Below are positions 1-64,000 of a DNA stretch of 64,000 nt, in pieces. The stretch comes from a virus. The stretch is from IMG/VR virus record IMGVR_UViG_3300021425_000014, positions 31,013 through 95,012 of that record, one strand, 5' to 3'. How positions within the stretch are numbered: the first letter of the stretch is position 1; every line of letters begins with the position of its first letter. A program made the position numbers and the translations under genes. Under the pieces are notes generated by a model. The model had not been told where the DNA came from. It searched no databases and saw only the letters and a list, made by a program, of their open reading frames with translations.

Positions 1-149
1 TCCCAGAAGAATATATACACCAAAAATTAAATCAATACGCCACATTCAAACTTCTCGACGCACTAGATGAATTGGTAGAAGATGGACTAGTAGTTAAAAG
101 CCAAAACGAAGATGGCGAAGATGTTTGGAGAATTGCAGGTACGGTCTAA
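1..149 (+). CDS. 3' end of a gene cut by the window edge (winged-helix-like tail)
   Basis: An open frame enters from the left edge and stops at 147-149 after 48 visible codons. The visible tail (YATFKLLDALDELVEDGLVV, then a hydrophilic turn and VWRIAG) has the helix, then two-strand wing pattern of a winged-helix DNA-binding domain, like the small regulator-like genes at 5417 and 35900. The start and most of the protein lie outside the window, so the family cannot be named. A strong terminator follows, so this is the last gene of its operon. Confidence 0.55.
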   Translation, partial: PEEYIHQKLNQYATFKLLDALDELVEDGLVVKSQNEDGEDVWRIAGTV

Positions 150-183
150 AATTATACTCACAAGGAGAGCAGCATCCCTTTAT

Positions 184-210
184 AAAACCCCTCTTAATCG
201 GGGGGTTTTA
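184..210 (+). terminator. Rho-independent terminator
   Basis: Stem AAAACCCC / GGGGGGTTTTA around an 8-base loop, followed by T-rich DNA. It separates the truncated left-edge gene from the ribonucleotide reductase gene. Confidence 0.75.
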
Positions 211-230
211 CTGTCCACAGGTTAAATAAA

Positions 231-2303
231 ATGGTATTCCTAACGAAAGATTTTCTTAAGAAGTACGAAGGCATTAGCCCATTCAGGAATGCAATGTCAG
301 AGTTCGTATACCTACGAACCTATTCGCGCTGGTTAGAAAAGCGCAGAGAGACTTGGCTTGAAACCTGCGAGCGAGTTGTAAACTACTCATTCAGGCTATA
401 TAGCGGCCCCAAGGGCCATCAAGAACTAGCGCAAGAAGCAGAAAAGATGTTTGACGATGTTTTCAATCTTCGTTACCTTCCCGCTGGTCGAACTCTATGG
501 GTTGGCGGAACAGAAATTATTGATCACGTAAGTGAGGCAAACTTCAACTGTTCATTTACTGCTATTGAAAAAATCGAGGACATTAAAGACCTATTCTTCC
601 TTTTGATGGTAGGAACAGGCGTAGGATTCTCTGTTCAAAAGCAGCATATTGAGAAACTTCCTAAGTTTAATAATAAGATTTCATTAGAAATTCAAGAGTA
701 TCAATCTAGACAGCCACATCTGCGAAACGAAGATACTTGGTCTTCTTGCAGCGCAGACGGTATTGGTGTTCTTACTATTGGCGATTCTCGCGAAGCATGG
801 GCGAACGGATTAGAAGTTTTCCTAAACTTAATGAGGAATGATAAGCTCAACAAGATCATTCTTAATCTAGACAATGTTCGCCCGAAAGGTGAGAGGTTAA
901 AGCGTTTCGGAGGCAAAGCATCTGGCCCAGAGCCATACGCTCAAATGATTAAAAAGATGCATGAAATAATCGCGGCAACTGATGGTACGCTTAAACCTGT
1001 AGATGTATTAGATATCTGTAATATCGCAGCAGAGAATGTAGTTGCCGGGGGTGTTAGACGCTCCGCCGAGTTAGCTATGGTTGACGCAGATGAAGAAGAA
1101 GCCATTTACGCCAAGAAGGGCTATTGGCTGACTGGCAAGTATCATCGTGCAATGTCAAACAACTCCATTGCTTTCTGGGAAAAGCCAACGAAAGAATATC
1201 TTGGCACGCTTATTGAATCAATCAAAGAGTCATATGAGCCTGGATTTATTAACGCCGAAGCCGCAAACCGGCGCAGGCCGTGGTTTTCCGGTTTCAATCC
1301 ATGCGTTGAAATCATTTTGGCTAACAAGGGATTTTGTAATCTTTCAACCGTATTCGTTCCTGCATTTATTAATGATAAAAATGAATTGCAGCTATACGAG
1401 TTAGAAAAAGCGGTACGAAACTCCGCTCGTCACTGCTTAAGAATCACTAATGTAGATATTTCATTAAAAGAATGGGATAAAAACCAAAAGCGAGATAGAT
1501 TGCTTGGCGTAAATCTAACTGGCGTAGAAGATGCATTCGACAAGTGCGGTATCTCAGATGATAAAAGAGGTTATATCTTTAACCTATTAAAGAGTGCTGC
1601 AAATGATGAAGCTGCTAAATATGCAAAAGAGATGAGAGTTCCTACCCCACTTTTGGTGACTACCATTCAGCCCGGCGGAACACTTAGCCAACTCAATGCT
1701 TCCGGGCCTTGTTCGCCAGGTTTTCACAAGTCCTTTGCTCCATTTATCAAGCGCACTGTCCGCATTTCTAGTCAAGATGCTCTAGCTAAGACGGTTCTCA
1801 AGCAAGGTTACAAAGTATATCCAGATCCCATGTCAGGCATCTCTTCTGCGGAATTCGACGCCATGACGCCAGAGAATCAGAAGAAGTGCTTGTCAACCGT
1901 ACCAACTTGGGTCGTAGTCTTTGGCATTGATACAGGTGCCAAAATGAAGGCATCGGACGAATCTGCCATTTCACAGCTAGAAAGATATAAGCAATATTTA
2001 CAAGACTACTCCGATCACAATGTATCATCCACAATTCAAGTTGCTGATGATGAATGGGATCAAGTAATTGACTGGATCTATGATAATTGGGATAGCTACA
2101 TTGGTGTGTCCTTCCAGAATAAATCTAATGATAAATATGATCTTCCGCCATACGAGGCAGTCACGGAAGAAGAGTATCATGAGATTATGAAGAACTGCCC
2201 GCCGATCGACCATGATCTGCTTAATAAGATTGAGAATGGTCATTCAAGCGCGGACGATGATCTTGGCAATGATTGCGCGGGAGGGGCTTGTCCAATCCGC
2301 TAG
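231..2303 (+). CDS. Class II (adenosylcobalamin-dependent) ribonucleoside-triphosphate reductase
   Basis: 690 aa, close to the size of monomeric B12-dependent reductases. It would reduce ribonucleotides to deoxyribonucleotides for phage DNA synthesis in the host cytoplasm. Visible hallmarks are an early cysteine in NFNCSFT (about residue 105), the NPC motif at residues 356-358, the CNLS motif with Cys369 (the position of the thiyl-radical cysteine in this family), the glycine-rich GTGVGFSV segment and a C-terminal redox pair, Cys682 and Cys687, in CAGGACPIR. The C-terminal tail is almost the signature of the Lactobacillus-type RTPR. The gene stands between two terminators, so it is probably monocistronic. 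Class I and III enzymes are excluded by the lack of a partner subunit gene nearby and by the domain pattern. The dUTPase next door serves the same pathway. Confidence 0.95.
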   Translation: MVFLTKDFLKKYEGISPFRNAMSEFVYLRTYSRWLEKRRETWLETCERVVNYSFRLYSGPKGHQELAQEAEKMFDDVFNLRYLPAGRTLWVGGTEIIDHVSEANFNCSFTAIEKIEDIKDLFFLLMVGTGVGFSVQKQHIEKLPKFNNKISLEIQEYQSRQPHLRNEDTWSSCSADGIGVLTIGDSREAWANGLEVFLNLMRNDKLNKIILNLDNVRPKGERLKRFGGKASGPEPYAQMIKKMHEIIAATDGTLKPVDVLDICNIAAENVVAGGVRRSAELAMVDADEEEAIYAKKGYWLTGKYHRAMSNNSIAFWEKPTKEYLGTLIESIKESYEPGFINAEAANRRRPWFSGFNPCVEIILANKGFCNLSTVFVPAFINDKNELQLYELEKAVRNSARHCLRITNVDISLKEWDKNQKRDRLLGVNLTGVEDAFDKCGISDDKRGYIFNLLKSAANDEAAKYAKEMRVPTPLLVTTIQPGGTLSQLNASGPCSPGFHKSFAPFIKRTVRISSQDALAKTVLKQGYKVYPDPMSGISSAEFDAMTPENQKKCLSTVPTWVVVFGIDTGAKMKASDESAISQLERYKQYLQDYSDHNVSSTIQVADDEWDQVIDWIYDNWDSYIGVSFQNKSNDKYDLPPYEAVTEEEYHEIMKNCPPIDHDLLNKIENGHSSADDDLGNDCAGGACPIR

Positions 2304-2312
2304 GAAACAAAG

Positions 2313-2340
2313 AAACCCCTTGCTTCGGCAGGGGGTTTTT
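2313..2340 (+). terminator. Terminator after ribonucleotide reductase
   Basis: AAACCCC, loop TTGCTTCGGCA, GGGGGTTTTT just after the TAG stop. The loop also holds the -35 box of the next promoter. Confidence 0.8.
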
Positions 2341-2348
2341 GCTATAAT
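2320..2348 (+). promoter_or_regulatory. Promoter of the dUTPase-replication operon, embedded in the terminator
   Basis: TTGCTT at 2320-2325, a 17-base spacer and perfect TATAAT at 2343-2348. The start codon of dUTPase follows 20 bases after the -10 box. The same TTGCTT-17-box arrangement inside a terminator occurs at 7574. Confidence 0.65.
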
Positions 2349-2367
2349 GGTATTCAAGGAGGGCCAT

Positions 2368-2838
2368 ATGAGCCAAAATATTATGGTATATCAAACTATT
2401 CCTGTTATTACTTTTCAAAAGACAGAAAGCTGTCCAGATGTAGTTCAGTTGCCCGATTATAAGACAGATCTCGCGGCGGCATTTGATCTACAGGCCGCTG
2501 AAACTGTCACGATCCCTGCTCGCTCTAAGGCGATTATTGGAACTGGCTTGCGGGCCTTGATTCCTGAGAACTTCTACGTTAGAATTGAATCACGTTCTGG
2601 CCTTAGTGCTAAATTTAGTATTGAAAAAGGCGCAGGTATAATTGACGCTGATTACTGTGACGAATGGCGTGTAATCCTTTATAATCACTCAAACGAGGCA
2701 ATCCATATTGTTGCAGGCGATCGCGTTGCGCAGGCCATTGTAGCACCCTGTATTCAGGCTTATTTAGAATGGGGCGAAGTACCAAACAAGCACCCTCAAT
2801 CGAACCGCAAGGGCGGATTTGGCTCAACTGGAGTTTGA
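2368..2838 (+). CDS. dut: Trimeric dUTP pyrophosphatase (dUTPase)
   Basis: 156 aa. It hydrolyses dUTP to dUMP and PPi, keeping uracil out of phage DNA and feeding dTMP synthesis. All five conserved motifs are visible in order: AAAFDL (motif 1), RSGLSAK (2), GAGIIDADYCDEW (3, with the catalytic Asp), GDRVAQ (4) and a glycine-rich C-terminal arm RKGGFGSTG (5) that closes over the active site. Motif 1 has AAAFDL where AGxDL is usual, a mild deviation. The start was chosen at ATG 2368 because AAGGAGGG lies directly upstream; the open frame extends further upstream but overlaps the previous gene. It is the first gene of an operon running through the helicase and primase genes. Confidence 0.95.
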   Translation: MSQNIMVYQTIPVITFQKTESCPDVVQLPDYKTDLAAAFDLQAAETVTIPARSKAIIGTGLRALIPENFYVRIESRSGLSAKFSIEKGAGIIDADYCDEWRVILYNHSNEAIHIVAGDRVAQAIVAPCIQAYLEWGEVPNKHPQSNRKGGFGSTGV

Positions 2839-2839
2839 A

Positions 2840-3388
2840 ATGAAAATTGCTTTAATGGGAGCAAACAACACGGGTAAGACTACCCTAGCTATTGAGCTAC
2901 ATAAGATCGTTGGAAACACTCATGGCCTAATCGCATATAGTAGGCCAACCGCTGCCGCAAGGCGACTGGGGTATCAAAGCGCAAGAGATGTTCCAGAAGA
3001 TGTAGAAAAACAATTCGAGTTTCAATATGAATGTTTATTGGAACAAATTCGGGCACAAAAACAAATGGGAAAAAACTACATAGCAGATAGATCAACGCTT
3101 GATCCGCTCGCATTTTTAAACGCTAAGTTACCATTTTTAAATCTAACAATACAGCATCAAATGTATGAGAAGTTGGCTTTCGAATTCTGCGAATATGACT
3201 TTCTGTTCTTTGTGCCAGCATTTGGTGGCAAGATGGAAGATAATGGCGTCAGATTATTAACACCACAGGAGCCAGTAGAATTAGAAATAAAAAAACTACT
3301 TGCAAAGAGTAAGAAGCCGGCGTATACTCTCAAAACAACTTCGCTAACTAATCGCGTTCAGGAAGTTTGCCAGATTTTGAGGATCTAA
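2840..3388 (+). CDS. P-loop NTPase / nucleotide-kinase-like protein
   Basis: 182 aa. A Walker A loop GANNTGKTT near residue 8 follows a hydrophobic first strand, and a later segment IADRSTLDPLAF resembles the substrate-binding DRS/T motif of AAA_28-type and deoxynucleoside-kinase-like ATPases. The start at 2840 follows the dUTPase stop by one base, so translation is coupled, and the stop overlaps the helicase start (TAATG). Placement between dUTPase and helicase suggests a role in nucleotide supply or replication. The substrate cannot be read from the sequence. An alternative is a NadR-like or general AAA ATPase. Confidence 0.75.
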   Translation: MKIALMGANNTGKTTLAIELHKIVGNTHGLIAYSRPTAAARRLGYQSARDVPEDVEKQFEFQYECLLEQIRAQKQMGKNYIADRSTLDPLAFLNAKLPFLNLTIQHQMYEKLAFEFCEYDFLFFVPAFGGKMEDNGVRLLTPQEPVELEIKKLLAKSKKPAYTLKTTSLTNRVQEVCQILRI

Positions 3389-4611
3389 TGAATTACGACA
3401 AAGACACAAAGGATTATCTTCTTCGCGCACTTATTACAAAAATGTGCGAGGAAAAAGAGTACATCGATCTTCGTTATGATAAAGACTTCTTCGAGGATCA
3501 CTGGTTAATATTTAAAAAGATCAATGATCGCAAGAATGATATGCCTTCATTGACCTACATTAAAGAAACGTACAAATTTAAACCGCACTCAACGGATTAC
3601 ACCATTACCGATCTAGTAGAGAAACTTAATCAGTTCTATTACTACGAAAAAACAAACATCGTGCTTAGAGACGTTATCACCGCTCGTAAAAATGGAACCG
3701 ATACGAATGATGCTATTACTGCCCTAGACAATCTGAACAAAGAGTTCTCTAAGATTCGTAGTGCAATCACTAACACTCAAGTTGTTGACATTGCAAATGA
3801 ACCAGAAAAGGTTGCCGAAGAATACCGTAAGGTAAAAGAAAACCTAACACTTATTCCAACTGGACTTGGAAGGCTTGACGACATCTGCTGCCCAAGGCTT
3901 GGTAACTTCCTGTTACTATGCGCTGCAACTGGTGGCGGCAAGTCGCTTATTATGACTCATATGCAAAAAGCGGCGAACGAAAACAACATTCCCTCTTTGT
4001 ACATCTCTCTAGAAATGACTCTAGTGGAGCAAACAAACCGCTTATTGGCACTCAAGGGCATCAAATCGTTTACAGATCTGCACAATAACAATGTAGACCC
4101 CAAAGAGTATCAAGACCTGGTTAAACAGCTAAATAGCTCAAATACTCATATTCTTACAAGGACAACGGAAACAAAGATCAATCTTCAAACTATTGAGAAA
4201 TATGTGCAAGAATTAAAGCCGCGCGTTGTTTTCCTAGATTATATGACACTGCTGCAAGATGCTGACTTCTCTTGGAATTCGGAAGTATCAATCAGTGCAG
4301 AATTAAAGCGTATCGCGCTACAGAATAATCTACTGATGATCTCAGCAGTTCAAGCAGACTCAGCCTCTATGACGAGTGGCGAGGTTCCAGATCTTCATAA
4401 TGTTCGCGGTAATAAATCGTTCTCTTTTGACACAGATATGTTCGTTGGCCTAGCTTCAGAACGCTACTTAACTGAGCCCGATAAGTTTAAGTTTAAGTTT
4501 GCTGTTCGTAAGAATCGCAATGGCATCCTTACCGAGTTTGCCTATCGCGTTAAGCCCGAAACTGGAATATTCGAAGACATTACCGATGATGTTGCGAATG
4601 GTTTAGCATAA
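3388..4611 (+). CDS. DnaB-like replicative DNA helicase
   Basis: 407 aa. RecA-fold hexameric helicase expected to unwind the fork in the 5'-3' direction with the primase encoded two genes downstream. The Walker A box (CAATGGGKSLI) lies near residue 180, a SLEM motif follows (typical of DnaB, in YISLEMT), and Walker B is VVFLDYMTLL near residue 280. A loop with QADSASM and an arginine-rich C-terminal segment (AVRKNRNG) follow. The first 150 residues form a helical N-terminal region of the kind that binds primase. It is shorter than bacterial DnaB (about 470 aa) but normal for phage. Start and stop overlap the neighbours by TAATG, indicating tight translational coupling. Confidence 0.9.
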   Translation: MNYDKDTKDYLLRALITKMCEEKEYIDLRYDKDFFEDHWLIFKKINDRKNDMPSLTYIKETYKFKPHSTDYTITDLVEKLNQFYYYEKTNIVLRDVITARKNGTDTNDAITALDNLNKEFSKIRSAITNTQVVDIANEPEKVAEEYRKVKENLTLIPTGLGRLDDICCPRLGNFLLLCAATGGGKSLIMTHMQKAANENNIPSLYISLEMTLVEQTNRLLALKGIKSFTDLHNNNVDPKEYQDLVKQLNSSNTHILTRTTETKINLQTIEKYVQELKPRVVFLDYMTLLQDADFSWNSEVSISAELKRIALQNNLLMISAVQADSASMTSGEVPDLHNVRGNKSFSFDTDMFVGLASERYLTEPDKFKFKFAVRKNRNGILTEFAYRVKPETGIFEDITDDVANGLA

Positions 4612-5417
4612 TGTCAAATAATTTTCATATCAAACCAATAATCAAGCAAGTTGGCAACAAAAGCTGGCTCAAGGAAGATGTATGGAGATTTTATCTAAGG
4701 TCTTCGGTTAATGCTGGGAAAAGCCTTAGATTCGTTGATCCCTTTTGCGGAAGCTTAGCGGTTCCATTTTTTATTATCCCAGATCGGGCTTGGGTTAACG
4801 ATGCAAATCATTATATAATTAATTTATACAAACAACTTATTATTAACCCAACTATGCCACCACAAGAAAGAAGCAAGGAGCTATATCTATCAAAGCGAAA
4901 TGAGTTTAATAATCTAATTGAAAATGGCGTAACTGATGGTAGAGAATTAGCGGAATTATTTTACTACTTAAATAGATTTGGATATAATGGGGTGATTAGA
5001 TTCAATAAAAGTGGTAAATTTAATACACCATTTGGCATGTCGAAAATATATAATACAGATTTTGAGACTGAAGCTAGTGTTCTAAAAGATTGGAAGATAA
5101 CAAATCTAGACTTCAGGGAAGTGATTCATAATTGCGATGAATCCGATTTTATATTTGCAGATCCACCATACGATGAGCAATTTAATCACTATGTAAAAGC
5201 TTCATTTCCTTGGGAGAATCAAGTAGACTTAGCACAATTACTAGCAAAGCACCCTGGGCCAGTAGTGACAACAAATAATCCTAGTGATAGAATCGTTGAA
5301 TTATATACTTCACTTGGCTTCTCAAGAATTAACAGGCGTAGGTTTAATCATTTAAAAAATGCTAAACTTCAAACTGGATTGGTATTCAAGGAAGTTATTT
5401 TTACGAGGAACATCTAA
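4611..5417 (+). CDS. D12-class (Dam-type) adenine-N6 DNA methyltransferase
   Basis: 268 aa. It transfers a methyl group from S-adenosylmethionine to adenine. The order is typical of the D12/alpha class: KQVGNKSWL at the N terminus, SAM-binding FVDPFCGSLAVPF near residue 42, then the catalytic FADPPYDEQF near residue 182. Relatives usually recognise GATC, but the target-recognition region cannot be read with certainty. No restriction enzyme gene lies beside it, so it is a solitary methylase that could protect phage DNA or act as a regulator. The window is rich in clustered GATC sites at the cassette operators and at two iteron fields, which makes the specificity of this enzyme interesting. A second, unrelated methyltransferase is at 33688. 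Confidence 0.9.
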   Translation: MSNNFHIKPIIKQVGNKSWLKEDVWRFYLRSSVNAGKSLRFVDPFCGSLAVPFFIIPDRAWVNDANHYIINLYKQLIINPTMPPQERSKELYLSKRNEFNNLIENGVTDGRELAELFYYLNRFGYNGVIRFNKSGKFNTPFGMSKIYNTDFETEASVLKDWKITNLDFREVIHNCDESDFIFADPPYDEQFNHYVKASFPWENQVDLAQLLAKHPGPVVTTNNPSDRIVELYTSLGFSRINRRRFNHLKNAKLQTGLVFKEVIFTRNI

Positions 5418-5749
5418 TGAATATGCCAGCAGAAAAGCGGTGCGAAAAGCTTCTTTCCGTAATTAATGCAAAGGAGTATTATCATTCTGGAATAACTGAT
5501 AGATTTGCGGCAAGCCATCTTGGTTGGGAAATTAGCTCAGTTAGATCAACCGCTAGTCAACTACAAAACAAGGGCTATGTCTACGTGGTAAAAGATGATG
5601 ATGATTATTGGAAACTTTTTTCCGATACAACATTAGATGAAGATGACACTCAGGAAATCCAAGAAGAACTAGATGACGCAATTTACGAGCTAGGACAAGA
5701 TATCGCAAATGCTATTGCAAAATATGTCAAATCAACTAAACGTAACTGA
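5417..5749 (+). CDS. Small winged-helix-like protein, function unknown
   Basis: 110 aa. Residues 1-60 show helix-turn-helix spacing (FAASHLGWEISSVRSTASQL followed by a short wing GYVYVVKDDDDYWKLF). The C-terminal 45 residues are strongly acidic and probably helical. The start overlaps the stop of the methylase gene (TAATG), and the 3' end overlaps the primase start by 26 bases, so it is made together with the replication proteins. It could be an operon regulator or a replisome adaptor. No close family is recognised. Confidence 0.7.
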   Translation: MNMPAEKRCEKLLSVINAKEYYHSGITDRFAASHLGWEISSVRSTASQLQNKGYVYVVKDDDDYWKLFSDTTLDEDDTQEIQEELDDAIYELGQDIANAIAKYVKSTKRN

Positions 5750-6608
5750 ATCCAAGCTACAGAAAGCAGGATTCTTGATCTCGTATCGCTCAAAAGGTGA
5801 GCTTAAACTACAAAACTGTCCACTCCATCGCGATAAAACGCCAAGCCTAAGTATTAACACAATTGATAAAACTTATAATTGTTTCTCATGCGGAGACAAA
5901 GGTACTATCAATAAGCTTCTTTCGTATTTTGGGATTGATAGTTATAATGCCCCAAAATTGGATGAACTTGAAGATTTACTTTTGGAACAAGAAGAGCAGC
6001 AAATTGAGGAAAATCAATACACTGCCGACGAAAGAGAACTAATTAAATTCAGATACTTTCATCCGTATCTAGTAAAACGCGGCCTATCAAAAGACTTCAT
6101 TCTTGCAAATAAAATAGGTTTTGATCCAGAAAGAGCAAGAGTGACGATCCCTATTTACTTTGATGATAAATATTATGGCTGTGCAGCAAGAACGGTTATT
6201 GACGAGATCCCGAAAATAACTTATAATAAGGGTATGCCAAAGGACAAGATACTCTATATGCCGGTTGTTCGGCACGATTCAGAGTTTATTGTCGTAGTAG
6301 AAGGCCCGATTGATGCCCTAAAAGCATCTTACTTTGGTCAAGATTCAGTCTGCATTATGGGATGCAATCCTTCGCTGGTTCAGATCAATTTGATCAAGCG
6401 TATTGCCAACGGTCGCAAGGTTGTGTTAGCATTAGATAATGACGATCCAGGAAAGAGAGGTATTGAAAAATGGTTCAAGCTAACTTCGGATATTGAGACA
6501 AGTGTATTTGCTTATCCTCAAGGCGTCAAAGATATTGGCGATATGAATAAGCAGCAATTCGAAAATGGTTTGCAGCAATCAGTTTTGTTTTGGGAGTCTA
6601 TAGCTTGA
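5724..6608 (+). CDS. DnaG-type DNA primase (CHC2 zinc finger and TOPRIM)
   Basis: 294 aa. It synthesises RNA primers for lagging-strand synthesis. The N-terminal CHC2 zinc finger is visible (C-x2-H near residue 32, then C-x2-C in NCFSCGDKG near residue 53), followed by a central region and a TOPRIM domain with VVEGPIDALKA (catalytic Glu near residue 192) and LALDNDDPGKRG (metal-binding DxD near residue 237). It is half the length of bacterial DnaG (about 600 aa), because the helicase-binding C-terminal domain is absent; this is usual in phages that encode their own helicase. The start at 5724 was preferred over an ATG 15 bases upstream on length grounds only. Confidence 0.9.
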   Translation: MSNQLNVTESKLQKAGFLISYRSKGELKLQNCPLHRDKTPSLSINTIDKTYNCFSCGDKGTINKLLSYFGIDSYNAPKLDELEDLLLEQEEQQIEENQYTADERELIKFRYFHPYLVKRGLSKDFILANKIGFDPERARVTIPIYFDDKYYGCAARTVIDEIPKITYNKGMPKDKILYMPVVRHDSEFIVVVEGPIDALKASYFGQDSVCIMGCNPSLVQINLIKRIANGRKVVLALDNDDPGKRGIEKWFKLTSDIETSVFAYPQGVKDIGDMNKQQFENGLQQSVLFWESIA

Positions 6609-6760
6609 GCCTGAATGATAGCAAATGGTTTGATACTGAGAGTAACTTCAAGGATGTTGTCAAGAGAAAGCGGGGAAATAAAGCCCGAGAAGCGTATGAC
6701 ACATTAGATGAAGAACTCGAAGCCCTTAAAGAGATTGACACTGACTTTTTTGGAGATTAA
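6605..6760 (+). CDS. Small charged protein with TTG start
   Basis: 51 aa, read from TTG at 6605, whose last bases overlap the TGA of the primase gene; GGGAG lies eight bases upstream. The protein is highly charged: a basic centre (VVKRKRGNKAREA) and an acidic tail ending in DTDFFGD. It fills the gap between primase and the SSB-like gene without leaving unused DNA, the main reason to accept it. The acidic C terminus with aromatic residues may bind a replication partner, which is speculative. No family is recognised. Confidence 0.55.
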   Translation: MSLNDSKWFDTESNFKDVVKRKRGNKAREAYDTLDEELEALKEIDTDFFGD

Positions 6761-6767
6761 TTAACAA

Positions 6768-7532
6768 ATGAACTTGAATGATATTTTTAATGCACCGGCC
6801 ACCAGCAGCGAATCAACCGAAAGCGTGTATGTCAAATATGACTACAAGACGCAATTCATCCGCTTTCGATTCCTAGAAGAGCTAGAAGTCCTTAAGGCAA
6901 ATACCCAAGTATCACACTGGGTAAAGGGCGTTGGTATGGTTCAGTGCAACCTTAAACCCCTATACGACAAGAACAAAGGAACAATCTTTCTTTGGGATGG
7001 CTGGGGAAAGGATAAGACCACTGGTGTTAGGATCAACAAGAGCCCTGAATTCAACTGCGTATTCTGCGCCGAAACGCGCAAAGCGAAGGACGAAGCAGGC
7101 AATGATCTACAGGCACAAATCACGGCAGGTAACCTGCATCGCCGCTCACAATCTTTCGTAGCAAATGTAGTATATGAAATCCTTGAACGCAAAGCTGGCC
7201 AAAAGAAGCCAGAAGTTGTTAAGCAAGCATCTCAAGCGCTGCTTCGTATTCGCATTAATGATCTATTCTCCGATAAAGGTAAGGGTGAATACAAGACTCT
7301 TAATAACTTCAACGACATCAAGGGAACTATCACGGAACATTGGTTTGTTATGAATGGCGAAGGCCGCATCACGCCAGACGATCCTCTTACCACTGCCGAA
7401 AAAGAGGAAGTCTTCGAATGGATTGAGCGCAAGGCACCGATGCCCTATCAGGACGGCAAGGAGCGTTACGCCAAGAAGTCGCAGGCGGTATCCGAAGCTG
7501 AACCGTTCAAAGAAGAAGACATCGCCTTCTAA
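6768..7532 (+). CDS. Single-stranded DNA binding protein (phage SSB-like)
   Basis: 254 aa. Recognised by position in the replication operon and by the C-terminal tip: an acidic stretch ending EEDIAF, the same design as the bacterial SSB tail (acidic residues and a terminal Phe) that recruits replication partners. The core has a cysteine pair CVFCAET near residue 100, basic and aromatic residues spaced as in OB-type DNA-binding surfaces, and a region resembling T4 gp32-like phage proteins. The open frame starts at ATG 6768. A terminator follows, so this is probably the last gene of the operon that starts at 2320. A zinc role for the cysteines cannot be shown because only one pair is evident. 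Confidence 0.75.
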   Translation: MNLNDIFNAPATSSESTESVYVKYDYKTQFIRFRFLEELEVLKANTQVSHWVKGVGMVQCNLKPLYDKNKGTIFLWDGWGKDKTTGVRINKSPEFNCVFCAETRKAKDEAGNDLQAQITAGNLHRRSQSFVANVVYEILERKAGQKKPEVVKQASQALLRIRINDLFSDKGKGEYKTLNNFNDIKGTITEHWFVMNGEGRITPDDPLTTAEKEEVFEWIERKAPMPYQDGKERYAKKSQAVSEAEPFKEEDIAF

Positions 7533-7547
7533 TCTAAGTAAGCCCTG

Positions 7548-7579
7548 CCCTCGATCTGAAAAGATCGGGGGTATTGCTT
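7548..7579 (+). terminator. Terminator after the SSB-like gene
   Basis: Stem CCCTCGATCT / AGATCGGGGG with a GAAA loop and one wobble pair, followed by a T-containing tail that also holds the next -35 box. Confidence 0.6.
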
Positions 7580-7602
7580 TATGGGTGTAATTGGGTTACA
7601 AT
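7574..7602 (+). promoter_or_regulatory. Promoter for the deaminase group
   Basis: TTGCTT at 7574-7579, 17 bases, TACAAT at 7597-7602. This is the same -35 box and spacing as the dUTPase promoter, again at the edge of a terminator. Confidence 0.55.
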
Positions 7603-7625
7603 ATGGTAACAGAAAGGACATTGAA

Positions 7626-7703
7626 ATGCAGTTATTTCCATTATTCTTTGAACTACCGCGCTTCTCATTAAATTATTCCGACTTCTGGGAGGAACGACTG
7701 TGA
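7626..7703 (+). CDS. 25-residue leader peptide ahead of the deaminase
   Basis: A short frame starts at ATG 7626 with GAAAGGA upstream and encodes MQLFPLFFELPRF followed by 12 more residues. Its stop (TGA 7701-7703) overlaps the GTG start of the deaminase at 7700, and its last codons contain the GGGAGGA ribosome binding site of that gene. It may serve mainly to couple translation. It is rich in aromatic and hydrophobic residues; no function is recognised. Confidence 0.5.
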   Translation: MQLFPLFFELPRFSLNYSDFWEERL

Positions 7704-8125
7704 TTCCACAGAGAAGTTACGACATAGAAGATCCTTTGATAGAAGAGGCTAGGCATTATCGTTGGCTTAGCTGCGCTGCTAAATTAGCGCACAAATCAAC
7801 TTATAAGAAGTATAAAATGGCCGCAGTATGCGTCAAGGGCGGAAGAGTTGTTGGAGTTGGCTTCAATAAAGACAAAAACGGCGTAATTAAAAATAAAAAC
7901 TATTTACTCAAAGGGCATCACGCGGAGCTTGATCTGATTCTTTCCATGCCAAGAGAAGTTTTAAAAGGCTCTATAATATATGTAGCTGGAATCACACGCG
8001 GTGGTTCGCTCTGTTGGTCGTCTAAACCCTGCTCAGCCTGCCAGGCCACGCTGCGCTCATATGGCATTAAAGCTGCGATATACCACGATCAGTACGGGAG
8101 GGCATACGAATGGCGAACCAAGTGA
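7700..8125 (+). CDS. Cytidine/deoxycytidylate-deaminase-like protein
   Basis: 141 aa, GTG start with GGGAGGA eight bases upstream. Zinc-dependent deaminase fold: HAELDLI (His ligand plus the catalytic Glu proton shuttle) near residue 74 and PCSACQATL (two Cys ligands) near residue 113. The substrate is probably a cytosine nucleoside or nucleotide, giving uracil for dTMP synthesis in line with the dUTPase and reductase. The dNTP-binding insertions of true dCMP deaminases are not evident, so a generic CMP/dCMP-deaminase-fold protein is the safest call. The last 16 bases overlap the next gene. Confidence 0.8.
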   Translation: MIPQRSYDIEDPLIEEARHYRWLSCAAKLAHKSTYKKYKMAAVCVKGGRVVGVGFNKDKNGVIKNKNYLLKGHHAELDLILSMPREVLKGSIIYVAGITRGGSLCWSSKPCSACQATLRSYGIKAAIYHDQYGRAYEWRTK

Positions 8126-8304
8126 TGACAGAAGTAGCAATCGGCGTTACTATGTTATACGCTATATCCTCAACTTTAATTCTTAGTCTAAAAATCAGGG
8201 AACTAAACAGAAGAATATTAAGACTAGAATTTCAATACAGAGGGCGCGCGTTTAGAGAGCTTGTGGGCCTGAGTGAAAAAATGGGCCTATACGAAGACAA
8301 ATAA
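8110..8304 (+). CDS. Small single-span membrane protein
   Basis: 64 aa. An uninterrupted hydrophobic stretch (residues 7-27, including AIGVTMLYAISSTLILSL) is followed by a basic, helical cytoplasmic-type tail (IRELNRRILRLEFQYR). It overlaps the deaminase gene by 16 bases and is presumably co-translated. No family is recognised. Small one-span proteins in phage early operons often act on the host membrane or on other phages, but nothing in the sequence shows this. Confidence 0.6.
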   Translation: MANQVMTEVAIGVTMLYAISSTLILSLKIRELNRRILRLEFQYRGRAFRELVGLSEKMGLYEDK

Positions 8305-8351
8305 GTGTCATTCGTGCTAAACTTGATTGTCCCACTTTTTGGAGAACGACA

Positions 8352-8822
8352 TTGAATATCTTTGTTCTTGACCGCAACCCTGTTACCGCTGCTAAATATC
8401 ATTGCGACAAACATGCCGTCAAAATGGTTTGCGAGGCAACTCAGATGCTATCGGCAGCGATGCATTTAACTGGTGCTATCGGCCCATACAAGTTAGCATA
8501 TAAGAATCACCCCTGCACTATCTGGGTTCGCGAGACTCGCAGTAATTATCTCTGGATGTGTGAACACTTCGAGGCGTTGTTACAGGAATATACAGAGCGC
8601 TATGGTAAGATCCATTCTTGCGCTAGGCTTTTAGATCTATTCTTAGAGCATGCAGATAATATCCCAGAAGGCCCATTAACTGAGCATCCACAGTGCATGC
8701 CAGATTACTGCAAGTCCGAAGACACTGTCGCGGCTTATCGCAACTACTACATTAACGAGAAGTCATACTTCGCAAAATGGAAGAATGGCAATGTGCCCGA
8801 ATGGTGGACAGCCAATGTGTAA
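8352..8822 (+). CDS. Conserved phage protein of unknown function (MNIFVLD.. / HCDKHAVKM family)
   Basis: 156 aa from a TTG start with GGAGAA just upstream. The N-terminal pattern NIFVLDRNPVTAAKYHCDKH, then VKMVCEATQMLS, is a recurring phage protein family that I recognise by pattern but whose role is not established to my knowledge. It has many conserved His, Cys and Trp residues (HCDKH, HPCTIWVRET, CEHFEALL), suggesting a metal-binding or catalytic fold. Databases sometimes attach repair-enzyme names to such proteins; I see no sequence basis for that. The polymerase gene overlaps its 3' end. Confidence 0.7.
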   Translation: MNIFVLDRNPVTAAKYHCDKHAVKMVCEATQMLSAAMHLTGAIGPYKLAYKNHPCTIWVRETRSNYLWMCEHFEALLQEYTERYGKIHSCARLLDLFLEHADNIPEGPLTEHPQCMPDYCKSEDTVAAYRNYYINEKSYFAKWKNGNVPEWWTANV

Positions 8823-11800
8823 ACATTCAATGGTTAACTTTCATGGTCATACTAATCGTTCGTTTCAGGACGCGATTATTAGGCCAGAAGACTATGTAGA
8901 GCTTGCTGGTATGCTCAACTCCAAGAGCATCGCAATGTCCGATCACGGTAATATTTGTTCCTGGATTGAGTTCGAATCGGCAATGAAAAAAGCCGGTATC
9001 AAACCAATACTCGCTGTTGAATTTTATTTCTACTTTGCAGATGATGCAAAAGCTAAAAGTTCTCATCACTTGTTGGTGATCGCTAAGAACGATGTTGGTT
9101 ATAGAAATATATTGAAACTATTATATATGAGCAATATTCCACTTGAGCAGGGCGGTGGATTCTTTTATCGTCCGCGAATCTCAGATGAAATGTTGTTTGC
9201 AAATAAAGAAGGACTACTAGTTGGCTCAGCATGTCTTTCATCTCCAATCACTTCGAGACTCATCAATGGCGACGAAACCAATGCTCGTATTGTTGCCGAA
9301 AAGTTTAAACAGGAGTTTGGCGATAACTTCTTTATGGAAATATTCCCGCATAAACTAGCAATTCAAGCCGAAGCCAATCGCAAGATTGAGCAGATGGCTA
9401 AGGATATGGATATTCCAATTTGCGTGACGCTTGATTCGCATTTTAAGAATAATGAATACGAAGAAGCCTATTTGGTTAATGGCAGAAATCGGCGCAACAT
9501 CAAAGAAAAAGATGTTGATAGCAATCCAGATTGCCTAAAGGAAGCAGACTTCCATCTTAAGACCTCAGACGAAGTATATGAAACGCTTGTAAACAAACAC
9601 GGTCTTCAATCCTCTACCGTCTTAGCGGCGATGGATCACACTGTTCAGCTAGATAAACTAATTACTTTTGAATATAAGGACAAGTTCGAGCTTCCGAAGT
9701 TCTGCGAAGATTCTGATAAATACTTAGAAAAACTATTAAGCGAAAAGTTAATCAAGCATTTTGGCGGAAGGGAAAACATTCCACAAGAATATAAAGAAAG
9801 ACTTCGTTATGAGTTTACTGTAGTCAAAGAAAAGAAGTTTAGTGATTACTTTAATATTCTGTATGACACCGTAGAGTTCTGCCGAAACGACGGCATTAGG
9901 CTTGGTGGCCGTGGCTCTGTTGGTGGCTCGCTAATGGCCTTCCTGCTTGGCTTTAATCCTATGGATCCTATCAAGTACGCGCTGCCGTTTGAGCGCTTCC
10001 TGAACCCATTCCGCTCCAGCATGCCTGACGTTGATCTGGATTGCCCAGGCTCAAAGCGCGAATACATCATTGAATACCTGAAGTCAAAGTGGGGATCAAA
10101 ACGAGTAGTACAGGTAATCACATTCGGTGAAGTAAAAGCTAAAGTAGCAATTAAAGAAGTTGCCAAATATCTCGACATCCCGTTCCAAGAGGTAAACGCA
10201 CTAACATCGCACATCCCTTCCTTCGAGAAGGAAGATGGCGCTCTTCACGATCTTCCACTTAGCAGGGCTTTGGAGATCCCAGAGGTTGCTGTATATAATA
10301 AAAAGAATCCAAAACTATTTGACCTAGCGCTCAAGCTAGAAGGCACATATAAGAGTTATGGCGTACACGCTGGTGGCGTTGTAATCCTTCCAGATAATGC
10401 TGAGAACATCATTCCAGTTATGCATAAGAAGGGTGAGTCTGGCGCAGATGTCCAGATTTCAGCTTGGGAGAAAAAGGACATTGAAAAAATCGGGCTAGTT
10501 AAATACGACTTCCTTGGTCTAAACACTCTTGAGATACTTGGAGAATGCGAAAGATTAACAGGTATTAAGCTAGAAGATATTCCATTAGATGATCCTAAGA
10601 CTTGGCGCTTTATTCAAGAAGCTAAGTATATGAACTCTATCTTCCAGCTATCAGAGCCAAAGACGCGTAAATATCTAAGAGATGCAAAGCCAGAGAACCT
10701 ATTCGATCTGGCGGCTGTGAATACAGGCATTCGCCCCGGCGCTGACTGGGATACTTTCATCGAAGGCAAGAAAAAGCGGCAATACAATGGCAAGTTCAAT
10801 CTCCCAGAATTTAAAGAAACACTAAAGAATACATACGGTGCTATTCTATTCCAAGATGATATTCTATTCCTCTTTGCTAGACTATCAGAGCTAACCCTTG
10901 GGGAAAGTGATCTACTAAGGCGTGCTCTAGAGAAGGGCGACAGAAACGGCGCAAAACAATACGAAGATAAATTCATTTCCACTTGCAAATATCCAGAACT
11001 GGCATCAGAAATATTTGAGTATATATGCGGCTCCATGGGCTACGTCTTTAATTCCTCGCATTGTTTAGTTTATAGCCTAAATGGGTATTGGACAGCGTAT
11101 TTTAAATCTAATTATCCCAATGAGTTTCTTGTTGCAAATATTAAGTTTGCGCGATCTTCTGGCAAGATGACTGAAACTGAATCTATTGCTGAACTTATCA
11201 AAGAAGCGAGAGAGATGGGTATAAACGTAAAGATTCCCGCTTTCTCTAGGGCTAGAATTGAACCCTGGCACGATCGCTCAGAAGGTTGCGTTTACCTTGG
11301 TATAAGCAATCTAAAGGGCGTTGGCGAAGTTGCTGCTGGCGTTATCACTGAGGCAGCAAATAAAACAAATACTTTTAAAGAGTTTAGTGATTACTGCATT
11401 AATACAAAGGTTGAAACTGGCAGGATGCGTAAAGATGGGACTCCTATTATGCGTCCTCTGGTAAATAAATCACATATTCATACTTTAGTATGCATCGGAT
11501 TTTTCGGCGAAATAGAATCAGTAGCACAAGAATATGAGCAATTATTTAAAGAACAAGTTGAGATCAAGGCTGAGTCTGAGATGATAAACGAAGCTCTTGG
11601 TTTCGATTATTATTCACCGTTTGAAGGCTATAGGGCTAAGTTGCCAGATTATCTTCAAGACCAAGATAGGTATCTAATCATAAAAATTATTGAAACAAAA
11701 TCGGGGCAAAAGAACGGAAGAAAATGGCATATGTTAAAAGCTAACTCAGAGATCGGCCAGATCACAGCTTTCGCAGACTCCGTTGCTGGCATTGACAAGG

Positions 11801-11874
11801 GAGATACTCTTTTGGTAGAATACTCTAGAGGCAGAGGTGACGCACTAAGCATTAAGAGTCACAAGCTTCTTTAG
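8815..11874 (+). CDS. dnaE: DNA polymerase III alpha subunit (DnaE-type, C-family)
   Basis: 1019 aa. The replicative polymerase of the phage. An N-terminal PHP domain begins with NFHGHTNRS and has SDHGNI near residue 45. The palm domain has GRGSVGGS and the catalytic PDVDLD near residue 405, with a further conserved KYDFLGLNTL near residue 563; a helix-hairpin-helix-like segment ISNLKGVGE and a short OB-like C terminus follow. It is about 140 residues shorter than E. coli DnaE, mostly at the C terminus. The start at 8815 overlaps the previous stop by 8 bases; ATG 8830 is an alternative. A phage with its own bacterial-type C-family polymerase plus helicase, primase and SSB can run an almost autonomous fork. 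Confidence 0.95.
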   Translation: MCKHSMVNFHGHTNRSFQDAIIRPEDYVELAGMLNSKSIAMSDHGNICSWIEFESAMKKAGIKPILAVEFYFYFADDAKAKSSHHLLVIAKNDVGYRNILKLLYMSNIPLEQGGGFFYRPRISDEMLFANKEGLLVGSACLSSPITSRLINGDETNARIVAEKFKQEFGDNFFMEIFPHKLAIQAEANRKIEQMAKDMDIPICVTLDSHFKNNEYEEAYLVNGRNRRNIKEKDVDSNPDCLKEADFHLKTSDEVYETLVNKHGLQSSTVLAAMDHTVQLDKLITFEYKDKFELPKFCEDSDKYLEKLLSEKLIKHFGGRENIPQEYKERLRYEFTVVKEKKFSDYFNILYDTVEFCRNDGIRLGGRGSVGGSLMAFLLGFNPMDPIKYALPFERFLNPFRSSMPDVDLDCPGSKREYIIEYLKSKWGSKRVVQVITFGEVKAKVAIKEVAKYLDIPFQEVNALTSHIPSFEKEDGALHDLPLSRALEIPEVAVYNKKNPKLFDLALKLEGTYKSYGVHAGGVVILPDNAENIIPVMHKKGESGADVQISAWEKKDIEKIGLVKYDFLGLNTLEILGECERLTGIKLEDIPLDDPKTWRFIQEAKYMNSIFQLSEPKTRKYLRDAKPENLFDLAAVNTGIRPGADWDTFIEGKKKRQYNGKFNLPEFKETLKNTYGAILFQDDILFLFARLSELTLGESDLLRRALEKGDRNGAKQYEDKFISTCKYPELASEIFEYICGSMGYVFNSSHCLVYSLNGYWTAYFKSNYPNEFLVANIKFARSSGKMTETESIAELIKEAREMGINVKIPAFSRARIEPWHDRSEGCVYLGISNLKGVGEVAAGVITEAANKTNTFKEFSDYCINTKVETGRMRKDGTPIMRPLVNKSHIHTLVCIGFFGEIESVAQEYEQLFKEQVEIKAESEMINEALGFDYYSPFEGYRAKLPDYLQDQDRYLIIKIIETKSGQKNGRKWHMLKANSEIGQITAFADSVAGIDKGDTLLVEYSRGRGDALSIKSHKLL

Positions 11875-11883
11875 GAGAGAATA

Positions 11884-12159
11884 ATGCGTATAGATCTAGA
11901 GCCAATCAAGGCGCGGCTAAACATAGAAATAAGTCCTTCTTGGGACGTGCATTTATATGTCAATGGCTCGACTTACGTGAAAACCTGCAAGGGTGACTTA
12001 GTGTGCAATGTTTACGGCAATCGCGTGGACATTGCCAAGTTTATCGCCAATGCCCCGACAGATATCACCAACCTAATCGCGGAAGTAGAACGACTCCAAG
12101 AAGTTGTAGAACATCAAAAAGAAACCATTGACTTTATGCTTGAAAAGGTAAATAGCTAA
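11884..12159 (+). CDS. LEPIKARL-family small protein, paralog 1
   Basis: 91 aa, starting MRIDLEPIKARLNIEI and ending in IANAPTDITNLIAEVERLQ plus a coiled-coil tail. This N- and C-terminal signature occurs in a common but uncharacterised family of small phage proteins, and five more copies lie between here and 14.3 kb. RBS GGAGAG is nine bases after the polymerase stop, so it may be co-transcribed with the polymerase. The conserved ends flank a variable centre, as if a common scaffold carries different inserts. The function is unknown. Confidence 0.75.
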   Translation: MRIDLEPIKARLNIEISPSWDVHLYVNGSTYVKTCKGDLVCNVYGNRVDIAKFIANAPTDITNLIAEVERLQEVVEHQKETIDFMLEKVNS

Positions 12160-12234
12160 TTCGCTAGAAAAATAGTTATAAAAATATACAAACCATACTG
12201 AGGATTAGCTCGATATGGTATAAGGAGATATATA

Positions 12235-12486
12235 ATGTATCAATCAGAAAGAGCTATTGACCCACCTCCGCATTGGACTGACAACCTGCTTGGTCACTAT
12301 GTGTTTTTAAATGGCGAAGTAGTAGCATGTGAGTCTGAACGCGAGATTGACATTATCGCAAGATTTGTACACGATCTAGCCGACGATAACATTCCCAGCG
12401 TTGATGTGTTCGATAGGCGTGGTATTAAACGTGGCGAGATCGACCACAGTGGTTTCAGTGCGATGCCTTATGATGAGGACGCGTAA
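12235..12486 (+). CDS. Small acidic protein of unknown function
   Basis: 83 aa. It has a good RBS (AAGGAGATATATAATG). Mixed acidic sequence with a central region EREIDIIARFVHDLADDNIP and an ending SAMPYDEDA. Its stop overlaps the start of the next gene (TAATG). No family is recognised. It sits between two members of the LEPIKARL family but does not share their signature. Confidence 0.6.
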   Translation: MYQSERAIDPPPHWTDNLLGHYVFLNGEVVACESEREIDIIARFVHDLADDNIPSVDVFDRRGIKRGEIDHSGFSAMPYDEDA

Positions 12487-12815
12487 TGTTAAATCTTGAG
12501 CCAATAAAAGCCCGCTTGGCGGCGGCAACACCCGGCTTGAGCCATCCCTTTAGGGACTGGCCGCTGAAGCCAGATGATGCGGCCCTGATCGCCAATGCCG
12601 CCACTGACCTAACTGCCCTAGTAGAGGAGGTCGAGCGGCTGCGAGTAAGGTTAGAGCAGCTAGAAGCAACGGAAGCGCTAGAGAGAGCAATATGGAGAAA
12701 ATGTATTCTTGACGATGAAGATCGTGTTAATGGATTGCATAAAGAGGCAACAAAGAATCTGGATTTGATGCCCGGAAAGCCTATTGATTGGAGTAGATAT
12801 AATGCTGAATCTTGA
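12486..12815 (+). CDS. LEPIKARL-family small protein, paralog 2
   Basis: 109 aa. Starts MLNLEPIKARLAAATPG and contains ALIANAATDLTALVEEVERL near residue 40, followed by a predicted coiled coil. Its TAATG start overlaps the previous stop. The stop lies inside the first codons of the next paralog, with the 14-base overlap ATGCTGAATCTTGA. The family function is unknown; the heptad-like tail (VEEVERLRVRLEQLEA) suggests oligomerisation. Confidence 0.75.
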   Translation: MLNLEPIKARLAAATPGLSHPFRDWPLKPDDAALIANAATDLTALVEEVERLRVRLEQLEATEALERAIWRKCILDDEDRVNGLHKEATKNLDLMPGKPIDWSRYNAES

Positions 12816-13173
12816 GCCCATTAAAGCCCGGTTGGCAGAAGCCCCGCCAGGCCCTTGGACAGCCGAATATGATGATTTGGTCGAAGAAACCTATTTAGTA
12901 GACGCGAAAGGCGAGTTTGGCATCGCAACTATTCATAATCCAAACAAGACGCTAGATCCTTTAGTTAACTACCCCACTGATGTGTCGGCTCTTATTGAAG
13001 AGGTTGAACGACTTCGAGCGGAATGTAAACGATACAGAGATGTTTTTGTTGAGTTAGGTATAACCCTCGGAAGGCTTGAGAATACCGTAATGGATACTAT
13101 CGTCCATGATGGATATATCGGCTCAAAGGTGGACATAAACGAAATAATCACATCGGAAAAAGATGAGAATTAA
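12802..13173 (+). CDS. LEPIKARL-family small protein, paralog 3
   Basis: 123 aa from ATG 12802, chosen because GGAG precedes it and because MLNLEPIKARLAEAPPGPW matches the family N terminus; the open frame runs 18 bases further upstream. A variable acidic centre is followed by YPTDVSALIEEVERLRAE and a long helical tail. It overlaps paralog 2 by 14 bases. Function unknown. Confidence 0.75.
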   Translation: MLNLEPIKARLAEAPPGPWTAEYDDLVEETYLVDAKGEFGIATIHNPNKTLDPLVNYPTDVSALIEEVERLRAECKRYRDVFVELGITLGRLENTVMDTIVHDGYIGSKVDINEIITSEKDEN

Positions 13174-13205
13174 ATATTCTAACAGTAAGAAAAGAGCCTG
13201 TATAA

Positions 13206-13544
13206 ATGCTTGACTTAACTTACTTAAAAAGTCGCCTTGAGTGGCTAAAAAATAAACCAGTCGAGTACGAATACGAATACACCACAGACCCCGCCACTGG
13301 ATACCACATAGGCCCAGATTGCATACGTTGCGGCACTAAAGATTGTCATCCTTATTTCAAAGGATATTGCAGCGAGCAATGTGCAGATATTGCTTACGAC
13401 GAAGAAGATATGCTAGAGTTAGTTAACGAAGTGGAACGACTTCGAGCGGCTATCCAAAAACATAAGGATAGTACCTTAGCGAATTATAAGTTTCAAAAAC
13501 TAAGGGATCTAGAATTATGGAGTACAATAAATGCTGAATCTTGA
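13206..13544 (+). CDS. LEPIKARL-related protein with a cysteine-rich (zinc-binding-like) centre
   Basis: 112 aa. The N terminus MLDLTYLKSRLEWLKNK is a diverged form of the family start, and LVNEVERLRAAI is the common tail. The centre carries CIRCGTKDCH and CSEQCA, a spacing that could bind one zinc ion. It overlaps the next paralog through the same 14-base junction ATGCTGAATCTTGA as at 12802, showing that the gene-to-gene junction was duplicated together with the genes. Confidence 0.7.
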   Translation: MLDLTYLKSRLEWLKNKPVEYEYEYTTDPATGYHIGPDCIRCGTKDCHPYFKGYCSEQCADIAYDEEDMLELVNEVERLRAAIQKHKDSTLANYKFQKLRDLELWSTINAES

Positions 13545-13770
13545 GCCTATTAGAGATAGATTGGCAGCTACAACGCGCGGCGAATGGTGGGTTGATTCAG
13601 ATCTAATTAGAGCATCTGGATTAAACCAAATTTTATTTCGTAGCGAAGAAGCATCTGAGGCAGATAAAAAGTTTATTTCTTATGCGCATAGTGACATTTC
13701 CAAGCTATTGGCAGAAGTTGAGCGATTGCGTGATGAATTAGAAAAGAGAAAATATAAATGCCTAACTTAG
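13531..13770 (+). CDS. LEPIKARL-family small protein, paralog 5
   Basis: 79 aa. MLNLEPIRDRLAATTRGEWW at the start, YAHSDISKLLAEVERLRDEL near the end. It is one of the shortest members, with a centre of about 35 residues. It overlaps the previous gene by 14 and the next by 13 bases, so the group is one translationally coupled unit. Function unknown. Confidence 0.72.
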   Translation: MLNLEPIRDRLAATTRGEWWVDSDLIRASGLNQILFRSEEASEADKKFISYAHSDISKLLAEVERLRDELEKRKYKCLT

Positions 13771-14021
13771 ACTTAATTATCGAAGACCTGGACAACAGAT
13801 TCGCTCTAGAGATGGCTGGAGAGAAAGATCAAGATCTAGATGATAGAATCTTTACTCACGCTTTTGGTCTATTTTTAACAGTCAGTTGCCTTAGAAAAGC
13901 ATTGGAAGATTTGATTAAAGCCTGTCGCGATGGCGAGGATCAAGAGGGCATGGAGATTGTATTATCAGACGCTGAAGATACCTTAAAGGGGGCATTTAGT
14001 GCTAAATCTAAAGACGATTAA
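13758..14021 (+). CDS. Small helical protein, weakly related to the LEPIKARL group
   Basis: 87 aa. It begins MPNLDLIIEDLDNRF, a loose match to the family N terminus, but lacks the VEERL tail; instead it is acidic and helical throughout (LRKALEDLIKACRDG, LSDAEDTLKGAFSA). It overlaps both neighbours (13 bases upstream, 23 bases downstream). Function unknown. Confidence 0.6.
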   Translation: MPNLDLIIEDLDNRFALEMAGEKDQDLDDRIFTHAFGLFLTVSCLRKALEDLIKACRDGEDQEGMEIVLSDAEDTLKGAFSAKSKDD

Positions 14022-14295
14022 ACAAAGAATAAATAATGCTTATAAACAAGATTGGCACTATTGTGCATATGGAATAGAGTCAACCGGCAAGAGAGACGGA
14101 ATAATCTCAGACCTTGGCTATACATTTAGAGTTATAGAGAGTGAGGATACGGAAAACATTGATCCACACGAAAGGCTTATTGCTTGGTCTTTTTATGACT
14201 TAGTTAGACTTGTTCACGAACTTGAATCACAAAGAGAAGAATGCAGAAAGTTAACTTCTAAGTTAGAAGGTATTCTGGAGGCTAAAAATGAGTGA
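13999..14295 (+). CDS. LEPIKARL-related small protein, paralog 6
   Basis: 98 aa. MLNLKTIKQRINNAYKQDW matches the family start in degraded form and LVRLVHELESQREECRKL the tail. The overlap with the upstream gene is 23 bases and with the downstream gene 8 bases. Start codon ATG at 13999 would be read from inside the upstream gene. Function unknown. Confidence 0.62.
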   Translation: MLNLKTIKQRINNAYKQDWHYCAYGIESTGKRDGIISDLGYTFRVIESEDTENIDPHERLIAWSFYDLVRLVHELESQREECRKLTSKLEGILEAKNE

Positions 14296-14626
14296 AAATG
14301 AAATTGAAGCAAAAAGCTATGTTGTTCCAAAGAACAAAAAGCAACTAATCGAGTACATCAACGAGGTTGGTATTGAAGACATTTTCTGTACAACTATCCT
14401 TCAGGATGGGCCGCATTTTGGGGTAGAAATACTAACTAAAGATAAAAAGTGCTTCAGCATTACACAAGATGTTAATGTAACCTTTGGCGAGATGGTGGTT
14501 GAAGATTTCAGTACAGGAAATGGATACTCCGTTTTGAGTCTTGGTAAGCATTTTAATCCAAAAAAATATAGTTATAATCTAGATTCCCCTTGGGTTATTG
14601 AAAGCGAATTCACAGAAGAGGATTAG
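14288..14626 (+). CDS. Small protein of unknown function
   Basis: 112 aa, ATG at 14288 with GGAGG directly upstream, the best ribosome site in this cluster. It is predicted to be a mixed alpha/beta protein with a central FGVEILTKDKKCFSITQDV segment. No membrane or zinc motif is seen and no family is recognised. It closes the 11.9-14.6 kb small-gene run; an inverted repeat follows its stop. Confidence 0.6.
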   Translation: MSENEIEAKSYVVPKNKKQLIEYINEVGIEDIFCTTILQDGPHFGVEILTKDKKCFSITQDVNVTFGEMVVEDFSTGNGYSVLSLGKHFNPKKYSYNLDSPWVIESEFTEED

Positions 14627-14628
14627 TG

Positions 14629-14648
14629 TTCCGCGAATCGTGGAACAT
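14629..14648 (+). terminator. Hairpin after the small-gene cluster
   Basis: GTTCCGCG, AAT, CGTGGAAC: a nearly perfect inverted repeat with one wobble just after the TAG stop. It lacks a T tract, so termination is only possible, not clear. Confidence 0.35.
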
Positions 14649-14702
14649 CAATAAATATGAAATATAGCTGAAATAACATGTGTACTATATGGAGGTATTA
14701 TC

Positions 14703-15200
14703 ATGAAGAGAATTATTTCAGCTTTTTTATTAGCTACATTAAGCCTTCTTTTAATTGGCGCAGATGGTGATTATTGTCCGCGATTTCGCCCTGAGATCGT
14801 CTCAGTTCGTGGCGTATCGAAAGAACACAGGAGTGAAGTAATTGAAGCTGTAAAGGGTTGGAATAAAGCTCTTGGATATAACTACTTCCAACTAGGCGAT
14901 TATACCTTCACGCTATCTATCTTTACGCATAGAATACCAGAGGAGTTTGGCGCTGCTGGACTATACTATGATGATATAATTATGCTAGATGAGTCAGTGC
15001 CAGACTTCGCTGTTAGAATCGTGGCATATCACGAATTAGGCCACGCTATCGGCCTACCGCACCATACAGATGCATTTAGCATAATGTTTCCAAGTGTGCA
15101 AGGTTTGAGAGTTTTCTCGCCACAAAAGGTTGATGTACTATTGGCCCATCATTATATTGAACAAAGAATAAATGGAAAAGTTAGATCCCAGATCAATTAA
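14703..15200 (+). CDS. Secreted metzincin-type zinc metalloprotease
   Basis: 165 aa. The first 20 residues are a signal peptide (KR then a hydrophobic run ISAFLLATLSLLLIGA). The catalytic zinc site HELGHAIGLPHH matches HExxHxxGxxH near residue 110, and SIMFPSV after it supplies the Met-turn, both features of matrixin-like metzincins. The RBS GGAGG precedes ATG 14703. The region between signal and active site carries a region resembling the matrixin N-terminal sheet. It would act outside the cytoplasmic membrane, in periplasm or cell wall, which is unusual for a phage early-region gene; it could assist lysis, degrade a receptor or modify the envelope. The substrate is unknown. Confidence 0.8.
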   Translation: MKRIISAFLLATLSLLLIGADGDYCPRFRPEIVSVRGVSKEHRSEVIEAVKGWNKALGYNYFQLGDYTFTLSIFTHRIPEEFGAAGLYYDDIIMLDESVPDFAVRIVAYHELGHAIGLPHHTDAFSIMFPSVQGLRVFSPQKVDVLLAHHYIEQRINGKVRSQIN

Positions 15201-15210
15201 GGAGGTTAAA

Positions 15211-15441
15211 GTGTCTACTATTTACTCAGATAAAGATGACGAGCACACTAAAAAGTTAATTCAACTTTTTTTAGCTAAGCGTCTTGGAAAAAAAGTGGCA
15301 CTTTCACTCTTCGCAGATGTATACGGTAAAGAAGTAACAACAGAGCCAATTAATGTAGTTGTTGCTGGCGTAAACAATGGTAAAGCATGGTTCTGCGTTG
15401 ATACTGACGAGATCTCTTCCGTAGACGATACTGTATACTAA
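15211..15441 (+). CDS. Small protein of unknown function
   Basis: 76 aa from GTG 15211, preferred because AAGGAGG lies eight bases upstream; the open frame also extends upstream through the 3' end of the protease gene. It contains HTKKLIQLFLAKRLGKKV (helical, basic) and a C-terminal beta-like half ending ISSVDDTVY. No family is recognised. It is likely translated from the protease mRNA. Confidence 0.6.
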   Translation: MSTIYSDKDDEHTKKLIQLFLAKRLGKKVALSLFADVYGKEVTTEPINVVVAGVNNGKAWFCVDTDEISSVDDTVY

Positions 15442-15455
15442 TCCTGATCTAGCTC

Positions 15456-15484
15456 TTTACTTCATAGCCCCCCAGTGCTATACT
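15456..15484 (+). promoter_or_regulatory. Promoter-like sequence before the 15519 gene
   Basis: TTTACT at 15456-15461, 17 bases including a run of C, TATACT at 15479-15484. The next start is 35 bases downstream. Confidence 0.5.
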
Positions 15485-15518
15485 TAATTTGTAAGGCAAC
15501 GAGATTGAGGTTACTGAA

Positions 15519-15731
15519 GTGAACTGCAAGAAGTGCGACGACACGGGAAGTTGCTTCGAAACTCGCTGGTATGTTGATGAGTTTCGTGGCTATGGCCTTA
15601 TTGAAGATGTTTATGATTACTGGTGCAATTGCAGCATTGGTAGGCATCTTCGCGCCAAAGACGAAGAACGCTTAGCTAAAGAAGAAGAAGAGTTCAAGCA
15701 AAAGTGCGGACTTGACTACGTTGGATTTTAA
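15519..15731 (+). CDS. Small cysteine-rich protein
   Basis: 70 aa, GTG start with a GAGG site upstream. MNCKKCDDTGSCF supplies one C-x2-C and a third Cys, and YWCNCSIGRH supplies C-x-C, a spacing resembling DnaJ-type or rubredoxin-like zinc clusters. The C-terminal third is a charged helix (AKDEERLAKEEEEFKQK). It could be a small zinc-binding adaptor; the function is unknown. Confidence 0.6.
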   Translation: MNCKKCDDTGSCFETRWYVDEFRGYGLIEDVYDYWCNCSIGRHLRAKDEERLAKEEEEFKQKCGLDYVGF

Positions 15732-15745
15732 AGGAGTTTATTAAA

Positions 15746-16114
15746 GTGAAAGAAAATAAATTTGATCCAGAAGTGATCTCAACGGGATTCCAGAATAATT
15801 TCTTGTCAAAGTCTACGCCTAGAATTTCTTCAATGACAGAAGGCATACTAAGTATTCATAAGGTTAACAATCACTACTATTTTAACGTATCATTCTTCCC
15901 GCCATTTGAAACAAAAAGATTAGAATTGGAGTGGCAGGATCGCGAAACCGGAAACCTTATCGGTGGAACATTTTTTGCGGCAAAAAATGATAGTTATGAG
16001 TGGACTATCATGGCACACATCTATGACTACGAAAAACAGAAACTAACTAAATATGAAAAGATTGACAATAAATTCGTAGAAGTAGAACCAACTTACCAGA
16101 AGATTCTTTATTAA
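15746..16114 (+). CDS. Protein of unknown function
   Basis: 122 aa, GTG start with AAAGGAG upstream. It is beta-rich, with alternating hydrophobic residues (YYFNVSFFPPFETKRLELEW, FFAAKNDSYEWTIMAHI). No motif is recognised. The stop overlaps an ATG (TAATG) that opens a 12-codon frame ending at 16152, ahead of ClpP. Confidence 0.6.
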   Translation: MKENKFDPEVISTGFQNNFLSKSTPRISSMTEGILSIHKVNNHYYFNVSFFPPFETKRLELEWQDRETGNLIGGTFFAAKNDSYEWTIMAHIYDYEKQKLTKYEKIDNKFVEVEPTYQKILY

Positions 16115-16177
16115 TGAGTAAGTTTGGCGATTATAAATTTCTTCTACCGTAGTCCTGAAATAGAAAGAGTATTAATT

Positions 16178-16801
16178 ATGCCCTTAGTTCCTATGGTAAT
16201 CGAGCGTTCTAGCAATGGCGAAAGGTCTATGGATCTCTGGAGTCGCCTAATGGATGAGCGTATTGTAATGGTCACTGAGCCAGTAGATGACGCTATGGCA
16301 AGCATTATTATCGGCCAACTTCTATTCTTAGACTACAAAGATCCTAGCAAGGACATTACTCTTTACGTGAATTCGCCTGGCGGTTCCGTGACCGCAGGAT
16401 TAGGAATCTTCGATACAATGAATCTTGTTACCTGCGATATTGCGACCGTATGCGTTGGACAAGCCTGTTCTATGGGCTGCTTTCTTTTGGCAGCAGGGAC
16501 TAAAGGTAAGCGCTACGCAACACCAAGCGCTACGATTATGGCCCATCAGCCTTTGGGTGGGGCTAGAGGTCAAGCAACGGATATTCTTATTCAGAACGCC
16601 GAAATGCAGCGATTGAAGAAATATCTGACTGAAACAATGGCTGATAATTGCGGCATGGAGCACTCTAAGATGTATGAACTCTGTGAGCGCGATTACTTCA
16701 TGAGTGCAGATCATGCCAAGGAACTTGGCTTTATTGATGAAATTATTGGCAAGAAACCAGAAAGTTCAATGGATCAATTCAAGGGCGCGGTGAATCACTG
16801 A
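16178..16801 (+). CDS. clpP: ClpP-type ATP-dependent serine protease subunit
   Basis: 207 aa, the size of cellular ClpP. The sequence begins MPLVPMVIERSSNGERSMD, almost the same as mature bacterial ClpP, and the whole triad is present: Ser in GQACSMG (near residue 98), His in MAHQPLGG (near 123) and Asp in the ERDYFMSA segment (near 172). ClpP assembles as two heptamer rings and degrades proteins fed by ClpX/ClpA. With no ATPase subunit nearby, the phage copy must use host Clp ATPases or replace host ClpP, so it is a candidate host-takeover gene. The prohead-protease role some ClpP-like phage proteins have is unlikely, since the virion genes have their own protease. The start at ATG 16178 fits ClpP length; a TTG 54 bases upstream is the alternative. 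Confidence 0.9.
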   Translation: MPLVPMVIERSSNGERSMDLWSRLMDERIVMVTEPVDDAMASIIIGQLLFLDYKDPSKDITLYVNSPGGSVTAGLGIFDTMNLVTCDIATVCVGQACSMGCFLLAAGTKGKRYATPSATIMAHQPLGGARGQATDILIQNAEMQRLKKYLTETMADNCGMEHSKMYELCERDYFMSADHAKELGFIDEIIGKKPESSMDQFKGAVNH

Positions 16802-17025
16802 TGACTGAAGCAGAGAATATCAAAAAGCGGTACAGAAAAATAATCGAAGAATGTGATAAAATGGAAGAGAACATTCTATCTGCTCTCGTTCTAGTATATA
16901 ATGAAAGACTTAAAGAGTTAGAACAAGAGTGTGAAGAATTAACGGGCCACGATTGGTACGATGCCTACTTCGGTAGTCAATCTATTTGCAGAAACTGTGA
17001 CGCAAGAAAGCAGAATAATGCCTGA
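16801..17025 (+). CDS. Small helical protein with a C-terminal zinc-knuckle-like pair
   Basis: 74 aa. Its ATG overlaps the ClpP stop (TGATG), so translation is coupled. The first 50 residues form an acidic coiled coil (IKKRYRKIIEECDKMEENIL, RLKELEQECEEL); the end has CRNCDARKQ. It could be a ClpP-associated adaptor, but only location supports this. Confidence 0.6.
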   Translation: MTEAENIKKRYRKIIEECDKMEENILSALVLVYNERLKELEQECEELTGHDWYDAYFGSQSICRNCDARKQNNA

Positions 17026-17656
17026 ATATACTTATGAAATTAAATTGAATAGCGAACAAACGCTGCTCGTTGCAAGAGCCTTGGACTTCTGGGCTCGTTG
17101 TAGTGCAGGTCAATTATCAGAATTGAGTTTTGAGTTCAAAAACGAGGAAGCTCACTATGTAGAAGTTGATTATCATATTCTTCAACTTAAAAAGTTATTG
17201 TTCCCAAATTTTGATAAGTATCAATGTAACTTTGATCAACCTAAAACAAAAGAGGCTCTAAACATTGTAAGAGCAATTGAATCATGTTATTATAATACGG
17301 AGCACCCAATCAAGAAAAGGGATCCAATGGACGGCAGCTTCGTTGGAAGCAGATACGAAGGCCCATACGAAGACTGGTGGATTGACAAGCCAGCAGAAGT
17401 TAGTGCCTGGGCTAGTGCCAGCGGTGAAGAGCCTGAAGACTACTCAATCTTCTCAGTTGGCCAAGAGTCAGACGAAGAAGAGAAAGTATGGTGGAGTTTT
17501 GACAAGGGAAGAATGGAGTGGATGTGCGAGCATGGCGTAGGGCATCCTGACCCCGCTCTTAATGAAAACTCAGTCCATGGCTGCGATGGCTGTTGTGGTA
17601 GAGAAGACTTTCCCGGTAATCATGCAAATAATCTAGGTAAAGATGGAAAGTGGTGA
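17018..17656 (+). CDS. Protein of unknown function, Trp- and Cys-rich C terminus
   Basis: 212 aa from ATG 17018 (chosen because the previous gene ends at 17025). The N-terminal half is helical; the second half is acidic and tryptophan-rich (YEDWWIDKPAEVSAWASASG, KVWWSFDKGRMEWMCEHGVG) with a terminal Cys/His cluster MCEHGVGHPDPAL and CDGCCGRED that may bind metal. No family is recognised. Confidence 0.6.
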   Translation: MPEYTYEIKLNSEQTLLVARALDFWARCSAGQLSELSFEFKNEEAHYVEVDYHILQLKKLLFPNFDKYQCNFDQPKTKEALNIVRAIESCYYNTEHPIKKRDPMDGSFVGSRYEGPYEDWWIDKPAEVSAWASASGEEPEDYSIFSVGQESDEEEKVWWSFDKGRMEWMCEHGVGHPDPALNENSVHGCDGCCGREDFPGNHANNLGKDGKW

Positions 17657-17660
17657 AATA

Positions 17661-17927
17661 ATGCCAGCTTATATTGATACTGGACTTATGGCTAAGTATG
17701 GCCTACCCTCACCAAAAAGAATTGAAACCCTTGAAATGTTGATGTTGGCTGAAGAAGCTGACGCTATTGATAAGATCGTTGAAAAAATGAGGGGTAAAAA
17801 CCGCGCCCCATTGAATGAAAAAACGCGGGAACTTCACAGACAAGCATCCATCCTTTGGAGTAAATATTATCAAATTGATTCAGAAGTAAATAAAGAGTAT
17901 CATGCTTTCTGGTCAACCGAATCATAA
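17661..17927 (+). CDS. Small helical protein of unknown function
   Basis: 88 aa. Starts MPAYIDTGLMAKYGLPSPKR, then a long acidic/helical middle (LEMLMLAEEADAIDKIVEKM) and a charged end. The start at 17661 was chosen because it follows the upstream stop with GGAAAG preceding; an ATG 18 bases upstream is the alternative. Function unknown. Confidence 0.55.
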   Translation: MPAYIDTGLMAKYGLPSPKRIETLEMLMLAEEADAIDKIVEKMRGKNRAPLNEKTRELHRQASILWSKYYQIDSEVNKEYHAFWSTES

Positions 17928-17988
17928 CCCCCCAAGTTACCCCCTAAGTACCCCCCATGTACCCCCTAAGTTCCAAATATACCCCCTG
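17928..17988. repeat. C-rich imperfect tandem repeat (ACCCCCYAAGT)
   Basis: Five imperfect units of 10-18 bases such as CCCCCCAAGTT, CCCCCTAAGT, CCCCCCATGT lie between the stop at 17927 and the next promoter. The style matches the short tandemly repeated repetitive sequences common in filamentous cyanobacteria, but the unit here is different. Confidence 0.65.
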
Positions 17989-18001
17989 TCTGACAGAAAT
18001 C

Positions 18002-18030
18002 TTGCAAATGCGCGCGATGCATGTTAAAAT
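18002..18030 (+). promoter_or_regulatory. Promoter of the 18055 gene
   Basis: TTGCAA at 18002-18007, 17 bases, TAAAAT at 18025-18030. Same -35 box and spacing as the cassette promoters that follow, suggesting this gene is the first of the series. Confidence 0.6.
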
Positions 18031-18054
18031 CTATTCAGCAAGATTGGAGGAGTA

Positions 18055-18306
18055 ATGAGCACAAAAGAAACAATAGATGCACTATATAAGCTAAATAAAA
18101 AACTAACATCTAACAACAGGAAGTTCAGCAACCAATCATCAGCAATGCTGGACGCTATCAAGCAATCTTTGATCATGATTCACGATCATAAATGTACAAC
18201 AAGGAATGAATTTGAAGAGCTTCTTGGTAAAATATCGGGCGCACTAACTCTATCAGTCACTAAATCTATTAACTACAGTAAGGACTACTCAGTAGAGGAT
18301 CGTTAA
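18055..18306 (+). CDS. Small helical protein of unknown function
   Basis: 83 aa, ATG with GGAGGAG upstream and a TTGCAA-type promoter before it. Helical, with basic and polar residues (ALYKLNKKLTSNNRKFSNQS) and the pattern HDHKCTTRNEFEELLGKISG near residue 42. A strong terminator lies 40 bases after its stop, so it is a monocistronic cassette-like unit. No family is recognised. Confidence 0.65.
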   Translation: MSTKETIDALYKLNKKLTSNNRKFSNQSSAMLDAIKQSLIMIHDHKCTTRNEFEELLGKISGALTLSVTKSINYSKDYSVEDR

Positions 18307-18348
18307 ATATCATCAAAAGAAATGCACAAACTAGTCAGTCAAAAAATT

Positions 18349-18378
18349 TGGGAGGCGGATTAAGTTTCGCCTCCTTAT
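18349..18378 (+). terminator. Terminator after the 18055 gene
   Basis: GGGAGGCGGA, loop TTAAG, then TTTCGCCTCCTT: a strong stem with a T tail. Confidence 0.75.
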
Positions 18379-18511
18379 ATACATGTATATATAAAAACTT
18401 TTTGGCCCCATGGGGGGGATCTCCAAACTAAAAAAAGCAGCTAATATATGTTTTGAATTTTAATTCCTTAATTTTTTAACAGAAAATTTTTTCTCGCGCG
18501 AGCGAGCCCTC

Positions 18512-18651
18512 ATTGTATTGCATCGTATTGAATTGTATTGTATTGCTTGGTATTGTATTAAGTTGTATTGTATTGTATTGCCGACACCCCAGCGCCCGAA
18601 CCCCAATACAATGTAATGCAATCAAACGCGGAACCCCAATACAATGCAATG
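18512..18651. repeat. TATTG/CAATA pentamer inverted-repeat array R1
   Basis: TATTG-phase pentamers run from 18512 to 18580, interrupted by single-base variants, then two CAATA-phase blocks (18604-18622, 18635-18651) that are their complement. The upstream 18380-18511 is AT-rich with no gene or repeat that I can see. It marks the left end of the cassette array. Confidence 0.85.
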
Positions 18652-18719
18652 TGATAAGCTAGATCACATTCCTTATACATGCGAGAAAAAAGTTTTTTTA
18701 GTTTTTTTCAAAAAAGGGC

Positions 18720-18748
18720 TTGCAATCGATCGCGCATTGCCCTATGAT
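18720..18748 (+). promoter_or_regulatory. Promoter of cassette 1 (GP88-like gene)
   Basis: TTGCAA, 17 bases containing ATCGATCGCGCATTG, TATGAT at 18743-18748. The 30-odd bases from GGGCTTGCAA to TATGATG are identical to those of the promoter at 19923. No TGATCTGG operator is seen here. The GP88-like gene starts 40 bases downstream. Confidence 0.75.
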
Positions 18749-18787
18749 GTTTTTGTTCCCCACACAACAGAGGAGATTAAAACCATC

Positions 18788-19606
18788 ATGGCTTGCACAC
18801 TCATTAAGCCGGAAGCCCCCAAGTATCGCACTCCCAAGCGCGATGAATACAAGTCTATGGCGTTCTTTCATGCTCTTATGGATGACGCCAAGCGGGCATT
18901 AGAGCGGGCCCCGATGCCCGAGATCGGGAAAAATGGCAACAGCAAGATCGGCGCGCGTGGCGTCAAGGCATACACTCTGGTATATTCCGGCGTGGCGTGG
19001 CACGATTGCACGCCTACGATCGGCTGTAATTCCTGCTATGCGATGGGCTTTAGATACATGCATGCCATCGCACACCGCAAGGGTAAATCGTGGCTTTATT
19101 CCTACATGGCGCGGGAAGCGATCGAACCATTAGAATTTATCATCCGCCATGAGATCATGGAAGCGCTGATCAAGTCTAAGCGATTGGGCTTAACTCTGGC
19201 CGTCAGGATTCACGAAGCGGGCGATTTTATATCACCTGAACACGTCGCGATGTGGGATCGCATTGCAAAAGAATTTAAAACGGCTGTTTTTTGGTGCTAC
19301 ACTCGCTCAGATCTGGCAAGCGATGCCATGCGCGATGCCTTAGTATCTTTCGCGGAAAATGAAAATGTGCATTGTCGCGCATCATTTGATCCTGTTAATG
19401 ATGGGGAAGAAATCAAGCTTACCCGTAATGGTTTACCCGGCGCGATCATCGTTGGCACTAAGCATAAGGGCAAGCGCAAGGGCCCCGAACACGTTAAGGG
19501 GGCTGTTAATTGCCCCGAACAGCTTACAAATGGTGAGATCGGCTGTTCCGATTGTGGGCTATGCTGGAATAAATCCAAGCCTGTGATCCGATTCTGGAAG
19601 CACTAG
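18788..19606 (+). CDS. GP88-like protein (gene product 88 family)
   Basis: 272 aa. Resembles the GP88 family of phage proteins, with CTPTIGCNSCYAMGFRYMHA near residue 75, AVRIHEAGDF near 140, CYTRSDLASD near 175 and a terminal IGCSDCGLCWN. The cysteines are arranged like a metal or Fe-S binding cluster, possibly a radical-SAM-related fold; the biochemical role is unknown. The start at 18788 is fixed by the promoter ending at 18748 and a GAGGAG site; the open frame upstream of it precedes the promoter. It is the largest protein of the array apart from the DUF932 gene. Confidence 0.7.
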   Translation: MACTLIKPEAPKYRTPKRDEYKSMAFFHALMDDAKRALERAPMPEIGKNGNSKIGARGVKAYTLVYSGVAWHDCTPTIGCNSCYAMGFRYMHAIAHRKGKSWLYSYMAREAIEPLEFIIRHEIMEALIKSKRLGLTLAVRIHEAGDFISPEHVAMWDRIAKEFKTAVFWCYTRSDLASDAMRDALVSFAENENVHCRASFDPVNDGEEIKLTRNGLPGAIIVGTKHKGKRKGPEHVKGAVNCPEQLTNGEIGCSDCGLCWNKSKPVIRFWKH

Positions 19607-19607
19607 C

Positions 19608-19854
19608 TTGTATTGTATTGCCCCCCGCAAGGGGGGCTTTTTTCTGCGTGCCCATATATTGCATTGTATTGTATTGCCGTTCGCTCTCGCCTGAGATTGT
19701 ATTGCATTGTATTGTATTGGCAGGCCCCCCGGCTTCGCCGGGCTCCGAGCCCCGATCGCGGCACAATACAATATCATACAGTATAAATAAAATCCCCAAT
19801 ACAATACAATTACATACATCGTTACACCAGCCGCTGGCCCCAATACAATGCAAT
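19608..19854. repeat. TATTG/CAATA array R2
   Basis: Blocks of TATTG phase at 19608-19620, 19656-19677 and 19696-19719 and of CAATA phase at 19763-19773, 19795-19810 and 19840-19854. The two phases can pair to form long hairpins. An inverted TGATCTGG-like operator (CCAGATCTGAGCCAGATC) follows at 19865-19886. Confidence 0.85.
19620..19645 (+). terminator. Terminator of cassette 1
   Basis: CCCCCCGCAAGGGGGG stem followed by CTTTTTTCT. The same GCCCCC-GCAA-GGGGGC motif ends most cassettes. Confidence 0.8.
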
Positions 19855-19864
19855 CTAACATAGG

Positions 19865-19951
19865 GCCAGATCTGAGCCAGATCGAGCGAAAAAAGAAAAT
19901 CAAAAAAAGATCGTTTTGGGGCTTGCAATCGATCGCGCATTGCCCTATGAT
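19865..19951 (+). promoter_or_regulatory. Operator and promoter of cassette 2 (DUF932 gene)
   Basis: CCAGATCTGAGCCAGATC (two GATC sites, inverted orientation relative to other cassettes) precedes TTGCAA at 19923-19928, 17 bases and TATGAT at 19946-19951. The promoter is identical to that of cassette 1. AAGGAG occurs before the chosen start. Confidence 0.75.
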
Positions 19952-20011
19952 GGGTTTGTTAAGGCAACGGGGGGCACGGAAAACCCCCCCTGAATAAGGA
20001 GAGTGGCCGCC

Positions 20012-21001
20012 ATGGCACACGAAATGAAAAACAACGATCACATGGTTTCGGGTATGGGCATCAAGCCCTGGCACGGTCTGGGAACCGTCGTAGACGGGCT
20101 GTTGACGGCCCGCGAGACTCTGGAAGCCGCCAGGCTTGATTGGGAAGTTATCAAACACCCGATCACGCTGCAAGGTTCCGATCAAATCGTACCCGATTCG
20201 TTCGCAACCATCCGCACAGATGATCGCTCTGTGCTTGGCATCGTCGGCAATCAATACACGATTCTTCAGAATGTCGATGCTTTCAACTTTTTCGATAGCA
20301 TCGCAGAACGCGGCGATGCGATCTATGAAACAGCGGGATCGCTGTTTGGTGGGCGTAAAATCTACGTCACCGCAAAAATCCCAGGCTTGATCCGCGTTGG
20401 TGATGCGGGCAACGAAGATGTAAGCGAAAAATACGTATTACTCACAAACAGCCATGACGGCACTGGGGCTGTTACAGTCAAGCTGATCACAACCAGGGTG
20501 GTCTGCAACAACACGTTAACGGCAGCATTACGCGAAGGCGGGCGCGGTGTGTCGATCCGGCACTCCCAACTAATGCATGATAAATTGGCGCTTGCATCGA
20601 ACATGCTAGGGATCGCTAATCAGCGCTTCCAGCAAATGGAAGAAACATTTAACCAGTTTGCCAACGTGCAACTAAAAGAAATCGAGGTACGCGATTTCTT
20701 GCGGAAATGTTTTGAGCTTCCATCTGATGCAGATAAAGCAACCGATAAAGACAAACGCGCCATTGCCCAGGTAATGGAACTGCATGAGTCTGGCCGTGGC
20801 TCAGAGTTTACCCGTGGCACTCTCTGGGGGGCATTTAATGCCGTCACAGAGTGGACAAACCATTACCGCACATATAAAGAGCAGGCAAACGGTAACACGC
20901 GGGCAGATAACAAGCTTGGATCTATCTTTTACGGTCAATCTGCTACACTCACCGATCGAGCGTATGACCTTGCGCGGGATCTTGTGTTAGCTAAGCGCTA
21001 A
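20012..21001 (+). CDS. DUF932-family protein (phage/plasmid-like protein)
   Basis: 329 aa. Matches the DUF932 family found on phages and plasmids: an N-terminal HDHMVSGMGIKPWHGLG-type start (here NNDHMVSGMGIKPWHGLG), GNQYTILQNVDAFNFFD near residue 80, TNSHDGTGAVTVKLITTRVV near 150 and RVVCNNTLTAAL. The family function is not established. The start at ATG 20012 was chosen because AAGGAG lies nine bases upstream; GTG 20003 would be only one base from that site. It is preceded by the cassette 2 promoter and followed by a palindromic terminator. As the largest array gene it may be a core early protein. Confidence 0.8.
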   Translation: MAHEMKNNDHMVSGMGIKPWHGLGTVVDGLLTARETLEAARLDWEVIKHPITLQGSDQIVPDSFATIRTDDRSVLGIVGNQYTILQNVDAFNFFDSIAERGDAIYETAGSLFGGRKIYVTAKIPGLIRVGDAGNEDVSEKYVLLTNSHDGTGAVTVKLITTRVVCNNTLTAALREGGRGVSIRHSQLMHDKLALASNMLGIANQRFQQMEETFNQFANVQLKEIEVRDFLRKCFELPSDADKATDKDKRAIAQVMELHESGRGSEFTRGTLWGAFNAVTEWTNHYRTYKEQANGNTRADNKLGSIFYGQSATLTDRAYDLARDLVLAKR

Positions 21002-21011
21002 CGCGGGGCAA

Positions 21012-21037
21012 TGGGGGCCCCAAATCGGGGCCCCTTA
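21012..21037 (+). terminator. Terminator after the DUF932 gene
   Basis: GGGGGCCCCAAATCGGGGCCCC followed by TTAC. The same palindrome recurs at 21237-21260 and, extended, at 21691-21717. Confidence 0.6.
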
Positions 21038-21104
21038 CCCGACACGTGGTATACTTACCATACCAGTTATACGATCGGCCCTTATGGGGCTTGTGTGAGG
21101 GCTT

Positions 21105-21221
21105 ATGCACCTTTTATTTTTACCGCTTGTTTTAGTTTTTTGTTTCGCCGTTTTACTTATTCAATTTATAGGCATGGCGATCATTCACGGGATCTCTGGC
21201 CGTCGCAGATGGTATAGTTAA
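21105..21221 (+). CDS. 38-residue single-span membrane peptide
   Basis: ATG 21105 opens a frame of 38 codons: a strongly hydrophobic stretch (LLFLPLVLVFCFAVLLIQFI), then MAIIHGIS and a basic end GRRWYS. GAGG precedes the start. The protein is a plain one-span membrane peptide. It lies in an otherwise gene-poor 270 bases between two palindromes. No family is recognised; small membrane peptides in phage early regions can be holin-like or inhibit host functions, unproven here. Confidence 0.45.
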   Translation: MHLLFLPLVLVFCFAVLLIQFIGMAIIHGISGRRRWYS

Positions 21222-21236
21222 TCTGTCGGAATCATC

Positions 21237-21260
21237 GGGGCCCCAAATCGGGGCCCCACA
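21237..21260 (+). terminator. GC-rich palindrome
   Basis: GGGGCCCCAAATCGGGGCCCC followed by ACAC. Second copy of the palindrome at 21012, here upstream of the 21277 gene. Confidence 0.4.
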
Positions 21261-21276
21261 CAGAAAGGATCATAAA

Positions 21277-21660
21277 ATGACAACTTCTCTAGACATGTTC
21301 AAGGTTCGCTGGGATAAGCAAGATACAGAATGGAACAGCAGCAACATAAACCCTATGGCTTGCCATGATTTCTTCGATAAATTCATTAATGATGTGGAGT
21401 TTCAAACTAGCATTAACTTGAATAACAACATTCAAATTTACAAAGATTATTACGTAAGGGGCAAATATAACTTTGTAAAAGTATTTCAATCGTTAATGCG
21501 GATCCTGAATACGTACCGCAAAAAAACGGGGGACACGACGATCACAACAATTGATGAAATTAAATTTATTGCCGATATGGTAGAAAATAACATATGGAAC
21601 AAACACCTAGTACCGTTAACCATTCAACGGGAATACATTAAGTCTATCTACTCCGAATAA
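21277..21660 (+). CDS. Small protein of unknown function
   Basis: 127 aa. RBS GAAAGGA lies ten bases before ATG 21277. The sequence is AT-rich, unlike the GC-richer cassette genes on both sides, and codes for a helical protein with NNNIQIYKDYYVRGKYNFVK and IDEIKFIADMVENNIW. No family is recognised. It sits between two GC-rich palindromes, of which the downstream one (21691-21717) is probably its terminator. Confidence 0.6.
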   Translation: MTTSLDMFKVRWDKQDTEWNSSNINPMACHDFFDKFINDVEFQTSINLNNNIQIYKDYYVRGKYNFVKVFQSLMRILNTYRKKTGDTTITTIDEIKFIADMVENNIWNKHLVPLTIQREYIKSIYSE

Positions 21661-21690
21661 TCACAGAGCGCAGAGCAGAGAAACAAGCAA

Positions 21691-21717
21691 AGGGGCCCCC
21701 CAAAATCGGGGGCCCTT
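21691..21717 (+). terminator. Terminator after the 21277 gene
   Basis: AGGGGCCCCCCAAAATCGGGGGCCCTT: a strong stem of eight to nine G-C pairs with a T-ended tail. Confidence 0.6.
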
Positions 21718-22040
21718 ACTGCATGAATAATATATATATTATAGATAATACCATAAGCTTATAAGGTATAAAGAATAACACGAAGGTACAAACACTCAAG
21801 GAAAGAAAATCAAGCCCCTTCTAGGGCATTCTAGGCCCCTCTATTGAGGCCCTTACCGATCCAGTTTTCAAGCCCCCATGAAAAACCCTGTATAAACCTT
21901 TTTATTTGTCTGCTAGGGGCCCTTGAATCAATACAAAATACCCCCTTTGGGGCATCCCCAGCCTAAAAATAGCACTATAAGCCCCTTTCGGGCAGATTCT
22001 TTAAAAAATCCAGCGCCGCATAAGAGGCTGTACCATATTA

Positions 22041-22660
22041 AATTGTATTGTTAAGCTCTATGTTTAGTTCTTTTACTCCTCTATATATAGTATGATATTG
22101 TATTGATACTATATATATATTATAAGTTATTATATTGTATTGGGGTTATTAGGCCCCGTTTTGTGTTGTATTGTATTGTAGACTCAGTTCGACACCTTTA
22201 GTACTTTCGCACAGCCGAGTGGAATACAATTCAATACTCTACAATGCTTATTTTAGTTCAAAGATATATATATATTATATTGTATTGTATGGGCCCCCGT
22301 TTTCTGTGGGGTAGTTTAGACTAAAAGTTTAGGCCAACTTTTCGGGGCCCCTTACTTTGTAGTTATTAAACATGTATATATATAATAAATAAAAACTTCG
22401 AGCCCTATATATAGGATCCCCCACTTTCTTTTAACAGCTTTATATATATAATACAATACAATACATTAGGTGCCCCGCTTTTTCACCCAACCGCGAGCGC
22501 CCTGTATTGTATCGCATCACATTGTATTACATTGTATTGTATTGCCTTGTATTGTATTGTATGACATTGTATTGTATTGGTGATGGGTGGCGGTGTGTCC
22601 TCAATACAATATAATGCAATGCGAGAGCGAGGGGCCCCGGCAATACAATGCAATCTAATG
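22041..22660. repeat. TATTG/CAATA array R3 in a gene-free stretch
   Basis: From 21718 to 22665 I find no gene. The DNA is AT-rich with dispersed TATTG blocks (22041-22050, 22094-22105, 22132-22142, 22161-22180, 22277-22290, 22503-22579) and CAATA blocks (22222-22245, 22450-22465, 22602-22620, 22641-22660). The left part has TA-rich runs (TATATATA) and GGGGCCCC-type fragments. Confidence 0.8.
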
Positions 22661-22665
22661 CGAGC

Positions 22666-22767
22666 CTGATCTGGCCTGATCTGACACAAAAGATTTTTCT
22701 TGCAATCTTTCGCCAGATATGTTGTAATTAGATTGTCGCACAAACGAGATGCCCAAACGGGCGGGAG
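22666..22767 (+). promoter_or_regulatory. Operator, promoter and leader of cassette 3
   Basis: CTGATCTGGCCTGATCTG (direct repeat, 10-base period) at 22666-22683; TTGCAA at 22700-22705, 17 bases, TGTAAT at 22723-22728; then AAACGAGATGCCCAAACGGGC with a small hairpin directly before the GGGAG ribosome site at 22763. Confidence 0.75.
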
Positions 22768-22775
22768 ACAAGACC

Positions 22776-23207
22776 TTGCATACAGAATTGACCAAAGACC
22801 AAATCGCTTTCTTGCGTAAGGCACGCCACATTTACTTCAGCGCACGTCGCAATGATGACGGTGTGTTTGTTGGCCACATCGAAGCAATCCAAGAAGATAA
22901 GGATAACCATTCCGTGGCGCGGATGGAAATCACAACACGCGCCATGATTAGTGGTGGGAACCGTGCTAACTGTTCGATCGCAATCGCTGGATTCTGTGAA
23001 GTCTGGCAAACTGTGTTAGCTTTCATCAAGTCTGGCGATTCGCTTGGCCTACGCTTTGAGGCCAACGGATTCCGCCCGTTGGATGAAAAGTACAATGACG
23101 TTAATCTTGATGTCTTGTATGTCAGTGTAGAACGGAATAATAAATTCTATAAATTCTTACTGGATGTTCACTTGACCAAGGAGGGTCATTACCGGATCAT
23201 CCAGTAA
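22776..23207 (+). CDS. Cassette 3 protein, unknown function
   Basis: 143 aa from TTG 22776. An ATG at 22749 is in frame, but it lies inside the leader hairpin before the ribosome site, so it is not the start. The protein has a basic helical N-terminal part and later alternating strands (LDVLYVSVERNNKFYKFLLD) with HYRIIQ at the end. No domain or family is recognised. It has a terminator and its own operator. Confidence 0.65.
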   Translation: MHTELTKDQIAFLRKARHIYFSARRNDDGVFVGHIEAIQEDKDNHSVARMEITTRAMISGGNRANCSIAIAGFCEVWQTVLAFIKSGDSLGLRFEANGFRPLDEKYNDVNLDVLYVSVERNNKFYKFLLDVHLTKEGHYRIIQ

Positions 23208-23215
23208 ACCACGGG

Positions 23216-23237
23216 GCCCCGCAAGGGGCCCTTTTAA
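23216..23237 (+). terminator. Terminator of cassette 3
   Basis: GGGGCCCCGCAAGGGGCCCTTTT with GCAA loop, the standard cassette terminator. Confidence 0.75.
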
Positions 23238-23249
23238 CTAAAGTTAATT

Positions 23250-23433
23250 ATATTGTATTGTATTGCATTAGTTCTTTTAATTGTATTGTATTGGCGTACT
23301 GGCCTCCGAGAAATCGGGGGCCTTTACGTTTCAATACAATTCAATACTATATATTAAAAACATTGTATTGTATTGTATGTGTAATTGGTTGGCCCCGAAA
23401 TCGCGGCCCTCAACCTACCAATACAATACTATA
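23250..23433. repeat. TATTG/CAATA array R4
   Basis: TATTG blocks at 23250-23270, 23281-23294 and 23361-23378, CAATA blocks at 23332-23345 and 23419-23433. Array between cassettes 3 and 4, with no gene between. Confidence 0.8.
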
Positions 23434-23477
23434 ATATATATACCAAATATTAAATAAAAATAGTTTCAAAAAAGGGC

Positions 23478-23548
23478 TTGCAATGATTCTCAGGATATGC
23501 TTTAATGGTATTGTCAGGTTATGGCCCCACCTTTGAGCGGGCCCGGAG
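23478..23548 (+). promoter_or_regulatory. Promoter and leader of cassette 4
   Basis: TTGCAA at 23478-23483, 17 bases, TTTAAT at 23501-23506. No TGATCTGG operator is seen. The leader ends with GGGCCCGGAG, the ribosome site of the TTG-started gene. Confidence 0.65.
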
Positions 23549-23557
23549 ATCGGAACC

Positions 23558-23749
23558 TTGCCTAACACAAAACTTATCAGCAAGCACGGAACCAAAGATC
23601 GCGTTTTCTGCCCCCGGTGTTTGAGAGAGTTGCAGAGTGATATCAAAAGCGATATAAGTTTTTGGTTTCATTGGGCAGATAATTATCACGCGGCTGGACA
23701 CCAAACGGAAGAGCCATGCCAGCGGTATGCAGATACTTGCGGAGATTAA
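23558..23749 (+). CDS. Cassette 4 small cysteine-rich protein
   Basis: 63 aa from TTG 23558, nine bases after GGAG. CPRCLREL near residue 18 and further Cys/His residues (WHWADNYHAAGH, CQRYADTC) could bind zinc. Otherwise unrecognised. It carries its own promoter and terminator and is the shortest coding cassette of the early part of the array. Confidence 0.6.
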   Translation: MPNTKLISKHGTKDRVFCPRCLRELQSDIKSDISFWFHWADNYHAAGHQTEEPCQRYADTCGD

Positions 23750-23752
23750 GCC

Positions 23753-23780
23753 CTGCCCCCTTCGGGGGGCTTTTTTATTA
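23753..23780 (+). terminator. Terminator of cassette 4
   Basis: CTGCCCCCTTCGGGGGGCTTTTTTATT, with a TTCG loop. Confidence 0.75.
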
Positions 23781-23788
23781 TGCCTATA

Positions 23789-23938
23789 TATATTGGATTG
23801 TATTGTATTGGCGATCGCCATCCGCCAAATCGCGAACACTCACTCTTTGAATACAATATAATATATTAATCTTATTGCATTGTATTGTATTAAGGCACCC
23901 CGATTCGCGGGCCCTTAAAACTTACCAATACAATACAC
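23789..23938. repeat. TATTG/CAATA array R5
   Basis: TATTG at 23789-23810 directly before the HIP1 octamer GCGATCGC (23811-23818), CAATA phase at 23850-23865, TATTG at 23873-23892, CAATA at 23926-23938. The phrase CACTCACTCTTTG before CAATA recurs at other arrays. Confidence 0.8.
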
Positions 23939-23955
23939 TATAATAATAAAACCAA

Positions 23956-24060
23956 AGATCTGGCTCAGATCAACATGACCTTGATCACTTGCGCCATGCC
24001 CCCCATCGTGCTACACTAAGGTTGTTCGGTTAAGCGATGGCGCTGGACGCGCCGGGAGGT
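23956..24060 (+). promoter_or_regulatory. Operator, promoter and leader of cassette 5
   Basis: AGATCTGGCTCAGATCAAC at 23956-23974; TTGCGC at 23989-23994, 17 bases, TACACT at 24012-24017; leader GCGATGGCGCTGGACGCGCC then GGGAGGT (24054-24060). Hairpin GGCGC / GCGCC just before the ribosome site. Confidence 0.75.
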
Positions 24061-24067
24061 AAACGCA

Positions 24068-24259
24068 ATGGGTGATTTAAACTGGCCTTTCTGGCACACG
24101 CAAGAAGAGTGTGACGAGATGAACAAAACGCTTGTGGATGATATGAAAAACAACATGAGCAAGATTCTGTGGAACAACGATCATGATACAGTTCAAGAAA
24201 TTCTTTCGAGATGGGAAGAAAACACAGGCATCGATCTTCGCCTTGAGCGCGATTGGTAA
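24068..24259 (+). CDS. Cassette 5 first protein, unknown function
   Basis: 63 aa. ATG 24068 lies eight bases after GGGAGGT. It is acidic with a helical central part (EECDEMNKTLVDDMKNN, EILSRWEENTG). It is co-transcribed with the next gene, whose ribosome site follows its stop. No family is recognised. Confidence 0.65.
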   Translation: MGDLNWPFWHTQEECDEMNKTLVDDMKNNMSKILWNNDHDTVQEILSRWEENTGIDLRLERDW

Positions 24260-24274
24260 AAAGGGAGGTAAGCA

Positions 24275-24559
24275 ATGCAGACCACGCAAGTTTATAACAA
24301 CGTCATCGAGGCTGTTGTGTGCAACAGCATGGCGTATGACTTTCAATTACCCATCGGCAAGTTCGATGGCGAAAGTTTACTCAAAAAGATCTGGTTCAAG
24401 ATTCAAAAGAAAGGGAATAGTAAAAGCCCTGACATCCAAATGCAGCGCGCCATGTGGCTAAGCCCTTGCAGGTTCGATGGAAGCGCTTTAAGGTCAATGG
24501 ATATGAAAGGGCAATGGTGGGACACAGGCATGGAGCTTGTAGCCAAGCGAGACATTTAA
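24275..24559 (+). CDS. Cassette 5 second protein, unknown function
   Basis: 94 aa, ATG 24275 with AAGGGAGGT upstream. Mostly hydrophilic, with basic segments (LKKIWFKIQKKGNSKSP) and MDMKGQWWDTGMELVAKRD at the end. This is the only clear two-gene cassette in the array. Unrecognised. Confidence 0.65.
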   Translation: MQTTQVYNNVIEAVVCNSMAYDFQLPIGKFDGESLLKKIWFKIQKKGNSKSPDIQMQRAMWLSPCRFDGSALRSMDMKGQWWDTGMELVAKRDI

Positions 24560-24561
24560 TA

Positions 24562-24759
24562 GTATTGTATTGCCCCCCGAGAGGGGGGCTTTCTCGTATG
24601 CCCCTGTGTATTGTATTGTATGGGCGGATACCCCTGCTTAATCAAAATTCAAAAAAACGCGCCGCCGCATATTCGATACAATTCAATTCAATGCGATGAA
24701 TGTATGGTATTGTATTGTATAAAAACGCGGGCACTCACTCTTTGCCAATACAATACAAA
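24562..24759. repeat. TATTG/CAATA array R6
   Basis: TATTG at 24562-24572, 24606-24621, 24706-24720; CAATA at 24674-24693 and 24745-24759. The phrase CGGGCACTCACTCTTTG before CAATA is shared with R5 (and in variants with R11 and R12). Confidence 0.8.
24572..24596 (+). terminator. Terminator of cassette 5
   Basis: GCCCCCCGAGAGGGGGGCTTTCTCG directly behind a TATTG repeat. Confidence 0.75.
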
Positions 24760-24760
24760 C

Positions 24761-24849
24761 AGATCTGACTCTGATCTAAACACTTGCGTCATTAATATAT
24801 ATCTGCTAGAATTAAAGAGTAAAGGCAAGGGCTCAAGCGAGCCGGAAAG
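24761..24849 (+). promoter_or_regulatory. Operator, promoter and leader of cassette 6
   Basis: AGATCTGACTCTGATCTAAA at 24761-24780; TTGCGT at 24784-24789, 17 bases, TAGAAT at 24807-24812; leader AAGAGTAAAGGCAAGGGCTC with hairpin GGCTC/GAGCC before GGAAAG. Confidence 0.7.
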
Positions 24850-24857
24850 TGAAGGTT

Positions 24858-25088
24858 ATGATCCCTTTTGCTGAGATTGAATTGTGGGATGACTACGGCC
24901 ACAAGAAGTGGATTGAATATGACAATATTGATGATGTCATATGGGGCCATAAATGGGATGACTCGGACGATCATGAGTGTGAGAGATCGGGTAACGTAGA
25001 AATCCACAAGCTGGGGCCCAAGGATCATTATTATTGTATTATCATGGTTAAGAAATACGGGATGCCCAAACTCGAACTCCAACTCTAA
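24858..25088 (+). CDS. Cassette 6 protein, unknown function
   Basis: 76 aa from ATG 24858, with GGAAAG eight bases upstream; a GTG at 24849 in frame is an alternative but touches that site. Acidic, with tryptophans and aromatic residues (ELWDDYGHKKWIEYDNIDDV, WGHKWDDSDDHECE). The end YYCIIMVKKYGMPKLELQL is basic/hydrophobic. Unrecognised. Confidence 0.6.
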   Translation: MIPFAEIELWDDYGHKKWIEYDNIDDVIWGHKWDDSDDHECERSGNVEIHKLGPKDHYYCIIMVKKYGMPKLELQL

Positions 25089-25099
25089 CTTAACAGCTT

Positions 25100-25279
25100 T
25101 ATATTGTATTGCCCCTCTGGCTCTGGCTGGCGGGGCACTTTTGCGCTCAGGCCCGCCTCGCTGTATTGCATTGTATTGTATGCCCCCGTCGTATTGCATT
25201 GTATTGTATTGGTGGCCATCGACCCACGGCAATACAATTCAATTCAATGTAAAGGTTGTATGGTATTGTATTGTATTGG
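25100..25279. repeat. TATTG/CAATA array R7
   Basis: TATTG at 25100-25111, 25162-25181, 25191-25211, 25258-25279; CAATA at 25230-25250. Followed by GATCTGGCCTGA and the cassette 7 promoter. Confidence 0.8.
25110..25143 (+). terminator. Probable terminator of cassette 6
   Basis: GCCCC, a long loop, GGGGC then ACTTTT. Weaker than the other cassette terminators. Confidence 0.45.
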
Positions 25280-25294
25280 TCGGATCCGGGGCCC

Positions 25295-25396
25295 GATCTG
25301 GCCTGAAAAATGTTTTCAAAAACTATTGACTTGGCCATGGACGGCATGTTACTCTTGAGGAGTCAACACAAGCGATGGCGCTGACGCGCCGGGAGG
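25295..25396 (+). promoter_or_regulatory. Operator, promoter and leader of cassette 7
   Basis: GATCTGGCCTGA at 25295-25306 (single operator half); TTGACT at 25326-25331, 17 bases, TTACTC at 25349-25354; leader GCGATGGCGCTGACGCGCC then GGGAGG (25391-25396). This -10 box is the poorest match of the series. Confidence 0.65.
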
Positions 25397-25401
25397 CTCA
25401 A

Positions 25402-25770
25402 ATGCTCAAGAACATGATCGCCACGGATGCCCTGGGTGGGTTGCAGGTCAAGGTGTACCGCAACCTTCACAAGAAGTGCCTCAGCGTGTGGCATGCGGGC
25501 TATGTCGTGGCCCATGTTGACTCCATCACGCTGGATGGCGTGCTTTTCAAGGTGAACGAAGCTGGACGCCAACGCGTGTTGCGTGAGAAGAAAAAGAACG
25601 TCCACGCTTTCGTGACGGGCACAGTCACAGGCGTTAACGCGCCCCCACGGGGGGCTGTTCCCGTGTCCTACAACCCTTATAAGGGGGCTTCTTTCACCCT
25701 GCCTGATGGCCAGGCCATTATGGCGGCCGGAACGGTCACGGTGACGACCAGGGGGGCCTTCGTAGACTGA
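25402..25770 (+). CDS. Cassette 7 protein, unknown function
   Basis: 122 aa. The start ATG 25402 sits five bases after GGGAGG. An in-frame ATG at 25375 begins inside the leader (reading MALTRREAQ) and is a trap for gene finders. The protein is basic with a central stretch LGGLQVKVYRNLHKKCLSVW, and a C-terminal half with TVTGVNAPPRGAVPV. GC-rich codons distinguish it from the replication genes. Unrecognised. Confidence 0.65.
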   Translation: MLKNMIATDALGGLQVKVYRNLHKKCLSVWHAGYVVAHVDSITLDGVLFKVNEAGRQRVLREKKKNVHAFVTGTVTGVNAPPRGAVPVSYNPYKGASFTLPDGQAIMAAGTVTVTTRGAFVD

Positions 25771-25798
25771 GGGCCCCGGCTCTCTTTCCCCATAGGGA

Positions 25799-25865
25799 TC
25801 AATACAATGCAATGCAGTCCAATACAATGCAATTCAATGCAACGGTTATATTGTATTGTATTGTA
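25799..25865. repeat. CAATA/TATTG array R8
   Basis: CAATA units at 25799-25841, then TATTG units to 25865 with a short spacer; a compact hairpin. The sequence before it (25771-25798) is GC-rich with no clear terminator. Confidence 0.8.
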
Positions 25866-25884
25866 TGGCCCCCATCCGGGGGGG

Positions 25885-25992
25885 CTGATCTGGGGCTGAT
25901 CTGGGCTGAAAAATCTTTTTTGAAATCGTTGACATCTCGCTTGAAACTTGCTACTATTAAAGAGTAGTCGTTATGGCGCTGAGCGCCGGGAG
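25885..25992 (+). promoter_or_regulatory. Operator, promoter and leader of cassette 8
   Basis: CTGATCTGGGGCTGATCTGG at 25885-25904 (period 11); TTGACA at 25929-25934, 17 bases, TACTAT at 25952-25957; leader AAAGAGTAGTCGTTATGGCG with GGCGCTGAGCGCC hairpin before GGGAGG. Confidence 0.8.
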
Positions 25993-25998
25993 GTCAAA

Positions 25999-26232
25999 GT
26001 GAAGGGCATCGACATCATTCGGGAATCGGACAACGGCGGAGAAATCATCGGATTTCGCATCAGCGCCAAGCACGGCGGATTCGGGTTTGACGTACCGCTT
26101 GTAGACTTAGTCAACGCTGAGGTGTTCACGGAAGAGAAGCGCGAGGCGCTGCTCAAGCGATACCAGGCCTACTTGGCCGATATCGTCAAAACCTGGGAGC
26201 AGCCGGGCACGGCTAATCGCTGGGATGTTTAG
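25999..26232 (+). CDS. Cassette 8 protein, member of an array paralog trio
   Basis: 77 aa from GTG 25999 after GGGAGG. Sequence contains KGIDIIRESDNGGEIIGFRI and FGFDVPLVDLVNAEVF. The pattern of a beta hairpin followed by V.DLVNA and a helix is shared with the cassettes at 29345 and 29924, so these are probably divergent paralogs. Function unknown. Confidence 0.65.
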   Translation: MKGIDIIRESDNGGEIIGFRISAKHGGFGFDVPLVDLVNAEVFTEEKREALLKRYQAYLADIVKTWEQPGTANRWDV

Positions 26233-26233
26233 C

Positions 26234-26264
26234 CCAGGGCCCCCCGAAAGGGGGGCTTTTTTCG
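26234..26264 (+). terminator. Terminator of cassette 8
   Basis: GGGCCCCCCGAAAGGGGGGCTTTTTTC. Confidence 0.8.
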
Positions 26265-26274
26265 TGTGGCTTAT

Positions 26275-26329
26275 CAATACAATACAATTCAATACAACGC
26301 GGGGGGAATATATTGCATTGTATTGTATG
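26275..26329. repeat. CAATA/TATTG array R9, cleanest hairpin
   Basis: Left arm ATACAATACAATTCAATA, right arm the near-complement with one mismatch (TATTGCATTGTATTGTAT) and a short spacer holding GCGGGGGG. This is the clearest example of an imperfect inverted repeat in the array. Confidence 0.85.
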
Positions 26330-26389
26330 GGCGGGATCGCCGTGCGCCATTCGGCCTCATCGGGCCAGCAATGCGGTGCGCAACGCAGC

Positions 26390-26490
26390 ATCGCATTTAA
26401 GGGCCCTGTGAGGGCCATGAAGGGGCTTATAGGTATCCGGGAGGGTGATTGTACCCTGAACGCCATCAGGGGCCTTTACGGGCCTTGTGG
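26390..26490. other. Dispersed structured element, copy A
   Basis: About 100 bases with the core AGGGTGATTGTACCCT (an inverted repeat AGGGT/ACCCT) preceded by GGCCCTGTGAGGGCC and followed by GGGGCCTTTACGGGCC. Four more copies are at 27.94, 29.69, 30.47 and 37.06 kb. It lies directly upstream of the operator of cassette 9. Confidence 0.6.
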
Positions 26491-26494
26491 TGGC

Positions 26495-26590
26495 TTGATC
26501 TGGAATAAAAAGTTTTTCTTGACATCCAATGATGGGGTTGATATGATGAAAGAGTCAGGCAAACGAGATGGCGCTGACGCGCCGGGAGGT
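26495..26590 (+). promoter_or_regulatory. Operator, promoter and leader of cassette 9
   Basis: TTGATCTGG at 26495-26503 (single motif); TTGACA at 26519-26524, 17 bases, TATGAT at 26542-26547: a near-perfect sigma70 promoter; leader AAAGAGTCAGGCAAACGAG with the GGCGCTGACGCGCC hairpin before GGGAGGT. Confidence 0.8.
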
Positions 26591-26594
26591 CGAA

Positions 26595-26756
26595 ATGATG
26601 GTAAGCTTTCAGGAAGAAGAAAAGGGATTCTTGGTAGCGGTGACTGAAGACGATTTCGTCTTCATTCCCGTTCAGAACGGGAACCGCGTAGCCGCCTTCG
26701 AAGAGGCGATCGAGCAGCTTAACGAATGGTTCTATGCATCACTTAAATACAAGTGA
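26595..26756 (+). CDS. Cassette 9 protein, unknown function
   Basis: 53 aa. ATG 26595 lies four bases after GGGAGGT (MM start; the second ATG is equally possible). An in-frame ATG at 26568 (reading MALTRREVEM) is inside the leader and not the start. Acidic protein with FLVAVTEDDFVFIPVQNG and an end FEEAIEQLNEWFYASL. Unrecognised. Confidence 0.6.
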   Translation: MMVSFQEEEKGFLVAVTEDDFVFIPVQNGNRVAAFEEAIEQLNEWFYASLKYK

Positions 26757-26759
26757 TGC

Positions 26760-26788
26760 GAGGCCCCCGAAAGGGGGCTTTTTTCGTG
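26760..26788 (+). terminator. Terminator of cassette 9
   Basis: GAGGCCCCCGAAAGGGGGCTTTTTTCG. Confidence 0.8.
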
Positions 26789-26796
26789 CCAATCAT

Positions 26797-26900
26797 CAAT
26801 ACAATACAATTCTATACAATCACTGCATCGCATTGTATTGTATGGGGAAGAATCGGGGGGCCATACCTACTTCCCTTTGAATCACCAATACAATACAGTT
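26797..26900. repeat. CAATA/TATTG array R10
   Basis: CAATA at 26797-26820, TATTG at 26828-26844, CAATA at 26886-26897. The phrase TTTGAATCACCAATACAATAC leads to the next operator. Confidence 0.8.
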
Positions 26901-26910
26901 TAATATATGA

Positions 26911-27025
26911 CCTGATCTGGCCTCAAAATATTTTTAAAATAGTTTCTGAAAAGGGGTTTACATTCCCAGGTGAAACGGGTATGATATTAATGTAAGGGTT
27001 AAGCGACACCCCTGAGTCGCGGAGA
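26911..27025 (+). promoter_or_regulatory. Operator, promoter and leader of cassette 10
   Basis: CCTGATCTGGCCT at 26911-26923; TTTACA at 26957-26962, 17 bases, TATGAT at 26980-26985; leader with GCGACACCCCTGAGTCGC hairpin before GGAG. This leader hairpin differs in sequence from the GGCGC type but keeps the position. Confidence 0.75.
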
Positions 27026-27035
27026 ACAGACCACC

Positions 27036-27272
27036 ATGGCTATCTTCAATGTTGTAATGGTTAAGGATCCGATGATGGCCCCCGTGCTCGTTGAGCAGCA
27101 CAAAGTCGAGAGCCTGAAAGAGGCTCGTAAGATCCTCAGCCAGTGGGCTGAAGATGGGGACAAAATAGTAGCCCTCAAGAAGGCGCCGCTTCCCTCAGGG
27201 CGCCACGTGACGCCACTGGTTATACAGACGATGGAAGAGGATTCCGATATCTTCGGACAATACATAGATTAA
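27036..27272 (+). CDS. Cassette 10 protein, unknown function
   Basis: 78 aa, ATG 27036. The N-terminal half MAIFNVVMVKDPMMAPVLVE is strand-like, followed by a helical KVESLKEARKILSQWAEDGD. The end is acidic. Unrecognised. It keeps the array pattern of one promoter and one gene. Confidence 0.65.
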   Translation: MAIFNVVMVKDPMMAPVLVEQHKVESLKEARKILSQWAEDGDKIVALKKAPLPSGRHVTPLVIQTMEEDSDIFGQYID

Positions 27273-27273
27273 G

Positions 27274-27303
27274 CGAGGGGCCCCGCGAGGGGCCCTTTTT
27301 TTT
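27274..27303 (+). terminator. Terminator of cassette 10
   Basis: GAGGGGCCCCGCGAGGGGCCCTTTTTT. Confidence 0.8.
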
Positions 27304-27313
27304 ATGCCCCTGT

Positions 27314-27465
27314 GTATATTGCATTGTATTGCCAGGGCGATCGCCCATCGGGACTTATCAATACAATTCAATGCAACCAATGTATTGCATTGTATTGGAC
27401 GGGGGCCCCGGCGAGCTTGCGCCAAATCGCGCGCCCTTACTCTTTGCAATACAATACAATCTAAT
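27314..27465. repeat. TATTG/CAATA array R11
   Basis: TATTG at 27314-27331 followed by HIP1 GCGATCGC at 27337-27344, CAATA at 27359-27375, TATTG at 27381-27398, CAATA at 27446-27465. Shares CTTTGCAATACAATACAAT with R12 and R5. Confidence 0.8.
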
Positions 27466-27470
27466 TCATA

Positions 27471-27596
27471 CCTGATCTGACCTTGATCTGACACAAGTTG
27501 ATTTATTTGACATCCTTCCCGATAGTTGTTATTATAAAAGAGTCAAGGCAAGCGGGCCCGACGCCCGCCAGATGAACCCCAGGGGTTCGGGAGGTA
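27471..27596 (+). promoter_or_regulatory. Operator, promoter and double leader hairpin of cassette 11
   Basis: CCTGATCTGACCTTGATCTG at 27471-27490 (period 11); TTGACA at 27507-27512, 17 bases, TATTAT at 27530-27535; the leader has two hairpins, GCGGGC/GCCCGC and GAACCCCAGGGGTTC, before GGGAGGT. Confidence 0.8.
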
Positions 27597-27599
27597 AAC

Positions 27600-27821
27600 A
27601 TGACCATCACCATTGCCGTTGTTATCGCTGTGCTTACATTTGCGCTGGGCATGTCGCTCGGCGTGAGCCTTCAGCAATCATACGGTAATCGTACCGAAAG
27701 AATTTTATATGAGGCGTACCGCCAGGCGCGGGATGAGGCCCTTCACCTTGAAAGGAAAATCGCCACGGGCGAAAGTTTTAGGAGAAACGTCATCCGCTCA
27801 ATAAAGAAAATCTCAGACTAA
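27600..27821 (+). CDS. Cassette 11 small membrane protein
   Basis: 73 aa. The first 25 residues are one hydrophobic span (ITIAVVIAVLTFALGMSL), then a basic, helical tail (NRTERILYEAYRQARDEALH, SFRRNVIRSIKKISD). It would insert with the N terminus in the membrane and the tail in the cytoplasm. No family is recognised. Confidence 0.65.
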   Translation: MTITIAVVIAVLTFALGMSLGVSLQQSYGNRTERILYEAYRQARDEALHLERKIATGESFRRNVIRSIKKISD

Positions 27822-27824
27822 CAC

Positions 27825-27855
27825 AGGGCCCCCGAAAGGGGGCTCTTTTTTTATG
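27825..27855 (+). terminator. Terminator of cassette 11
   Basis: GGGCCCCCGAAAGGGGGCTCTTTTTTT. Confidence 0.8.
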
Positions 27856-27863
27856 CCTGTTAA

Positions 27864-28170
27864 TATATTGCATTGCATTGTATTGTTAGCCCCCCTTTTC
27901 TTCGTGCGTTCGAAACATCCGATAAGCCCCACAGCGTAGCACCCTTTTAAAGCGTGCTGTGAGCCCGTTAAACGCGTTTCAGGGGGGTGGGTAGGGTGAT
28001 TGTACCTTAGAACAATTTAAACGCCTTTAAAGCCCGTATGTTTAATCAATGCGATCGCCCATAGAAGATCAATACAATTCAATTCAATGCAGCCGTGGTA
28101 TCGCATTGTATTGTATGGACACAGGGCAGGGGCAAAAGCGGGGCCCGTCACTTTTTGCAATACAATATAA
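27864..28170. repeat. Array R12 with structured element copy B inside
   Basis: TATTG at 27864-27886; CAATA at 28070-28090; TATTG at 28101-28117; CAATA at 28158-28170. Between them, 27935-28040 holds the AGGGTGATTGTACC element (core at 27992-28007) and HIP1 GCGATCGC is at 28051-28058. Confidence 0.75.
27935..28040. other. Dispersed structured element, copy B
   Basis: GTTAAACGCGTTTC, then GTGGGTAGGGTGATTGTACC, then ACGCCTTTAAAGCCCG. The AGGGT...ACCTT arm pair keeps pairing by a G-U change compared with copy A. Confidence 0.55.
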
Positions 28171-28184
28171 TTATATATAAAAGG

Positions 28185-28276
28185 GTTGATCTGGGTTGAT
28201 CTGGTTTAGTTGACATCATAAGCCTGGTTTGATATGATTAAAGAGTAAAGGTTATGGCCTGATGGCCGGGAGGTTC
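28185..28276 (+). promoter_or_regulatory. Operator, promoter and leader of cassette 12
   Basis: GTTGATCTGGGTTGATCTGG at 28185-28204 (period 10), almost touching TTGACA at 28210-28215; 17 bases; TATGAT at 28233-28238; leader GGTTATGGCCTGATGGCC hairpin before GGGAGGT. Confidence 0.8.
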
Positions 28277-28278
28277 TA

Positions 28279-28533
28279 ATGCGCGAGTACGTGGGCAATG
28301 TCGAGGATCTGTGGGAAAACCCTTTCGATGGCTATTGCCGTGCGCTTGACCGTTATGACCGCTTTGCGGTCTATGAACGGGACACGGACGGGTATGGATT
28401 CCCGATCTATCATTGCTGGTCAAGCAAGGAGCAGGAAACCATATGGTTCACAAGAGAGGACGCCGCCATGCGCTGGTGTCAAAACATGATGGTTGCCCTA
28501 CGACTTGAGGGGCATTATATCTGGATGGTTTAA
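28279..28533 (+). CDS. Cassette 12 protein, unknown function
   Basis: 84 aa, ATG 28279 after GGGAGGT. Rich in Trp, Tyr and charged residues: GYCRALDRYDRFAVYERDTD and HCWSSKEQETIWFTREDAAM. The end is basic-hydrophobic (LRLEGHYIWMV). No family is recognised. A small alpha/beta protein is plausible. Confidence 0.65.
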   Translation: MREYVGNVEDLWENPFDGYCRALDRYDRFAVYERDTDGYGFPIYHCWSSKEQETIWFTREDAAMRWCQNMMVALRLEGHYIWMV

Positions 28534-28536
28534 CAG

Positions 28537-28565
28537 GGGGCCCCGCAAGGGGCCTCTTTTTTTAT
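28537..28565 (+). terminator. Terminator of cassette 12
   Basis: GGGGGCCCCGCAAGGGGCCTCTTTTTTT. Confidence 0.8.
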
Positions 28566-28576
28566 TGCCATAAGTC

Positions 28577-28624
28577 CATACAATACAATTCAATAACTTG
28601 ATTAGATTGCATTGCATTGTATTG
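28577..28624. repeat. CAATA/TATTG array R13
   Basis: CCATACAATACAATTCAATA left arm, ATTGCATTGCATTGTATTG right arm with a short spacer. Confidence 0.8.
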
Positions 28625-28637
28625 CCCCGATACCGGG

Positions 28638-28743
28638 CTGATCTGGTCTGATTTGACAAGAAAAGTTTTTCTTGACATCCCGCTTGCGATTTGCTATTAT
28701 TAAATTAGTCAAGCAAACGAGATGGCGCTGAGCGCCGGGAGGT
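28638..28743 (+). promoter_or_regulatory. Operator, promoter and leader of cassette 13
   Basis: CTGATCTGGTCTGATTTG at 28638-28655; TTGACA at 28672-28677, 17 bases, TATTAT at 28695-28700; leader GATGGCGCTGAGCGCC hairpin before GGGAGGT. Confidence 0.8.
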
Positions 28744-28748
28744 TGAAA

Positions 28749-29072
28749 ATGGCAAAGCAACTTTGGTACGACATCAACAAGTTTCACGAAGGAAAGAATG
28801 TAGCCGATTGCCTTATCGGCACTGCAAGCCGCGAGGATCTGCACCATTATTTCTTGGTGCTGAATCGCTACAATGACACCAAAACGGGATACCTCCCTGG
28901 GGCATATCTTGAAAACCCAGAAAAAGATTATGTACTTGTGTCGGGAACGGAAACTACTGAAGAAATCGAAAGTTTCATGAAAAAAATTGTCCAGTGGTCA
29001 CTGGAGGATAAGGATTTTTCGGAAGAATTCAACGAAAGAACAAGACAGCTTGAAAAGGAATTCCAAGCTTAA
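28749..29072 (+). CDS. Cassette 13 protein, unknown function
   Basis: 107 aa. ATG 28749 lies five bases after GGGAGGT; an in-frame ATG at 28722 is inside the leader. MAKQLWYDINKFHEGKNVAD, then a central DLHHYFLVLNRYNDTKTGYL and an acidic helical end (EEIESFMKKIVQWSLEDKDF). No family is recognised. Confidence 0.65.
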   Translation: MAKQLWYDINKFHEGKNVADCLIGTASREDLHHYFLVLNRYNDTKTGYLPGAYLENPEKDYVLVSGTETTEEIESFMKKIVQWSLEDKDFSEEFNERTRQLEKEFQA

Positions 29073-29073
29073 A

Positions 29074-29105
29074 GCCAAGCCCCCGCAAGGGGGCTTTTTT
29101 CTTGG
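29074..29105 (+). terminator. Terminator of cassette 13
   Basis: GCCAAGCCCCCGCAAGGGGG then CTTTTTTCTTGG. Confidence 0.8.
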
Positions 29106-29114
29106 CTTACCTTC

Positions 29115-29220
29115 CATACAATACAATGCAATTTAATGATTGTATGGGATTGTATTGTATTGATTAGTGGCAGGGCGCTAAAGGGCGATCGCCCATCGCG
29201 GCACAGCAATACAATGCAAT
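29115..29220. repeat. CAATA/TATTG array R14
   Basis: CAATA at 29115-29131, TATTG at 29149-29161, CAATA at 29206-29220; HIP1 GCGATCGC at 29185-29192. Confidence 0.8.
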
Positions 29221-29231
29221 GAGATACATCA

Positions 29232-29338
29232 CCTGATCTGGCTTGATCTTAAAATGTTGACATCAGGTGTGCCAGATGTTATTATTAAATAGTCAAGGCG
29301 ACGGGGCGCTGCCCCAAGATGGCCCCAGTGGCCGGGAG
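29232..29338 (+). promoter_or_regulatory. Operator, promoter and leader of cassette 14
   Basis: CCTGATCTGGCTTGATCTT at 29232-29250; TTGACA at 29257-29262, 17 bases, TATTAT at 29280-29285; leader with GGGGCGCTGCCCC and GGCCCCAGTGGCC hairpins before GGGAGGT. Confidence 0.8.
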
Positions 29339-29344
29339 GTTCTA

Positions 29345-29551
29345 ATGTTGGTTGACGCGATCAAGCTCAAGGGCAAAGGTTCTGACGCGGCTGATCCCGC
29401 TTATGGGATCGCTTTCACCGATAAGGATGGGGTCATCCTCGACATCACCGTCGAGGATCTGGTGAACGCTGCGGCGTTGCACAACCCATACCTTGACAAG
29501 GTGTCGTACCAAAAACATATCGAGCGTTGCATCGAAAGGATTTTCGAATAA
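29345..29551 (+). CDS. Cassette 14 protein, paralog of cassettes 8 and 15
   Basis: 68 aa, ATG 29345 after GGGAGGT. Contains KGKGSDAADPAYGIAFTDKD and ILDITVEDLVNAAAL, matching the V.DLVNA arrangement of cassette 8 and the DLANG segment of cassette 15. Ends with a basic helix (YQKHIERCIERIFE). Function unknown. Confidence 0.65.
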   Translation: MLVDAIKLKGKGSDAADPAYGIAFTDKDGVILDITVEDLVNAAALHNPYLDKVSYQKHIERCIERIFE

Positions 29552-29552
29552 A

Positions 29553-29587
29553 GCCAAGCCCCCGCAAGGGGGCTTTTTTCTTGGCAC
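29553..29587 (+). terminator. Terminator of cassette 14
   Basis: GCCAAGCCCCCGCAAGGGGG then CTTTTTTCTTGGC. Essentially identical to the terminator of cassette 13. Confidence 0.8.
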
Positions 29588-29592
29588 ATGTT

Positions 29593-29641
29593 CAATACAA
29601 TACAATTCAATGCGTTTAAGTTATTACATTGCATTGTATTG
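29593..29641. repeat. CAATA/TATTG array R15
   Basis: TCAATACAATACAATTCAAT left, TTACATTGCATTGTATTGG right, ending near HIP1 GCGATCGC at 29661-29668. Confidence 0.8.
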
Positions 29642-29689
29642 GCGATAAACCGTGCCCCCGGCGATCGCCCGTGGCGTCGTACACCACGA

Positions 29690-29795
29690 CATCGCGTTTA
29701 AGGGGCCTGTGAGGGCCGTAAAGGGGCCTCTCGGTGTCTGGCAGGGTGATTGTACCCTAGCAGGGTTCAAGGGCCTTTACGGGGCTCCTGTGGCC
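29690..29795. other. Dispersed structured element, copy C
   Basis: GTTTAAGGGGCCTGTGAGGG, GGCAGGGTGATTGTACCCTA and GGGCCTTTACGGGGC, near copy A. It ends at the operator of cassette 15, as copy A ends at that of cassette 9. Confidence 0.6.
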
Positions 29796-29920
29796 TGATC
29801 TGATGGTTGATCTGGAGTGAAAGATTTTTGTTGACATCCTGTGACCGGCTTGCTATGATGAAATAGTCAAGGCGACGGGGCCCGATGCCCCGGTTATGGC
29901 CCCCAGGGGGCCGGGAGGTA
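29794..29920 (+). promoter_or_regulatory. Operator, promoter and leader of cassette 15
   Basis: CCTGATCTGATGGTTGATCT at 29794-29813; TTGACA at 29831-29836, 17 bases, TATGAT at 29854-29859; leader with GGGGCCCGATGCCCC and GGCCCCCAGGGGGCC hairpins before GGGAGGT. Confidence 0.8.
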
Positions 29921-29923
29921 AAC

Positions 29924-30178
29924 ATGACCATGATCGTTAACAAAGAGTACACCGTAAAGCTGGCTATAAACGGTAGCCAAGATCCGGTGGATCCAGTGGG
30001 AACCTTGAGGTTCCACGGTTTCACCGTTATCGGTGAAAACGGCGAAGAATTCTTCGTCGACTTTCAGGACTTGGCCAACGGTCGCCAGGTCGATGAAAAG
30101 TTCGACGTGACGATCTTGTGGCGGCTCAGTGAGTTCTACAAGTCACAGTTTCTCAAGGTTATCGGCGAGAAACTGTAA
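29924..30178 (+). CDS. Cassette 15 protein, paralog of cassettes 8 and 14
   Basis: 84 aa, ATG 29924 after GGGAGGT. Strand-rich N terminus (MTMIVNKEYTVKLAINGSQD) then GFTVIGENGEEFFVDFQDLA, which lines up with the strand and DLVNA segments of cassettes 8 and 14. Basic C-terminal helix. Function unknown. Confidence 0.65.
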   Translation: MTMIVNKEYTVKLAINGSQDPVDPVGTLRFHGFTVIGENGEEFFVDFQDLANGRQVDEKFDVTILWRLSEFYKSQFLKVIGEKL

Positions 30179-30181
30179 CCC

Positions 30182-30211
30182 AAGGGCCCCCCGCAAGGGG
30201 GGCTTTTTTTA
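30182..30211 (+). terminator. Terminator of cassette 15
   Basis: GGGCCCCCCGCAAGGGGGGC then TTTTTTTA. Confidence 0.8.
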
Positions 30212-30228
30212 TTGCCCCCTATTATATG

Positions 30229-30408
30229 GCATTGTATTGTATTGCCCCCGGCATATAGCCCCTCCCCATCAATGCCCCTGTTAATCAGAAAAATAAATGT
30301 TTCACGCGCCGTATATTATAAAAATAATCGTTCGGTGGCCCCGAATGGCGGCCAATACAATTCAACACAATTCAATTCAATTCTAAAACATTTTATTGCA
30401 TTGTATTG
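30229..30408. repeat. TATTG/CAATA array R16
   Basis: TATTG at 30229-30244, CAATA at 30353-30383 and TATTG at 30395-30408. Further small blocks are at 30658-30675 and 30804-30826. No convincing gene lies in 30212-32024. Confidence 0.75.
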
Positions 30409-30469
30409 AAAAAAGTTTCTGGGGGTGCGCAAAAAGCGGGAAGATTAATTCCCCACATTTTTCACTCAA

Positions 30470-30590
30470 CCCTTAAAACTTAACACCCTTTTCTTTGCGT
30501 ACAGAATGGCGTTAAACACGTTTCAGATACCACGGCAGGGTGATTGTACCTTGAACGATTTTCAGGCACCTTTACGGGGCTTGCGTAGGC
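30470..30590. other. Dispersed structured element, copy D
   Basis: GCGTTAAACACGTTTC, GGCAGGGTGATTGTACCTTG and GGCACCTTTACGGGGC. Copies B and D are most alike (GTTAAACRCGTTTC), A and C are most alike. Confidence 0.6.
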
Positions 30591-30868
30591 TGTTTTAAAT
30601 TTAACTCACATCAGGCTTGTTCAACTTGACGTTGAATTGACACAGCCTGAAAAATCCCATACAATACAATTCAACACATGGGGCCATGATCATGAGTTTT
30701 CCCCATGTATAGGATCCCCAACTTTCGACCAATAGCTTTAAAAACCCTTTCCCGCTTTCGATCGCCAGCCCCGGCGCACAGGGCGAAAAAAGTCGATTTT
30801 TGCTGTATTGTATTGTATTGTATTGTTAACCTAACCTTACCCTCATCTTAACCTGTTCTTAACCTTCG

Positions 30869-31280
30869 ATGTCAACTAAGAGATCTTTAAGAGATCGTTA
30901 AATTTAGGTTAAATTTTGGTGTAAAATATTTTACCATATTTCGTCGAAAATGTCAATTAAAAGATCTTTAAAAGATCTTAAAATTTAGGTTAAATTTTGC
31001 TACCACGAAAATCCAGATCTGTCAACTAAATTTAGGTTAAAGATCTTTAAATTATGGTTAAATTTTACGATCACAGATCTCGTCGAAAGTCAATTAAATT
31101 TGAGTTAAAGATCTTTAAGTTTAGGTTAAGTTTTACGATCAGATTTTTCGTCGAAAGTCAATTAAAAATAAGTTAAAGATCTTAAAGGTTTGGTTAAATT
31201 TTACAGGCACATTTTTCACCGAAAGTCAATTAAATTCAGGTTAAAGATCTTTAAGATTTGATTAAACTTTTTTCGTCGAA
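30869..31280. repeat. GATC-rich iteron field, candidate origin of replication
   Basis: About six imperfect units of 56-78 bases. A typical unit reads CGTCGAAAGTCAATTAAATT, then GTTAAAGATCTTTAA, then GGTTAAATTTTACGATCA. AGATCTTTAA (palindromic AAAGATCTTT) recurs in every unit and more than ten GATC sites fall in 410 bases. It is preceded by TTAACC-type repeats (30826-30868). AT-rich direct repeats with short inverted repeats, in a gene-free region next to a strand switch in coding direction, are typical of replication origins. Confidence 0.7.
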
Positions 31281-31955
31281 AAAAATCAGATGAATCGGAT
31301 TTTGTCAATACTTTTTTACAATTTGTAATATTCCTGATCAGTAATATTTGTTGTCAGATCCGCAACGTGACAACAAAAAAAAATCATGGAAAATCTAATA
31401 TGTCAATGGTTCAGATCAAGCTCAGATCATGTGAGTCTCATGCACTCAACATGTTGCCACGGCGGAAAAATCATGCGAATCGGATTTTGTCAAGCTTTAC
31501 ATTGCTTCACATTATCGTATGACATAAAAACGATCCCCGAAACCGGCTCCCAGTGCGGGCCCGTTTACAGGATGCCCGTAAAGGCCCTTGATCTACCCTT
31601 GCCCTTATGTCCGGACGTTGGACGCCTCAAGGGGCCCGGACGGGCATCCAGGGGCCCTAGGATGGCCTGTGAGGGGCCCGCCATCGGGCACGATTTGCCG
31701 ATCACGTCGAACATACAATCGAACAGTCATGCGCGCGCCATGCGTGTCGCGCGGGTACGCTGTGCGCTTGACGCCGTGATCTGACGTCAAACCCTGATGT
31801 GGCGCGGGTTTCCGGGTTTCCAGATCTAGCACGGTCAAACTGGATTGAATTGTATTGAAAGACGGGAAACGTAGACGCCGTGCCGGTTTCCGGGTTTTCA
31901 TGCTTGGATAGGCTCAAAATCGAGTCGATTTTGGGCTGTACATCAGGGGCCCGAT
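31281..31955. other. Gene-free region with duplicated promoter-like motif and GC-rich core
   Basis: The phrase AATCGGATTTTGTCAA occurs twice (near 31290 and 31485), each followed by a possible -10 box; the second is TTGTCA at 31497-31502, 17 bases, CATTAT at 31520-31525. Downstream, 31550-31790 is GC-rich with many GGGCCC palindromes and no convincing gene. GCCGGTTTCCGGGTTTTC is a near direct repeat of sequence at 31806 and 31883. It might encode a structured RNA. Confidence 0.4.
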
Positions 31956-32024
31956 GTGAGACTATATTCATGGCCAAGGGGCCACGGGGCAAAGCGGGGC
32001 CCGATACCCGCGGGGAGATACCAC

Positions 32025-32546
32025 ATGTCCGATATCACCACATTGCAAGCCGCCCTCGCACGTATCGCTGAGCTTGAGGCCGCTCAATCGGCACAAGCAG
32101 CCCCCTCGATTGCGGTAGAAGTCACAATCGAGGATCTCGATGTGGAGGGGGTGCAAACGGATGTACGTGCTGCTAACTTTGAACCCGCCGTTCGCGGCTC
32201 GCGGCTCGCGAAAAATCCAAGCGTGACGGGCAAGGGTATGAAGTCTTGTCATCACGCCGTTGACCTTGAACATGCCGTAAAAACGTTAAATAAGCTGGTC
32301 GCAGAATTCGGGCCCGTGTTCAAGCGGCCTCAAGCCCGCCGCTGGTTTTTCAATGCAGCCCGTACGGGTTTCGGGGAATATCAGCGCTACACGAACGAGG
32401 GTAGCGTAAACGGCCACTTCAGTGGCCTTAAGGCGCGCGTTGACGACGAAGCACCGGGTCTGCTCACCACGAGGAGCAAACCCGAAACTTGGACGGTTGA
32501 CCTATTCAAACTTGCACAGCTTAACAAACTCTTTAACATCTCTTAA
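32025..32546 (+). CDS. Small basic protein of unknown function (last array gene)
   Basis: 173 aa from ATG 32025, following GGGGAG in a leader with a GCGGGGCCCGATACCCGC hairpin as in the cassettes. The N terminus (SDITTLQAALARIAELEAAQ) is a coiled coil with Ala-rich tail, then basic segments (SRLAKNPSVTGKGMKSCHHA) and FKRPQARRWFFNAARTGFGE near residue 100. No family is recognised. A promoter could not be identified with confidence. Its terminator precedes the minus-strand gene block. Confidence 0.6.
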   Translation: MSDITTLQAALARIAELEAAQSAQAAPSIAVEVTIEDLDVEGVQTDVRAANFEPAVRGSRLAKNPSVTGKGMKSCHHAVDLEHAVKTLNKLVAEFGPVFKRPQARRWFFNAARTGFGEYQRYTNEGSVNGHFSGLKARVDDEAPGLLTTRSKPETWTVDLFKLAQLNKLFNIS

Positions 32547-32552
32547 CCTTGG

Positions 32553-32584
32553 GTGGGGGGCCCGTCCAGCGGGCCCCCTTTAAG
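32553..32584 (+). terminator. Terminator after the 32025 gene
   Basis: GGGGGGCCCGTCCAGCGGGCCCCC followed by TTTAAG: a strong stem. Confidence 0.7.
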
Positions 32585-32758
32585 TTCTGGTTAAGGTTTT
32601 CCCCTGTGGAAGACCCCCTCCTTAACAAAAATTTAACCTTCCCTTAAGAAAGGGCGTTATAACAATCTAGTGCGTGACCTTGTTACCATAGACAGGAATG
32701 GCATAAAACGCCACTACAACCTCACCCGGCGCTATGGCTTTACCATAGACAGGATTCA

Positions 32759-33589
32759 TTAAAGCATACTTGTGTATAGGGGGATACTCATATTTAGTTC
32801 TGATTGTAGTTTATTATTTGATAAGGGTATTGATAATACTCTATTAGGGGTTAGTATTCTTTTATGGTTTTGTTGTCCCAATATTTTGGCTAGTTGATAT
32901 ATTGTTATTGGGGTTCCTGAGTTTACTGCGTTGTATATTCCTTTTTGTATGATGCCGCCTTTTATTAGCATATGTGAGAATACGAAGATGATCTCTGCTA
33001 GGGTCTTATAGGACGTTGGGATTCCATAACTTATATCGTCAAGATTTGCCTCTTTAATCTTTCCGTCGATTAGTTTGCTTAGGAAGTTATCTTCCCCTTT
33101 TTCGAACAGCCATTGTGTCCGTAGTATATAATACTTTCTTGAGTTGAGTCTTAGGTTATTTTCCCCGATTAATTTGTGCATACCGTAAGCAGTTTCAGGG
33201 CCTAAAAATTGATCGTCGTATTCTGTGTAGAACTGTGGCTGTTCCGCGAATAGTTGTTTCTTGCTTGAGAATACATAATTCGTGGAAATGTGAATAATTG
33301 GGCTTGACGTAGCCATAGCTAGATTTTTAGGGCCAAGGGCGTTCGTCTTGTAGCATTTTATGTGCTCCTTGGGATCCTGATCGGGCATGTATGTCTCAGT
33401 GTATGCCGATAGATTTATGACTAGATCTGGAGAGATTTGTTCGAGAACTTTTGATACCATTAAAGAATCGGCAACGTCACACTCTTGGCGACCAAGGGCG
33501 AACACCTTGACATCTTCTAGGCTTTCAACAAAAGGTTTTAGATACTTATAGGTTTTAGAGTTGGCTCCCGTGATTAGTATCTTTTTCAT
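32759..33589 (-). CDS. RmlD-like NAD(P)-dependent reductase (dTDP-sugar reductase family)
   Basis: 276 aa. Extended short-chain dehydrogenase: N-terminal nucleotide-binding start KKILITGANSKTY, a degenerate form of the usual TGAxGxxG, ILITG strand and the DVADSLMVSKVL stretch typical of RmlD/RfbD; the catalytic Y-x3-K appears as YGMHKLIGE near residue 140, with HISTNYVFS earlier. It would reduce dTDP-4-keto-6-deoxy-L-hexose to dTDP-L-rhamnose. RmlC-like epimerase is encoded 1.6 kb away on the same strand, but RmlA and RmlB are missing, so host dTDP-glucose enzymes would supply the substrate. A role in surface glycan or virion glycosylation is possible. Confidence 0.75.
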   Translation of the reverse strand: MKKILITGANSKTYKYLKPFVESLEDVKVFALGRQECDVADSLMVSKVLEQISPDLVINLSAYTETYMPDQDPKEHIKCYKTNALGPKNLAMATSSPIIHISTNYVFSSKKQLFAEQPQFYTEYDDQFLGPETAYGMHKLIGENNLRLNSRKYYILRTQWLFEKGEDNFLSKLIDGKIKEANLDDISYGIPTSYKTLAEIIFVFSHMLIKGGIIQKGIYNAVNSGTPITIYQLAKILGQQNHKRILTPNRVLSIPLSNNKLQSELNMSIPLYTSML

Positions 33590-33704
33590 TTGGCTCTCCA
33601 GATTGTTTATCTAGTTGTTCTTTAATTTTTTTATTTGTACGCTTTCGCGATTTTTCCAGAACCCTGTTCAAGACGTGCTCTGTTACACTACTCTTCTTTG
33701 CCAT
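33555..33704 (-). CDS. Small basic protein between reductase and methylase
   Basis: 49 aa from ATG 33704. Very basic (LNRVLEKSRKRTNKKIKEQL). It overlaps the start of the reductase gene by 35 bases and the end of the methyltransferase by 17, so it would be coupled to both. Could be spurious, but the frame is retained from a plausible start. No family is recognised. Confidence 0.4.
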   Translation of the reverse strand: MAKKSSVTEHVLNRVLEKSRKRTNKKIKEQLDKQSGEPNEKDTNHGSQL

Positions 33705-34806
33705 TATGATGCTCGATTCTTTTTTGTGCGATCTCAAAAAAGTGTGGGTCTAACTCAATGCCGATAAAGTCAAAACCCTCTTTTACCGCTCCAACACCAG
33801 TTGAACCTGAGCCCATAAATGGATCCAATATGGTTCCACCCGGCGGTGTGATTAACCTACATAGATAGGACATTAGCTTGATAGGCTTTACCGTTGGATG
33901 GTTATTCTTGCGCTTTACTGGTGCCCATCTTGGGTCGTTCTCAATGCCGCCTGGGTTTACTCTATTGAGTGTTGAATCCTTTAGATCAACGAGGCCATCT
34001 TCTTTTTCGCCTACACTAGCTTTAGCGCAATAGAAAAAACGGACGGCATCACCAAGTAATTCAATTACCTCTTCATCTCCATCATGAATAAAATTAGAAG
34101 GCCATCTTCCTAATTCGTGAGGAGATTTATTGATTACTGGGGTTTCGCCTTCTGTGAAAAATTTAACAGTACCAAGTCCAGTAGCTTTATGGGATTTCCA
34201 GGGTTCGCCTTCAATCCTGCATCCATCAATATTCAATGCGCCCGTTTTGTGTTCCAGCATATTGTTAGAAACAGAACCTTTAAATGGCTTTCTTGCTAGA
34301 ACAATAGGCTCCCAGGCTGGCTTAAGTGCTGTTCCCCAACCTTTCCAGTCGTTGGCCTCGTCACTACCTGGGATATATTCGTGGTATTCACCACCAGTAA
34401 AGTCACCGGCCATTGAATTTCTTTTTGATCCACTCTTACCTTTCACTTCACCCTTTTTGCCCTGGGATCCAAGCTCTCGATCGATCGCCTTTGATAAATC
34501 CATAGACTTGGGAAATCCGCTTCCAAAGGCCCAGCCAATCTGATCACGAATTTCAAAACCTGCATCCTCTAAATTCGTTACACCTCTGTGATATGTTCTT
34601 GTGCCAAAAAAGGAAAGAAGGTGTGCGCCAGGTTTTAGTACGCGAAACACTTCCTTCCACAATTCAACACTAGGAACATCATGATCCCATTTTTTGTTCA
34701 TGAACTTTATCCCATATGGGGGATCGCATACGCATGAATCAATAGAATTATCTTGAACATATTTTAGGATCTGAAGTGAGTCGCCTTGTTCTAGTCTAAT
34801 GTGCAT
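33688..34806 (-). CDS. Site-specific DNA methyltransferase (N6/N4, beta-type order)
   Basis: 372 aa. Catalytic DPPYGIKF (near residue 30) comes before the SAM-binding DPFMGSGSTGVGAVKEGF (near residue 330), the order of the beta class N6_N4 methylases, and LARKPFKGSVSNNMLEHKTG fits the target region. It is likely to protect phage DNA against host restriction or to hide it from defence. Adenine or cytosine as target cannot be decided. No cognate endonuclease is next to it. Unlike the D12 methylase at 4611, this gene lies in the accessory block. Confidence 0.9.
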   Translation of the reverse strand: MHIRLEQGDSLQILKYVQDNSIDSCVCDPPYGIKFMNKKWDHDVPSVELWKEVFRVLKPGAHLLSFFGTRTYHRGVTNLEDAGFEIRDQIGWAFGSGFPKSMDLSKAIDRELGSQGKKGEVKGKSGSKRNSMAGDFTGGEYHEYIPGSDEANDWKGWGTALKPAWEPIVLARKPFKGSVSNNMLEHKTGALNIDGCRIEGEPWKSHKATGLGTVKFFTEGETPVINKSPHELGRWPSNFIHDGDEEVIELLGDAVRFFYCAKASVGEKEDGLVDLKDSTLNRVNPGGIENDPRWAPVKRKNNHPTVKPIKLMSYLCRLITPPGGTILDPFMGSGSTGVGAVKEGFDFIGIELDPHFFEIAQKRIEHHNGKEE

Positions 34807-34809
34807 TTA

Positions 34810-35016
34810 TTATCCTTCTTCGCAATCGTAACAATCTAGAATACCACAAATCGGGCAACCAAACTCACTCAGATCAACATTAACCTCACGAGGCTTATCG
34901 CCGCCATGTGGCCCACAACCCGTGCCGTGAGTAATCTCACTCAGGTGAACGAAATCTCTTTCTTTTGGGCGAGAGATTTTCAATATTATCTTCTCTTTGT
35001 TGCGCTTTCGTCCCAC
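34810..35016 (-). CDS. Small zinc-ribbon-like protein
   Basis: 68 aa, GTG start at 35016 with GGGG upstream. Three cysteine pairs are apparent (GTGCGPHGG, CPICGILDCYDCEEG), consistent with one or two zinc sites. It overlaps the upstream gene by 80 bases, unusually long, though both frames have plausible protein content. Role unknown. Confidence 0.5.
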   Translation of the reverse strand: MGRKRNKEKIILKISRPKERDFVHLSEITHGTGCGPHGGDKPREVNVDLSEFGCPICGILDCYDCEEG

Positions 35017-35239
35017 TTAAATATTCCCCTGCATCATTAAAGCATTCTGAACAAATATGAACGTCTTCTCTATTGGATAATAGATCTTCTTCACCAGTAC
35101 AATGCCAAGCTTCCCAGTATGATTCCCGCTTTTGGTTGTTCTTTTTATCTGTAATATCCCATAAAATTTTATTGCAGAAATTGCAAGTCATTCTGTGGGT
35201 TCTTTTGAATACTACTATGCGCTTTTTTCTGTGTTCCAT
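34937..35239 (-). CDS. Small cysteine-rich protein
   Basis: 100 aa. It starts with a basic region KKRIVVFKRTHR followed by CNFCNKILWD, HC and CSECFND, a zinc-binding spacing (C-x2-C ... C-x2-C). The C-terminal end is basic (KRKRFRSPE). It directly follows the epimerase gene on the minus strand. Possible DNA-binding adaptor; function unknown. Confidence 0.55.
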   Translation of the reverse strand: MEHRKKRIVVFKRTHRMTCNFCNKILWDITDKKNNQKRESYWEAWHCTGEEDLLSNREDVHICSECFNDAGEYLSGTKAQQREDNIENLSPKRKRFRSPE

Positions 35240-35240
35240 A

Positions 35241-35876
35241 TTAAGTTAAATCCGTGCCAATGCAGTGCGTGAAGTTATTATACTCTTTTTGAAGTAAAGA
35301 TTCTAGTGATTCGGCATAACTATCTTTTTCGGACATTATTAGATCTGATAGAGATAAACCAAGATCTGAAACTTTTTGGTGAATGTCCATTAATAGGTTT
35401 AGGTTATCTGAGGTTACTGACTGAATTTGAGCGTCAAGTGGGTTAATAATCCGTTCGTGTTGCGGAAATCTAGAGCCATCAACCAGATAATTGACGATTG
35501 TGTTGTCCTGAGTTGTTAAGAATCCGTGAGCGTATCCATTTGGAACACGCAGAGATTGGCCTTGTGTTAGCTCAAAACCTGCAAACTTGCCGAAGGTCTT
35601 TGACTTTGGTCGAATATCAACAACATAATCAACGATTCCTCCAGTAATGACACTCACCAGCTTCGATTGTGGCAAGAATACCTGAAAATGCATCCCCCTG
35701 AAAGTTCCTGCCTTTTTGTTTACGGATAGATTTGATTGTACAGCGTTAAAGCCAGTAGCCCTCACGTTCCATAGCTCAGCAAATGAGCCACGATTATCTT
35801 CGTGTACGGCTAAATTAATTAGTGTTGGGCAAATTCCATCAAATGCTGTAATTTTCTCAACAGTTGTTTGACTCAT
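35241..35876 (-). CDS. RmlC-like dTDP-4-dehydrorhamnose 3,5-epimerase
   Basis: 211 aa. Cupin-fold epimerase: RGSFAELWNV near residue 30, SNLSVNKKAGTFRGMHFQVF (catalytic His in the RG(L/M)HFQ motif), VVDIRPKSKTFGKFAGFEL and RVPNGYAHGFLTTQD, all in the order of RmlC. It epimerises carbons 3 and 5 of the 4-keto sugar ahead of the RmlD-like reductase encoded downstream on the same strand. RBS GGAGATAATT precedes the start at 35876. Presence of C and D without A and B implies reliance on host pathway or a modified sugar. Confidence 0.85.
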   Translation of the reverse strand: MSQTTVEKITAFDGICPTLINLAVHEDNRGSFAELWNVRATGFNAVQSNLSVNKKAGTFRGMHFQVFLPQSKLVSVITGGIVDYVVDIRPKSKTFGKFAGFELTQGQSLRVPNGYAHGFLTTQDNTIVNYLVDGSRFPQHERIINPLDAQIQSVTSDNLNLLMDIHQKVSDLGLSLSDLIMSEKDSYAESLESLLQKEYNNFTHCIGTDLT

Positions 35877-35899
35877 AATTATCTCCTGGGGATAAAAAA

Positions 35900-36142
35900 A
35901 TGAAACTTAAGCCCACGATTGGCAATAAACGGATTATCGAGTTGGTGAAGGATATTGAAGGTATTTTAAACCATGAAGAGCTTGCTGTCAAGCACGGAAT
36001 TTCAATTCACAACCTCAGATACTTGCTTAGGAAAATGACCGATCTTGGCATCATTCAGGTCGAGAGAACAAGGAATTCTGACGGAGTATTTGGCCCAACT
36101 TACGTAACCGTATTAAAATGGCCTGAGCTAGATGTACGATAG
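35900..36142 (+). CDS. Small winged-helix DNA-binding protein
   Basis: 80 aa. Helix-turn-helix pattern in the middle (EELAVKHGISIHNLRYLLRK) followed by a wing (IIQVERTRNSDGVFG). It is divergent from the epimerase gene with 23 bases between, and its 3' end overlaps the next gene. It may regulate this accessory block or the iteron region at 36.76 kb. Confidence 0.7.
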   Translation: MKLKPTIGNKRIIELVKDIEGILNHEELAVKHGISIHNLRYLLRKMTDLGIIQVERTRNSDGVFGPTYVTVLKWPELDVR

Positions 36143-36710
36143 CGAAATAAGGCAATTTATTAAAAGCAGTAATCCTTTAAGAATTATTGTTGATGAAGTT
36201 GTTCTTGGTAGAGCAAGAATTGATTTACTTGATTTAACTGATGAATTACACGGCTACGAAATTAAAAGCGATCACGATGATTATTCGCGGCTAAAAAATC
36301 AAAAGAAGTATTACAATAAGTTTCTATCTAGAATAACGATAATTGTGGGATCAACAAAGAGAGAAGAAATAGTTAAATTAGTTCCAGAATTTTGGGGTAT
36401 TAAAAGTATTTCCCAAATCGGGAACAAAACCGTACTTGAAACAATTAGAGAACCTAAGCCTAATCCCTTCTTCGATAAGTCTGCCGTTTGCTCCTTGCTT
36501 TGGAGATCTGAACTGCTGGATTTGTTGTGTAAACGACATAAAGTGAGCAAATCAGGTAGATACTCAAAATACAGAAGATGGAAATTATCATATACATTGC
36601 AAAAAGAACTTTCTAAAAGTGATGCTATACAAATAATAAGATCATGTTTATTAAACAGGATCAAAGAGGGATGGAGATTAGATTTTAACAAAGAGAAAGA
36701 AGAAGAGTAA
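36132..36710 (+). CDS. sce7726-family protein (PD-(D/E)XK-like nuclease fold)
   Basis: 192 aa. The segment GRARIDLLDLTDELHGYEIK near residue 26, then SDHDDYSRLKNQKKYYNKFL and SRITIIVG, matches the sce7726 family, whose core D-x(n)-E-x-K arrangement belongs to the PD-(D/E)XK nuclease superfamily. It therefore likely binds or cuts nucleic acid. The overlap with the winged-helix gene suggests a two-gene unit, perhaps regulator plus nuclease. It lies immediately upstream of the 14-15 bp iterons. Biological target unknown. Confidence 0.7.
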   Translation: MYDSEIRQFIKSSNPLRIIVDEVVLGRARIDLLDLTDELHGYEIKSDHDDYSRLKNQKKYYNKFLSRITIIVGSTKREEIVKLVPEFWGIKSISQIGNKTVLETIREPKPNPFFDKSAVCSLLWRSELLDLLCKRHKVSKSGRYSKYRRWKLSYTLQKELSKSDAIQIIRSCLLNRIKEGWRLDFNKEKEEE

Positions 36711-36755
36711 ATATACTTTACTTCATGTTCCCCTAATTAGCAATACCCTACCGGA

Positions 36756-36873
36756 AGATCATGGTAATTAAGATCTTTAAATTTAGATCATGGTAATTAG
36801 AGAGAACCTTAATTAGATCATGTTAATATAGATCTTTTACATGAGATCATGGTAAATAAGATCATGTAAATAT
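36756..36873. repeat. Iterons of 14-15 bp containing GATC
   Basis: Eight consecutive units, starting at 36756, 36771, 36785, 36800, 36815, 36830, 36844 and 36859. Consensus AGATCATGGTAATTA. Seven contain GATC. The regular 14-15 bp period, two-thirds of which is near-identical, indicates a protein-binding array such as an origin, partition site or regulatory site. It lies in a gene-free stretch from 36711 to 37208. Confidence 0.8.
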
Positions 36874-37059
36874 AATATATAAAAAAATAAGGTTCCCCCT
36901 TTTCCCCTACCCACATCGTAGCATATATTTTTAAGGCCGTCAAGTACCCCCCCGGAAATTTTTTCATGAAGTTTAAGCAGGTATCGCGGCAAAAAACTGA
37001 AAAACCTCCTCTTTGTAAATCATTAGGGGTAACAGTATAAACTTTGCTCAATGAATTAC

Positions 37060-37155
37060 TGTAGAAGTTGTATGCTAAAAGTGATTTCAGATAGTCTCAA
37101 GGGTGATTGTACATTGCCGCAATTTCAATGGCCTTTATCGAGCCCACATAAGCCA
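37060..37155. other. Dispersed structured element, copy E (divergent)
   Basis: CTCAAGGGTGATTGTACATT then ATGGCCTTTATCGAGCCC. It keeps the core AGGGTGATTGTAC but the closing arm is lost. It sits 190 bases from the iterons, just as copy D lies near the other iteron field. Confidence 0.5.
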
Positions 37156-37156
37156 A

Positions 37157-37185
37157 CAGCCCCCAGACGAATCTGGAGGCTGTCG
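37157..37185. terminator. Strong hairpin before the 37209 gene
   Basis: ACAGCCCCCAGACGAATCTGGAGGCTGT: long perfect stem with a CGAA loop but no T run on either strand. A bidirectional transcription barrier is possible. Confidence 0.45.
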
Positions 37186-37208
37186 AAGGAGGCACAGTTA
37201 ATTTTAGT

Positions 37209-37685
37209 TTAATCTTCGTTCTTTTTATAAATTAAATGCCAATCTTTATCATCAAATTGATTATTCAAATACTGTCGATTAAATGCAACATCTTCTGGCC
37301 TGTATTCAAGAGTGATCTTCTCGAATTCAATATCTTTTAGAATAAAATCAATCAAATCGGCGTCCACAACTTTATAAGGCATATTCATTTCAACCATTAG
37401 TTGTGCTTCTAATTTCATTCCTTGAGATAACTTTTCACCTTTCTGTAAAAAGAACCAAACTTCATCACACTTAGACATTAAAGCAAGCGCTCCTTCAATG
37501 CCCAATTCCCTTTCTTCGGGCCTGAGATCGTCTAAAAATCGCGGAAAATAAACGTGCGGCGCTACAGGTATATGTCCCATATTTACAACATATTTACAAA
37601 ACCGCTCCGCCCGCTCAATGTTCTCTTCTTTGCCACCAAAACGGCTGCTTACCATAACCAGTTTCTTTGTAGTGCTGTTTTTCAT
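37209..37685 (-). CDS. DUF4406-like protein (nucleoside deoxyribosyltransferase fold)
   Basis: 158 aa. VMVSSRFGGKEENIERAERF, then GHIPVAPHVYFPRFLDD, ERELGIEGALALMSKCDEVW and LSQGMKLEAQLM, match the DUF4406/7768 family related to nucleoside 2-deoxyribosyltransferases. Such proteins may act on nucleotides or on NAD-like substrates. No experimental function is known to me for the family. It lies in a minus-strand pair with the next gene. Confidence 0.7.
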   Translation of the reverse strand: MKNSTTKKLVMVSSRFGGKEENIERAERFCKYVVNMGHIPVAPHVYFPRFLDDLRPEERELGIEGALALMSKCDEVWFFLQKGEKLSQGMKLEAQLMVEMNMPYKVVDADLIDFILKDIEFEKITLEYRPEDVAFNRQYLNNQFDDKDWHLIYKKNED

Positions 37686-37687
37686 CT

Positions 37688-37990
37688 TTACACCACCTTC
37701 TCTAATTTGTTATCATTCAAAAGTTCAATTAATTCACGTTCTTTGCGCGCATAAAACAATATCGCTTCTTTTTTCATTGCAATAATTGTTCCAAGTAGAT
37801 ACTCTGCTGCCTCCTTTTCAATGTCATATAATTCATTTTCCAACATATATAAATTATTTCTAACCGAGTACCAATACCAGTCTTTGTTGCAAACAGGAAT
37901 CAAAACCTCTTGCTCAACTTTTAACTCTCTCCAGTTGATATAATAGATTTGTTTGTCTATAATATCTAATAGGTCAACACTTCTAGCCAT
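37688..37990 (-). CDS. Coiled-coil protein of unknown function
   Basis: 100 aa, with a perfect ribosome site GGAGG before ATG 37990. It has a tryptophan/tyrosine-rich start (IYYINWRELK, DWYWYSVRNNL) and a long amphipathic helix (LYDIEKEAAEYLLGTIIAMK) with a basic end. Function unknown. It is divergent from the 38002 gene by 11 bases. Confidence 0.65.
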   Translation of the reverse strand: MARSVDLLDIIDKQIYYINWRELKVEQEVLIPVCNKDWYWYSVRNNLYMLENELYDIEKEAAEYLLGTIIAMKKEAILFYARKERELIELLNDNKLEKVV

Positions 37991-38001
37991 TATAACCTCC
38001 T

Positions 38002-38403
38002 ATGACTTACGAAGATAAAATCAACTACATTATAACAAATAGACCGCCATTATCCAAGCGCGCACAAAAAATATATGATATTATAAATAATTCTGGTGGA
38101 AATTTGAGAGCTTGGAATATTACTTTCTCAAAAGCAATTGGATTAGCATCTACCGGGCAAAATGATTTCTTTACATATCTTGATGAGTGTATAGAAAAAG
38201 ATTATGTTAGAGTTCACTTCAACAAAAAAAGGGGCGAAAAAAACTGGTTCTTTACTTTTGAGTATTGGTCTTTTCAACTTTTGCCGAATCTAGGAACTTG
38301 CGTAACTTCTGAAGCTCATAATCAATATATTGAAGATAAACTTTCGGAAGTGCTACCTCGTAAAGAGCCTCATTCTGAACAGGATCCAATTCAACACCCA
38401 TGA
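38002..38403 (+). CDS. Protein of unknown function with antisense overlap
   Basis: 133 aa. Starts at ATG 38002 without any recognisable ribosome site, since that position is occupied by the divergent gene's own site. Content looks natural (SKRAQKIYDIINNSGGNL, EKDYVRVHFNKKRGEKNWFF). The last 152 bases overlap the convergent gene at 38252. It is likely real but translation must begin without a normal leader. Winged-helix-like spacing is possible. Confidence 0.5.
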   Translation: MTYEDKINYIITNRPPLSKRAQKIYDIINNSGGNLRAWNITFSKAIGLASTGQNDFFTYLDECIEKDYVRVHFNKKRGEKNWFFTFEYWSFQLLPNLGTCVTSEAHNQYIEDKLSEVLPRKEPHSEQDPIQHP

Positions 38404-38551
38404 TTCCATAAATGCCTTCTTTGGCATATTTCTTAAATGTATCACCGGGTTGAAAGTTTCGGGGAAGAATAACCTTTGAACCAAACTCCTGAACAAGAGT
38501 TAACATCAAATCTTCTTCTGGGTGACTTTTAACTAAAAGCATCTCAGTCAT
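38252..38551 (-). CDS. Small protein of unknown function, convergent overlap
   Basis: 99 aa from ATG 38551. An upstream ATG (38563) belongs to the GGAGG ribosome site itself, so 38551 is preferred. Sequence features: EDLMLTLVQEFGSKVILPRN, YGIMGVELDPVQNEALYEVA, a charged helical end. It is adjacent to the virion gene block and reads towards the 38002 gene. Unknown. Confidence 0.55.
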   Translation of the reverse strand: MTEMLLVKSHPEEDLMLTLVQEFGSKVILPRNFQPGDTFKKYAKEGIYGIMGVELDPVQNEALYEVALPKVYLQYIDYELQKLRKFLDSAKVEKTNTQK

Positions 38552-38609
38552 TCTTACCTCCATAAACTAAAATAAATTGTATTGACCTTTTATTATTTTA
38601 AGGGAAACT

Positions 38610-40340
38610 ATGTATAACGATTTTAAATTTGCAATTCCAATTACTAGAGCATATATGAGTGAAAGCGGGGAAATGCTATTTGAAGGCATCGCCTCGTCTA
38701 CTAGTATAGATACTTTTGAAACTGTTTTCAATGCGAATTGCCAAAATTCTTTCGCTTTTGATATTGCGAGAGGAATGGAAACCGGAGAGCCCGTAGAGTT
38801 AGAAGCCGAACATCTTGGCGAAGAAGAACCAATGAATATTCTTGGTGCAGTCATCAACGCCGAAGTTACAGAAGATTCCAGGCTAAAGGTAATCGCCAGA
38901 TTAGACTCCGATAATCCTAAAGCTGTTTACTATTTCAAGAAAATGACTGTACCCGATGCCATTACTGGTAAAACTAAGCAGTTTGGCTTATCAATTAATG
39001 GTGTTGTAAGAGAAGCAGAATATCAATATAATGAAGAGCTTCGCAAAAACATTAGGGTATTTAATCGTGTCCAATTAAGAAAGATTGGGATTGTTCGCCG
39101 CCCCTCCAATCCAGATTCGTGGATTGAAAAAATTATCCGCTCAGTAGATTGGTCTGAAGTTGAAGAGACAAAGCAAGAAATTGCTGAAAGAAATAGCTCT
39201 GAGCTTAAGAAATTAATTGAAATTCTAATGCACGCATATCAAGCTATGGAAATGCTTGAAATGGAAGAAGATGAAATGGATTCCGAAGAGCAAGGCGAAG
39301 AAGAGGATTACTCAGAAGAGCAAATGATGTCCGCCATTGAATATATGCGTGGCTGGATGAAAAAGCGGATGGCAAATACCTCAAATATGGCAACTAGTAT
39401 TAAGGAAGATCTATCAGACGAATATATGCTCTTAGAAAGAGCCAAATATGATGGAATTGATTTCAGTCCTCCAGAAGCAGTTAAGTCTAAGCTCAGAAAA
39501 GGACTAAAATTATACGAAGATGGAAGAGGTGGTAAGGGATTAGTCTCTGCCACAATTTCATGGGCACGCAAACTTGCAGCCGGGGAAAACATTTCTCCAG
39601 AGAAGGCTCGTAAGATGAGTGCTTGGCACGCACGTCACGCAGTCGATAAGCGTCCAGGTTGGGATAAAGCAGGTGAGGAAACTCCAGGTTATGTCGCAAA
39701 TCTGCTTTGGGGTGGTGAACCGGGTCGCAAATGGGCTGATCGTCTAGTAGAGGCTATGGAGAAAAAGGATTCCGAAATGAAAGAAACTCGACAAGAAGAA
39801 CTAGTTCTTGATTCCGCTGAAGTTACTGAAGCCGCCGAGGCCGTAGAGGTTGAGGTTGTTGAGGTTCGTGAAGAGGAATCCCAAGAAAAGGAACTCGAAG
39901 TAGAAGCAGTGGAAGAGGCCGTAGAGGCTGAAGAGGTTGCAGAGGAAGTTGTAGCTGAAGAGCCTGCCGAAAGGGCTGAATCTTCTACCGAATCTCTTGT
40001 TGCCGCAGTTGCTTCCATGTTGGACGAAAAAATCGCGGAACTACGCTCATCTTTGGAAACTACTATTAAGGAAGTTTCTGAACAAAATAAAGAGCTACGT
40101 TCAGAACTACAAAACGTAAAGAAAGCTAATGAAGAGTTAGTTGAGCGTGTACAGAAAGTTGAATCAGAACCCGCAACCAAACCTGGTTCTCAGCTAATGG
40201 AAGCTGTCACCCGTGAGCAATCAACCGCTTCAAAGCGCGAAGAAAATATTCAACGCGCAAAAGAAACGAACGACACTCAAGAGTTAATCAAGCATAAGCT
40301 ATTTGGCGCTAAATATCTAGGATATGGTGAATTTGCCTAA
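38610..40340 (+). CDS. Prohead protease - middle domain - scaffold polyprotein
   Basis: 576 aa. Residues 1-190 resemble phage prohead maturation protease-type proteins (FAIPITRAYMSESGEMLFEG, EAEHLGE, KMTVPDAITG, FNRVQLRKIGIVRRPSNPD). Residues 280-385 hold a recurring phage domain of unknown function (RKGLKLYEDGRGGKGLVSAT, KLAAGENISPEKARKM, SAWHARHAVDKRPGW, GYVANLLWGG). The rest is a very acidic, Glu/Val-rich region followed by a coiled coil (LRSSLETTIKEVSEQNKELR), the design of an internal scaffold. It precedes the major capsid gene. Self-cleavage would release the parts during assembly. The middle domain is unusual between protease and scaffold. Confidence 0.7.
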   Translation: MYNDFKFAIPITRAYMSESGEMLFEGIASSTSIDTFETVFNANCQNSFAFDIARGMETGEPVELEAEHLGEEEPMNILGAVINAEVTEDSRLKVIARLDSDNPKAVYYFKKMTVPDAITGKTKQFGLSINGVVREAEYQYNEELRKNIRVFNRVQLRKIGIVRRPSNPDSWIEKIIRSVDWSEVEETKQEIAERNSSELKKLIEILMHAYQAMEMLEMEEDEMDSEEQGEEEDYSEEQMMSAIEYMRGWMKKRMANTSNMATSIKEDLSDEYMLLERAKYDGIDFSPPEAVKSKLRKGLKLYEDGRGGKGLVSATISWARKLAAGENISPEKARKMSAWHARHAVDKRPGWDKAGEETPGYVANLLWGGEPGRKWADRLVEAMEKKDSEMKETRQEELVLDSAEVTEAAEAVEVEVVEVREEESQEKELEVEAVEEAVEAEEVAEEVVAEEPAERAESSTESLVAAVASMLDEKIAELRSSLETTIKEVSEQNKELRSELQNVKKANEELVERVQKVESEPATKPGSQLMEAVTREQSTASKREENIQRAKETNDTQELIKHKLFGAKYLGYGEFA

Positions 40341-40370
40341 ATTGCTTACGGATTAGTAAGTTTAAAATAC

Positions 40371-40420
40371 CCCGCCACACTTCAGGTCTACTATAGATAC
40401 AGTGCTCCAACGGCGGGCTT
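40371..40420 (+). terminator. Hairpin between scaffold and capsid genes
   Basis: CCCCGCC...GGCGGGCTTT spanning about 45 bases. A second inverted pair (TCTTCTC/GAGAAGA) is in the capsid leader. Attenuation before a strongly expressed gene is possible. Confidence 0.35.
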
Positions 40421-40532
40421 TAATCTAAAATATATATAGAACACTCTTCTCCGTAATACATTCCTCCACTGGACTGAGTGTAGAGAAGAATCGCAAATCC
40501 CTTTTTTCTTACTTCATTTTGAAAGGTAAAAA

Positions 40533-41480
40533 ATGTCAGATCTATCTAAGAAAGAAGAGGCGCTTCTTCGCGCACTCAATACTACCAACTTCGCTGATTC
40601 AATCCACGAAGATCTATCAGATCTAATCCAGTATATCACCCCTCCCGATGTACCCCTATTCTCACGCCTACGTCGCACGAATGCCACCGCTCTAACCCAT
40701 GAGTGGACTGAGACTTCTCTAACGTCTTCATTCACTGCTTCAGCCTATGGCGATGGCGGCGCGCCTAATGATCACGAAAGCACCACTGTTCGTCGTGACA
40801 ACAAGGTAATGTCAATCGGTCGTATCGCCAAAGCAACCGAGTTGCTAAATGCCACCAACACCATTGGTAAGGCTGGCGGTATGGATGCATTTGCTCGCGA
40901 AGTCGAAGAGAAAATGCAAGACGTTATGCGTGCAATCGAATACTGGGTATGGAATGGTGACAAGACCCAAACCTCACCTCAGCAGATGAACGGCCTAATC
41001 GCTGAACTAGCTTCCGGCACCAACGAAATTCAGAACGCTGGCTCAGCTTCTGCCCTAGTTGAAACCAAGCTACAAGAAGCACTAATCGCTGCTTATGCTG
41101 CCGGTGGCAACCCCAACGTAATCCTATGCCGTCCTGCCGTTGCTCAACGCATCGCCAACTTCACCGCCGAGAGAGTTCGCTATCTAGCCGGTGGCCAACC
41201 AGGCGGACTAGGCGTTTCCACGCTACGTTATCTATCACCTCTAGGTTATGACCTAGAAATCGTTCCCGTCCGTGGCGACTTCCTACCCTCTGGTAAAGTA
41301 TTCGTCGTAGACACCACCAAGGTTGCAATCGCTGACCTAGCTGGTGGCATCCGTATGAAGGAATTGTCAATTGGCAATGCCGACATTGTAGCCAACCGCC
41401 TAATCAAGTGGTATGGCACCTTGGAACTACGTGCGAAAACTCACCACGCAGTCATCACCAACGTATCAGACGGTCTATAA
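40533..41480 (+). CDS. Major capsid protein (HK97 fold, SU10-like)
   Basis: 315 aa. Position right after the scaffold/protease gene, a strong RBS (GAAAGG) and a high-expression codon pattern (preference for CTA, GGT, GCT and CGC) fit the most abundant virion protein. The sequence resembles SU10-family major capsid proteins: DSIHEDLSDLIQYITPPDVP, SRLRRTNATALTHEWTETSL, AREVEEKMQDVMRAIEYWVW, ILCRPAVAQRIANFTAERVR and a C-terminal strand KTHHAVITNVSDGL. No N-terminal delta domain is present, consistent with the separate scaffold encoded upstream. Confidence 0.85.
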   Translation: MSDLSKKEEALLRALNTTNFADSIHEDLSDLIQYITPPDVPLFSRLRRTNATALTHEWTETSLTSSFTASAYGDGGAPNDHESTTVRRDNKVMSIGRIAKATELLNATNTIGKAGGMDAFAREVEEKMQDVMRAIEYWVWNGDKTQTSPQQMNGLIAELASGTNEIQNAGSASALVETKLQEALIAAYAAGGNPNVILCRPAVAQRIANFTAERVRYLAGGQPGGLGVSTLRYLSPLGYDLEIVPVRGDFLPSGKVFVVDTTKVAIADLAGGIRMKELSIGNADIVANRLIKWYGTLELRAKTHHAVITNVSDGL

Positions 41481-41490
41481 ACCTCTTAAT

Positions 41491-41519
41491 GGAGGCCCCT
41501 GCAAAGGGGCCTCTTTTAT
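41491..41519 (+). terminator. Terminator after the capsid gene
   Basis: GAGGCCCCTGCAAAGGGGCCTC then TTTTAT: perfect stem of eight pairs. Confidence 0.85.
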
Positions 41520-41571
41520 ATGGGCCTAAAAACGGGCTCATAACTATAAAATAATAATAGTAGGTATAGAT

Positions 41572-42219
41572 ATGTCATACGTAACAGTACAAGAATTTTT
41601 ATCATCACCTTATGGAGCGGATTTCCAGCCCGGCGAAGACTGCTCTGTTTTCGCGTCAACTGGGGATGTTTTTGACTTCCTAGAATACATTTCTTCGCTG
41701 ATTGATTTATATGCTGGTCAATCATTTGGAACTGGCGTAGTTGAAGAAGAGTTCATCGGAAAAGCGGGACAAACAAGAGTATATCTAAGAAAGTTCCCAT
41801 TGCATTCTATTCAATCAATCAAATATGATCAAGCGTCTTACAGTAGCACTTTTAATATTGAAGGCTATTCGTTGCAGCAAATCACGATGGATCCAGGCAA
41901 TTATAGATTCTTCAAAGATGGAAGAGTTATATTCAATGGAAGCCTTTATTCTGATGCTGTTTACCAAGTTACTTATGTTGCGGGATATCAAGAAATACCA
42001 TCCCCAATAAAAATGGCAACCCTAATGCTTGCAAATACATATGCTCAATCAGTAGATACCGGCTCTGTTGCAATTCCAGAAGGTGGCTCAATCACCAGAT
42101 TCGTATTCAATAAATTTGAAAGTAATTACGTTGATCCTCGCCAAAGATACGACGATATGAATATTGGCATCCCAGTAACTGTTCAGGCAATCTTAAACAG
42201 ATATAAGTTCTTAAAATGA
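41572..42219 (+). CDS. Head-tail connector (gp6-like adaptor)
   Basis: 215 aa. The N-terminal helical start YVTVQEFLSSPYGADF, then LEYISSLIDLYAGQSFGTG and the C-terminal FVFNKFESNYVDPRQRYDDM resemble phage gp6-like connector proteins that bind the portal. It opens the neck gene set immediately after the capsid gene. The absence of a nearby portal gene means the portal is outside the window. The next gene overlaps by 4 bases (ATGA). Confidence 0.65.
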   Translation: MSYVTVQEFLSSPYGADFQPGEDCSVFASTGDVFDFLEYISSLIDLYAGQSFGTGVVEEEFIGKAGQTRVYLRKFPLHSIQSIKYDQASYSSTFNIEGYSLQQITMDPGNYRFFKDGRVIFNGSLYSDAVYQVTYVAGYQEIPSPIKMATLMLANTYAQSVDTGSVAIPEGGSITRFVFNKFESNYVDPRQRYDDMNIGIPVTVQAILNRYKFLK

Positions 42220-42614
42220 GTAGAAGAATACGAAGACTTATATGTAAAAGATTTATTAATAACATCGGAATTGATGTTATTCTAAAAAGATTTGATAATC
42301 AAGAGGCTCTAGATATATACGGCGAACCGCTTGATGGCGACATAACGCTAGCTAGCTCTAGAATTATCAAAATAGTTGTTAATACAGATAAAAGACAAGT
42401 TGAGGAAACTGTGGCTGGCGGCCAACCAGAAAACGACAAAAAAGAACAACTCTATTTCTTTTGCGCAGGAAACGAAGACGTTAAAACCGGAGATAAAATA
42501 GTATATCCACCAAACACCGAAACTGAATGGCTTGTTTATTATATTGAACCAAGTGTTCTGTCTGGGACGATCATAATGAATGAAGTCAAGTGCAAGAGGG
42601 ATGCTAGATTTTAA
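42216..42614 (+). CDS. Neck protein (head-closure/stopper-like)
   Basis: 132 aa. It follows the connector with an ATGA overlap. Beta-rich with basic start (RRIRRLICKRFINNIGIDVI) and the segment LYFFCAGNEDVKTGDKIVYP near residue 80, as in head-closure proteins of siphoviruses and myoviruses. Assignment rests mainly on gene order. Confidence 0.5.
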   Translation: MSRRIRRLICKRFINNIGIDVILKRFDNQEALDIYGEPLDGDITLASSRIIKIVVNTDKRQVEETVAGGQPENDKKEQLYFFCAGNEDVKTGDKIVYPPNTETEWLVYYIEPSVLSGTIIMNEVKCKRDARF

Positions 42615-43144
42615 TGGCACGTGGCGAATATCTTGGTGCAAAAGAATTTAATAAAAGATTAAGGGAATTAATGGCGAGAGTTGAAAACTCATTGCCAGAG
42701 CTTGGCGAAATAGTTGCTTCAGAGATATCCGAAAAAGCAGTTAAAAATGCTAAGAATAATATTGAGTACGGAATGCAGATGGATGGACATTCCGAGTTTA
42801 CCTCTGAATTAACAGAAAAATTAAGAGGTGGCGATACTGGGAATGTTTTAGACGAAAGTGGATATTTAAAAGATTCTATCTATGTTGTAGACAAATTGTT
42901 TAATAGAGATTCAATTATAGTTGTAATCGGTTCATATATGCCATATGCGGCATATCACGAAGAAGGATTTGACGCAAGAATACCAGGATTAAAAGAAACT
43001 AAAAAAGTTCCCGCTAGGCCATTCTTGAAGCCCGGCGTAGAAAAAGCCATAAAAGACGCGTTTTCTTTTGGTCTCGAATCAAGAGTAAGAAGAGCCTTAG
43101 ATGCGAAAGTAAGGGGCAGAAGCTGGAAGAAGTTCTTCAAATGA
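42614..43144 (+). CDS. HK97 gp10-like virion morphogenesis / tail completion protein
   Basis: 176 aa. YMPYAAYHEEGFDARIPG and KKVPARPFLKPGVEKAIKDA, the pattern Y-x-x-YHE-x-G and RPFLxPG, mark the HK97 gp10-like family. It begins with the TAATG-type overlap of the preceding gene and ends overlapping the tail-terminator candidate (ATGA). Confidence 0.75.
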   Translation: MARGEYLGAKEFNKRLRELMARVENSLPELGEIVASEISEKAVKNAKNNIEYGMQMDGHSEFTSELTEKLRGGDTGNVLDESGYLKDSIYVVDKLFNRDSIIVVIGSYMPYAAYHEEGFDARIPGLKETKKVPARPFLKPGVEKAIKDAFSFGLESRVRRALDAKVRGRSWKKFFK

Positions 43145-43857
43145 GAGATTTAGAACATTTAATTCTTTATACACTATGTATGAATATTTCGGAAGTATCC
43201 GGTATTCCTACTGGTAGAATTATGGCTAAAATGCCTGATATTCAATTTGTTAATAAATACGACGGAACTAATAATCCTGAACAAAATGCTCAAAAATTTC
43301 CATGCGTTGGCATGAAATACGCCGGAGAAGTCAAGTATAAAATCAATAAATATGGCGAAAAGCACAAAGTTCTTGTAACACCAACACAAGTCAAGATATA
43401 TGAACCACTTGGCGAATTATGGCTACCATTAACAATTTATCTATATACAAACTCAAGAAAAGAGCAAAGGGAAATTGGGAACTCTATTGGGTTTTATTTA
43501 GCAACGAATAATATGATCGCACTTAGGGGCGATGAAATGCCTGGCGAATATATTTCGATAATTTATGAATCATATAGAGATTTTTGCGAATTAAGGCCAT
43601 ATGTCAGGGCATATGACATAAAAGTAAACGGAAGAATGTTGCAAGAAATCTCTGGACACCTAATTGACGAAATAAATACAAGTTTAACTACTATAACAAA
43701 TGGAGCAACATCAACTGCCTCTGAGCCAGAAGTTTTAACTAATACTATTACTGGTGATTTATACATAAACGAAGATGTTACGATCAAGTATAGTATATCC
43801 GAAGAAGGATTAATTTTCGTAACAGAAGATGGAACAGAACTAGCATTTGAGCTTTAA
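43141..43857 (+). CDS. Tail terminator candidate
   Basis: 238 aa. By position (after gp10-like, before tail fibres and sheath) it should be the tail terminator; contents fit a small alpha/beta protein with LGELWLPLTIYLYTNSRKEQ. The C-terminal 60 residues (SLTTITNGATSTASEPEVLT then DLYINEDVTIKYSISEEGL) look like an added domain. The function is inferred from gene order only. Confidence 0.45.
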   Translation: MRDLEHLILYTLCMNISEVSGIPTGRIMAKMPDIQFVNKYDGTNNPEQNAQKFPCVGMKYAGEVKYKINKYGEKHKVLVTPTQVKIYEPLGELWLPLTIYLYTNSRKEQREIGNSIGFYLATNNMIALRGDEMPGEYISIIYESYRDFCELRPYVRAYDIKVNGRMLQEISGHLIDEINTSLTTITNGATSTASEPEVLTNTITGDLYINEDVTIKYSISEEGLIFVTEDGTELAFEL

Positions 43858-43871
43858 ATAGAGGAACTAAG

Positions 43872-44612
43872 ATGGCAGTTAAAATCTCTAGTTTGCCATT
43901 AGCTAATAAGCTAAACGGTGACGAAATTATTCCAGTAATTCAAGGTGGTAGAACAAGGCGCTCTAGAATTAAAGACGTAAATACAGAGAAAATTGAGACT
44001 AGAAAGTCTAATTATACATTGTCAGAATTAGACGGAACTGCCATTTGCGATGCATCTGCTGAATCTTTTTCTATTTTATTACCACAGGCTGATCTATTTA
44101 GGGGTAAAATTTACGAATTTAAAAAGATTGACACAAGTGAAAATACTGTAACAATTTCAAGCCTAGCTGGCGAAACAATTGATGGAGCTACTGGATTAGT
44201 TCTAGAAAATGAAAACGACTCATACACCTTAAGGTCTAGCGGCTCTGGCTGGATTGTAACATCTGAAAAAACTCGCGCAACCAGAACTGCTCCAGAATAT
44301 GCTTTTATGCATAGAGAAATTACCGCCGCAAATATCGAAGCAAATATTCCTAGTCAAAAAAAGGGAAGAATACTTAAAGGTTATTCTAAACTAATAATAG
44401 ATGTAGATGTTATTGAGCCTGGCTCATATGTTCAACTTTTGCCTTTAACCTGGAATCCTCTTCTTGAGAAATATATTCCGGGTGCAGTGTCTGCCAGAAT
44501 TCGGGAAAGTAAACGGTTTATTTTGGATATTCAAAGTCCCGATGATGTTTATCTAGTACCTGTAGATGTTCAAGGCAAGGTTTCAGTTGTGGTTGGAGGC
44601 TATAATCCATGA
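43872..44612 (+). CDS. Virion protein with the shared fibre N-terminal module
   Basis: 246 aa. Begins AVKISSLPLANKLNGDEIIP then VIQGGRTRRSRIKDV, a module (ISSLP...G-DE-x-VP...Q-G...T) shared with the genes at 46635 and 61842 and found at the N terminus of many phage tail-fibre proteins. A beta-rich body (VLENENDSYTLRSSGSGWIV) follows. Likely a head- or tail-decoration or fibre-type protein, perhaps a baseplate attachment. Location before the sheath gene is unusual for tail fibres. Confidence 0.6.
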   Translation: MAVKISSLPLANKLNGDEIIPVIQGGRTRRSRIKDVNTEKIETRKSNYTLSELDGTAICDASAESFSILLPQADLFRGKIYEFKKIDTSENTVTISSLAGETIDGATGLVLENENDSYTLRSSGSGWIVTSEKTRATRTAPEYAFMHREITAANIEANIPSQKKGRILKGYSKLIIDVDVIEPGSYVQLLPLTWNPLLEKYIPGAVSARIRESKRFILDIQSPDDVYLVPVDVQGKVSVVVGGYNP

Positions 44613-44890
44613 CTTGGGACACATTTGGATTTAGTGGCACAGATGGTGTCAGTTTAACTGCTGACGCTGTTCGCGTTAATGAAGAAGTTATAACCCTAGA
44701 TTTTGTAGACTTTCAACTGCAAACAATCTATCCAATTTATCCAGGCAGTTTAAAGGTTTATATAAATGGGGTGAATCAATCACCGGAATTAGATTTCCAA
44801 GAAAATGGTGACGGGAAGTCATTTACTTGGATCTCTGAAGAGGCAATTACGGTAGATGACAGCGTGTTGGTGGATTACATTATTGCTTAA
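44609..44890 (+). CDS. Small beta-rich virion protein
   Basis: 93 aa, start overlapping the previous stop. Contains YPGSLKVYINGVNQSPELDF and VDDSVLVDYII, which resembles the C-terminal domain of the next gene (RPILAINGVIQELGAGASDD, EEGDTAVIWYRAAL). Both likely form a small adhesin or fibre-tip domain. Confidence 0.55.
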   Translation: MTWDTFGFSGTDGVSLTADAVRVNEEVITLDFVDFQLQTIYPIYPGSLKVYINGVNQSPELDFQENGDGKSFTWISEEAITVDDSVLVDYIIA

Positions 44891-44912
44891 AGAAAGGTGA
44901 AATTTACCCAAA

Positions 44913-46544
44913 ATGCAAAAGATTAATCTAAAGAATCAGGGTAAGCTTGGTTCAATTGAGTTTGAACTACTTAGCTCTGGTGCGGTAGAGGCGATTACCT
45001 CTGGTCTAGTTGCCGATCTATCGTTTGTATCCGGTGCCGTAACTGGCAATGTTTCTGACATCTCTGCTGAGCAGTCTGCCCGTGAAGCCGCTGATGCGGT
45101 CATCTCCGGTGCAGTAACTGGCCTAGTCGCAGACGTAGGTGAACTAGACGGTCGTTTAGACACTCTCGAAGGTGGCTCTGGTGTAGTTGGTTCAGTAGCA
45201 AAATCCTTGGCCGATGCTAAGGCATATACCGATCAAAAGGTATCAGACCTAGTTGATTCAGCACCCGAAGTTCTAGACACCCTAAACGAACTAGCCGCAG
45301 CGCTAGGTGATGACCCCGCATTCGCAACCACGATTGCTGGACAAATCGGCGCAGTTTCTGGTTCAGTTGCTTCAGTTGCTGGCGATCTAGCAAACGAAAC
45401 CTCTGCCCGTGAAGCAGCAGATACTTTCATTTCTGGTGCAGTAACCGGCGTAGTAGCAGATCTTGCAAATGAGACTTCAGCGCGCGAAGCGGCTGATACC
45501 TTCATTTCCGGCGCTGTTACCGGCGTTGTTGCTGACCTAGCGAATGAAACTTCTGCTCGCGAAGCAGCGGACACGTTCATCTCAGGTGCCGTAACTGGCG
45601 TAGTTGCCGATCTAGCTAACGAGACTTCTGCTCGCGAAGCCGCAGATACCTTTATCTCTGGTGCCGTGACTGGTGTCGTAGCTGATCTAGCCAACGAAAC
45701 CTCCGCTCGTCAAGCCGCTGATACTGCACTAGGCAACGATGTTGCTTATGTATCAGGCGTAGTAACTGGCGCAGTTGCCGACATTCTATCACTAGATGGT
45801 CGCCTAGACACTCTAGAGGGTGGTTCCGGCGTTGTTGGTTCAGTCGCTAAGTCACTAGCTGATGCTAAGACTTATACCGATGAAAAGGTTGCTGCTCTAG
45901 TAGATTCAGCGCCTGCCGTTCTAGATACCCTAAATGAGTTGGCCGCTGCTCTAGGTGACGACCCTGCGTTCGCCACCACGATCGCTGGTCAAATCGGTGC
46001 AGTATCTGGCGATGTCGCTTCTGAGACTTCAGCCCGCGAAGCTGCTGATACCTTCATCTCTGGTGCTGTAACTGGTGTTGTAGCGGATCTTGCGAACGAA
46101 ACTTCAGCAAGAGAAGCTGCCGACACCTTTATTTCAGGTGCAGTAACCGGAGTTGTTGCCGATCTAGCTAATGAAACCTCTGCTCGCCAGGCCGCAGATA
46201 CCTCAATCTCTGGCGCAGTAACAGGTGCAGTAGCTGATCTATCAGCACTAACTTCTGCATTCAACAGTTTCCGTGCTTCAGTTGGTACTTTCGTAGACGA
46301 AGAAACCGTAACTTTCGATGGTTCCGGCGAATACGTCCTAGCGTCTGCACCTTCTGGCCTAGTATCAGGCTCACGCCCAATTCTAGCAATCAACGGTGTC
46401 ATCCAAGAGCTAGGCGCTGGCGCGTCTGATGACTTCCAAATGGTTGACGATGGTACAGGCGTAGTCCGTATGGTCAAGCTAAATGCTGGTTTCGTCCTCG
46501 AAGAAGGCGACACCGCAGTAATCTGGTATCGCGCCGCTCTATAA
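44913..46544 (+). CDS. Repeat-rich fibre/adhesin-like virion protein
   Basis: 543 aa. Two large duplications: a region LDGRLDTLEGGSGVVGSVAK plus 60 residues repeats twice (residues about 80-140 and 295-355), and a 25-residue unit NETSAREAADTFISGAVTGV repeats in tandem (four copies at 45393-45692, more at 46020-46210). The repeats are helix-forming, with heptad-like hydrophobics, and likely make a trimeric coiled fibre. The C terminus carries the small adhesin-type module seen in the preceding gene. The tandem protein units are identical, but their codons are not (see findings). Confidence 0.7.
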   Translation: MQKINLKNQGKLGSIEFELLSSGAVEAITSGLVADLSFVSGAVTGNVSDISAEQSAREAADAVISGAVTGLVADVGELDGRLDTLEGGSGVVGSVAKSLADAKAYTDQKVSDLVDSAPEVLDTLNELAAALGDDPAFATTIAGQIGAVSGSVASVAGDLANETSAREAADTFISGAVTGVVADLANETSAREAADTFISGAVTGVVADLANETSAREAADTFISGAVTGVVADLANETSAREAADTFISGAVTGVVADLANETSARQAADTALGNDVAYVSGVVTGAVADILSLDGRLDTLEGGSGVVGSVAKSLADAKTYTDEKVAALVDSAPAVLDTLNELAAALGDDPAFATTIAGQIGAVSGDVASETSAREAADTFISGAVTGVVADLANETSAREAADTFISGAVTGVVADLANETSARQAADTSISGAVTGAVADLSALTSAFNSFRASVGTFVDEETVTFDGSGEYVLASAPSGLVSGSRPILAINGVIQELGAGASDDFQMVDDGTGVVRMVKLNAGFVLEEGDTAVIWYRAAL

Positions 46545-46558
46545 GAGTAGCAAGGTTA

Positions 46559-46585
46559 AGGCCCCCCTTGTGGGGGCCTTTTCCA
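46559..46585 (+). terminator. Terminator after the adhesin-like gene
   Basis: GGCCCCCCTTGTGGGGGCCTTTTCC. Confidence 0.75.
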
Positions 46586-46634
46586 GATTAAGTATAAAAT
46601 AAAAAATAGCCTTGCGCCCGAAAGCGGAACATAA

Positions 46635-47273
46635 ATGAATTTTAACGGTTTTTCTAATAAGAGAATACCAGATCTAGCCTCTGCCATTACACTTACTGGC
46701 TCAGAGTATGTTAGTATCTTTCAAGATGGCACACTTAAGAAGGTAACAGTATCTCAAATTTCAGCAGGAACCGGAACCATTGACGGAAGTGTTCCATCTG
46801 GCGGTATTGAGGGTAACTTTTTAAGAAAATCTAGCGGAACAAACTTCGATTCCGCTTGGGCAAATATTACAGAAGACGATCTTCCTGCTACAGTAAAGCA
46901 GGGCTTGGAAAGACTTGTAGCAATCGGGGAACTTTCCACCTTTGAAGAATTTGCTACAGGATTAGTATGTGATTATACACTTGTGTGGGCTCCGTTTACA
47001 ATAAAAGCTATTGACGTTATTTGCCCAATAACTCCAGCAAGTGGTTCAATCACGATTGATCTAGTATATAGAGAGACACCCGGAGGCGAATTAACTTCAT
47101 TATACACAACAAATTCTAAACCAACTATTCAATGTAATGGATATGCATCCTGGGCTACTTTTACCGGAGAAAACTTACCAAATACGGTTCAATTAGCACA
47201 GGGTTCAATTCTTGGATTTAGAATATTATCCGCCCCCAAAGATGCTCAAGATCTATATATAACCGTGAGGTAG
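46635..47273 (+). CDS. Virion protein with the shared fibre N-terminal module
   Basis: 212 aa. NKRIPDLASAITLTGSEYVS and IFQDGTLKKVTVSQI give the same N-terminal module as the genes at 43872 and 61842. A Gly/Ser-rich linker and a C-terminal half with SGSITIDLVYRETPGGELTS follow. Probably a baseplate or fibre component. It is followed by a GTG-started gene three bases downstream. Confidence 0.6.
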   Translation: MNFNGFSNKRIPDLASAITLTGSEYVSIFQDGTLKKVTVSQISAGTGTIDGSVPSGGIEGNFLRKSSGTNFDSAWANITEDDLPATVKQGLERLVAIGELSTFEEFATGLVCDYTLVWAPFTIKAIDVICPITPASGSITIDLVYRETPGGELTSLYTTNSKPTIQCNGYASWATFTGENLPNTVQLAQGSILGFRILSAPKDAQDLYITVR

Positions 47274-47276
47274 AAA

Positions 47277-47855
47277 GTGCCAATTTTTAATTTAAACGAT
47301 TATTTTCCTACAAGATTAGGACAAAGTGGAAAGTTTTTAACTACTGACGGCCTTTCGTTAAGCTGGTCTAGTGTAGCCGTTTCTGGTATTACAGATTTCC
47401 CTCTTCAATCAGAAAATAGTGGAAAATTCCTAACAACTAATGGTTCAGCTTTAAGCTGGTCTACGTTATCAACATCTGACTTATCGGATTCTTCTTCAAT
47501 TGCCTTAGAAGGAACTGTAAATGTATTTACAGCGCAGCAATATTTTGGGGAAGTTGCTTTAACTGACGCAGCAACTATTAGTTGGGAGGTTTCCTCTGCC
47601 CAAGTTGCAAAAGTTACATTGACAGGCAATAGAACCGTTGCAGCGCCAACTGGACTACAAAACGGCGCATTCTACTCTTTGATGGTAATTCAAGACGGTA
47701 CAGGATCAAGAACTCTAAGCTGGGATGCTGTATTTAAATGGAACTCTGGTGCCGCTCCAACATTAAGCACTGCTGCAAACGCAAAAGACATCTTTACATT
47801 CCGCTCAGATGGTACTAATCTATATGAAGTTGGACGCAATTTGGGCCTAGCATAG
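47277..47855 (+). CDS. Virion protein with a C-terminal fibre module
   Basis: 192 aa, GTG start. Two parts: a short repeat SGKFLTTDGLSLSW and SGKFLTTNGSALSW (the same motif as GGKFLTTNGSTLSW in the 60696 gene), and a C-terminal module QDGTGSRTLSWD then FRSDGTNLYEVGRNLG, also at the C terminus of the 61842 fibre. The repeated modules indicate shuffling among adhesion proteins. Confidence 0.6.
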   Translation: MPIFNLNDYFPTRLGQSGKFLTTDGLSLSWSSVAVSGITDFPLQSENSGKFLTTNGSALSWSTLSTSDLSDSSSIALEGTVNVFTAQQYFGEVALTDAATISWEVSSAQVAKVTLTGNRTVAAPTGLQNGAFYSLMVIQDGTGSRTLSWDAVFKWNSGAAPTLSTAANAKDIFTFRSDGTNLYEVGRNLGLA

Positions 47856-47907
47856 TCTAATATAAAAGATATATTGTGCCCGCACCAGGAAAGGATATTT
47901 AGAAGAA

Positions 47908-49377
47908 ATGGCAATCGTTTCTAACTTTGATAATTTATTTACGCCAGACGTAAACCTTCGCGAAGCTTCTCCTTCACCATCAATTAGAGCGGCTGCCGTT
48001 GGGATCGTTGGCGTCGTAGGCCAAGCAACCCGTGGCCCTGTCGGCGTTCCGACTCGTGTCACCTCACTAAATGATTGGGTTCGTAAATTCGGCGGATATG
48101 ACGCTGCTCAAAATGGCGAAGGTTATATGTTTATGTATAATCTATTCCGCTCTGGTGCATCAACCGTTGACTTCGTTCGCGTTACCGATGGTAATGAAAC
48201 CGCCGCAAGCGCCGCTGTTGACGGTTCAGTGTTTGAATTAATGCAGCCCGGTTCATATGGCAACAGTGTTTCAGTAGTAATTAGCGCTAACAGCGTAACT
48301 GGCTTCGTTGACATTCTATTCAGAAATGGCTCTGAAACATATGAATATAAAGCAGTAACCTTTACCGATGCTCAAAATTCTCGCTATATTCAAACTGTTC
48401 TAGATAATGCTGAAGAGGTTGATGGTTTCGTAAAGATTACAACTGTCGGAGCATCTAATCCGGCAACTGGAACAATTCTGTTTACTGGAGGTTCCAACGG
48501 AACTGTTCAGGGAACATCTCTATTGGACTCTGCATTCGTTGGTCAGAATACGGGTAATGGTCTAACTGGCTTAGTTGCACTCGAAGCAGATGATGATGTT
48601 GAAATCGTTGTTTGCACTCGCACTAATCTAACCCTAGCTAATGCCCTCAAGGATCACGTCTCTCTATCAAGCGTATCCCCAAGAATGGCAGTAGCTGCTC
48701 CGGCATCTGGAACAACCGTTGACACGCTAGCAACGACAATGCAATCATTTAATAGCGATCGCGTTGTTATGACTTATCCATTCCTTCAAATCCTTAATCC
48801 TTTCAACAACAAGAAGGAATACCACGCACCAACTGCATTCTATGCTGGATTGTTATCAACCTTATCCTATCATATCTCCCCCTCTCGCAATGTAGTTAAT
48901 GGCGTAATCGGAACCGAACGCGCTCTAACTCGCGGTGAAGTTGATACCCTATCACGCAATCGCGTATCCCCAATCACTCTATTGAGTGGCTTCGGATTTG
49001 TGGTACGCAACGGTTATAACACTTCAAATCTACCCTCGCTAGCCAATGTCACTCGTCGTCGCGCAGTTAACTTCTTCGCCAAGACGTTTGAAACCGGCTT
49101 GCAGCAGTTCGTATCAAGGCCACATACTCCTGCTCTACGCAGTGATGTCGTTTCAGTTCTAAGTGGCCTACTACAGAACGAAGTAAACTTGGGCAAGATT
49201 GGTCAGGTAAACGGTGGAACTGCATTCGCGGTAAAATGCGATGCTCAAAATAACCCTGATTCCGTCGTGCAGCAAGGTCAATTAATTGTTGACATTCAGA
49301 TCTCACTCTGGAGCCCTGCTGACTTCATCAATGTCACGCTTGATGCCTCAGAAGCCAAGGTAATCAGTATCGGCTAA
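47908..49377 (+). CDS. Tail sheath protein
   Basis: 489 aa. PDVNLREASPSPSIRAAAVG, then GVVGQATRGPVGVPTRVTSL, matches the N-terminal signature of myovirus tail sheaths (GxVG-x-AxxGP-x-x-PxxV), and the C-terminal VVQQGQLIVDIQISLWSPAD resembles the sheath end. It contracts around the tube at DNA delivery and proves that the phage has a contractile tail. Confidence 0.9.
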   Translation: MAIVSNFDNLFTPDVNLREASPSPSIRAAAVGIVGVVGQATRGPVGVPTRVTSLNDWVRKFGGYDAAQNGEGYMFMYNLFRSGASTVDFVRVTDGNETAASAAVDGSVFELMQPGSYGNSVSVVISANSVTGFVDILFRNGSETYEYKAVTFTDAQNSRYIQTVLDNAEEVDGFVKITTVGASNPATGTILFTGGSNGTVQGTSLLDSAFVGQNTGNGLTGLVALEADDDVEIVVCTRTNLTLANALKDHVSLSSVSPRMAVAAPASGTTVDTLATTMQSFNSDRVVMTYPFLQILNPFNNKKEYHAPTAFYAGLLSTLSYHISPSRNVVNGVIGTERALTRGEVDTLSRNRVSPITLLSGFGFVVRNGYNTSNLPSLANVTRRRAVNFFAKTFETGLQQFVSRPHTPALRSDVVSVLSGLLQNEVNLGKIGQVNGGTAFAVKCDAQNNPDSVVQQGQLIVDIQISLWSPADFINVTLDASEAKVISIG

Positions 49378-49444
49378 TATAAAGTCAAAAATGGGGGGCC
49401 ATAAACCCCCCATATCGACATAAGTTGTAGAGGAAAGGAACAAA

Positions 49445-49981
49445 ATGGGTAAGCCTAGAGTTAGGGGTAATCACGCCACCGTGATTGTAGTTGATAAATC
49501 CGGCAAAGAAATTAATGTTGGCGAAATATCCAAATTTTCAGTAAAAGAACTTGGCGAAGTAAAGAAATCGAGAGCTATTGGTCAAAACTCAGTAACTGCC
49601 AATAAGACTTTTGAAGGATATGATTTATCTTTCGAAGGCGGCAAGGTTGACTGGAGAATGGCCCAATTGTTGCACAGACAAGACAAAAATATTTATGATG
49701 GTGGTCGCGCACCATACTTTAAAGTTGTCCAGAAAGTTCATTTTTTCGATAACTCTATCGAGGAATATAGCTATAATGATGTAATTATCTATGGCTATAA
49801 TTTAGATATTGATGCCAATGATGAATTAATGGAAAAATTTGAAGGCTTTTGCGGAACTCTAAGAAATCCTAACCACCAGGGACTAGGCTCTGCACTTGGT
49901 GAAAGCCTAACAACTGTTGATGAACTAATTAAGCAAACGCTTGAAAAGGATGTCTTACCAGATACTAGCAGAATTAGCTAA
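49445..49981 (+). CDS. Tail tube-like protein 1
   Basis: 178 aa. The gene immediately downstream of the sheath, a position normally held by the tube. VGEISKFSVKELGEVKKSRA, FEGYDLSFEGGKVDWRMAQL, EEYSYNDVIIYGYNLDI fit a beta-barrel tube subunit, repeated in the next two genes with the same order of motifs. RBS GAGGAAAGG. Confidence 0.65.
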   Translation: MGKPRVRGNHATVIVVDKSGKEINVGEISKFSVKELGEVKKSRAIGQNSVTANKTFEGYDLSFEGGKVDWRMAQLLHRQDKNIYDGGRAPYFKVVQKVHFFDNSIEEYSYNDVIIYGYNLDIDANDELMEKFEGFCGTLRNPNHQGLGSALGESLTTVDELIKQTLEKDVLPDTSRIS

Positions 49982-49999
49982 ATATAGCGAATAAAAATT

Positions 50000-50629
50000 A
50001 TGGCCCCAAGAATATTAGGTAGAAACACATTCCTATTTGTTCACTCATCGAAGTGGCTTCTACCTATCGCCCTTGGGGAAATAGATGAATTTCGTGCAAC
50101 CTCTACAACTGATATGATTAAAAGCCGACCAGTAGGGTTTTCCCTACAGTCGGCTACTCTTCGTTATAGTGGATATGATTTGCAGCTAAGAATCGGCAAA
50201 ACTGACCCACTATTGGCCAGATGGAATCACTTGGTAGATAGAGGATTGATGGCTGGAAATCAACCACCAGAACTATTTATTACTGAAACAATTACTCATT
50301 ATAAAAATATACCTTTAACAAATTTCCCCTTGATTGAGAATTGGGTATATAAAGGCGTAACTCTATTTGGTTTAGATGTTGCAAATTCAGGCCAGGGTGA
50401 GTTTGAACAGGACATCAAGGGCTTTGCTGCCTGGAAAGAGCTTGGCCCTGTCGATACAACTTTTATTGACCTACAATGGGTGGCTGGTATTGGATTCCAG
50501 GAAGTTGTTGTTAGAACTAATAATATTCAGGGCGGAATAGCTGAAGATATAACATCTTTAATAAATAACGCTCTTGAGCCAAGAAAAAACGCAAAAAATA
50601 CTCCAGGATTTGGCTCATTAGAAGTTTAG
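50000..50629 (+). CDS. Tail tube-like protein 2
   Basis: 209 aa. Shared pattern with protein 1: LGEIDEFRATSTTDMIKSRP, VGFS, YSGYDLQLRIGKTDPLLARW and VYKGVTLFGLDVANSGQ. This is a paralog of the tube subunit, possibly a tube initiator or baseplate-proximal tube ring. Tandem tube-like genes occur in some contractile systems. Confidence 0.55.
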   Translation: MAPRILGRNTFLFVHSSKWLLPIALGEIDEFRATSTTDMIKSRPVGFSLQSATLRYSGYDLQLRIGKTDPLLARWNHLVDRGLMAGNQPPELFITETITHYKNIPLTNFPLIENWVYKGVTLFGLDVANSGQGEFEQDIKGFAAWKELGPVDTTFIDLQWVAGIGFQEVVVRTNNIQGGIAEDITSLINNALEPRKNAKNTPGFGSLEV

Positions 50630-50643
50630 CTAGAATTAATTAA

Positions 50644-51306
50644 ATGTCATTTTTTGAAAATTCAATATCAGAATTGCAGAAAACCGGCCTGGACTTGCTT
50701 TTAAGTAGACCAGGCTCAGTCGGTATAATGCCATCTCAGGTGGTTCTATCTTCACAATGCTTTGTATCATTTTTCGTTGACTCAAAAGAATATATTGCGG
50801 AATTTGATCAATTCTCGAAAACAAAGATTATAACCGAAAAAAAGAACTTTAAGCCATATGGGTATATGCATAATATATCACTAATAAATGATCAAGGCTG
50901 GGAGCTATCACTAACCGGCAAAAAAACGGATCAAAAACTTGGATTAATTATATCTTTGCAAGATTATCTATTATCTGGCAATACAAACTCAGGCTTTGGC
51001 GATAAGTATAAAGCATCTGCTGCCAAACTCACATTTAACATAGAAGAAATAGTTACATATAAATCAGACCCAACTGGACAACCATTAATGGTTGAATATT
51101 ATACATATAAAAACTGCTCACTTACTTCCTATAGCGAAGATACTCCATCCGATAATCAACCAGTAACATTTAGTATGAAGTTCTTTTGCCCAAAAAGGGG
51201 ATACAGAAATACCCTAAGTGGAAATGACGATATCGTAACTCCTGCAAAGCTTGGTGATTCCATAAGTAATATGATTAATGGGATACTTAAATCCAACAAG
51301 CAATAA
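50644..51306 (+). CDS. Tail tube-like protein 3
   Basis: 220 aa. Weaker version of the same pattern: IAEFDQFSKTKIITEKKNFK, WELSLTGKKTDQKLGLIISL, YYTYKNCSLTSYSEDTPSDN. It is probably another tube-like ring. Gene order (sheath, tube, tube-like, tube-like, chaperone, tape measure) supports tail assembly. Confidence 0.5.
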   Translation: MSFFENSISELQKTGLDLLLSRPGSVGIMPSQVVLSSQCFVSFFVDSKEYIAEFDQFSKTKIITEKKNFKPYGYMHNISLINDQGWELSLTGKKTDQKLGLIISLQDYLLSGNTNSGFGDKYKASAAKLTFNIEEIVTYKSDPTGQPLMVEYYTYKNCSLTSYSEDTPSDNQPVTFSMKFFCPKRGYRNTLSGNDDIVTPAKLGDSISNMINGILKSNKQ

Positions 51307-51315
51307 GGAGCAAAA

Positions 51316-51627
51316 ATGAGAACCAAAGAAGTTGAATTAAAGAGTGGTCGGAAGTTTGTTGTCCGCGAATTATCAGCCCTGGAAGATGTCTTATCATTCC
51401 GCATGGTTGGCCCCGACTTTGACCAGAATAACCAGTTTGGTGGCGGCGTAACGGTTCGCTCTATTCAGATCTCTCTATCTGTCGTATCAGTCGATGGCAA
51501 GGAATGCAAGCCGCTTCGCAAGCTTGAAGAAGTATTCGAATTTATGTCTCAATTTACTAAGCGCGAATGGCTTGCCGTTGCAGAAGCTTATTCAGAGCTT
51601 AATGAGGCAGAAGACGAGGGGGAATAG
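51316..51627 (+). CDS. Tail assembly chaperone (upstream frame)
   Basis: 103 aa. RTKEVELKSGRKFVVRELSA, then LTKREWLAVAEAYSELNEAE and an acidic end DEGE*. Located between tube genes and tape measure, as tail assembly chaperones always are. The last codons GAGGGGGAATAG contain a G run; an open frame in the -1 phase continues to 51800 (see next entry). Confidence 0.75.
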   Translation: MRTKEVELKSGRKFVVRELSALEDVLSFRMVGPDFDQNNQFGGGVTVRSIQISLSVVSVDGKECKPLRKLEEVFEFMSQFTKREWLAVAEAYSELNEAEDEGE

Positions 51628-51800
51628 CAGCCCTGGCGGATAACGATTACTTCCGTCAGGGGATGATGCTACTCAAATGGGGTGTTCCATATGAATGTAT
51701 ATTCGGAACACCCAAGCCTTGGTCAAAAGGTTGGAGAAACGCAGCAACTTTAGTTATGAATGATTATTATAGCCCAGAAGATGCTACTGGCCTCGGTTAA
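51316..51800 (+). CDS. Tail chaperone frameshift product (GT-like), predicted -1 slip at GGGGGA
   Basis: Read as a join: 51316 to about 51620, then the -1 frame from 51618 to the TAA at 51798-51800. The downstream frame gives GIAALADNDYFRQGMMLLKW then GVPYECIFGTPKPWSKGWRN, about 60 further residues with a natural protein composition and no usable start codon of its own before it. This is the classic layout of the G/GT tail chaperones, where a small fraction of ribosomes slip to make the longer partner that binds the tape measure. The slip site is not a canonical heptamer, so a slip at the GGG codon is assumed. Confidence 0.6.
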
Positions 51801-51841
51801 TCCGGGGCCATTAAACATAAATAAATATTGGAGCATATAAA

Positions 51842-52585
51842 ATGATTTATTTTACAGAAATAACTAAAGCCAATGGAACGGGTGAAGAACAGATCACCTT
51901 CCAGTTCTTTCCAAAAGAATTGCCAGAATTTATTCCCCATATGTATTCAACCAAGATTAATCGAATTGAATACAATGGCGGCTTCATAACCAACCAAATT
52001 ATTGGAACATTTCAACAACCTATTGAATGGGAAGGTTGCTTCTTTGGTAAGTATGAAATAGGCGGAACTGTACTTACAGCTAAAGAGAGAGCGCAGCAAA
52101 TTAAAAGTTTTATGGGTAGACCAATTAGAGTTGGATTCTCTCCACCCGATGATGAGTTACAATATAAAGTTGGACAAACAGACGCGAAGTTAGCTGGCGA
52201 CAAAGGTATTTACATTATTGAAGAGTACGAAATGCGGGTAAGAAACTACGTCGATATTGATTACAAAATCAGATTAGTTCCACATATGCGTCAAGAGAAA
52301 ATTAAACCAATGGATTCCGACGTTGTGATCGTGAAAGTAAATGAGGAAGCTGTTTTATCATCAGGCTTAAAAGCAAACTCAGTTGCAGCAAATAGTAAAA
52401 ATAAGACCTTGAAAAATTCTGCCAAGGCGGCTGTCAATTCGTCAAGAACTATGGGGCCAGATGCTCAAATTCCGCCTTCTGTCCTTAGAGAGATTTTGAA
52501 TAGTCCACCCAAGAAAGCCGAAAAATTATTAAGGCTCTACAAGCCAACACTTGCACAGCAAATATACGGCAATCCGCAGAATTAG
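51842..52585 (+). CDS. Tail protein between chaperone and tape measure
   Basis: 247 aa. Beta-rich N-terminal 150 residues (YFTEITKANGTGEEQITFQF, QIIGTFQQPIEWEGCFFG, RPIRVGFSPPDDELQYKVGQ) that resemble hub or tail-tip proteins with a circularisation-type domain. The C-terminal 70 residues are basic and helical. Not confidently assigned; a tail assembly or hub-associated protein is likely. Confidence 0.5.
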   Translation: MIYFTEITKANGTGEEQITFQFFPKELPEFIPHMYSTKINRIEYNGGFITNQIIGTFQQPIEWEGCFFGKYEIGGTVLTAKERAQQIKSFMGRPIRVGFSPPDDELQYKVGQTDAKLAGDKGIYIIEEYEMRVRNYVDIDYKIRLVPHMRQEKIKPMDSDVVIVKVNEEAVLSSGLKANSVAANSKNKTLKNSAKAAVNSSRTMGPDAQIPPSVLREILNSPPKKAEKLLRLYKPTLAQQIYGNPQN

Positions 52586-52606
52586 AATTAATGATCGAGT
52601 ATAGTA

Positions 52607-55255
52607 ATGAGTCAAGGCACACCTAATTTAAGAGTTGGTCTAGAAGTACAAATCTTTGGCACTGCCCAAATGGCTAGAGCACAAAGAGCTTTATCTTCCC
52701 TTGGTCTTAGTATAGATAATGTAGAGACTGCGTTAATTGATGTCAATGGCACTCAGACTCGTTATCACAGAGGCGTAGTTAGATTAACTGGAGCTACAAG
52801 GCAGGCACGAGAGGCGCAAGAACAAGCAGCAGCGGCAGCAATTGAAAATGCTACAGCAAATGCTAGAGTTGCTGCCGAAGTAAGAAGAACTGCAAGTGCT
52901 GCATCTCAGGCTACTGCCCAACTACAGCAATTATCCAGACAGCAACAATCCGCAGCAAGATCCGCCGCTCAATTAGCCCAGCACCAAGCCAGGGTAAACA
53001 TTACCACCACAGGGAGAATTACGGCTCAAAACAATGCTGCTCAAAATCAACAGCAAACTGCCAATCTAAGGCATAACAACGTCATAGCTGCTCAAAATAA
53101 TGCAACTAATAATGCGATATTATTAGGCAATAGAAGATTTACACAAGGACTTCATCTTCAAAGAGTTAGACAAATAGGTCAAGCCCAGGCTCAAAATCAT
53201 CAGGCCCAGATGCTAAATCAAAGGCATTTGAATGCTATCCAAATGCAAAATTTGCGACATCAGCAGATACTGCAAAGAATGCAGCAAGGCGGTGGCGGCG
53301 GTGCTGGTCAAGCATTTGGCGTTCTCGGTAACGTCGGTCGCGTTATTGCCTACGATATGCTCCGTCGCACAATTACAAATATTTATCAAGCAGCTTGGCG
53401 AGTTGCGGATGTTCTTGGCCAATGGACTATTGAATCAATAAACTTTAACGATGAATTAGCTAGGGCTCAAACTGTATTTACGGGCCTTGGGCTTATTGGT
53501 ACAAGGAATAACGAGGGTGGCCCTATGACCATCCCGCAGGCTGAAGTTTCATCAGACCCCAAAGTGCAAGAAGTTTTAAGAAAAGCACAAGAGGGTTCTG
53601 ATAAAATGATGCGCGGCTTGATTGAGATTACTGCATTAACTGGCTCAGATATGGATGAAGTCGTAAGTTCCGCTAGACAGATACTACCAGACTTAATCAA
53701 TAAACGCTCAAGAGCGGGCATGCCTAACCCATATTTGCAAAATCCAGACGAATTAAATATGATTACACAGCAAATGGTTAAACTTGCTTCCGTTTTGAAA
53801 ATGAGCGATCCCGGCGGAAGACCTTTGAAGTGGCATATGGTTGCCTTGCAGGAATTGTTCTCTGGCACAAGTGGCGGTGGAAAGGATAAAGGCAGGGAGG
53901 CCGTTAGATCATTAAGAGCTAGAGAAGGTATTAAGATGACTGACGAAGAGGCTTCAACTCTTGCTAAAGCTGTAAATACTGGCGATCTCGTTAGGGCATC
54001 ACAAATTATTGAAGCAACCCTAGAGAGATCTGGTCAAGGTTTGCAGAATTTGTCCAATCTTTTGGCTAAAACTTTAAAACCGAATGTCGATGGCACTATT
54101 ACCGCGCTAAGAATATTTGGGAAAAGCTTCACAGAAGTCCTACACAAGGATTTAATTTCCGATTTTACGGCAATTCGAGTCTCACTTTTTGAAATTTTCG
54201 AAGATCCAAGATTTAAAACTGGAATGACTGCGCTATCTCAAATATTCGCAGAATCATTTAAAGATATTAGGGATATTGTATTTAGATACTTAGATATGAT
54301 ACATGCAGATCCACAGGCAGCATTGAAAAAACTTGAGCCTATAGTTACTAACTTTAGGCATGGCATAACGGCTCTCGGGTATGCAATAGAAGCAGTCGGC
54401 CTTTTTTTGATGGGATTCTTTGGGACAGATTTAGGGATGAAAAATCTATCCGATTCATTCAAAGAGCTTAGAGATGGAGCTTATCAGAATGGCGCTCAAA
54501 TGGCGACAACTATATCTAGTATAAATGCGTTTACCAATAGCCTAGTCCCAGTCGCAAACATGATTACGACAGTTATGCCATTATTTAACCAGATACTTGG
54601 TTATTTACTAGTTGGATTTACGGCGGTTTTTGACCTCATAGAAAGTTCACTAAGAAACGTATTAAGATTTGTACCAGATTTTCTTTTGCCGGAAGCAATT
54701 GCTCGATTCAAGAATGAGACAACGGAAGAGAGTGGCCAATTTAGAATCCTTGGAAGCAATTTCAACTTTGCAAGAACAATGGATTTGATAGATAGAATTA
54801 ACGAAGGCTCTGGACTTTTTAATGGGCAAAGACCGCCATTTCCCCAAAATTTACCAACACCGGCTCAACCCATTCCATCCCCGGCAGCCATTGCTGGCGC
54901 CGCTCCACTGAATAATGCTGGTATGATCGCTGGTCAACCCGCTGGCGGCGGTGGTGGCGGCGGAAGAATGGCTCCAATTGACTTGAATAATCAATTAAAT
55001 AATCCAAATATTAGGTTAAGTGATAACGCAGTTGTTGAAGGTCTTAAAGCCGCCAAGCCAATGCGCTTCGAGCCAAGAAGAGTTGAACAGACGGTCAACG
55101 TAAATATAGGAACCATGAATGTGACGGCTAGCGACGCTCAGGGCCTAGTTGATCAGCTTTCGAATATTCAAAAGGGAAATACTCCTGGGCCTAAGCAAAA
55201 ATTCAGAGGGCCACTTACTCCTGATGCTGCCGCAGCAAGAGGTTTATCGTACTAA
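52607..55255 (+). CDS. Tail tape measure protein
   Basis: 882 aa, the longest in the virion block. Long helical, Ala/Gln-rich N-terminal region (AAAIENATANARVAAEVRRT, Q-rich segment near residue 110-240), central glycine stretch GGGGGAGQAFGVLGNVGRVI, then helical middle parts with hydrophobic segments. Sets tail length and is threaded through the tube. It overlaps the next gene by one base. At 882 aa the predicted tail length is about 130 nm by the usual 0.15 nm per residue rule. Confidence 0.85.
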   Translation: MSQGTPNLRVGLEVQIFGTAQMARAQRALSSLGLSIDNVETALIDVNGTQTRYHRGVVRLTGATRQAREAQEQAAAAAIENATANARVAAEVRRTASAASQATAQLQQLSRQQQSAARSAAQLAQHQARVNITTTGRITAQNNAAQNQQQTANLRHNNVIAAQNNATNNAILLGNRRFTQGLHLQRVRQIGQAQAQNHQAQMLNQRHLNAIQMQNLRHQQILQRMQQGGGGGAGQAFGVLGNVGRVIAYDMLRRTITNIYQAAWRVADVLGQWTIESINFNDELARAQTVFTGLGLIGTRNNEGGPMTIPQAEVSSDPKVQEVLRKAQEGSDKMMRGLIEITALTGSDMDEVVSSARQILPDLINKRSRAGMPNPYLQNPDELNMITQQMVKLASVLKMSDPGGRPLKWHMVALQELFSGTSGGGKDKGREAVRSLRAREGIKMTDEEASTLAKAVNTGDLVRASQIIEATLERSGQGLQNLSNLLAKTLKPNVDGTITALRIFGKSFTEVLHKDLISDFTAIRVSLFEIFEDPRFKTGMTALSQIFAESFKDIRDIVFRYLDMIHADPQAALKKLEPIVTNFRHGITALGYAIEAVGLFLMGFFGTDLGMKNLSDSFKELRDGAYQNGAQMATTISSINAFTNSLVPVANMITTVMPLFNQILGYLLVGFTAVFDLIESSLRNVLRFVPDFLLPEAIARFKNETTEESGQFRILGSNFNFARTMDLIDRINEGSGLFNGQRPPFPQNLPTPAQPIPSPAAIAGAAPLNNAGMIAGQPAGGGGGGGRMAPIDLNNQLNNPNIRLSDNAVVEGLKAAKPMRFEPRRVEQTVNVNIGTMNVTASDAQGLVDQLSNIQKGNTPGPKQKFRGPLTPDAAAARGLSY

Positions 55256-55629
55256 TGGCTTTAGAATATACAAAAACTAAGTACAATGAGATAGTCTCCG
55301 CTAAGATTTCTAACGAAAGCGCAATAAGTGATTTATATGCAAATTTCGATAGCTTTAGTCAGGATGACAAATTTATTGCATTAGAAATTATTGATAATCT
55401 AAATATTATTAATGAAGAATTTAATAAGTATATCGCGGTATACAACACAATTGAGCAAAGCGATGAACAAGATCTAGAATATGTTGTTTCATTGGGAGAT
55501 ACCATATTAAGTATTGCACAAAAGATGACCGGCGATTATAATAACTGGAAAGAGATCATGCGCTTTAACAACCTAAGCGATATAGATCTTGAGATTGGTT
55601 CCATTCTCTTGATACCGCGAATTTCATAG
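55255..55629 (+). CDS. LysM-domain baseplate protein
   Basis: 124 aa. The C-terminal half YVVSLGDTILSIAQKMTGDY, NNWKEIMRFNNLSD, LEIGSILLIPRIS is a LysM domain, which binds peptidoglycan-like sugars or acts as a baseplate assembly module (as in T4 gp53). Start ATG overlaps the tape measure stop. The position between tape measure and hub supports a baseplate role. Confidence 0.8.
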   Translation: MALEYTKTKYNEIVSAKISNESAISDLYANFDSFSQDDKFIALEIIDNLNIINEEFNKYIAVYNTIEQSDEQDLEYVVSLGDTILSIAQKMTGDYNNWKEIMRFNNLSDIDLEIGSILLIPRIS

Positions 55630-55630
55630 A

Positions 55631-56911
55631 ATGACAGATCAAAATAAAGACATCTACAGAAGCCATATGCCATATGCTTTCGTTTTTATCGGAAAGCAAT
55701 TGTGTCTTGTTGAAAGCTTTGATATGTCTGTTACAACCAGGGGCGAATCAAGTAGATGTACTTTGACAATCCCCCTTGACAATATTGATACAACTGTATT
55801 TGCTAGTTCAACTAATTCTGACGAAAGAGTTCCCGTAGAAATCTGGTCTGGCTACTTAAGAGATATGCAAGATAAAAAAGGCGAAAGCATACCGAAGCAA
55901 ATCGAAAGAATCGCGTCAAAAATATCTCAAGGCAAAAGCGATCAGCAGAAAATGTTCTCCAAGAGATTTGATGGATTCGTGTCTCAACCAGAATGGACTT
56001 TTGGGGACGAAAGGACGATAAGATTAACCTGTCACGACTACTCACAAACATTAAGAGAATACAAGTGGGATAAAAATTTAAAAGATGGAGATACAGAAGT
56101 ATCAAGAGTTATAGAAGCCGTCAAGAAAAGAATCGTTGGATTGGATATAAAATATGATGGCTATACAGGAGTCAAGAGGCTTGGTGAAAAAGATGCTGAG
56201 ACTGGCAAATATACCTACAGCGCTTCTGGTAAATCGTATTGGGATATATTGATTGATTGTGCCGATAAATTAGGCAAAAGATTATTTATTGACGGCAAGC
56301 AAATCATCATAGCCAATTTTAAGCAAAATCCTAAAATATGGAGTATGTATTATGGTTCCGCAGAACGCCAAAAGGTTGAAGGCCAAAGTGTTGGTCAATT
56401 TTTTAAAAAGCTAAATGTGCGGTATGGCGGCATCGGAGAAAGCACTCGAAGTGATGTTGTTGTCGATCTCTATTCGCAAAATTTAACCAAAAAAGGTGCG
56501 GCAAAAAAGACATATGTAAGATATCCAGAAAACGCGGCAATTAAAACCAATACTCGTCATATTGTTAAAAAAGTATCTAATAATATGTCAGAACAAGAGC
56601 TTCGCGTAATGGCCGAAAATATCTACAAAAAAAGCGCCAAGAAAACCATTACTGGAAATATTGATTTACCCTTTGCTAATAACTTCATTGATATATATGA
56701 TGTAGTCACATTCGTTAGCGATGGAAATTATAAAGATATTGAATTTCTCAAAGGTTATTATTTCTGCGTAAATAGCGTAAGCGAGAATTATGGCCAAGGC
56801 GGATATACTCAAACAATTGACTTCGACACGGATCCAGATATTAACGAAAAAACGGTCAAGCCAAAGCAGTTGATAGCTCCAGCCAAGAAGAAACCAGATG
56901 TACGGAGGTAG
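55631..56911 (+). CDS. Baseplate hub protein (gpD / gp27-like)
   Basis: 426 aa. PYAFVFIGKQLCLVESFDMS, VTTRGESSRCTLTIPLDNID, VEIWSGYL and later beta-rich segments (FLKGYYFCVNSVSENYGQGG, YTQTIDFDTDP) match the late-control gene D / hub family. It forms the trimeric hub that holds the spike encoded next. A strong acidic/basic alternation is seen but no enzymatic motif. Confidence 0.75.
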   Translation: MTDQNKDIYRSHMPYAFVFIGKQLCLVESFDMSVTTRGESSRCTLTIPLDNIDTTVFASSTNSDERVPVEIWSGYLRDMQDKKGESIPKQIERIASKISQGKSDQQKMFSKRFDGFVSQPEWTFGDERTIRLTCHDYSQTLREYKWDKNLKDGDTEVSRVIEAVKKRIVGLDIKYDGYTGVKRLGEKDAETGKYTYSASGKSYWDILIDCADKLGKRLFIDGKQIIIANFKQNPKIWSMYYGSAERQKVEGQSVGQFFKKLNVRYGGIGESTRSDVVVDLYSQNLTKKGAAKKTYVRYPENAAIKTNTRHIVKKVSNNMSEQELRVMAENIYKKSAKKTITGNIDLPFANNFIDIYDVVTFVSDGNYKDIEFLKGYYFCVNSVSENYGQGGYTQTIDFDTDPDINEKTVKPKQLIAPAKKKPDVRR

Positions 56912-56916
56912 GCCAA

Positions 56917-57585
56917 GTGTCTGACGAATTTCAAGCAATAAGAAATATCTATGACAGAATTGATCAAGTAAAAGGCGAAGTAAAATTCATCTCAGAAGCC
57001 TTAGTTACTAAAGTTAGAAAAAAAGATAAAAGAGTGGAACTTACCCTTTTGCCAGACTTCGAAGAGATTGGATGGGTAAGGTTATATATGTTAAATGCTA
57101 ACGGTAATTACTCATCCGGTCAGTTGCCAGAAGTAGATACAACTGTATTGGTTTTGTTCCCAAATGGTGATTCTAGAAATGCTATATGTTTATCTGGCGG
57201 ATATTGCGAGGCTGGTGAGCTTGGTTACGAGCCAACCGGCGATTATGATGTTGTTTTTACTGATAAATACGGCAACAAAGTTTTAATGGAAGAAACCGGC
57301 ATCACTATACAGGATAAAAGTGGTAATAAAATTATCACTACTAGCAGTAAAATAACTATTGAGGGTGCTAGTGCCATTGATATTAAGTCTAGCGGAACTG
57401 GAAGTGTTGATATTAATGGAGCTTCTGCCGTGAATATTAATTCAGATATACCAGTTGGCTCTATTAAGTTAGGAGATGGAACTGCGCCAGTTGCTAGGGT
57501 TGGAGATCAAGTGGCCACTCCAATGGGGCCTGGGGTTATAATCGGCACAGTTACAGGCTCACCAAATGTTAAGGTTTTAGTGTAA
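56917..57585 (+). CDS. Baseplate spike (gpV-like, OB fold and beta-helix, PAAR-like end)
   Basis: 222 aa, GTG start. N-terminal OB-like domain (EALVTKVRKKDKRVELTLLP), then a repeated beta-helix (GNKIITTSSKITIEGASAID, ASAVNINSDIPVGS) and a C-terminal segment APVARVGDQVATPMGPGVII that resembles a PAAR tip. It is the membrane-piercing central spike. Having the tip-like end fused to the spike is noteworthy, since many phages encode a separate PAAR. Confidence 0.75.
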   Translation: MSDEFQAIRNIYDRIDQVKGEVKFISEALVTKVRKKDKRVELTLLPDFEEIGWVRLYMLNANGNYSSGQLPEVDTTVLVLFPNGDSRNAICLSGGYCEAGELGYEPTGDYDVVFTDKYGNKVLMEETGITIQDKSGNKIITTSSKITIEGASAIDIKSSGTGSVDINGASAVNINSDIPVGSIKLGDGTAPVARVGDQVATPMGPGVIIGTVTGSPNVKVLV

Positions 57586-57869
57586 TGCCATTAGTTTCAT
57601 CAGTATTACAATTAGGTATTGCTGGCTCACTTCAGCCAAAAATAAAGCAAATTTTGGAACAAACTAAAAACGGCGATAATGCAATAACGGCAGATCAAAA
57701 AGCATTAGAATTATCTAACGCAATTGCAGAAGTAGTTGCCGCTCAAGTAGATGCTTATATCAAGATGGCTACAATAACTGTCCCTGCCGGTATTCCAGTA
57801 GCAACCGCAGGAAGTCCGGCAGCGCAAGTCGGCGCAACAACCGCACCAATGATTGCAATAATATCATGA
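57585..57869 (+). CDS. Small baseplate protein
   Basis: 94 aa. Ala-rich helix (ADQKALELSNAIAEVVAAQV) and a C-terminal Gly/Pro/Ala run (TVPAGIPVATAGSPAAQVGA). Found between spike and gp25-like genes in related phages. Function unknown, probably a hub-spike adaptor. Confidence 0.6.
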   Translation: MPLVSSVLQLGIAGSLQPKIKQILEQTKNGDNAITADQKALELSNAIAEVVAAQVDAYIKMATITVPAGIPVATAGSPAAQVGATTAPMIAIIS

Positions 57870-58285
57870 GCAAAAAATACGGAAATGATCTAATTATATT
57901 CGACGGAGACTTGATCGTTTCCGCTAGAGGCGATTTGGCGTCAACGAATGACTATGAAAAGACTCAAGTAATTCCATTTGACGGATACTACAATATCATA
58001 TTCTCCGCTTTGAATAGAGTTGGAACTGTTGTTGGAGAATTACCGCTACATCCAGAATACGGAACTCAAATTCCTTTATTAGTTTCAACGCCAAATAAAT
58101 ACGATTTAGCAGAGAGAATTAAGGAAGAATTATCTGTCGCACTATTGCAGGATCCAAGAATATCGGAAGTAATTACAACTGATATAATTGTAGATGGAAG
58201 TAAAATATCTACAACGGCTGAAGTTGTACTGATTGGGAAAACAGAAAGTTCCGTATTCGTATTCCCAAATTTCTATATTGAGTAA
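57866..58285 (+). CDS. gp25/W-like baseplate wedge protein
   Basis: 139 aa. VVGELPLHPEYGTQIPLLVS is the lysozyme-like-fold signature of gp25 (gpW). The sequence then runs KYDLAERIKEELSVALLQDP to the C-terminal strands. Essential for assembly of the baseplate wedge and sheath initiation. Confidence 0.9.
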   Translation: MSKKYGNDLIIFDGDLIVSARGDLASTNDYEKTQVIPFDGYYNIIFSALNRVGTVVGELPLHPEYGTQIPLLVSTPNKYDLAERIKEELSVALLQDPRISEVITTDIIVDGSKISTTAEVVLIGKTESSVFVFPNFYIE

Positions 58286-58287
58286 CT

Positions 58288-59391
58288 ATGGCAATAAGAC
58301 AAATATACACAATATCTCAAATAGTTAATCGCCTCATTAATAGAATGACGGCGAATAGCGGCGTTACTGATTATACCCCCGGCTCAAACATTAGAACAAT
58401 ATTTGAGAGTGTTGGTGTATTCGTCGAATATCTGCAATTCTTGGTGGAGGAGACGTATCGCTCCTTCTATATTGATACAGCAACGACAGCAGACCTTGAC
58501 GCCAGGGTTAACGATTTCGGTATGTCAAGAAAAGTGGCAAAAAACGCCACTGGAATCATTAAGTTTCAAAAAAATACGCCAGCAACTTCCACCTTTGTTA
58601 TTGCATCAGGTGTTCAGATCTCAACAGAGCCAGATGTATTCGGTAATACAATTTCATATACACTAGATAGCGATGTAACATTCGTATCGGGCTCCGTTGA
58701 AGCAACTGGATTTATCACTTGTTTGATTTCTGGGCCAGAGGGAAATGTGGCATCTGGAACAATCACTAATATCACATCTGCAATACCCGGTGTTGATGCA
58801 ATCATAAACGAATTTCCCTTAACAGATGGCGCATCAGCAGAGACTGATGAGCAGTTGAGGGGCAGGGTTCCTATCTTTATAAATGGCCTAAAACGCGCCA
58901 ATGAGGATGCAATCAAGTCTGCCATTCTAGCAATTGATGGAATTACGCTTGTAGGATTACGCGAAAATAATCCACTTCCCGGATACATTACCGTTTATGT
59001 GTCGAACGAAAGTGGCCAACTAACTGAACAACAATTAAAAGATATTAAGGAAGCTGCCGAAAACGCAGCGGCATTTGGCATTCAGACAAGTGTTGTCACT
59101 CCATCTGTTGAGTATATTACCATTGAACTTGATGCCGAACTCGATCTAGACAACTATGATCTTGATATAATCAAGCAGTCGATTCGCGATGCAATTGATG
59201 AATTTATTAGAATAAACCCAGAATCCGAAGTTCAGAGATATGATATTATACTCGCTGCAACTGTTCCAGGTGTAAATAATATCTACAATGTTAAGATTAA
59301 TGGCTTGCAATCCGATTATCAGGGCATTGGCGACTTCGTTGTCATTCGCTTAGTTGATAAAAATCTTTCAATTACGATTAACTCAGTATAA
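58288..59391 (+). CDS. gpJ-like baseplate protein (wedge)
   Basis: 367 aa. NSGVTDYTPGSNIRTIFESV near residue 22, RVNDFGMSRKVAKNATGIIK, and VPGVNNIYNVKINGLQSDYQ near the C terminus are features of the P2 gpJ/T4 gp6-like family. It works with gp25-like and gpI-like proteins as the wedge core. Confidence 0.85.
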   Translation: MAIRQIYTISQIVNRLINRMTANSGVTDYTPGSNIRTIFESVGVFVEYLQFLVEETYRSFYIDTATTADLDARVNDFGMSRKVAKNATGIIKFQKNTPATSTFVIASGVQISTEPDVFGNTISYTLDSDVTFVSGSVEATGFITCLISGPEGNVASGTITNITSAIPGVDAIINEFPLTDGASAETDEQLRGRVPIFINGLKRANEDAIKSAILAIDGITLVGLRENNPLPGYITVYVSNESGQLTEQQLKDIKEAAENAAAFGIQTSVVTPSVEYITIELDAELDLDNYDLDIIKQSIRDAIDEFIRINPESEVQRYDIILAATVPGVNNIYNVKINGLQSDYQGIGDFVVIRLVDKNLSITINSV

Positions 59392-60248
59392 TGACTGTTA
59401 AAAACTTTACACTACAAGATATAACAAAACGAATAATGCTCTCATTGCCTTCTAGGTTTACAAGGGATGAGCAGTCTAATGTTTACAAGTTTTTTGAGTC
59501 TATCGCAGATGTTTTTAAGATTGACACAGACAAGATTGATGAATTAATTACACAAACCAATCTCGAAACCGCCAGCGGGGCTTATCTCGACCAATATATT
59601 TCTGGCCTAGCGGGATTCGGGCGACTAAACTCAAACTATCAAGCAATGCTTGAAACTGAAGATGATTTTGATATCATCGCAGAGGATGGAACACGCCTTT
59701 ATTTGCCAGACTACCAAGAAGGTGTACCAGAAGATGATATTCAATACAGAGAGAGATTCAATTCAGTAATCTATGATTATAATTCAACGAGAGTAGGATT
59801 AAGACAAATAGTTGTTGACTTTACTTATGAATACCCAGTTGACATGTATGCTGGATCGAAAAGGGGCGCATATTACAGTATAGAAACTATTCACGCAAAA
59901 AATTATTTCAACGATCCATCAACAGGAAGATATGGTGCCGGTGGAGATGTTGCATTTATAGGCTATATTGAGTTAACAAGAAGGCCAAATCAGGAATTAA
60001 TTGATGTTTTATGCAGCCATCTTACAGCAGCTAAAGCTTTGGGGATAAAATTATATTTGAAGTATCCAACAGAAGTTCTTGAAATAGAATTAGCCGATAG
60101 AGTAATATCGCGAGATCCATTATCTTTAAATAATTATGGTGTTCCAGAAAATTCAGTAACTGCTGGCGATACTTTGAGCGTAGAAATAACGACTGTCGTA
60201 CTAGCAGTGGTTGGTGAAGCATTAGTCGGACAATCATATGTAGGTTAA
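59391..60248 (+). CDS. gpI-like baseplate/tail protein
   Basis: 285 aa. RFTRDEQSNVYKFFESIADV, FGRLNSNYQAMLETEDDFDI, YRERFNSVIYDYNSTRVGLR and a C-terminal alpha/beta region (SHLTAAKALGIKLYLKYPTE) match the gpI/gp7-type tail proteins. Third member of the wedge set. Confidence 0.7.
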   Translation: MTVKNFTLQDITKRIMLSLPSRFTRDEQSNVYKFFESIADVFKIDTDKIDELITQTNLETASGAYLDQYISGLAGFGRLNSNYQAMLETEDDFDIIAEDGTRLYLPDYQEGVPEDDIQYRERFNSVIYDYNSTRVGLRQIVVDFTYEYPVDMYAGSKRGAYYSIETIHAKNYFNDPSTGRYGAGGDVAFIGYIELTRRPNQELIDVLCSHLTAAKALGIKLYLKYPTEVLEIELADRVISRDPLSLNNYGVPENSVTAGDTLSVEITTVVLAVVGEALVGQSYVG

Positions 60249-60249
60249 T

Positions 60250-60696
60250 ATGAAAGATCAAGTCAAGCCAAGGGTAAATGTATCAATAGAAATTATTGAT
60301 GCAAAAACTGGTGAATTAATTAAAAAAAATGAGACGCATAACCTAGTAGTAGACACTGGGTTGAACCTACTTAGGGACGCGCTATACACTGGAACAATTT
60401 CCCCATTAACAAGGATTGGGCTTGGTACTTCTGGTAGCGCTGTATTGCCAACCGATACGCAGCTTGGTTCTGAGTTATTTAAAACTAATCTCTTATCTGT
60501 TACAAGTAGCAATAAAATTTTAACCTGTCAATACTTTTTAGATGAAAATACGGCAAATGGACAACTAATCAGAGAATTTGGATTATTTACCACTGGCGGA
60601 ACCCTGTACGCAAGAGTAACACAGGATCCGCCTATCGAGAAAACAGAATTAGTTGTCGCAGCCTTAACCTGGACACTTGATTGGGGCGCTGCGTAA
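60250..60696 (+). CDS. Tail fibre / baseplate accessory protein
   Basis: 148 aa. KNETHNLVVDTGLNLLRDAL, TRIGLGTSGSAVLPTDTQLG and REFGLFTTGGTLYARVTQDP form a beta-rich module that occurs frequently just ahead of phage tail-fibre genes. Exact role unknown. Confidence 0.65.
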   Translation: MKDQVKPRVNVSIEIIDAKTGELIKKNETHNLVVDTGLNLLRDALYTGTISPLTRIGLGTSGSAVLPTDTQLGSELFKTNLLSVTSSNKILTCQYFLDENTANGQLIREFGLFTTGGTLYARVTQDPPIEKTELVVAALTWTLDWGAA

Positions 60697-61586
60697 TGGC
60701 ATATGATCCTTTTACATTTACTTCTGGAGATATAATCACGGAAGATAGAATCAATAGTCTCCGCGCTTTTGATCTAACTGATAGTAATTTATCTTCCACT
60801 GCAAATATATCATGGGTGAAATTAAATAAAACCGGAAGTAGCTTGTCAGATTTATCGACTAGATCTGCGAGTGATTTAAATAGTGGAACACTGCCAAATT
60901 CTGTATTTCCAAATATACTCCCGTCCTCTAGTGCTATAAATTTAACAAATTTAAACGCTTCAAGTATAACAACTGGTGTAGTATCAGAAAGCGTATTGCC
61001 AAATATTTCTTGGTCAAAAATAAATAAAACCGGATCCAGCTTAGCAGATCTTTCGACTAGAACAACTTCTAATTTAACAGACTTTCCCTCTCAGACTACA
61101 AATGGTGGAAAATTCTTAACGACTAACGGCTCTACGTTATCATGGGCTAATTCTTCTGGAATAGTTCCAATTGGAAGTATTCAGGCATTGGCTTATGTCC
61201 CAAGTGTTTTACCAACTGGATATTTGGCATGTGATGGTTCGGCAATTTCTCGCACGACATACGCAGATTTGTTTTCAATAATTGGAACAACTTATGGTTC
61301 TGGAGATTTAAGTACAACATTTAATTTACCGGACTTAAGGGGCGTATTCCTTAGAGGCTTAGATCAAGGCAAGGGGTACGATCCTGGGCGCGTCATTGGC
61401 ACATATCAAGCCGACGACAACAAGGCGCACGTCCACGAATACACAGCATACAAGCAGCCAACAGCAGGTTTTTCGGTATCGTATACTGGCGGGGGCAATA
61501 CACAGCACGGCACTTTTGACACGTCCTCCACGGGTTCAGAGGCCCGACCAAAAAACATCGCAATTGTATACGTAATTAAATTTTAA
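60696..61586 (+). CDS. Tail fibre with phage tail collar domain
   Basis: 296 aa, start TAATG overlapping. Contains the repeated motif GGKFLTTNGSTLSW, then the collar domain: SVLPTGYLACDGSAISRTTY, FSIIGTTYGSGDLSTTFNLP, DLRGVFLRGLDQGKGYDPGR and the His-rich HVHEYT end. This is the classic tail collar signature of phage fibres that contact the host receptor. Confidence 0.85.
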   Translation: MAYDPFTFTSGDIITEDRINSLRAFDLTDSNLSSTANISWVKLNKTGSSLSDLSTRSASDLNSGTLPNSVFPNILPSSSAINLTNLNASSITTGVVSESVLPNISWSKINKTGSSLADLSTRTTSNLTDFPSQTTNGGKFLTTNGSTLSWANSSGIVPIGSIQALAYVPSVLPTGYLACDGSAISRTTYADLFSIIGTTYGSGDLSTTFNLPDLRGVFLRGLDQGKGYDPGRVIGTYQADDNKAHVHEYTAYKQPTAGFSVSYTGGGNTQHGTFDTSSTGSEARPKNIAIVYVIKF

Positions 61587-61594
61587 GGCACGAT

Positions 61595-61810
61595 ATGTCA
61601 AGCAAAGAAGTATATAGCTACCATCAAGAAAGCGGAATTTATACTGGAAAAGTATTGGCTTATGAATCTCCATTAGAGCCAGGCATCTATCACATTCCAG
61701 CGCTTGCCACGGAAAAAAATCCACCATTATTAAAAGATGACGAATTGGCTTATTTTATAAATGGAAAATGGCAGATTAAAAAATTTGAAATTCAATCCGA
61801 AGATAAATAA
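61595..61810 (+). CDS. Tail fibre assembly-like small protein
   Basis: 71 aa. YSYHQESGIYTGKVLAYESP, then LEPGIYHIPALATEKNPPLL and GKWQIKKF, match the N terminus of tail fibre assembly proteins (YxYD...G.Y.G...ESPLEPGxYxxPxxAT). It probably assists folding or attachment of the neighbouring fibre proteins. Shorter than full chaperones. Confidence 0.65.
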   Translation: MSSKEVYSYHQESGIYTGKVLAYESPLEPGIYHIPALATEKNPPLLKDDELAYFINGKWQIKKFEIQSEDK

Positions 61811-61841
61811 AATAACTGGCGTAAGCACATAAGGATGCATA

Positions 61842-63176
61842 ATGTCCTCAAAAAAGATCACGCAATTACCCGAAGCGACAGTAGTAGATGGAACCGAAAT
61901 CGTTCCATTTGTTCAAGCTGGACAAACTAAAAAAGCAACTTTAAATACTATCACATCCAACCTGCTTCAGGGACCACAGGGCGATCCCGGTTTATCCCTC
62001 AATTGGCAAGGCGACTGGTCAAGCGGCGCACTATACGAAGTAAACGATGTAGTATACTATCAAGGCAACTCTTTTGTTTGTATTGCCGATCACACCAATA
62101 TCACCCCGCAGCCTAATTCATATTGGAACCTAATTGCCCAAAGAGGTACTGACGGCGCGGACGGTGTTGACGGAATTGACGGCGTAGATGGCCTTGATGG
62201 TGAATCATTCTATTGGATGAGTCAATGGGCATCTGGTAATACATACGCAGAGAATGATGTTGTTGAATACGGCGGATCCGCCTTCATTGCTGTAGCGACC
62301 GCTGTTCCTGGTGATATTCCTGGTTCATCACCAGAATGGGATTTATTTGTATCAAGAGGTGTTGCGGCAACCGTTGAGATCGGCACAGTTACCACCGGAG
62401 CCCCCGGTGCATCCGCAAGCGTTGTAAATGTTGGTACATTAACTGACGCAGTATTTGATTTTGTTATCCCAGAAGGACTACAGGGCATTCAAGGCATTCA
62501 AGGCCCGCAGGGTGATCCAGGATTTGGGTTGCCAACTGGCGGCATTGATGGTCAGCTTATCGTAAAAAACGGCGCACTTGACTATGATACAAGATGGGAA
62601 ACATTATCAGTAACCGATAATGATGTATCTCCGACCGCCGAGATTGCATATTCTAAACTGAATCTTGCATCTGGTATTGTTGACAATGATGTATCAGCCT
62701 CTGCCGCAATAGTTTGGAGCAAGATAAGTAAAGCTGACTCAAGCCTCGCCGATCTGGCAACAAGATCAGCTAGTGACTTGGCGACTGGAACATTATCCGA
62801 TCTAAGGCTATCAAGCAATGTTCCGCTAAAAAACGCGGAAAATGACTTCACTGCTCAAAACGTATTCACAGAAGTAACATTATCATATGATGGCACAATG
62901 TCTTGGGATGTATCAACTGGTCAAGTCGCATCCGTTACACTGACTGGTAATCCAACATTAACAGCAACAGGGCAAAAAAACGGCGGCTTTTACTCTTTGT
63001 TAATCATTCAAGATGGAACAGGATCTAAAACAATATCTTGGGATACTAATGTATTCAAATTTAATGGTGGAGCACCACCAATTTTATCAACATCACCAAA
63101 CGCAAGAGATATATTAGTATTTAGAAGTGACGGAACCCTACTCATGGAAGTAGGAAGAAGTCTAGGAGTTTCATAA
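61842..63176 (+). CDS. Collagen-like tail fibre with carbohydrate-binding-like repeats
   Basis: 444 aa. Modules in order: the shared N-terminal ITQLPEATVVDGTEIVPFVQ module; two WxG-x-Y-x-ND-x-V-x-Y-x-G repeats (YYQGNSFVCIADHTN, EYGGSAFIAVATAV) of the CBM5/12 type; collagen-like G-D/I-G-V stretches (GVDGIDGVDGLDGE, GIQGIQGPQGDPG); and a C-terminal IIQDGTGSKTISWD then FRSDGTLLMEVGRSLG module that also ends the 47277 gene. It probably binds chitin- or peptidoglycan-like sugars on the host surface. Confidence 0.8.
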   Translation: MSSKKITQLPEATVVDGTEIVPFVQAGQTKKATLNTITSNLLQGPQGDPGLSLNWQGDWSSGALYEVNDVVYYQGNSFVCIADHTNITPQPNSYWNLIAQRGTDGADGVDGIDGVDGLDGESFYWMSQWASGNTYAENDVVEYGGSAFIAVATAVPGDIPGSSPEWDLFVSRGVAATVEIGTVTTGAPGASASVVNVGTLTDAVFDFVIPEGLQGIQGIQGPQGDPGFGLPTGGIDGQLIVKNGALDYDTRWETLSVTDNDVSPTAEIAYSKLNLASGIVDNDVSASAAIVWSKISKADSSLADLATRSASDLATGTLSDLRLSSNVPLKNAENDFTAQNVFTEVTLSYDGTMSWDVSTGQVASVTLTGNPTLTATGQKNGGFYSLLIIQDGTGSKTISWDTNVFKFNGGAPPILSTSPNARDILVFRSDGTLLMEVGRSLGVS

Positions 63177-64000
63177 TGTTAGTTTTTGGCGGCGGATCCC
63201 CCGAAGAGGGCAAGCATAAAGTTGAACGCAGTCTTCGTTTCAATAGTGCCGATTCTGCTTATCTAAGCAGAACGCCAGTTGGGGCTGGCAACCGCAAAAC
63301 TTGGACGTGGAGCGGCTGGGTCAAGCGCAGTGCAATCGGAACTTACCAATCATTATTTTCTGGATCACCTGGCAACTCAACAGCAGGCCAAGATCACGGA
63401 ACCTATATAAGATTCGAATCAACGGATGAATTACAGATTTTAAGTTATGAAAATAATACGTATGGATTTCGCCTTTTAACAACTCAAAAATTCAGAGATC
63501 CTTCCGCTTGGATGCATATAGTTGTAACTATGGATACAACACAGTCTGTTGCTTCGGAGAGAGTTAAATTATTTGTCAATGGATCGCAAATAAAAACATT
63601 TTCAAATGCAACTTATCCGGCACAAAATAGCGAATGGAGGATTAATCAAAATTCAATTACTCATACTATTGGTAATGTGTTAATAGATACAACGCTAAAT
63701 CATTATTATAACGGATACCTTACAGAAATAAACTTCATCGATGGCGCTGCTCTAGGCCCATGGCATTTCGGCGAAACTGACACCCTAACAGGTAAATGGA
63801 TCCCGAAGCAGTACACCAAAGATGTCGTGCAAGTTGAATATCTTGTCATCGCTGGTGGCGGTGGGGGAGCTATGGCTGCTGGCGGCGGTGGCGGTGGTGG
63901 CGGCGCTGGTGGCTACCTTGAGGACGTGTCAACGGGCCTAAGTCTATCGCCTGGCACGACCTATACAGTCACTGTTGGCGGCGGCGACACCGGCTCTACG
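63176..64000 (+). CDS. Partial tail-tip adhesin (lectin-like and glycine-rich), cut by the right edge
   Basis: 275 codons visible from ATG 63176 (TAATG overlap) and still open at 64000. RSLRFNSADSAYLSRTPVGA, WTWSGWVKRSA and WMHIVVTMDTT resemble a concanavalin/LamG-like lectin domain; then a glycine stretch (GGGGGAMAAGGGGGGGGAGG) typical of phage glycine-rich tip domains. The full protein lies beyond the window; it probably decides host range. Confidence 0.75.
   Translation, partial: MLVFGGGSPEEGKHKVERSLRFNSADSAYLSRTPVGAGNRKTWTWSGWVKRSAIGTYQSLFSGSPGNSTAGQDHGTYIRFESTDELQILSYENNTYGFRLLTTQKFRDPSAWMHIVVTMDTTQSVASERVKLFVNGSQIKTFSNATYPAQNSEWRINQNSITHTIGNVLIDTTLNHYYNGYLTEINFIDGAALGPWHFGETDTLTGKWIPKQYTKDVVQVEYLVIAGGGGGAMAAGGGGGGGGAGGYLEDVSTGLSLSPGTTYTVTVGGGDTGST

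Follow-up and report, generated by a model that had tools for sequence, protein, structure and literature searches.

Our analysis suggests, somewhat more strongly than not, that the motif TGATCTG(G/A) upstream of the promoters of a phage gene-cassette array is the half-site of a site for a shared factor, most likely an activator. Such a factor would occupy one copy, or two copies arranged head-to-tail, immediately before each promoter and on a single face of the helix. From that face it would act on RNA polymerase, most likely as an activator placed in a class I- or class II-like manner, and about a dozen one-gene cassettes would thereby belong to one regulon. At the level of sequence this is supported by the motif and its enrichment, its orientation bias, its pairing at 10-12 bp, its phasing to the -35 boxes, the separate promoters and terminators of the cassettes and the unrelatedness of their genes.

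Results

The phage and its cassette array

The stretch of DNA analysed (64,000 nucleotides, here called the window) comprises bases 31013-95012 of a 95,012-base metagenomic virus record and belongs to an uncultured virus of bacteria. The virus is assigned to the myoviruses by its proteins, including a tail sheath, a DnaE-like polymerase, a DnaB-like helicase, RNR and an SU10-type capsid. A close relative in culture was not found; even for the sheath the best match reaches only 27% identity. The array extends from 18.7 to 30.2 kb of the window and holds 15 cassettes (c0-c14), each with a sigma70-type promoter; in most of them this promoter precedes a single small gene, behind which an intrinsic terminator lies. 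Intrinsic terminators follow the cassettes on the plus strand (19620-30207; for example at 23755, 24572, 26236, 27275, 27825, 28535, 29077, 29556 and 30182), and terminator-like sites number 56 against 16.5 expected. Most of the cassettes are separate transcription units. The cassette genes are unrelated, with no significant similarity when compared among themselves; the few known families are GP88 (c0), DUF932 (c1) and an L5 gp82-like protein (c6).

The promoters are near consensus (TTGACA-17-TATNAT with TG) and several have A-tracts. Those of c7-c14 (25929-29859, plus strand) were found by a mechanical scan, with -35 boxes at 25929, 26519, 26957, 27507, 28210, 28672, 29257 and 29831; all eight have a 17-bp spacer, and TG precedes the -10 in all except the one at 26957. 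Weaker promoters (18720-25355, plus strand) were located by eye plus scan, with -35 boxes at 18720, 19923, 22700, 23478, 23989, 24784 and 25326, those of c2-c6 being chosen partly by eye. Some promoter stretches are shared: c0 has 34 identical bp in common with c1 and 21 with c3, whereas the promoter shell of c8 resembles that of c12 over 43 bp at 93% and that of c14 over 63 bp at 81%. The cassette shell also holds pentamer repeats and a hairpin-GGGAGG (SD) leader.

Position of the sites in the individual cassettes

All of the sites listed in an earlier, sequence-only reading of this DNA exist, within 1-2 bp of where it had placed them. Its claim that most cassettes carry the motif as a pair with a period of one helical turn is borne out by exact or near-pairs in c2, c7 and c10-c14, all on the plus strand as direct repeats. 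These are found in c2 (22667-22684; TGATCTGG at 22667 and TGATCTGA at 22677, 10 bp apart, 33 and 23 bp before the TTGCAA -35 at 22700), c7 (25886-25904; TGATCTGG twice, at 25886 and 25897, 11 bp apart, 43 and 32 bp before the -35 at 25929), c10 (27473-27491; TGATCTGA twice, at 27473 and 27484, 11 bp apart, 34 and 23 bp before 27507) and c11 (28187-28204; TGATCTGG twice, at 28187 and 28197, 10 bp apart, 23 and 13 bp before 28210). Further pairs lie in c12 (28639-28656; TGATCTGG at 28639 and TGATTTGA at 28649, 10 bp apart, 33 and 23 bp before 28672), c13 (29234-29251; TGATCTGG at 29234 and TGATCTTA at 29244, 10 bp apart, 23 and 13 bp before 29257) and c14 (29796-29815; TGATCTGA at 29796 and TGATCTGG at 29808, 12 bp apart, 35 and 23 bp before 29831). 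The consensus of the pair is TGATCTG(G/A)-N2-4-TGATCTG(G/A).

Single or inverted sites had been described for other cassettes, and single, weaker or inverted ones were found in c1, c4, c5, c6, c8 and c9. The DUF932 cassette c1 has inverted half-sites on the minus strand (19866-19884; CCAGATCT at 19866 and CCAGATCG at 19877, 11 bp apart, with the -35 at 19923), and c4 combines both orientations (23956-23972), with AGATCTGG forward 33 bp and TCAGATCA inverted, at 23965, 24 bp before the -35 at 23989. On the plus strand, c5 has a degenerate pair (24761-24779; AGATCTGA at 24761 and TGATCTAA at 24772, 11 bp apart, 23 and 12 bp before 24784), c6 has CGATCTGG (25294-25301, 32 bp before 25326) with a weaker GGATCCGG 12 bp upstream of it, and single copies of TGATCTGG occur in c8 (26496-26503, 23 bp before 26519) and c9 (26913-26920, 44 bp before 26957).

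Enrichment of the motif

In the window TGATCTGG occurs 13 times against 1.9 expected. Ten of these exact copies are in the array, all forward and none reverse, and all at most 60 bp upstream of a -35; the remaining three (10032, 11757 and 15188) lie inside coding sequence, a number close to chance (1.9 per window). The sequence-only reading had made its proposal depend on enrichment of the motif in the 60 bases before the -35 boxes, and on computing this the enrichment was found: TGATCTGG has 10 exact copies in the 15 x 60 bp, where dinucleotide shuffles of these regions give 0.05 (never more than 1 in 3000 shuffles); for forward GATCTG the figures are 18 and 0.44 (never more than 4). When the same 15 windows of 60 bp were placed at random in the array, 0.64 copies of TGATCTGG were expected. 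The 7-mers present in most upstream regions are TGATCTG and GATCTGG. The GATCTG core in either orientation is found upstream of 13 of the 15 promoters, with no site in the upstream region of c3 and a degenerate inverted copy only in that of c0. A scan for TTGACA-17-TANNNT served as a check on bias in the choice of promoters; all seven array promoters found mechanically in this way (c7, c8 and c10-c14) have TGATCTG within 60 bp, and it is absent at the only other match in the window (30637).

Helical phasing

The sites had been described as lying 5 to 35 bases before the -35. They are indeed upstream of it, but instead of a loose range they form a ladder of one-turn steps, the distance from site start to -35 start being 12-13, 23, 32-35 or 43-44 bp, and in 9 of the 12 forward-site cassettes a site starts exactly 23 bp away. 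The period of the ladder is near 10.25 bp, with a resultant length of about 0.94. In a phase test with one proximal site per cassette (12 cassettes), none of 20,000 random draws matched, and p was about 5e-4 when cassettes with similar spacers were merged into 7 families, where the null takes distances as uniform over 6-45 bp, an arbitrary choice, and the merging removes shared ancestry only partly. The phasing of the half-sites to each other had been noticed in the sequence-only reading, that of the sites to the promoters had not.

Phase is kept across several unrelated site-to-promoter spacer sequences, and because these sequences differ, the one-turn shifts were kept and not merely copied. 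At the empty positions one turn nearer to the promoter, no decayed copy was found in most cassettes; hence the ladder is not simply a worn-down longer tandem repeat. If the spacer is taken as 17 bp and transcription as starting about 7 nt past the -10, the sites would cover about -41 to -79, and none of them overlaps the -35, the spacer or the -10.

Relatives and collection searches

Relatives were recognised by the tail sheath (60-70% identity) and the major capsid protein (87% and 54%); their contigs are fragments in which the array is not covered. One of them, G002, ends at the array edge with two copies of TGATCTGG near its end, where no recognisable cassette promoter was found, and another, G003, has no such array where its contig reaches the corresponding region. 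No relative was found among the genome contigs searched for the sheath or capsid. Collection-wide, the pentamer repeat plus TGATCTG pattern gave 0 matches, and the paired site plus TTGACA matched once in each of 9 contigs, three of them identical in sequence, which by a rough estimate is about chance; the two matches with a plausible layout (L017 and L025) belong to an unrelated phage type.

Discussion

Activator and alternative readings of the sites

Activators that contact RNA polymerase through its alpha C-terminal domain or sigma region 4 characteristically bind before an intact -35, on one side of the helix and at whole-turn steps. A directly oriented PhoP box activates when placed 12, 23 or 33 nt from the -10 and does little at 7, 17 or 28 (PMC3335776). 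The word operator, used in the sequence-only reading, suggests repression, whereas the location of the sites, at about -41 to -79 and ahead of a -35 that is intact, would fit an activator at least as well. That reading's idea of a common regulator on one face of the helix is well supported by the enrichment, the orientation bias and the phasing, whereas the switching of the whole array is presumed and two of the 15 cassettes are without a good site. The binding of a protein, activation, the involvement of one single protein and its timing in infection are inferred. Counting against the proposed reading are the missing site of c3 and the degenerate one of c0, together with the arbitrary null of the phase test and the partly shared ancestry of the cassettes. 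Moreover, an activator is not obviously needed, since the promoters are already near consensus; an activator is nevertheless placed above a repressor as most likely, though the strength of the promoters, as judged by their sequence, favours a repressor or booster.

A repressor of the phage or the host might use the same sites, by contact with RNA polymerase or by blocking the upstream region, either for late shut-off of strong constitutive early promoters or to hold them off until infection. Near-consensus promoters with a TG-extended -10 and A-tracts are in line with this, being like the unaided early promoters of T4 (PMC2988021), and array-wide operators are known in cluster A mycobacteriophages (PMC9283540); but the sites keep clear of the -35, spacer and -10, and a one-turn ladder upstream of an intact -35 is classical activator geometry, so that we consider repression unlikely.

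It is improbable that the motif is just the cis part of a very strong promoter, serving as an upstream contact for the host alpha C-terminal domain with no dedicated regulator. UP elements and further conserved upstream bases do occur in T4 early promoters (PMC2988021), and A-tracts stand between site and -35 in c2, c6-c9, c12 and c14. However, UP elements are A/T-rich and GATCTGG is not, the sites shift by one, two or three turns while the A-tract for alpha-CTD is a separate element, and c10, c11 and c13 have sites without an A-tract.

Since the half-site contains GATC, its methylation by a Dam-like enzyme of the phage could block or allow the binding of the factor, which would tie the array to the methylation or replication state of the phage DNA. 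A Dam/DpnM-like gene is present at 4611-5417, the 15 upstream regions hold 26 GATC against 7 by random placement, and a phage precedent that has been tested is known from P22, whose gtr promoter has OxyR and GATC sites (PMC2909390). On the other hand, GATC is common in this genome and so not special (346 against 301 expected under a second-order model), the specificity of the enzyme is predicted only, and methylation would be compatible with a binding factor and no replacement for one; such a switch is quite improbable. The motif could also have no function and have been carried along with the promoter shell, as a relic, when cassettes were duplicated or recruited. The long similar shell stretches (c0/c1, c8/c12, c8/c14) speak for this, but it is highly improbable, because the spacers differ in sequence and by whole turns in length while the motif stays, and a relic would drift in length regardless of helix phase.

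If the activator reading is right, it would provide a testable regulon for an uncultured phage group, and the motif would predict which small genes among many uncharacterised ones are co-expressed, these being probably host-takeover genes. The helical positions where a synthetic site should work would also become predictable, the natural spacing ladder acting as an unplanned mutational series like the hand-made one for PhoP. A wider scheme, which we rate as improbable, is that of a modular regulon of a lytic phage, where interchangeable one-gene cassettes would share a standard shell (terminator, pentamer repeats, phased TGATCTGG pair, strong promoter and hairpin-SD leader) and one new regulator, with its sites gated by phage GATC methylation.

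Candidate regulator and methylase

Neither a sigma factor nor a response regulator was found among the Pfam and PHROGs families listed for the 78 non-cassette phage proteins (in some lists the best 25 families, in one of them the best 25 of 36), and the Pfam families listed for these proteins (again the best 25 of 36 in one list) include no receiver plus winged-helix regulator; a host-encoded regulator is possible. An 80-aa winged helix-turn-helix protein (35900-36142, plus strand), 74% identical in relative G002, is one phage-encoded candidate DNA-binding regulator only. Its model is a winged helix with a pLDDT of 90. In fold comparison it matches winged-helix transcription proteins best, at an E value of about 0.002, none being below 0.001. 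IHF and CRP sites, judged by eye against their consensus, were rejected for their wrong symmetry. The D12-class adenine methyltransferase of the Dam/DpnM-like gene (plus strand; FVDPFCGSLAV and DPPY motifs) is predicted to act on GATC, which is inside every full-score half-site.

Comparison with known systems

The array sites resemble the Salmonella PhoP box and the OmpR/PhoB type in having head-to-tail half-sites about one turn apart (direct repeats at about 10-11 bp) upstream of sigma70-type promoters and on one helical face relative to the promoter (PMC3335776). As in the PhoP regulon, the usable positions are whole helical turns apart, and some PhoP sites are inverted and further upstream (PMC3335776), as in c1. 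The sequences, however, are unrelated ((T/G)GTTTA-N5-(T/G)GTTTA there, TGATCTGG-type here), and PhoP-activated promoters are mostly without a good -35, which the array promoters have (PMC3335776). In case of the P22 gtr promoter, GATC is likewise inside the regulator half-sites upstream of a phage promoter (PMC2909390), and in our phage GATC in the site is accompanied by the Dam/DpnM-like gene of predicted specificity; but gtr is a single phase-variable promoter (PMC2909390), whereas here an array is found in a phage with its own Dam-like gene.

T4 early and middle promoters also have one short phage element before many phage promoters that use the host polymerase, and the early ones share the strong UP/-35/TGn/-10 arrangement (PMC2988021). 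In T4 middle promoters the MotA box replaces the -35, centred at -30 and 12 +/- 1 bp from the -10 (PMC2988021), whereas the TTGACA -35 of the array is intact and its sites are 12-44 bp upstream of it. The UP element is A/T-rich at about -38 to -59; the array motif is GATCTGG, with the A-tracts as separate elements beside it.

Similar to the array sites, the operators and stoperators of the L5 repressor in cluster A are many short asymmetric sites in a phage gene region, oriented with transcription, but they differ in sequence and length and are scattered through operons (PMC9283540), whereas each of the array sites goes with a promoter and is in phase with it. Stoperators lie in transcribed intergenic DNA away from promoters, whereas all exact array copies are at most 60 bp from a -35, and no L5-type repressor was found in the phage. 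By the family features compared here, the array motif is judged to be outside the PhoP, MotA, stoperator and SAS families, and the best reading of its sequence is that it would work like a direct-repeat, helix-phased transcription-factor site. The Start-Associated Sequences (SAS) and ESAS of cluster K are repeated elements before many small unrelated phage genes as well, but SAS sit at the ribosome-binding site, 3-7 bp ahead of the start codon (PMC3203893), whereas the array motif, lying before the -35, is some 80 bp or more away from the start codon. In the array cassettes it is the hairpin-GGGAGG leader that corresponds more closely to SAS.

Repeated elements of the cassette array

Two pentamer-period repeats were found to be almost confined to the array region (18512-31860), which holds 58 of the 60 copies of ATTGTATTG and 33 of the 34 copies of CAATACAAT counted over the 95-kb contig. 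These repeats lie in the stretches that separate the cassette terminators from the TGATCTGG sites, the putative transcription-factor half-sites upstream of the -35 boxes, and frequently form inverted pairs; they may possibly serve in cassette exchange or protein binding.

The promoters of c0 (GP88 gene; 18720-18770) and c1 (DUF932 gene; 19923-19973) have 34 identical bp in common, and the c3 promoter shares 21 bp with that of c0. They represent a TTGCAA-type promoter subfamily in which the forward (coding-strand) motif is mostly absent.

Within the leaders of c2-c14, most cassettes carry a short GC-rich hairpin immediately 5' of the SD sequence (for example at 25973-25994, 28256-28274 and 29896-29918), and GGGAGG directly follows most of these hairpins on the 3' side. 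Their forms include GGCGC-TGA-GCGCC, GGCC-TGAT-GGCC and GGCCCCC-A-GGGGGCC, among others, the pairing being preserved across cassettes while the sequence varies.

The element GGGTGATTGTACC...CCTTTACGGG recurs 5' of some cassettes (26443, 27993, 29743 and 30538), two copies being exact pattern matches and the remainder spotted by eye; a similar stretch is present close to the contig end of the relative G002. Where the array ends, a tract of 68-bp units repeated in tandem (30971-31271), in which TTAAAGATCTTTAA and GTCAATTAAA are abundant, represents a possible replication origin.

Other phage genes

The c6 gene product (25402-25770) is a homologue of mycobacteriophage L5 gp82; phages of Bacillus and Myxococcus also carry homologues, which are about 50% identical. 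This one phage has two DNA methyltransferase genes, of D12 Dam-like (4611-5417) and N6_N4_Mtase (33688-34806) type. A tail-fibre-like gene (44913-46544) contains in-frame 75-bp tandem repeats at 45384-46241.

Follow-up and report, generated by a model that had tools for sequence, protein, structure and literature searches.

Silent-site saturation among protein-identical repeats in a phage tail-fibre-like gene

Introduction

Polyubiquitin genes carry tandem repeats that are identical in protein and differ at many synonymous positions. Purifying selection with birth-and-death evolution (Nei et al. 2000) has been set against slow concerted evolution (Sharp and Li 1987) to account for them, a debate taken up in PMC10457151. 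For tandem repeats within one protein, treated as evolving under relaxed or positive selection, Persi, Wolf and Koonin (2016, PMC5120217) report a dN/dS typically above that between orthologs. Protein repeats written in different codons have also been engineered, by the codon scrambling or diversification of repetitive genes described in PMC10094428 and PMC12365220. Coiled-coil-like or collagen-like stalk repeats of phage tail fibres are a further comparison; a search of the literature by title and abstract opening found no direct phage precedent for the pattern reported here, which does not imply that none exists.

The window analysed here, a stretch of 64,000 nucleotides, comprises bases 31013-95012 of a 95,012-base IMG/VR virus record and contains a tail-fibre-like gene with 25-residue repeats that are identical in protein and differ in most codons. 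The gene resembles those of other phage tail-fibre stalks in its family, its position in the tail module, its repeated stalk and its silent saturation, found in 68 of 182 surveyed repeat genes, and differs in holding the longest perfect repeat among the saturated genes, at 84 aa. Unlike ubiquitin, which is conserved across species, the repeat unit occurs in this phage alone among the phages sampled, and only in the core of the gene is it uniform; no homology is implied by the comparison. The array dN/dS is close to zero, the opposite of the tendency reported by Persi, Wolf and Koonin, and its codons match chance, whereas those of the engineered genes were deliberately designed.

Results

All of the repeats lie in a single open reading frame that matches tail-fibre profiles, the best PHROG matches including phrog_1197 (E 1.4e-41) and phrog_2631 (E 7.2e-24); the best matching stretches shown fall mostly within a module shared among fibres. 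The surrounding tail module is of the contractile-tail type, with head-tail adaptor and neck genes upstream of the fibre gene and the tail sheath downstream (sheath at 47908, major head protein at 40533), and the gene order around the fibre is the same in the syntenic relative L022. The features of the gene are as follows.

44913..46544, plus strand: tail-fibre-like gene (ORF) of 543 aa that holds all the repeats; PHROG tail and tail fibre families
44982..45056, plus strand: strongly diverged N-terminal unit, 11/25
45057..45131, plus strand: diverged N-terminal unit, 18/25
45144..45374, plus strand: 77-residue segment, copy 1, an internal repeat with a module common to many phage fibres
45384..45458, plus strand: identical 25-aa unit 1, in the frame starting at D
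45459..45533, plus strand: identical 25-aa unit 2, same frame
45534..45608, plus strand: identical 25-aa unit 3, same frame
45609..45683, plus strand: identical 25-aa unit 4, same frame
45684..45758, plus strand: half-diverged unit, 15/25
45792..46022, plus strand: 77-residue segment, copy 2, an internal repeat
46011..46085, plus strand: near-identical unit, 23/25
46086..46160, plus strand: fifth identical 25-aa unit, apart from the four
46161..46235, plus strand: near-identical unit, 22/25
46230..46541, plus strand: C-terminal domain, kept in the syntenic ortholog of L022 (by alignment)

A preliminary description, made from the letters alone, had reported protein-identical repeats with scrambled codons at 45393-45692, and these are real: 45393..45692 encodes four in-frame tandem 25-aa units, NETSAREAADTFISGAVTGVVADLA, with zero amino-acid differences and 14-19 of 25 codons differing per pair. 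In the frame of that description the six pairs differ at 19, 15, 16, 17, 17 and 14 of 25 codons, and in the frame from D (45384) at 17, 15, 15, 18, 17 and 15; its count of 19 of 25 for units 1 and 2 was exact and is the highest among the six pairs. Differing codons among the protein-identical units are synonymous without exception, and across the five identical units the NG86 pS spans 0.72-0.91, with a JC dS of 2.44 or undefined. The feature is larger than first described, extending to the fifth identical unit, the near-identical and diverged units, and the repeated 77-residue segment. Judged from the protein, the common ancestry of the units is certain; those outside the identical set carry 2-14 amino-acid differences at codons that are about equally random. 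The two 77-residue copies are offset by 216 residues and share 92% amino-acid identity, and a module search with this segment found a relative encoded in 586 of 600 stretches among the matches listed.

Several sequence peculiarities accompany the gene. Leucine is written as CTA in 34 of 43 cases in the fibre gene versus 133 of 470 in the other structural genes, and arginine as AGA in 1 of 15 versus 143 of 283, a bias that suggests distinct codon selection or another origin for the gene. The small gene that precedes the fibre (44609-44890) looks by eye like the fibre C-terminal domain, sharing an INGV-Q motif and ending similarly. The antisense ORFs 45233..45694 and 45989..46513 are likewise repetitive in appearance, which we regard as geometry.

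Codon identity between repeats was evaluated against a null in which synonymous codons are shuffled within the gene. Observed and expected identities were 0.353 and 0.411 for the four units (P=0.10), 0.356 and 0.410 for the five identical units (P=0.052), and 0.400 and 0.399 for all ten units (P 0.54), and adjacent identical units stood at 0.333 versus 0.408 (z -1.4). Drawing codons at random from the gene's own usage gave P 0.062 for four units and 0.024 for five; a null built from the codon usage of the other structural genes gave P 0.40 and 0.37. Over all internal repeats of the fibre gene, codon identity was 0.406 against a shuffle value of 0.408 (z -0.13), with no ancestry signal detectable in the codons of these repeats, and the longest shared run was 17 nt against 20.9 expected (P 0.26). 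The 77-residue segment was near-random at its 71 compared identical positions (0.493 versus 0.451, z 0.77). Codon usage inside the repeats did not differ from that outside them (chi2 23.0, 27 df, P 0.68). The residual pairing seen between unit 4 and those at 46011 and 46161 was considered and rejected, as it lay within chance (maximum-pair P 0.37). The copies are thus not near-identical in DNA as in a recently duplicated repeat, the four-unit codon identity of 0.353 being at the random-synonym expectation, which bears out the earlier statement that recent duplication does not explain the array; nor is the unit DNA homogenised as in concerted evolution by conversion (0.406 versus 0.408).

The closest syntenic relatives found were L022 and L024, with sheaths 70% identical to that of the window, and L023 (sheath 60%); L022 and L024 show zero differences across the 15,980 bases of L024. 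The L022 ortholog keeps the ends of the fibre, lacks the 25-aa unit of the window and carries its own 18-aa repeats between those ends. Neighbouring units of the L022 arrays are more alike in codons than expected (0.521 versus 0.420, z 3.2), and this excess fades to z 1.3, 0.45 and 0.0 at two, three and four units, the pattern expected from stepwise duplication and silent drift; small positive values (z 0.6-1.6) reappear at longer unit distances. One adjacent pair shares 15 of 18 codons and other neighbouring pairs share 3-13. A single array there combines scrambled units with an identical stretch of 59 nt. L023 is without such a gene at the fibre locus and has a collagen-like fibre upstream instead, which returned nothing when queried against the phage collection. 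Its z of -3.7 was entertained as evidence of avoidance and set aside, since it occurs at one of many offsets and another offset gives z +3.0. With the 125-aa array alone as query, no relative was found among viral contigs, and a second search returned just three weak phage matches, all below 60% identity; a genome-contig scan added one distant Acinetobacter protein. The phage collections searched yielded no close relative that carries these units.

To place the array among other repeat genes, we surveyed a deduplicated set of ORFs whose proteins contain exact internal repeats of at least 15 residues. The survey kept 182 of 201 genes (104 of 117 under a stricter complexity filter) and excluded the window's own record (L001), ORFs with non-ACGT letters, overlapping shorter ORFs and homologous duplicates; its ORFs were taken around fibre and collagen-like queries and are not all proven fibres. 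Of the 182, 68 were equally saturated, with codon identity indistinguishable from or below that of random synonyms (z < 1.64). Short-read assemblies disfavour DNA-identical arrays, and IMG/VR contigs are mostly such assemblies; the saturated share may be inflated by short-read assembly. Exact-repeat codon identity was continuous from 0.12 to 1.0 across 104 genes. Exact repeats of at least 40 residues occurred in 26 genes, four of them saturated, and the 84-aa perfect repeat of the window gene was followed by 49, 47 and 42 aa among the saturated. The preliminary description had taken relatives with repeats near-identical in DNA as a sign that the scrambling is ancient drift, and this is largely what emerged: related fibre genes, L022 included, range from identical to saturated.

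Saturated genes centred on z of about 0, and shared runs were not shortened (Wilcoxon P 0.22-0.72, all genes). In a first set, 5 of the 112 genes passing a looser complexity filter fell below z -1.64, and 5 of the 104 passing the stricter filter had z <= -1.7 (L039, L036, L023, L032 and L118); an independent later set contained 0 of 70 with z < -1.64 and two with z < -1. We dropped anti-identity as a general claim, the low tail of the first set being absent from the 70 later genes. A run-breaking test conditional on codon identity showed no effect in the surveyed repeat genes. Four orthologous 592-aa fibres with scrambled repeats (L032, L034, L035 and L036) were also noted, and L032 has the lowest z of the genes tabulated with it (repeat codon identity 0.306 versus 0.483 expected, z -3.5).

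Silent rates were then evaluated in 51 ortholog comparisons of repeat-bearing genes, tallied by hand, which share loci and are not independent. The ratio of dS at repeat to non-repeat positions had a median of 0.95 and exceeded 1 in 24 of the 51, giving no overall rise of the synonymous rate within repeats; dN/dS in repeats fell below the non-repeat value in 39 of 51, the repeat positions having been picked by similarity. Against the trend, L032 2911..5109 compared with L035 showed a higher silent rate in repeats (1.31 versus 0.80), as did L069 (dS ratio 4.9) and L082 (ratio 3.0). In the 592-aa family, orthologs are 0.80-0.94 codon-alike at identical residues and within-gene repeats 0.20-0.61, so that these repeats are older than the split and still match in protein.

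The strength of the constraint was gauged with a star-tree simulation in which five units drift independently under varied omega and varied silent changes per codon per branch. At omega 0.005, five identical proteins arose with probability 0.077 when each codon took one silent change per branch, and 0.003 when it took two; at omega 0.01 the values were 0.017 and 0, and at omega 0.02 with at least one silent change identical proteins arose in 0 of 300 simulations. The simulation needs omega near 0.005 or below; measured against L022 by NG86, a different estimator, omega was 0.098 (major head protein), 0.112 (sheath) and 0.082 (gene 49445). The contrast remains large, yet is softened by the five units having been noticed for being identical. 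Either the core of the stalk is under exceptional constraint, or silent sites in this array changed faster than neutral. For repeat genes in general the survey and ortholog tests favour exceptional constraint; their bearing on the array itself is indirect, as the search produced no close relative sharing its units.

Discussion

Taken together, a model for the array emerges that we consider likely: the units arose by duplication, purifying selection kept the stalk uniform, and silent sites drifted to saturation, a course resembling that of polyubiquitin. Tandem duplication would create units with identical DNA, selection on the protein would hold each core unit, and silent positions would drift ordinarily until codon choice is random. 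Probably, a regular and presumably trimeric coiled-coil stalk needs matching repeats, which would be the reason for the constraint. The 25-aa unit is Ala-rich, its length presumably fits hendecad plus heptad spacing (25 = 11 + 14), and an AlphaFold2 monomer model built with two sequences predicts helix over most of the repeats at low confidence (pLDDT 45.7, pTM 0.22), from which we infer a putative coiled-coil stalk; how old the array is, and why it is constrained, are likewise inferred. Protein identity, silent saturation, the adjoining new and old units of L022 and silent change that is not faster in the repeats of other fibre families as a whole are observed. Old repeats with uniform protein and saturated silent sites look common in phage fibre genes, this array being the most extreme found. 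Against drift, the constraint required for five identical units is extreme and uneven, other units having 2-14 amino-acid differences at similarly random codons, and a unit that is not common to L022 is not obviously a long-fixed sequence.

The main rival is selection for DNA dissimilarity, in which identical copies are lost by recombination or slippage, silently differing lineages persist, and scrambling outpaces neutral drift. It would give zero amino-acid changes without extreme constraint, and a slight deficit points its way: the five identical units fall just below random (0.356 versus 0.410), the adjacent ones lowest, and a few other genes lie below random, such as L032 (z -3.5) and the collagen-like gene of L023 (z -3.7). 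Yet all ten units sit at the null (P 0.54), the shared run is not significantly short (P 0.26), saturated genes centre near z 0 without any shortening of shared runs, the low tail was absent from the independent set (0/70), the ortholog silent rate in repeats is not raised overall, and the L023 deviation is offset-specific. We hold this rival to be unlikely, there being no convincing sign of silent sites less alike than chance. Of the preliminary reading, selection on the protein and the exclusion of recent duplication stand, and the avoidance of DNA identity is not supported, codon identity being at random expectation and not clearly below it (P 0.10, 0.052, 0.54). A natural counterpart of codon scrambling, in which phages with uniform stalks spell their copies differently since DNA-alike copies get deleted in replication, and silent changes fix faster than neutral until homology is too low for recombination, seems to us quite unlikely.

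Fibre genes are often mosaic, and in the syntenic ortholog the conserved ends enclose different repeats, as would be left by horizontal acquisition from a phage lineage that has not been sampled or by recombination of several diverged donors with the same protein unit. The array has no relative in viral contigs beyond the three weak phage matches, however, and its codon usage equals that of the rest of the gene; we regard either route as decidedly doubtful. The two further suggestions of the preliminary description, that a retroelement diversified the array or that a targeting defence drove the codon change, are highly improbable. No observation speaks for a defence of this kind. The PF00078 reverse transcriptase profile had 0 matches in the 95,012-base record, which may be a fragment (controls positive 3/14), so a diversity-generating retroelement target with a reverse transcriptase in its genome is not indicated there. 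Such retroelements put errors at template adenines (PMC12875486) and would alter the protein, unlike the purely synonymous changes among the identical units. Broken or collapsed identical arrays in short reads may enrich contigs for scrambled ones, but collapse yields identical copies, not differing ones, the units are in frame within one ORF, and the ortholog in two other contigs has a comparable pattern; a metagenome assembly artefact is barely credible.

The array cleanly sets protein-level apart from DNA-level homogeneity. If drift alone is at work, the fibre-stalk constraint is unusually strict and exceeds that on the head and sheath proteins of the same phage; if drift is not all, the array would be natural evidence for repeat deletion shaping silent sites. 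The survey base rate of 68/182 is a yardstick for judging such arrays.

Other features of the window

The palindrome GGGGCCCC occurs 11 times versus 0.42 expected, all at 21.0-28.5 kb (window 21014-28544) and partly as 13-base tandem pairs. Arrays of 5-base units related to ATTGT/TGTAT/CAATA lie at 18512-18580, 19696-19719, 22503-22579, 25800-25842, 30353-30383 and 30804-30826. Ahead of ORF 31386, positions 30870-31280 hold 68-base repeats (3.7 copies, 82% matches) assembled from AAGATCTTTAA and GGTTAAATTTTACGA-like pieces, an arrangement reminiscent of iterons or an origin. On the minus strand, 32759-35876 matches nucleotide-sugar epimerase, DNA methyltransferase and dTDP-4-dehydrorhamnose 3,5-epimerase families.
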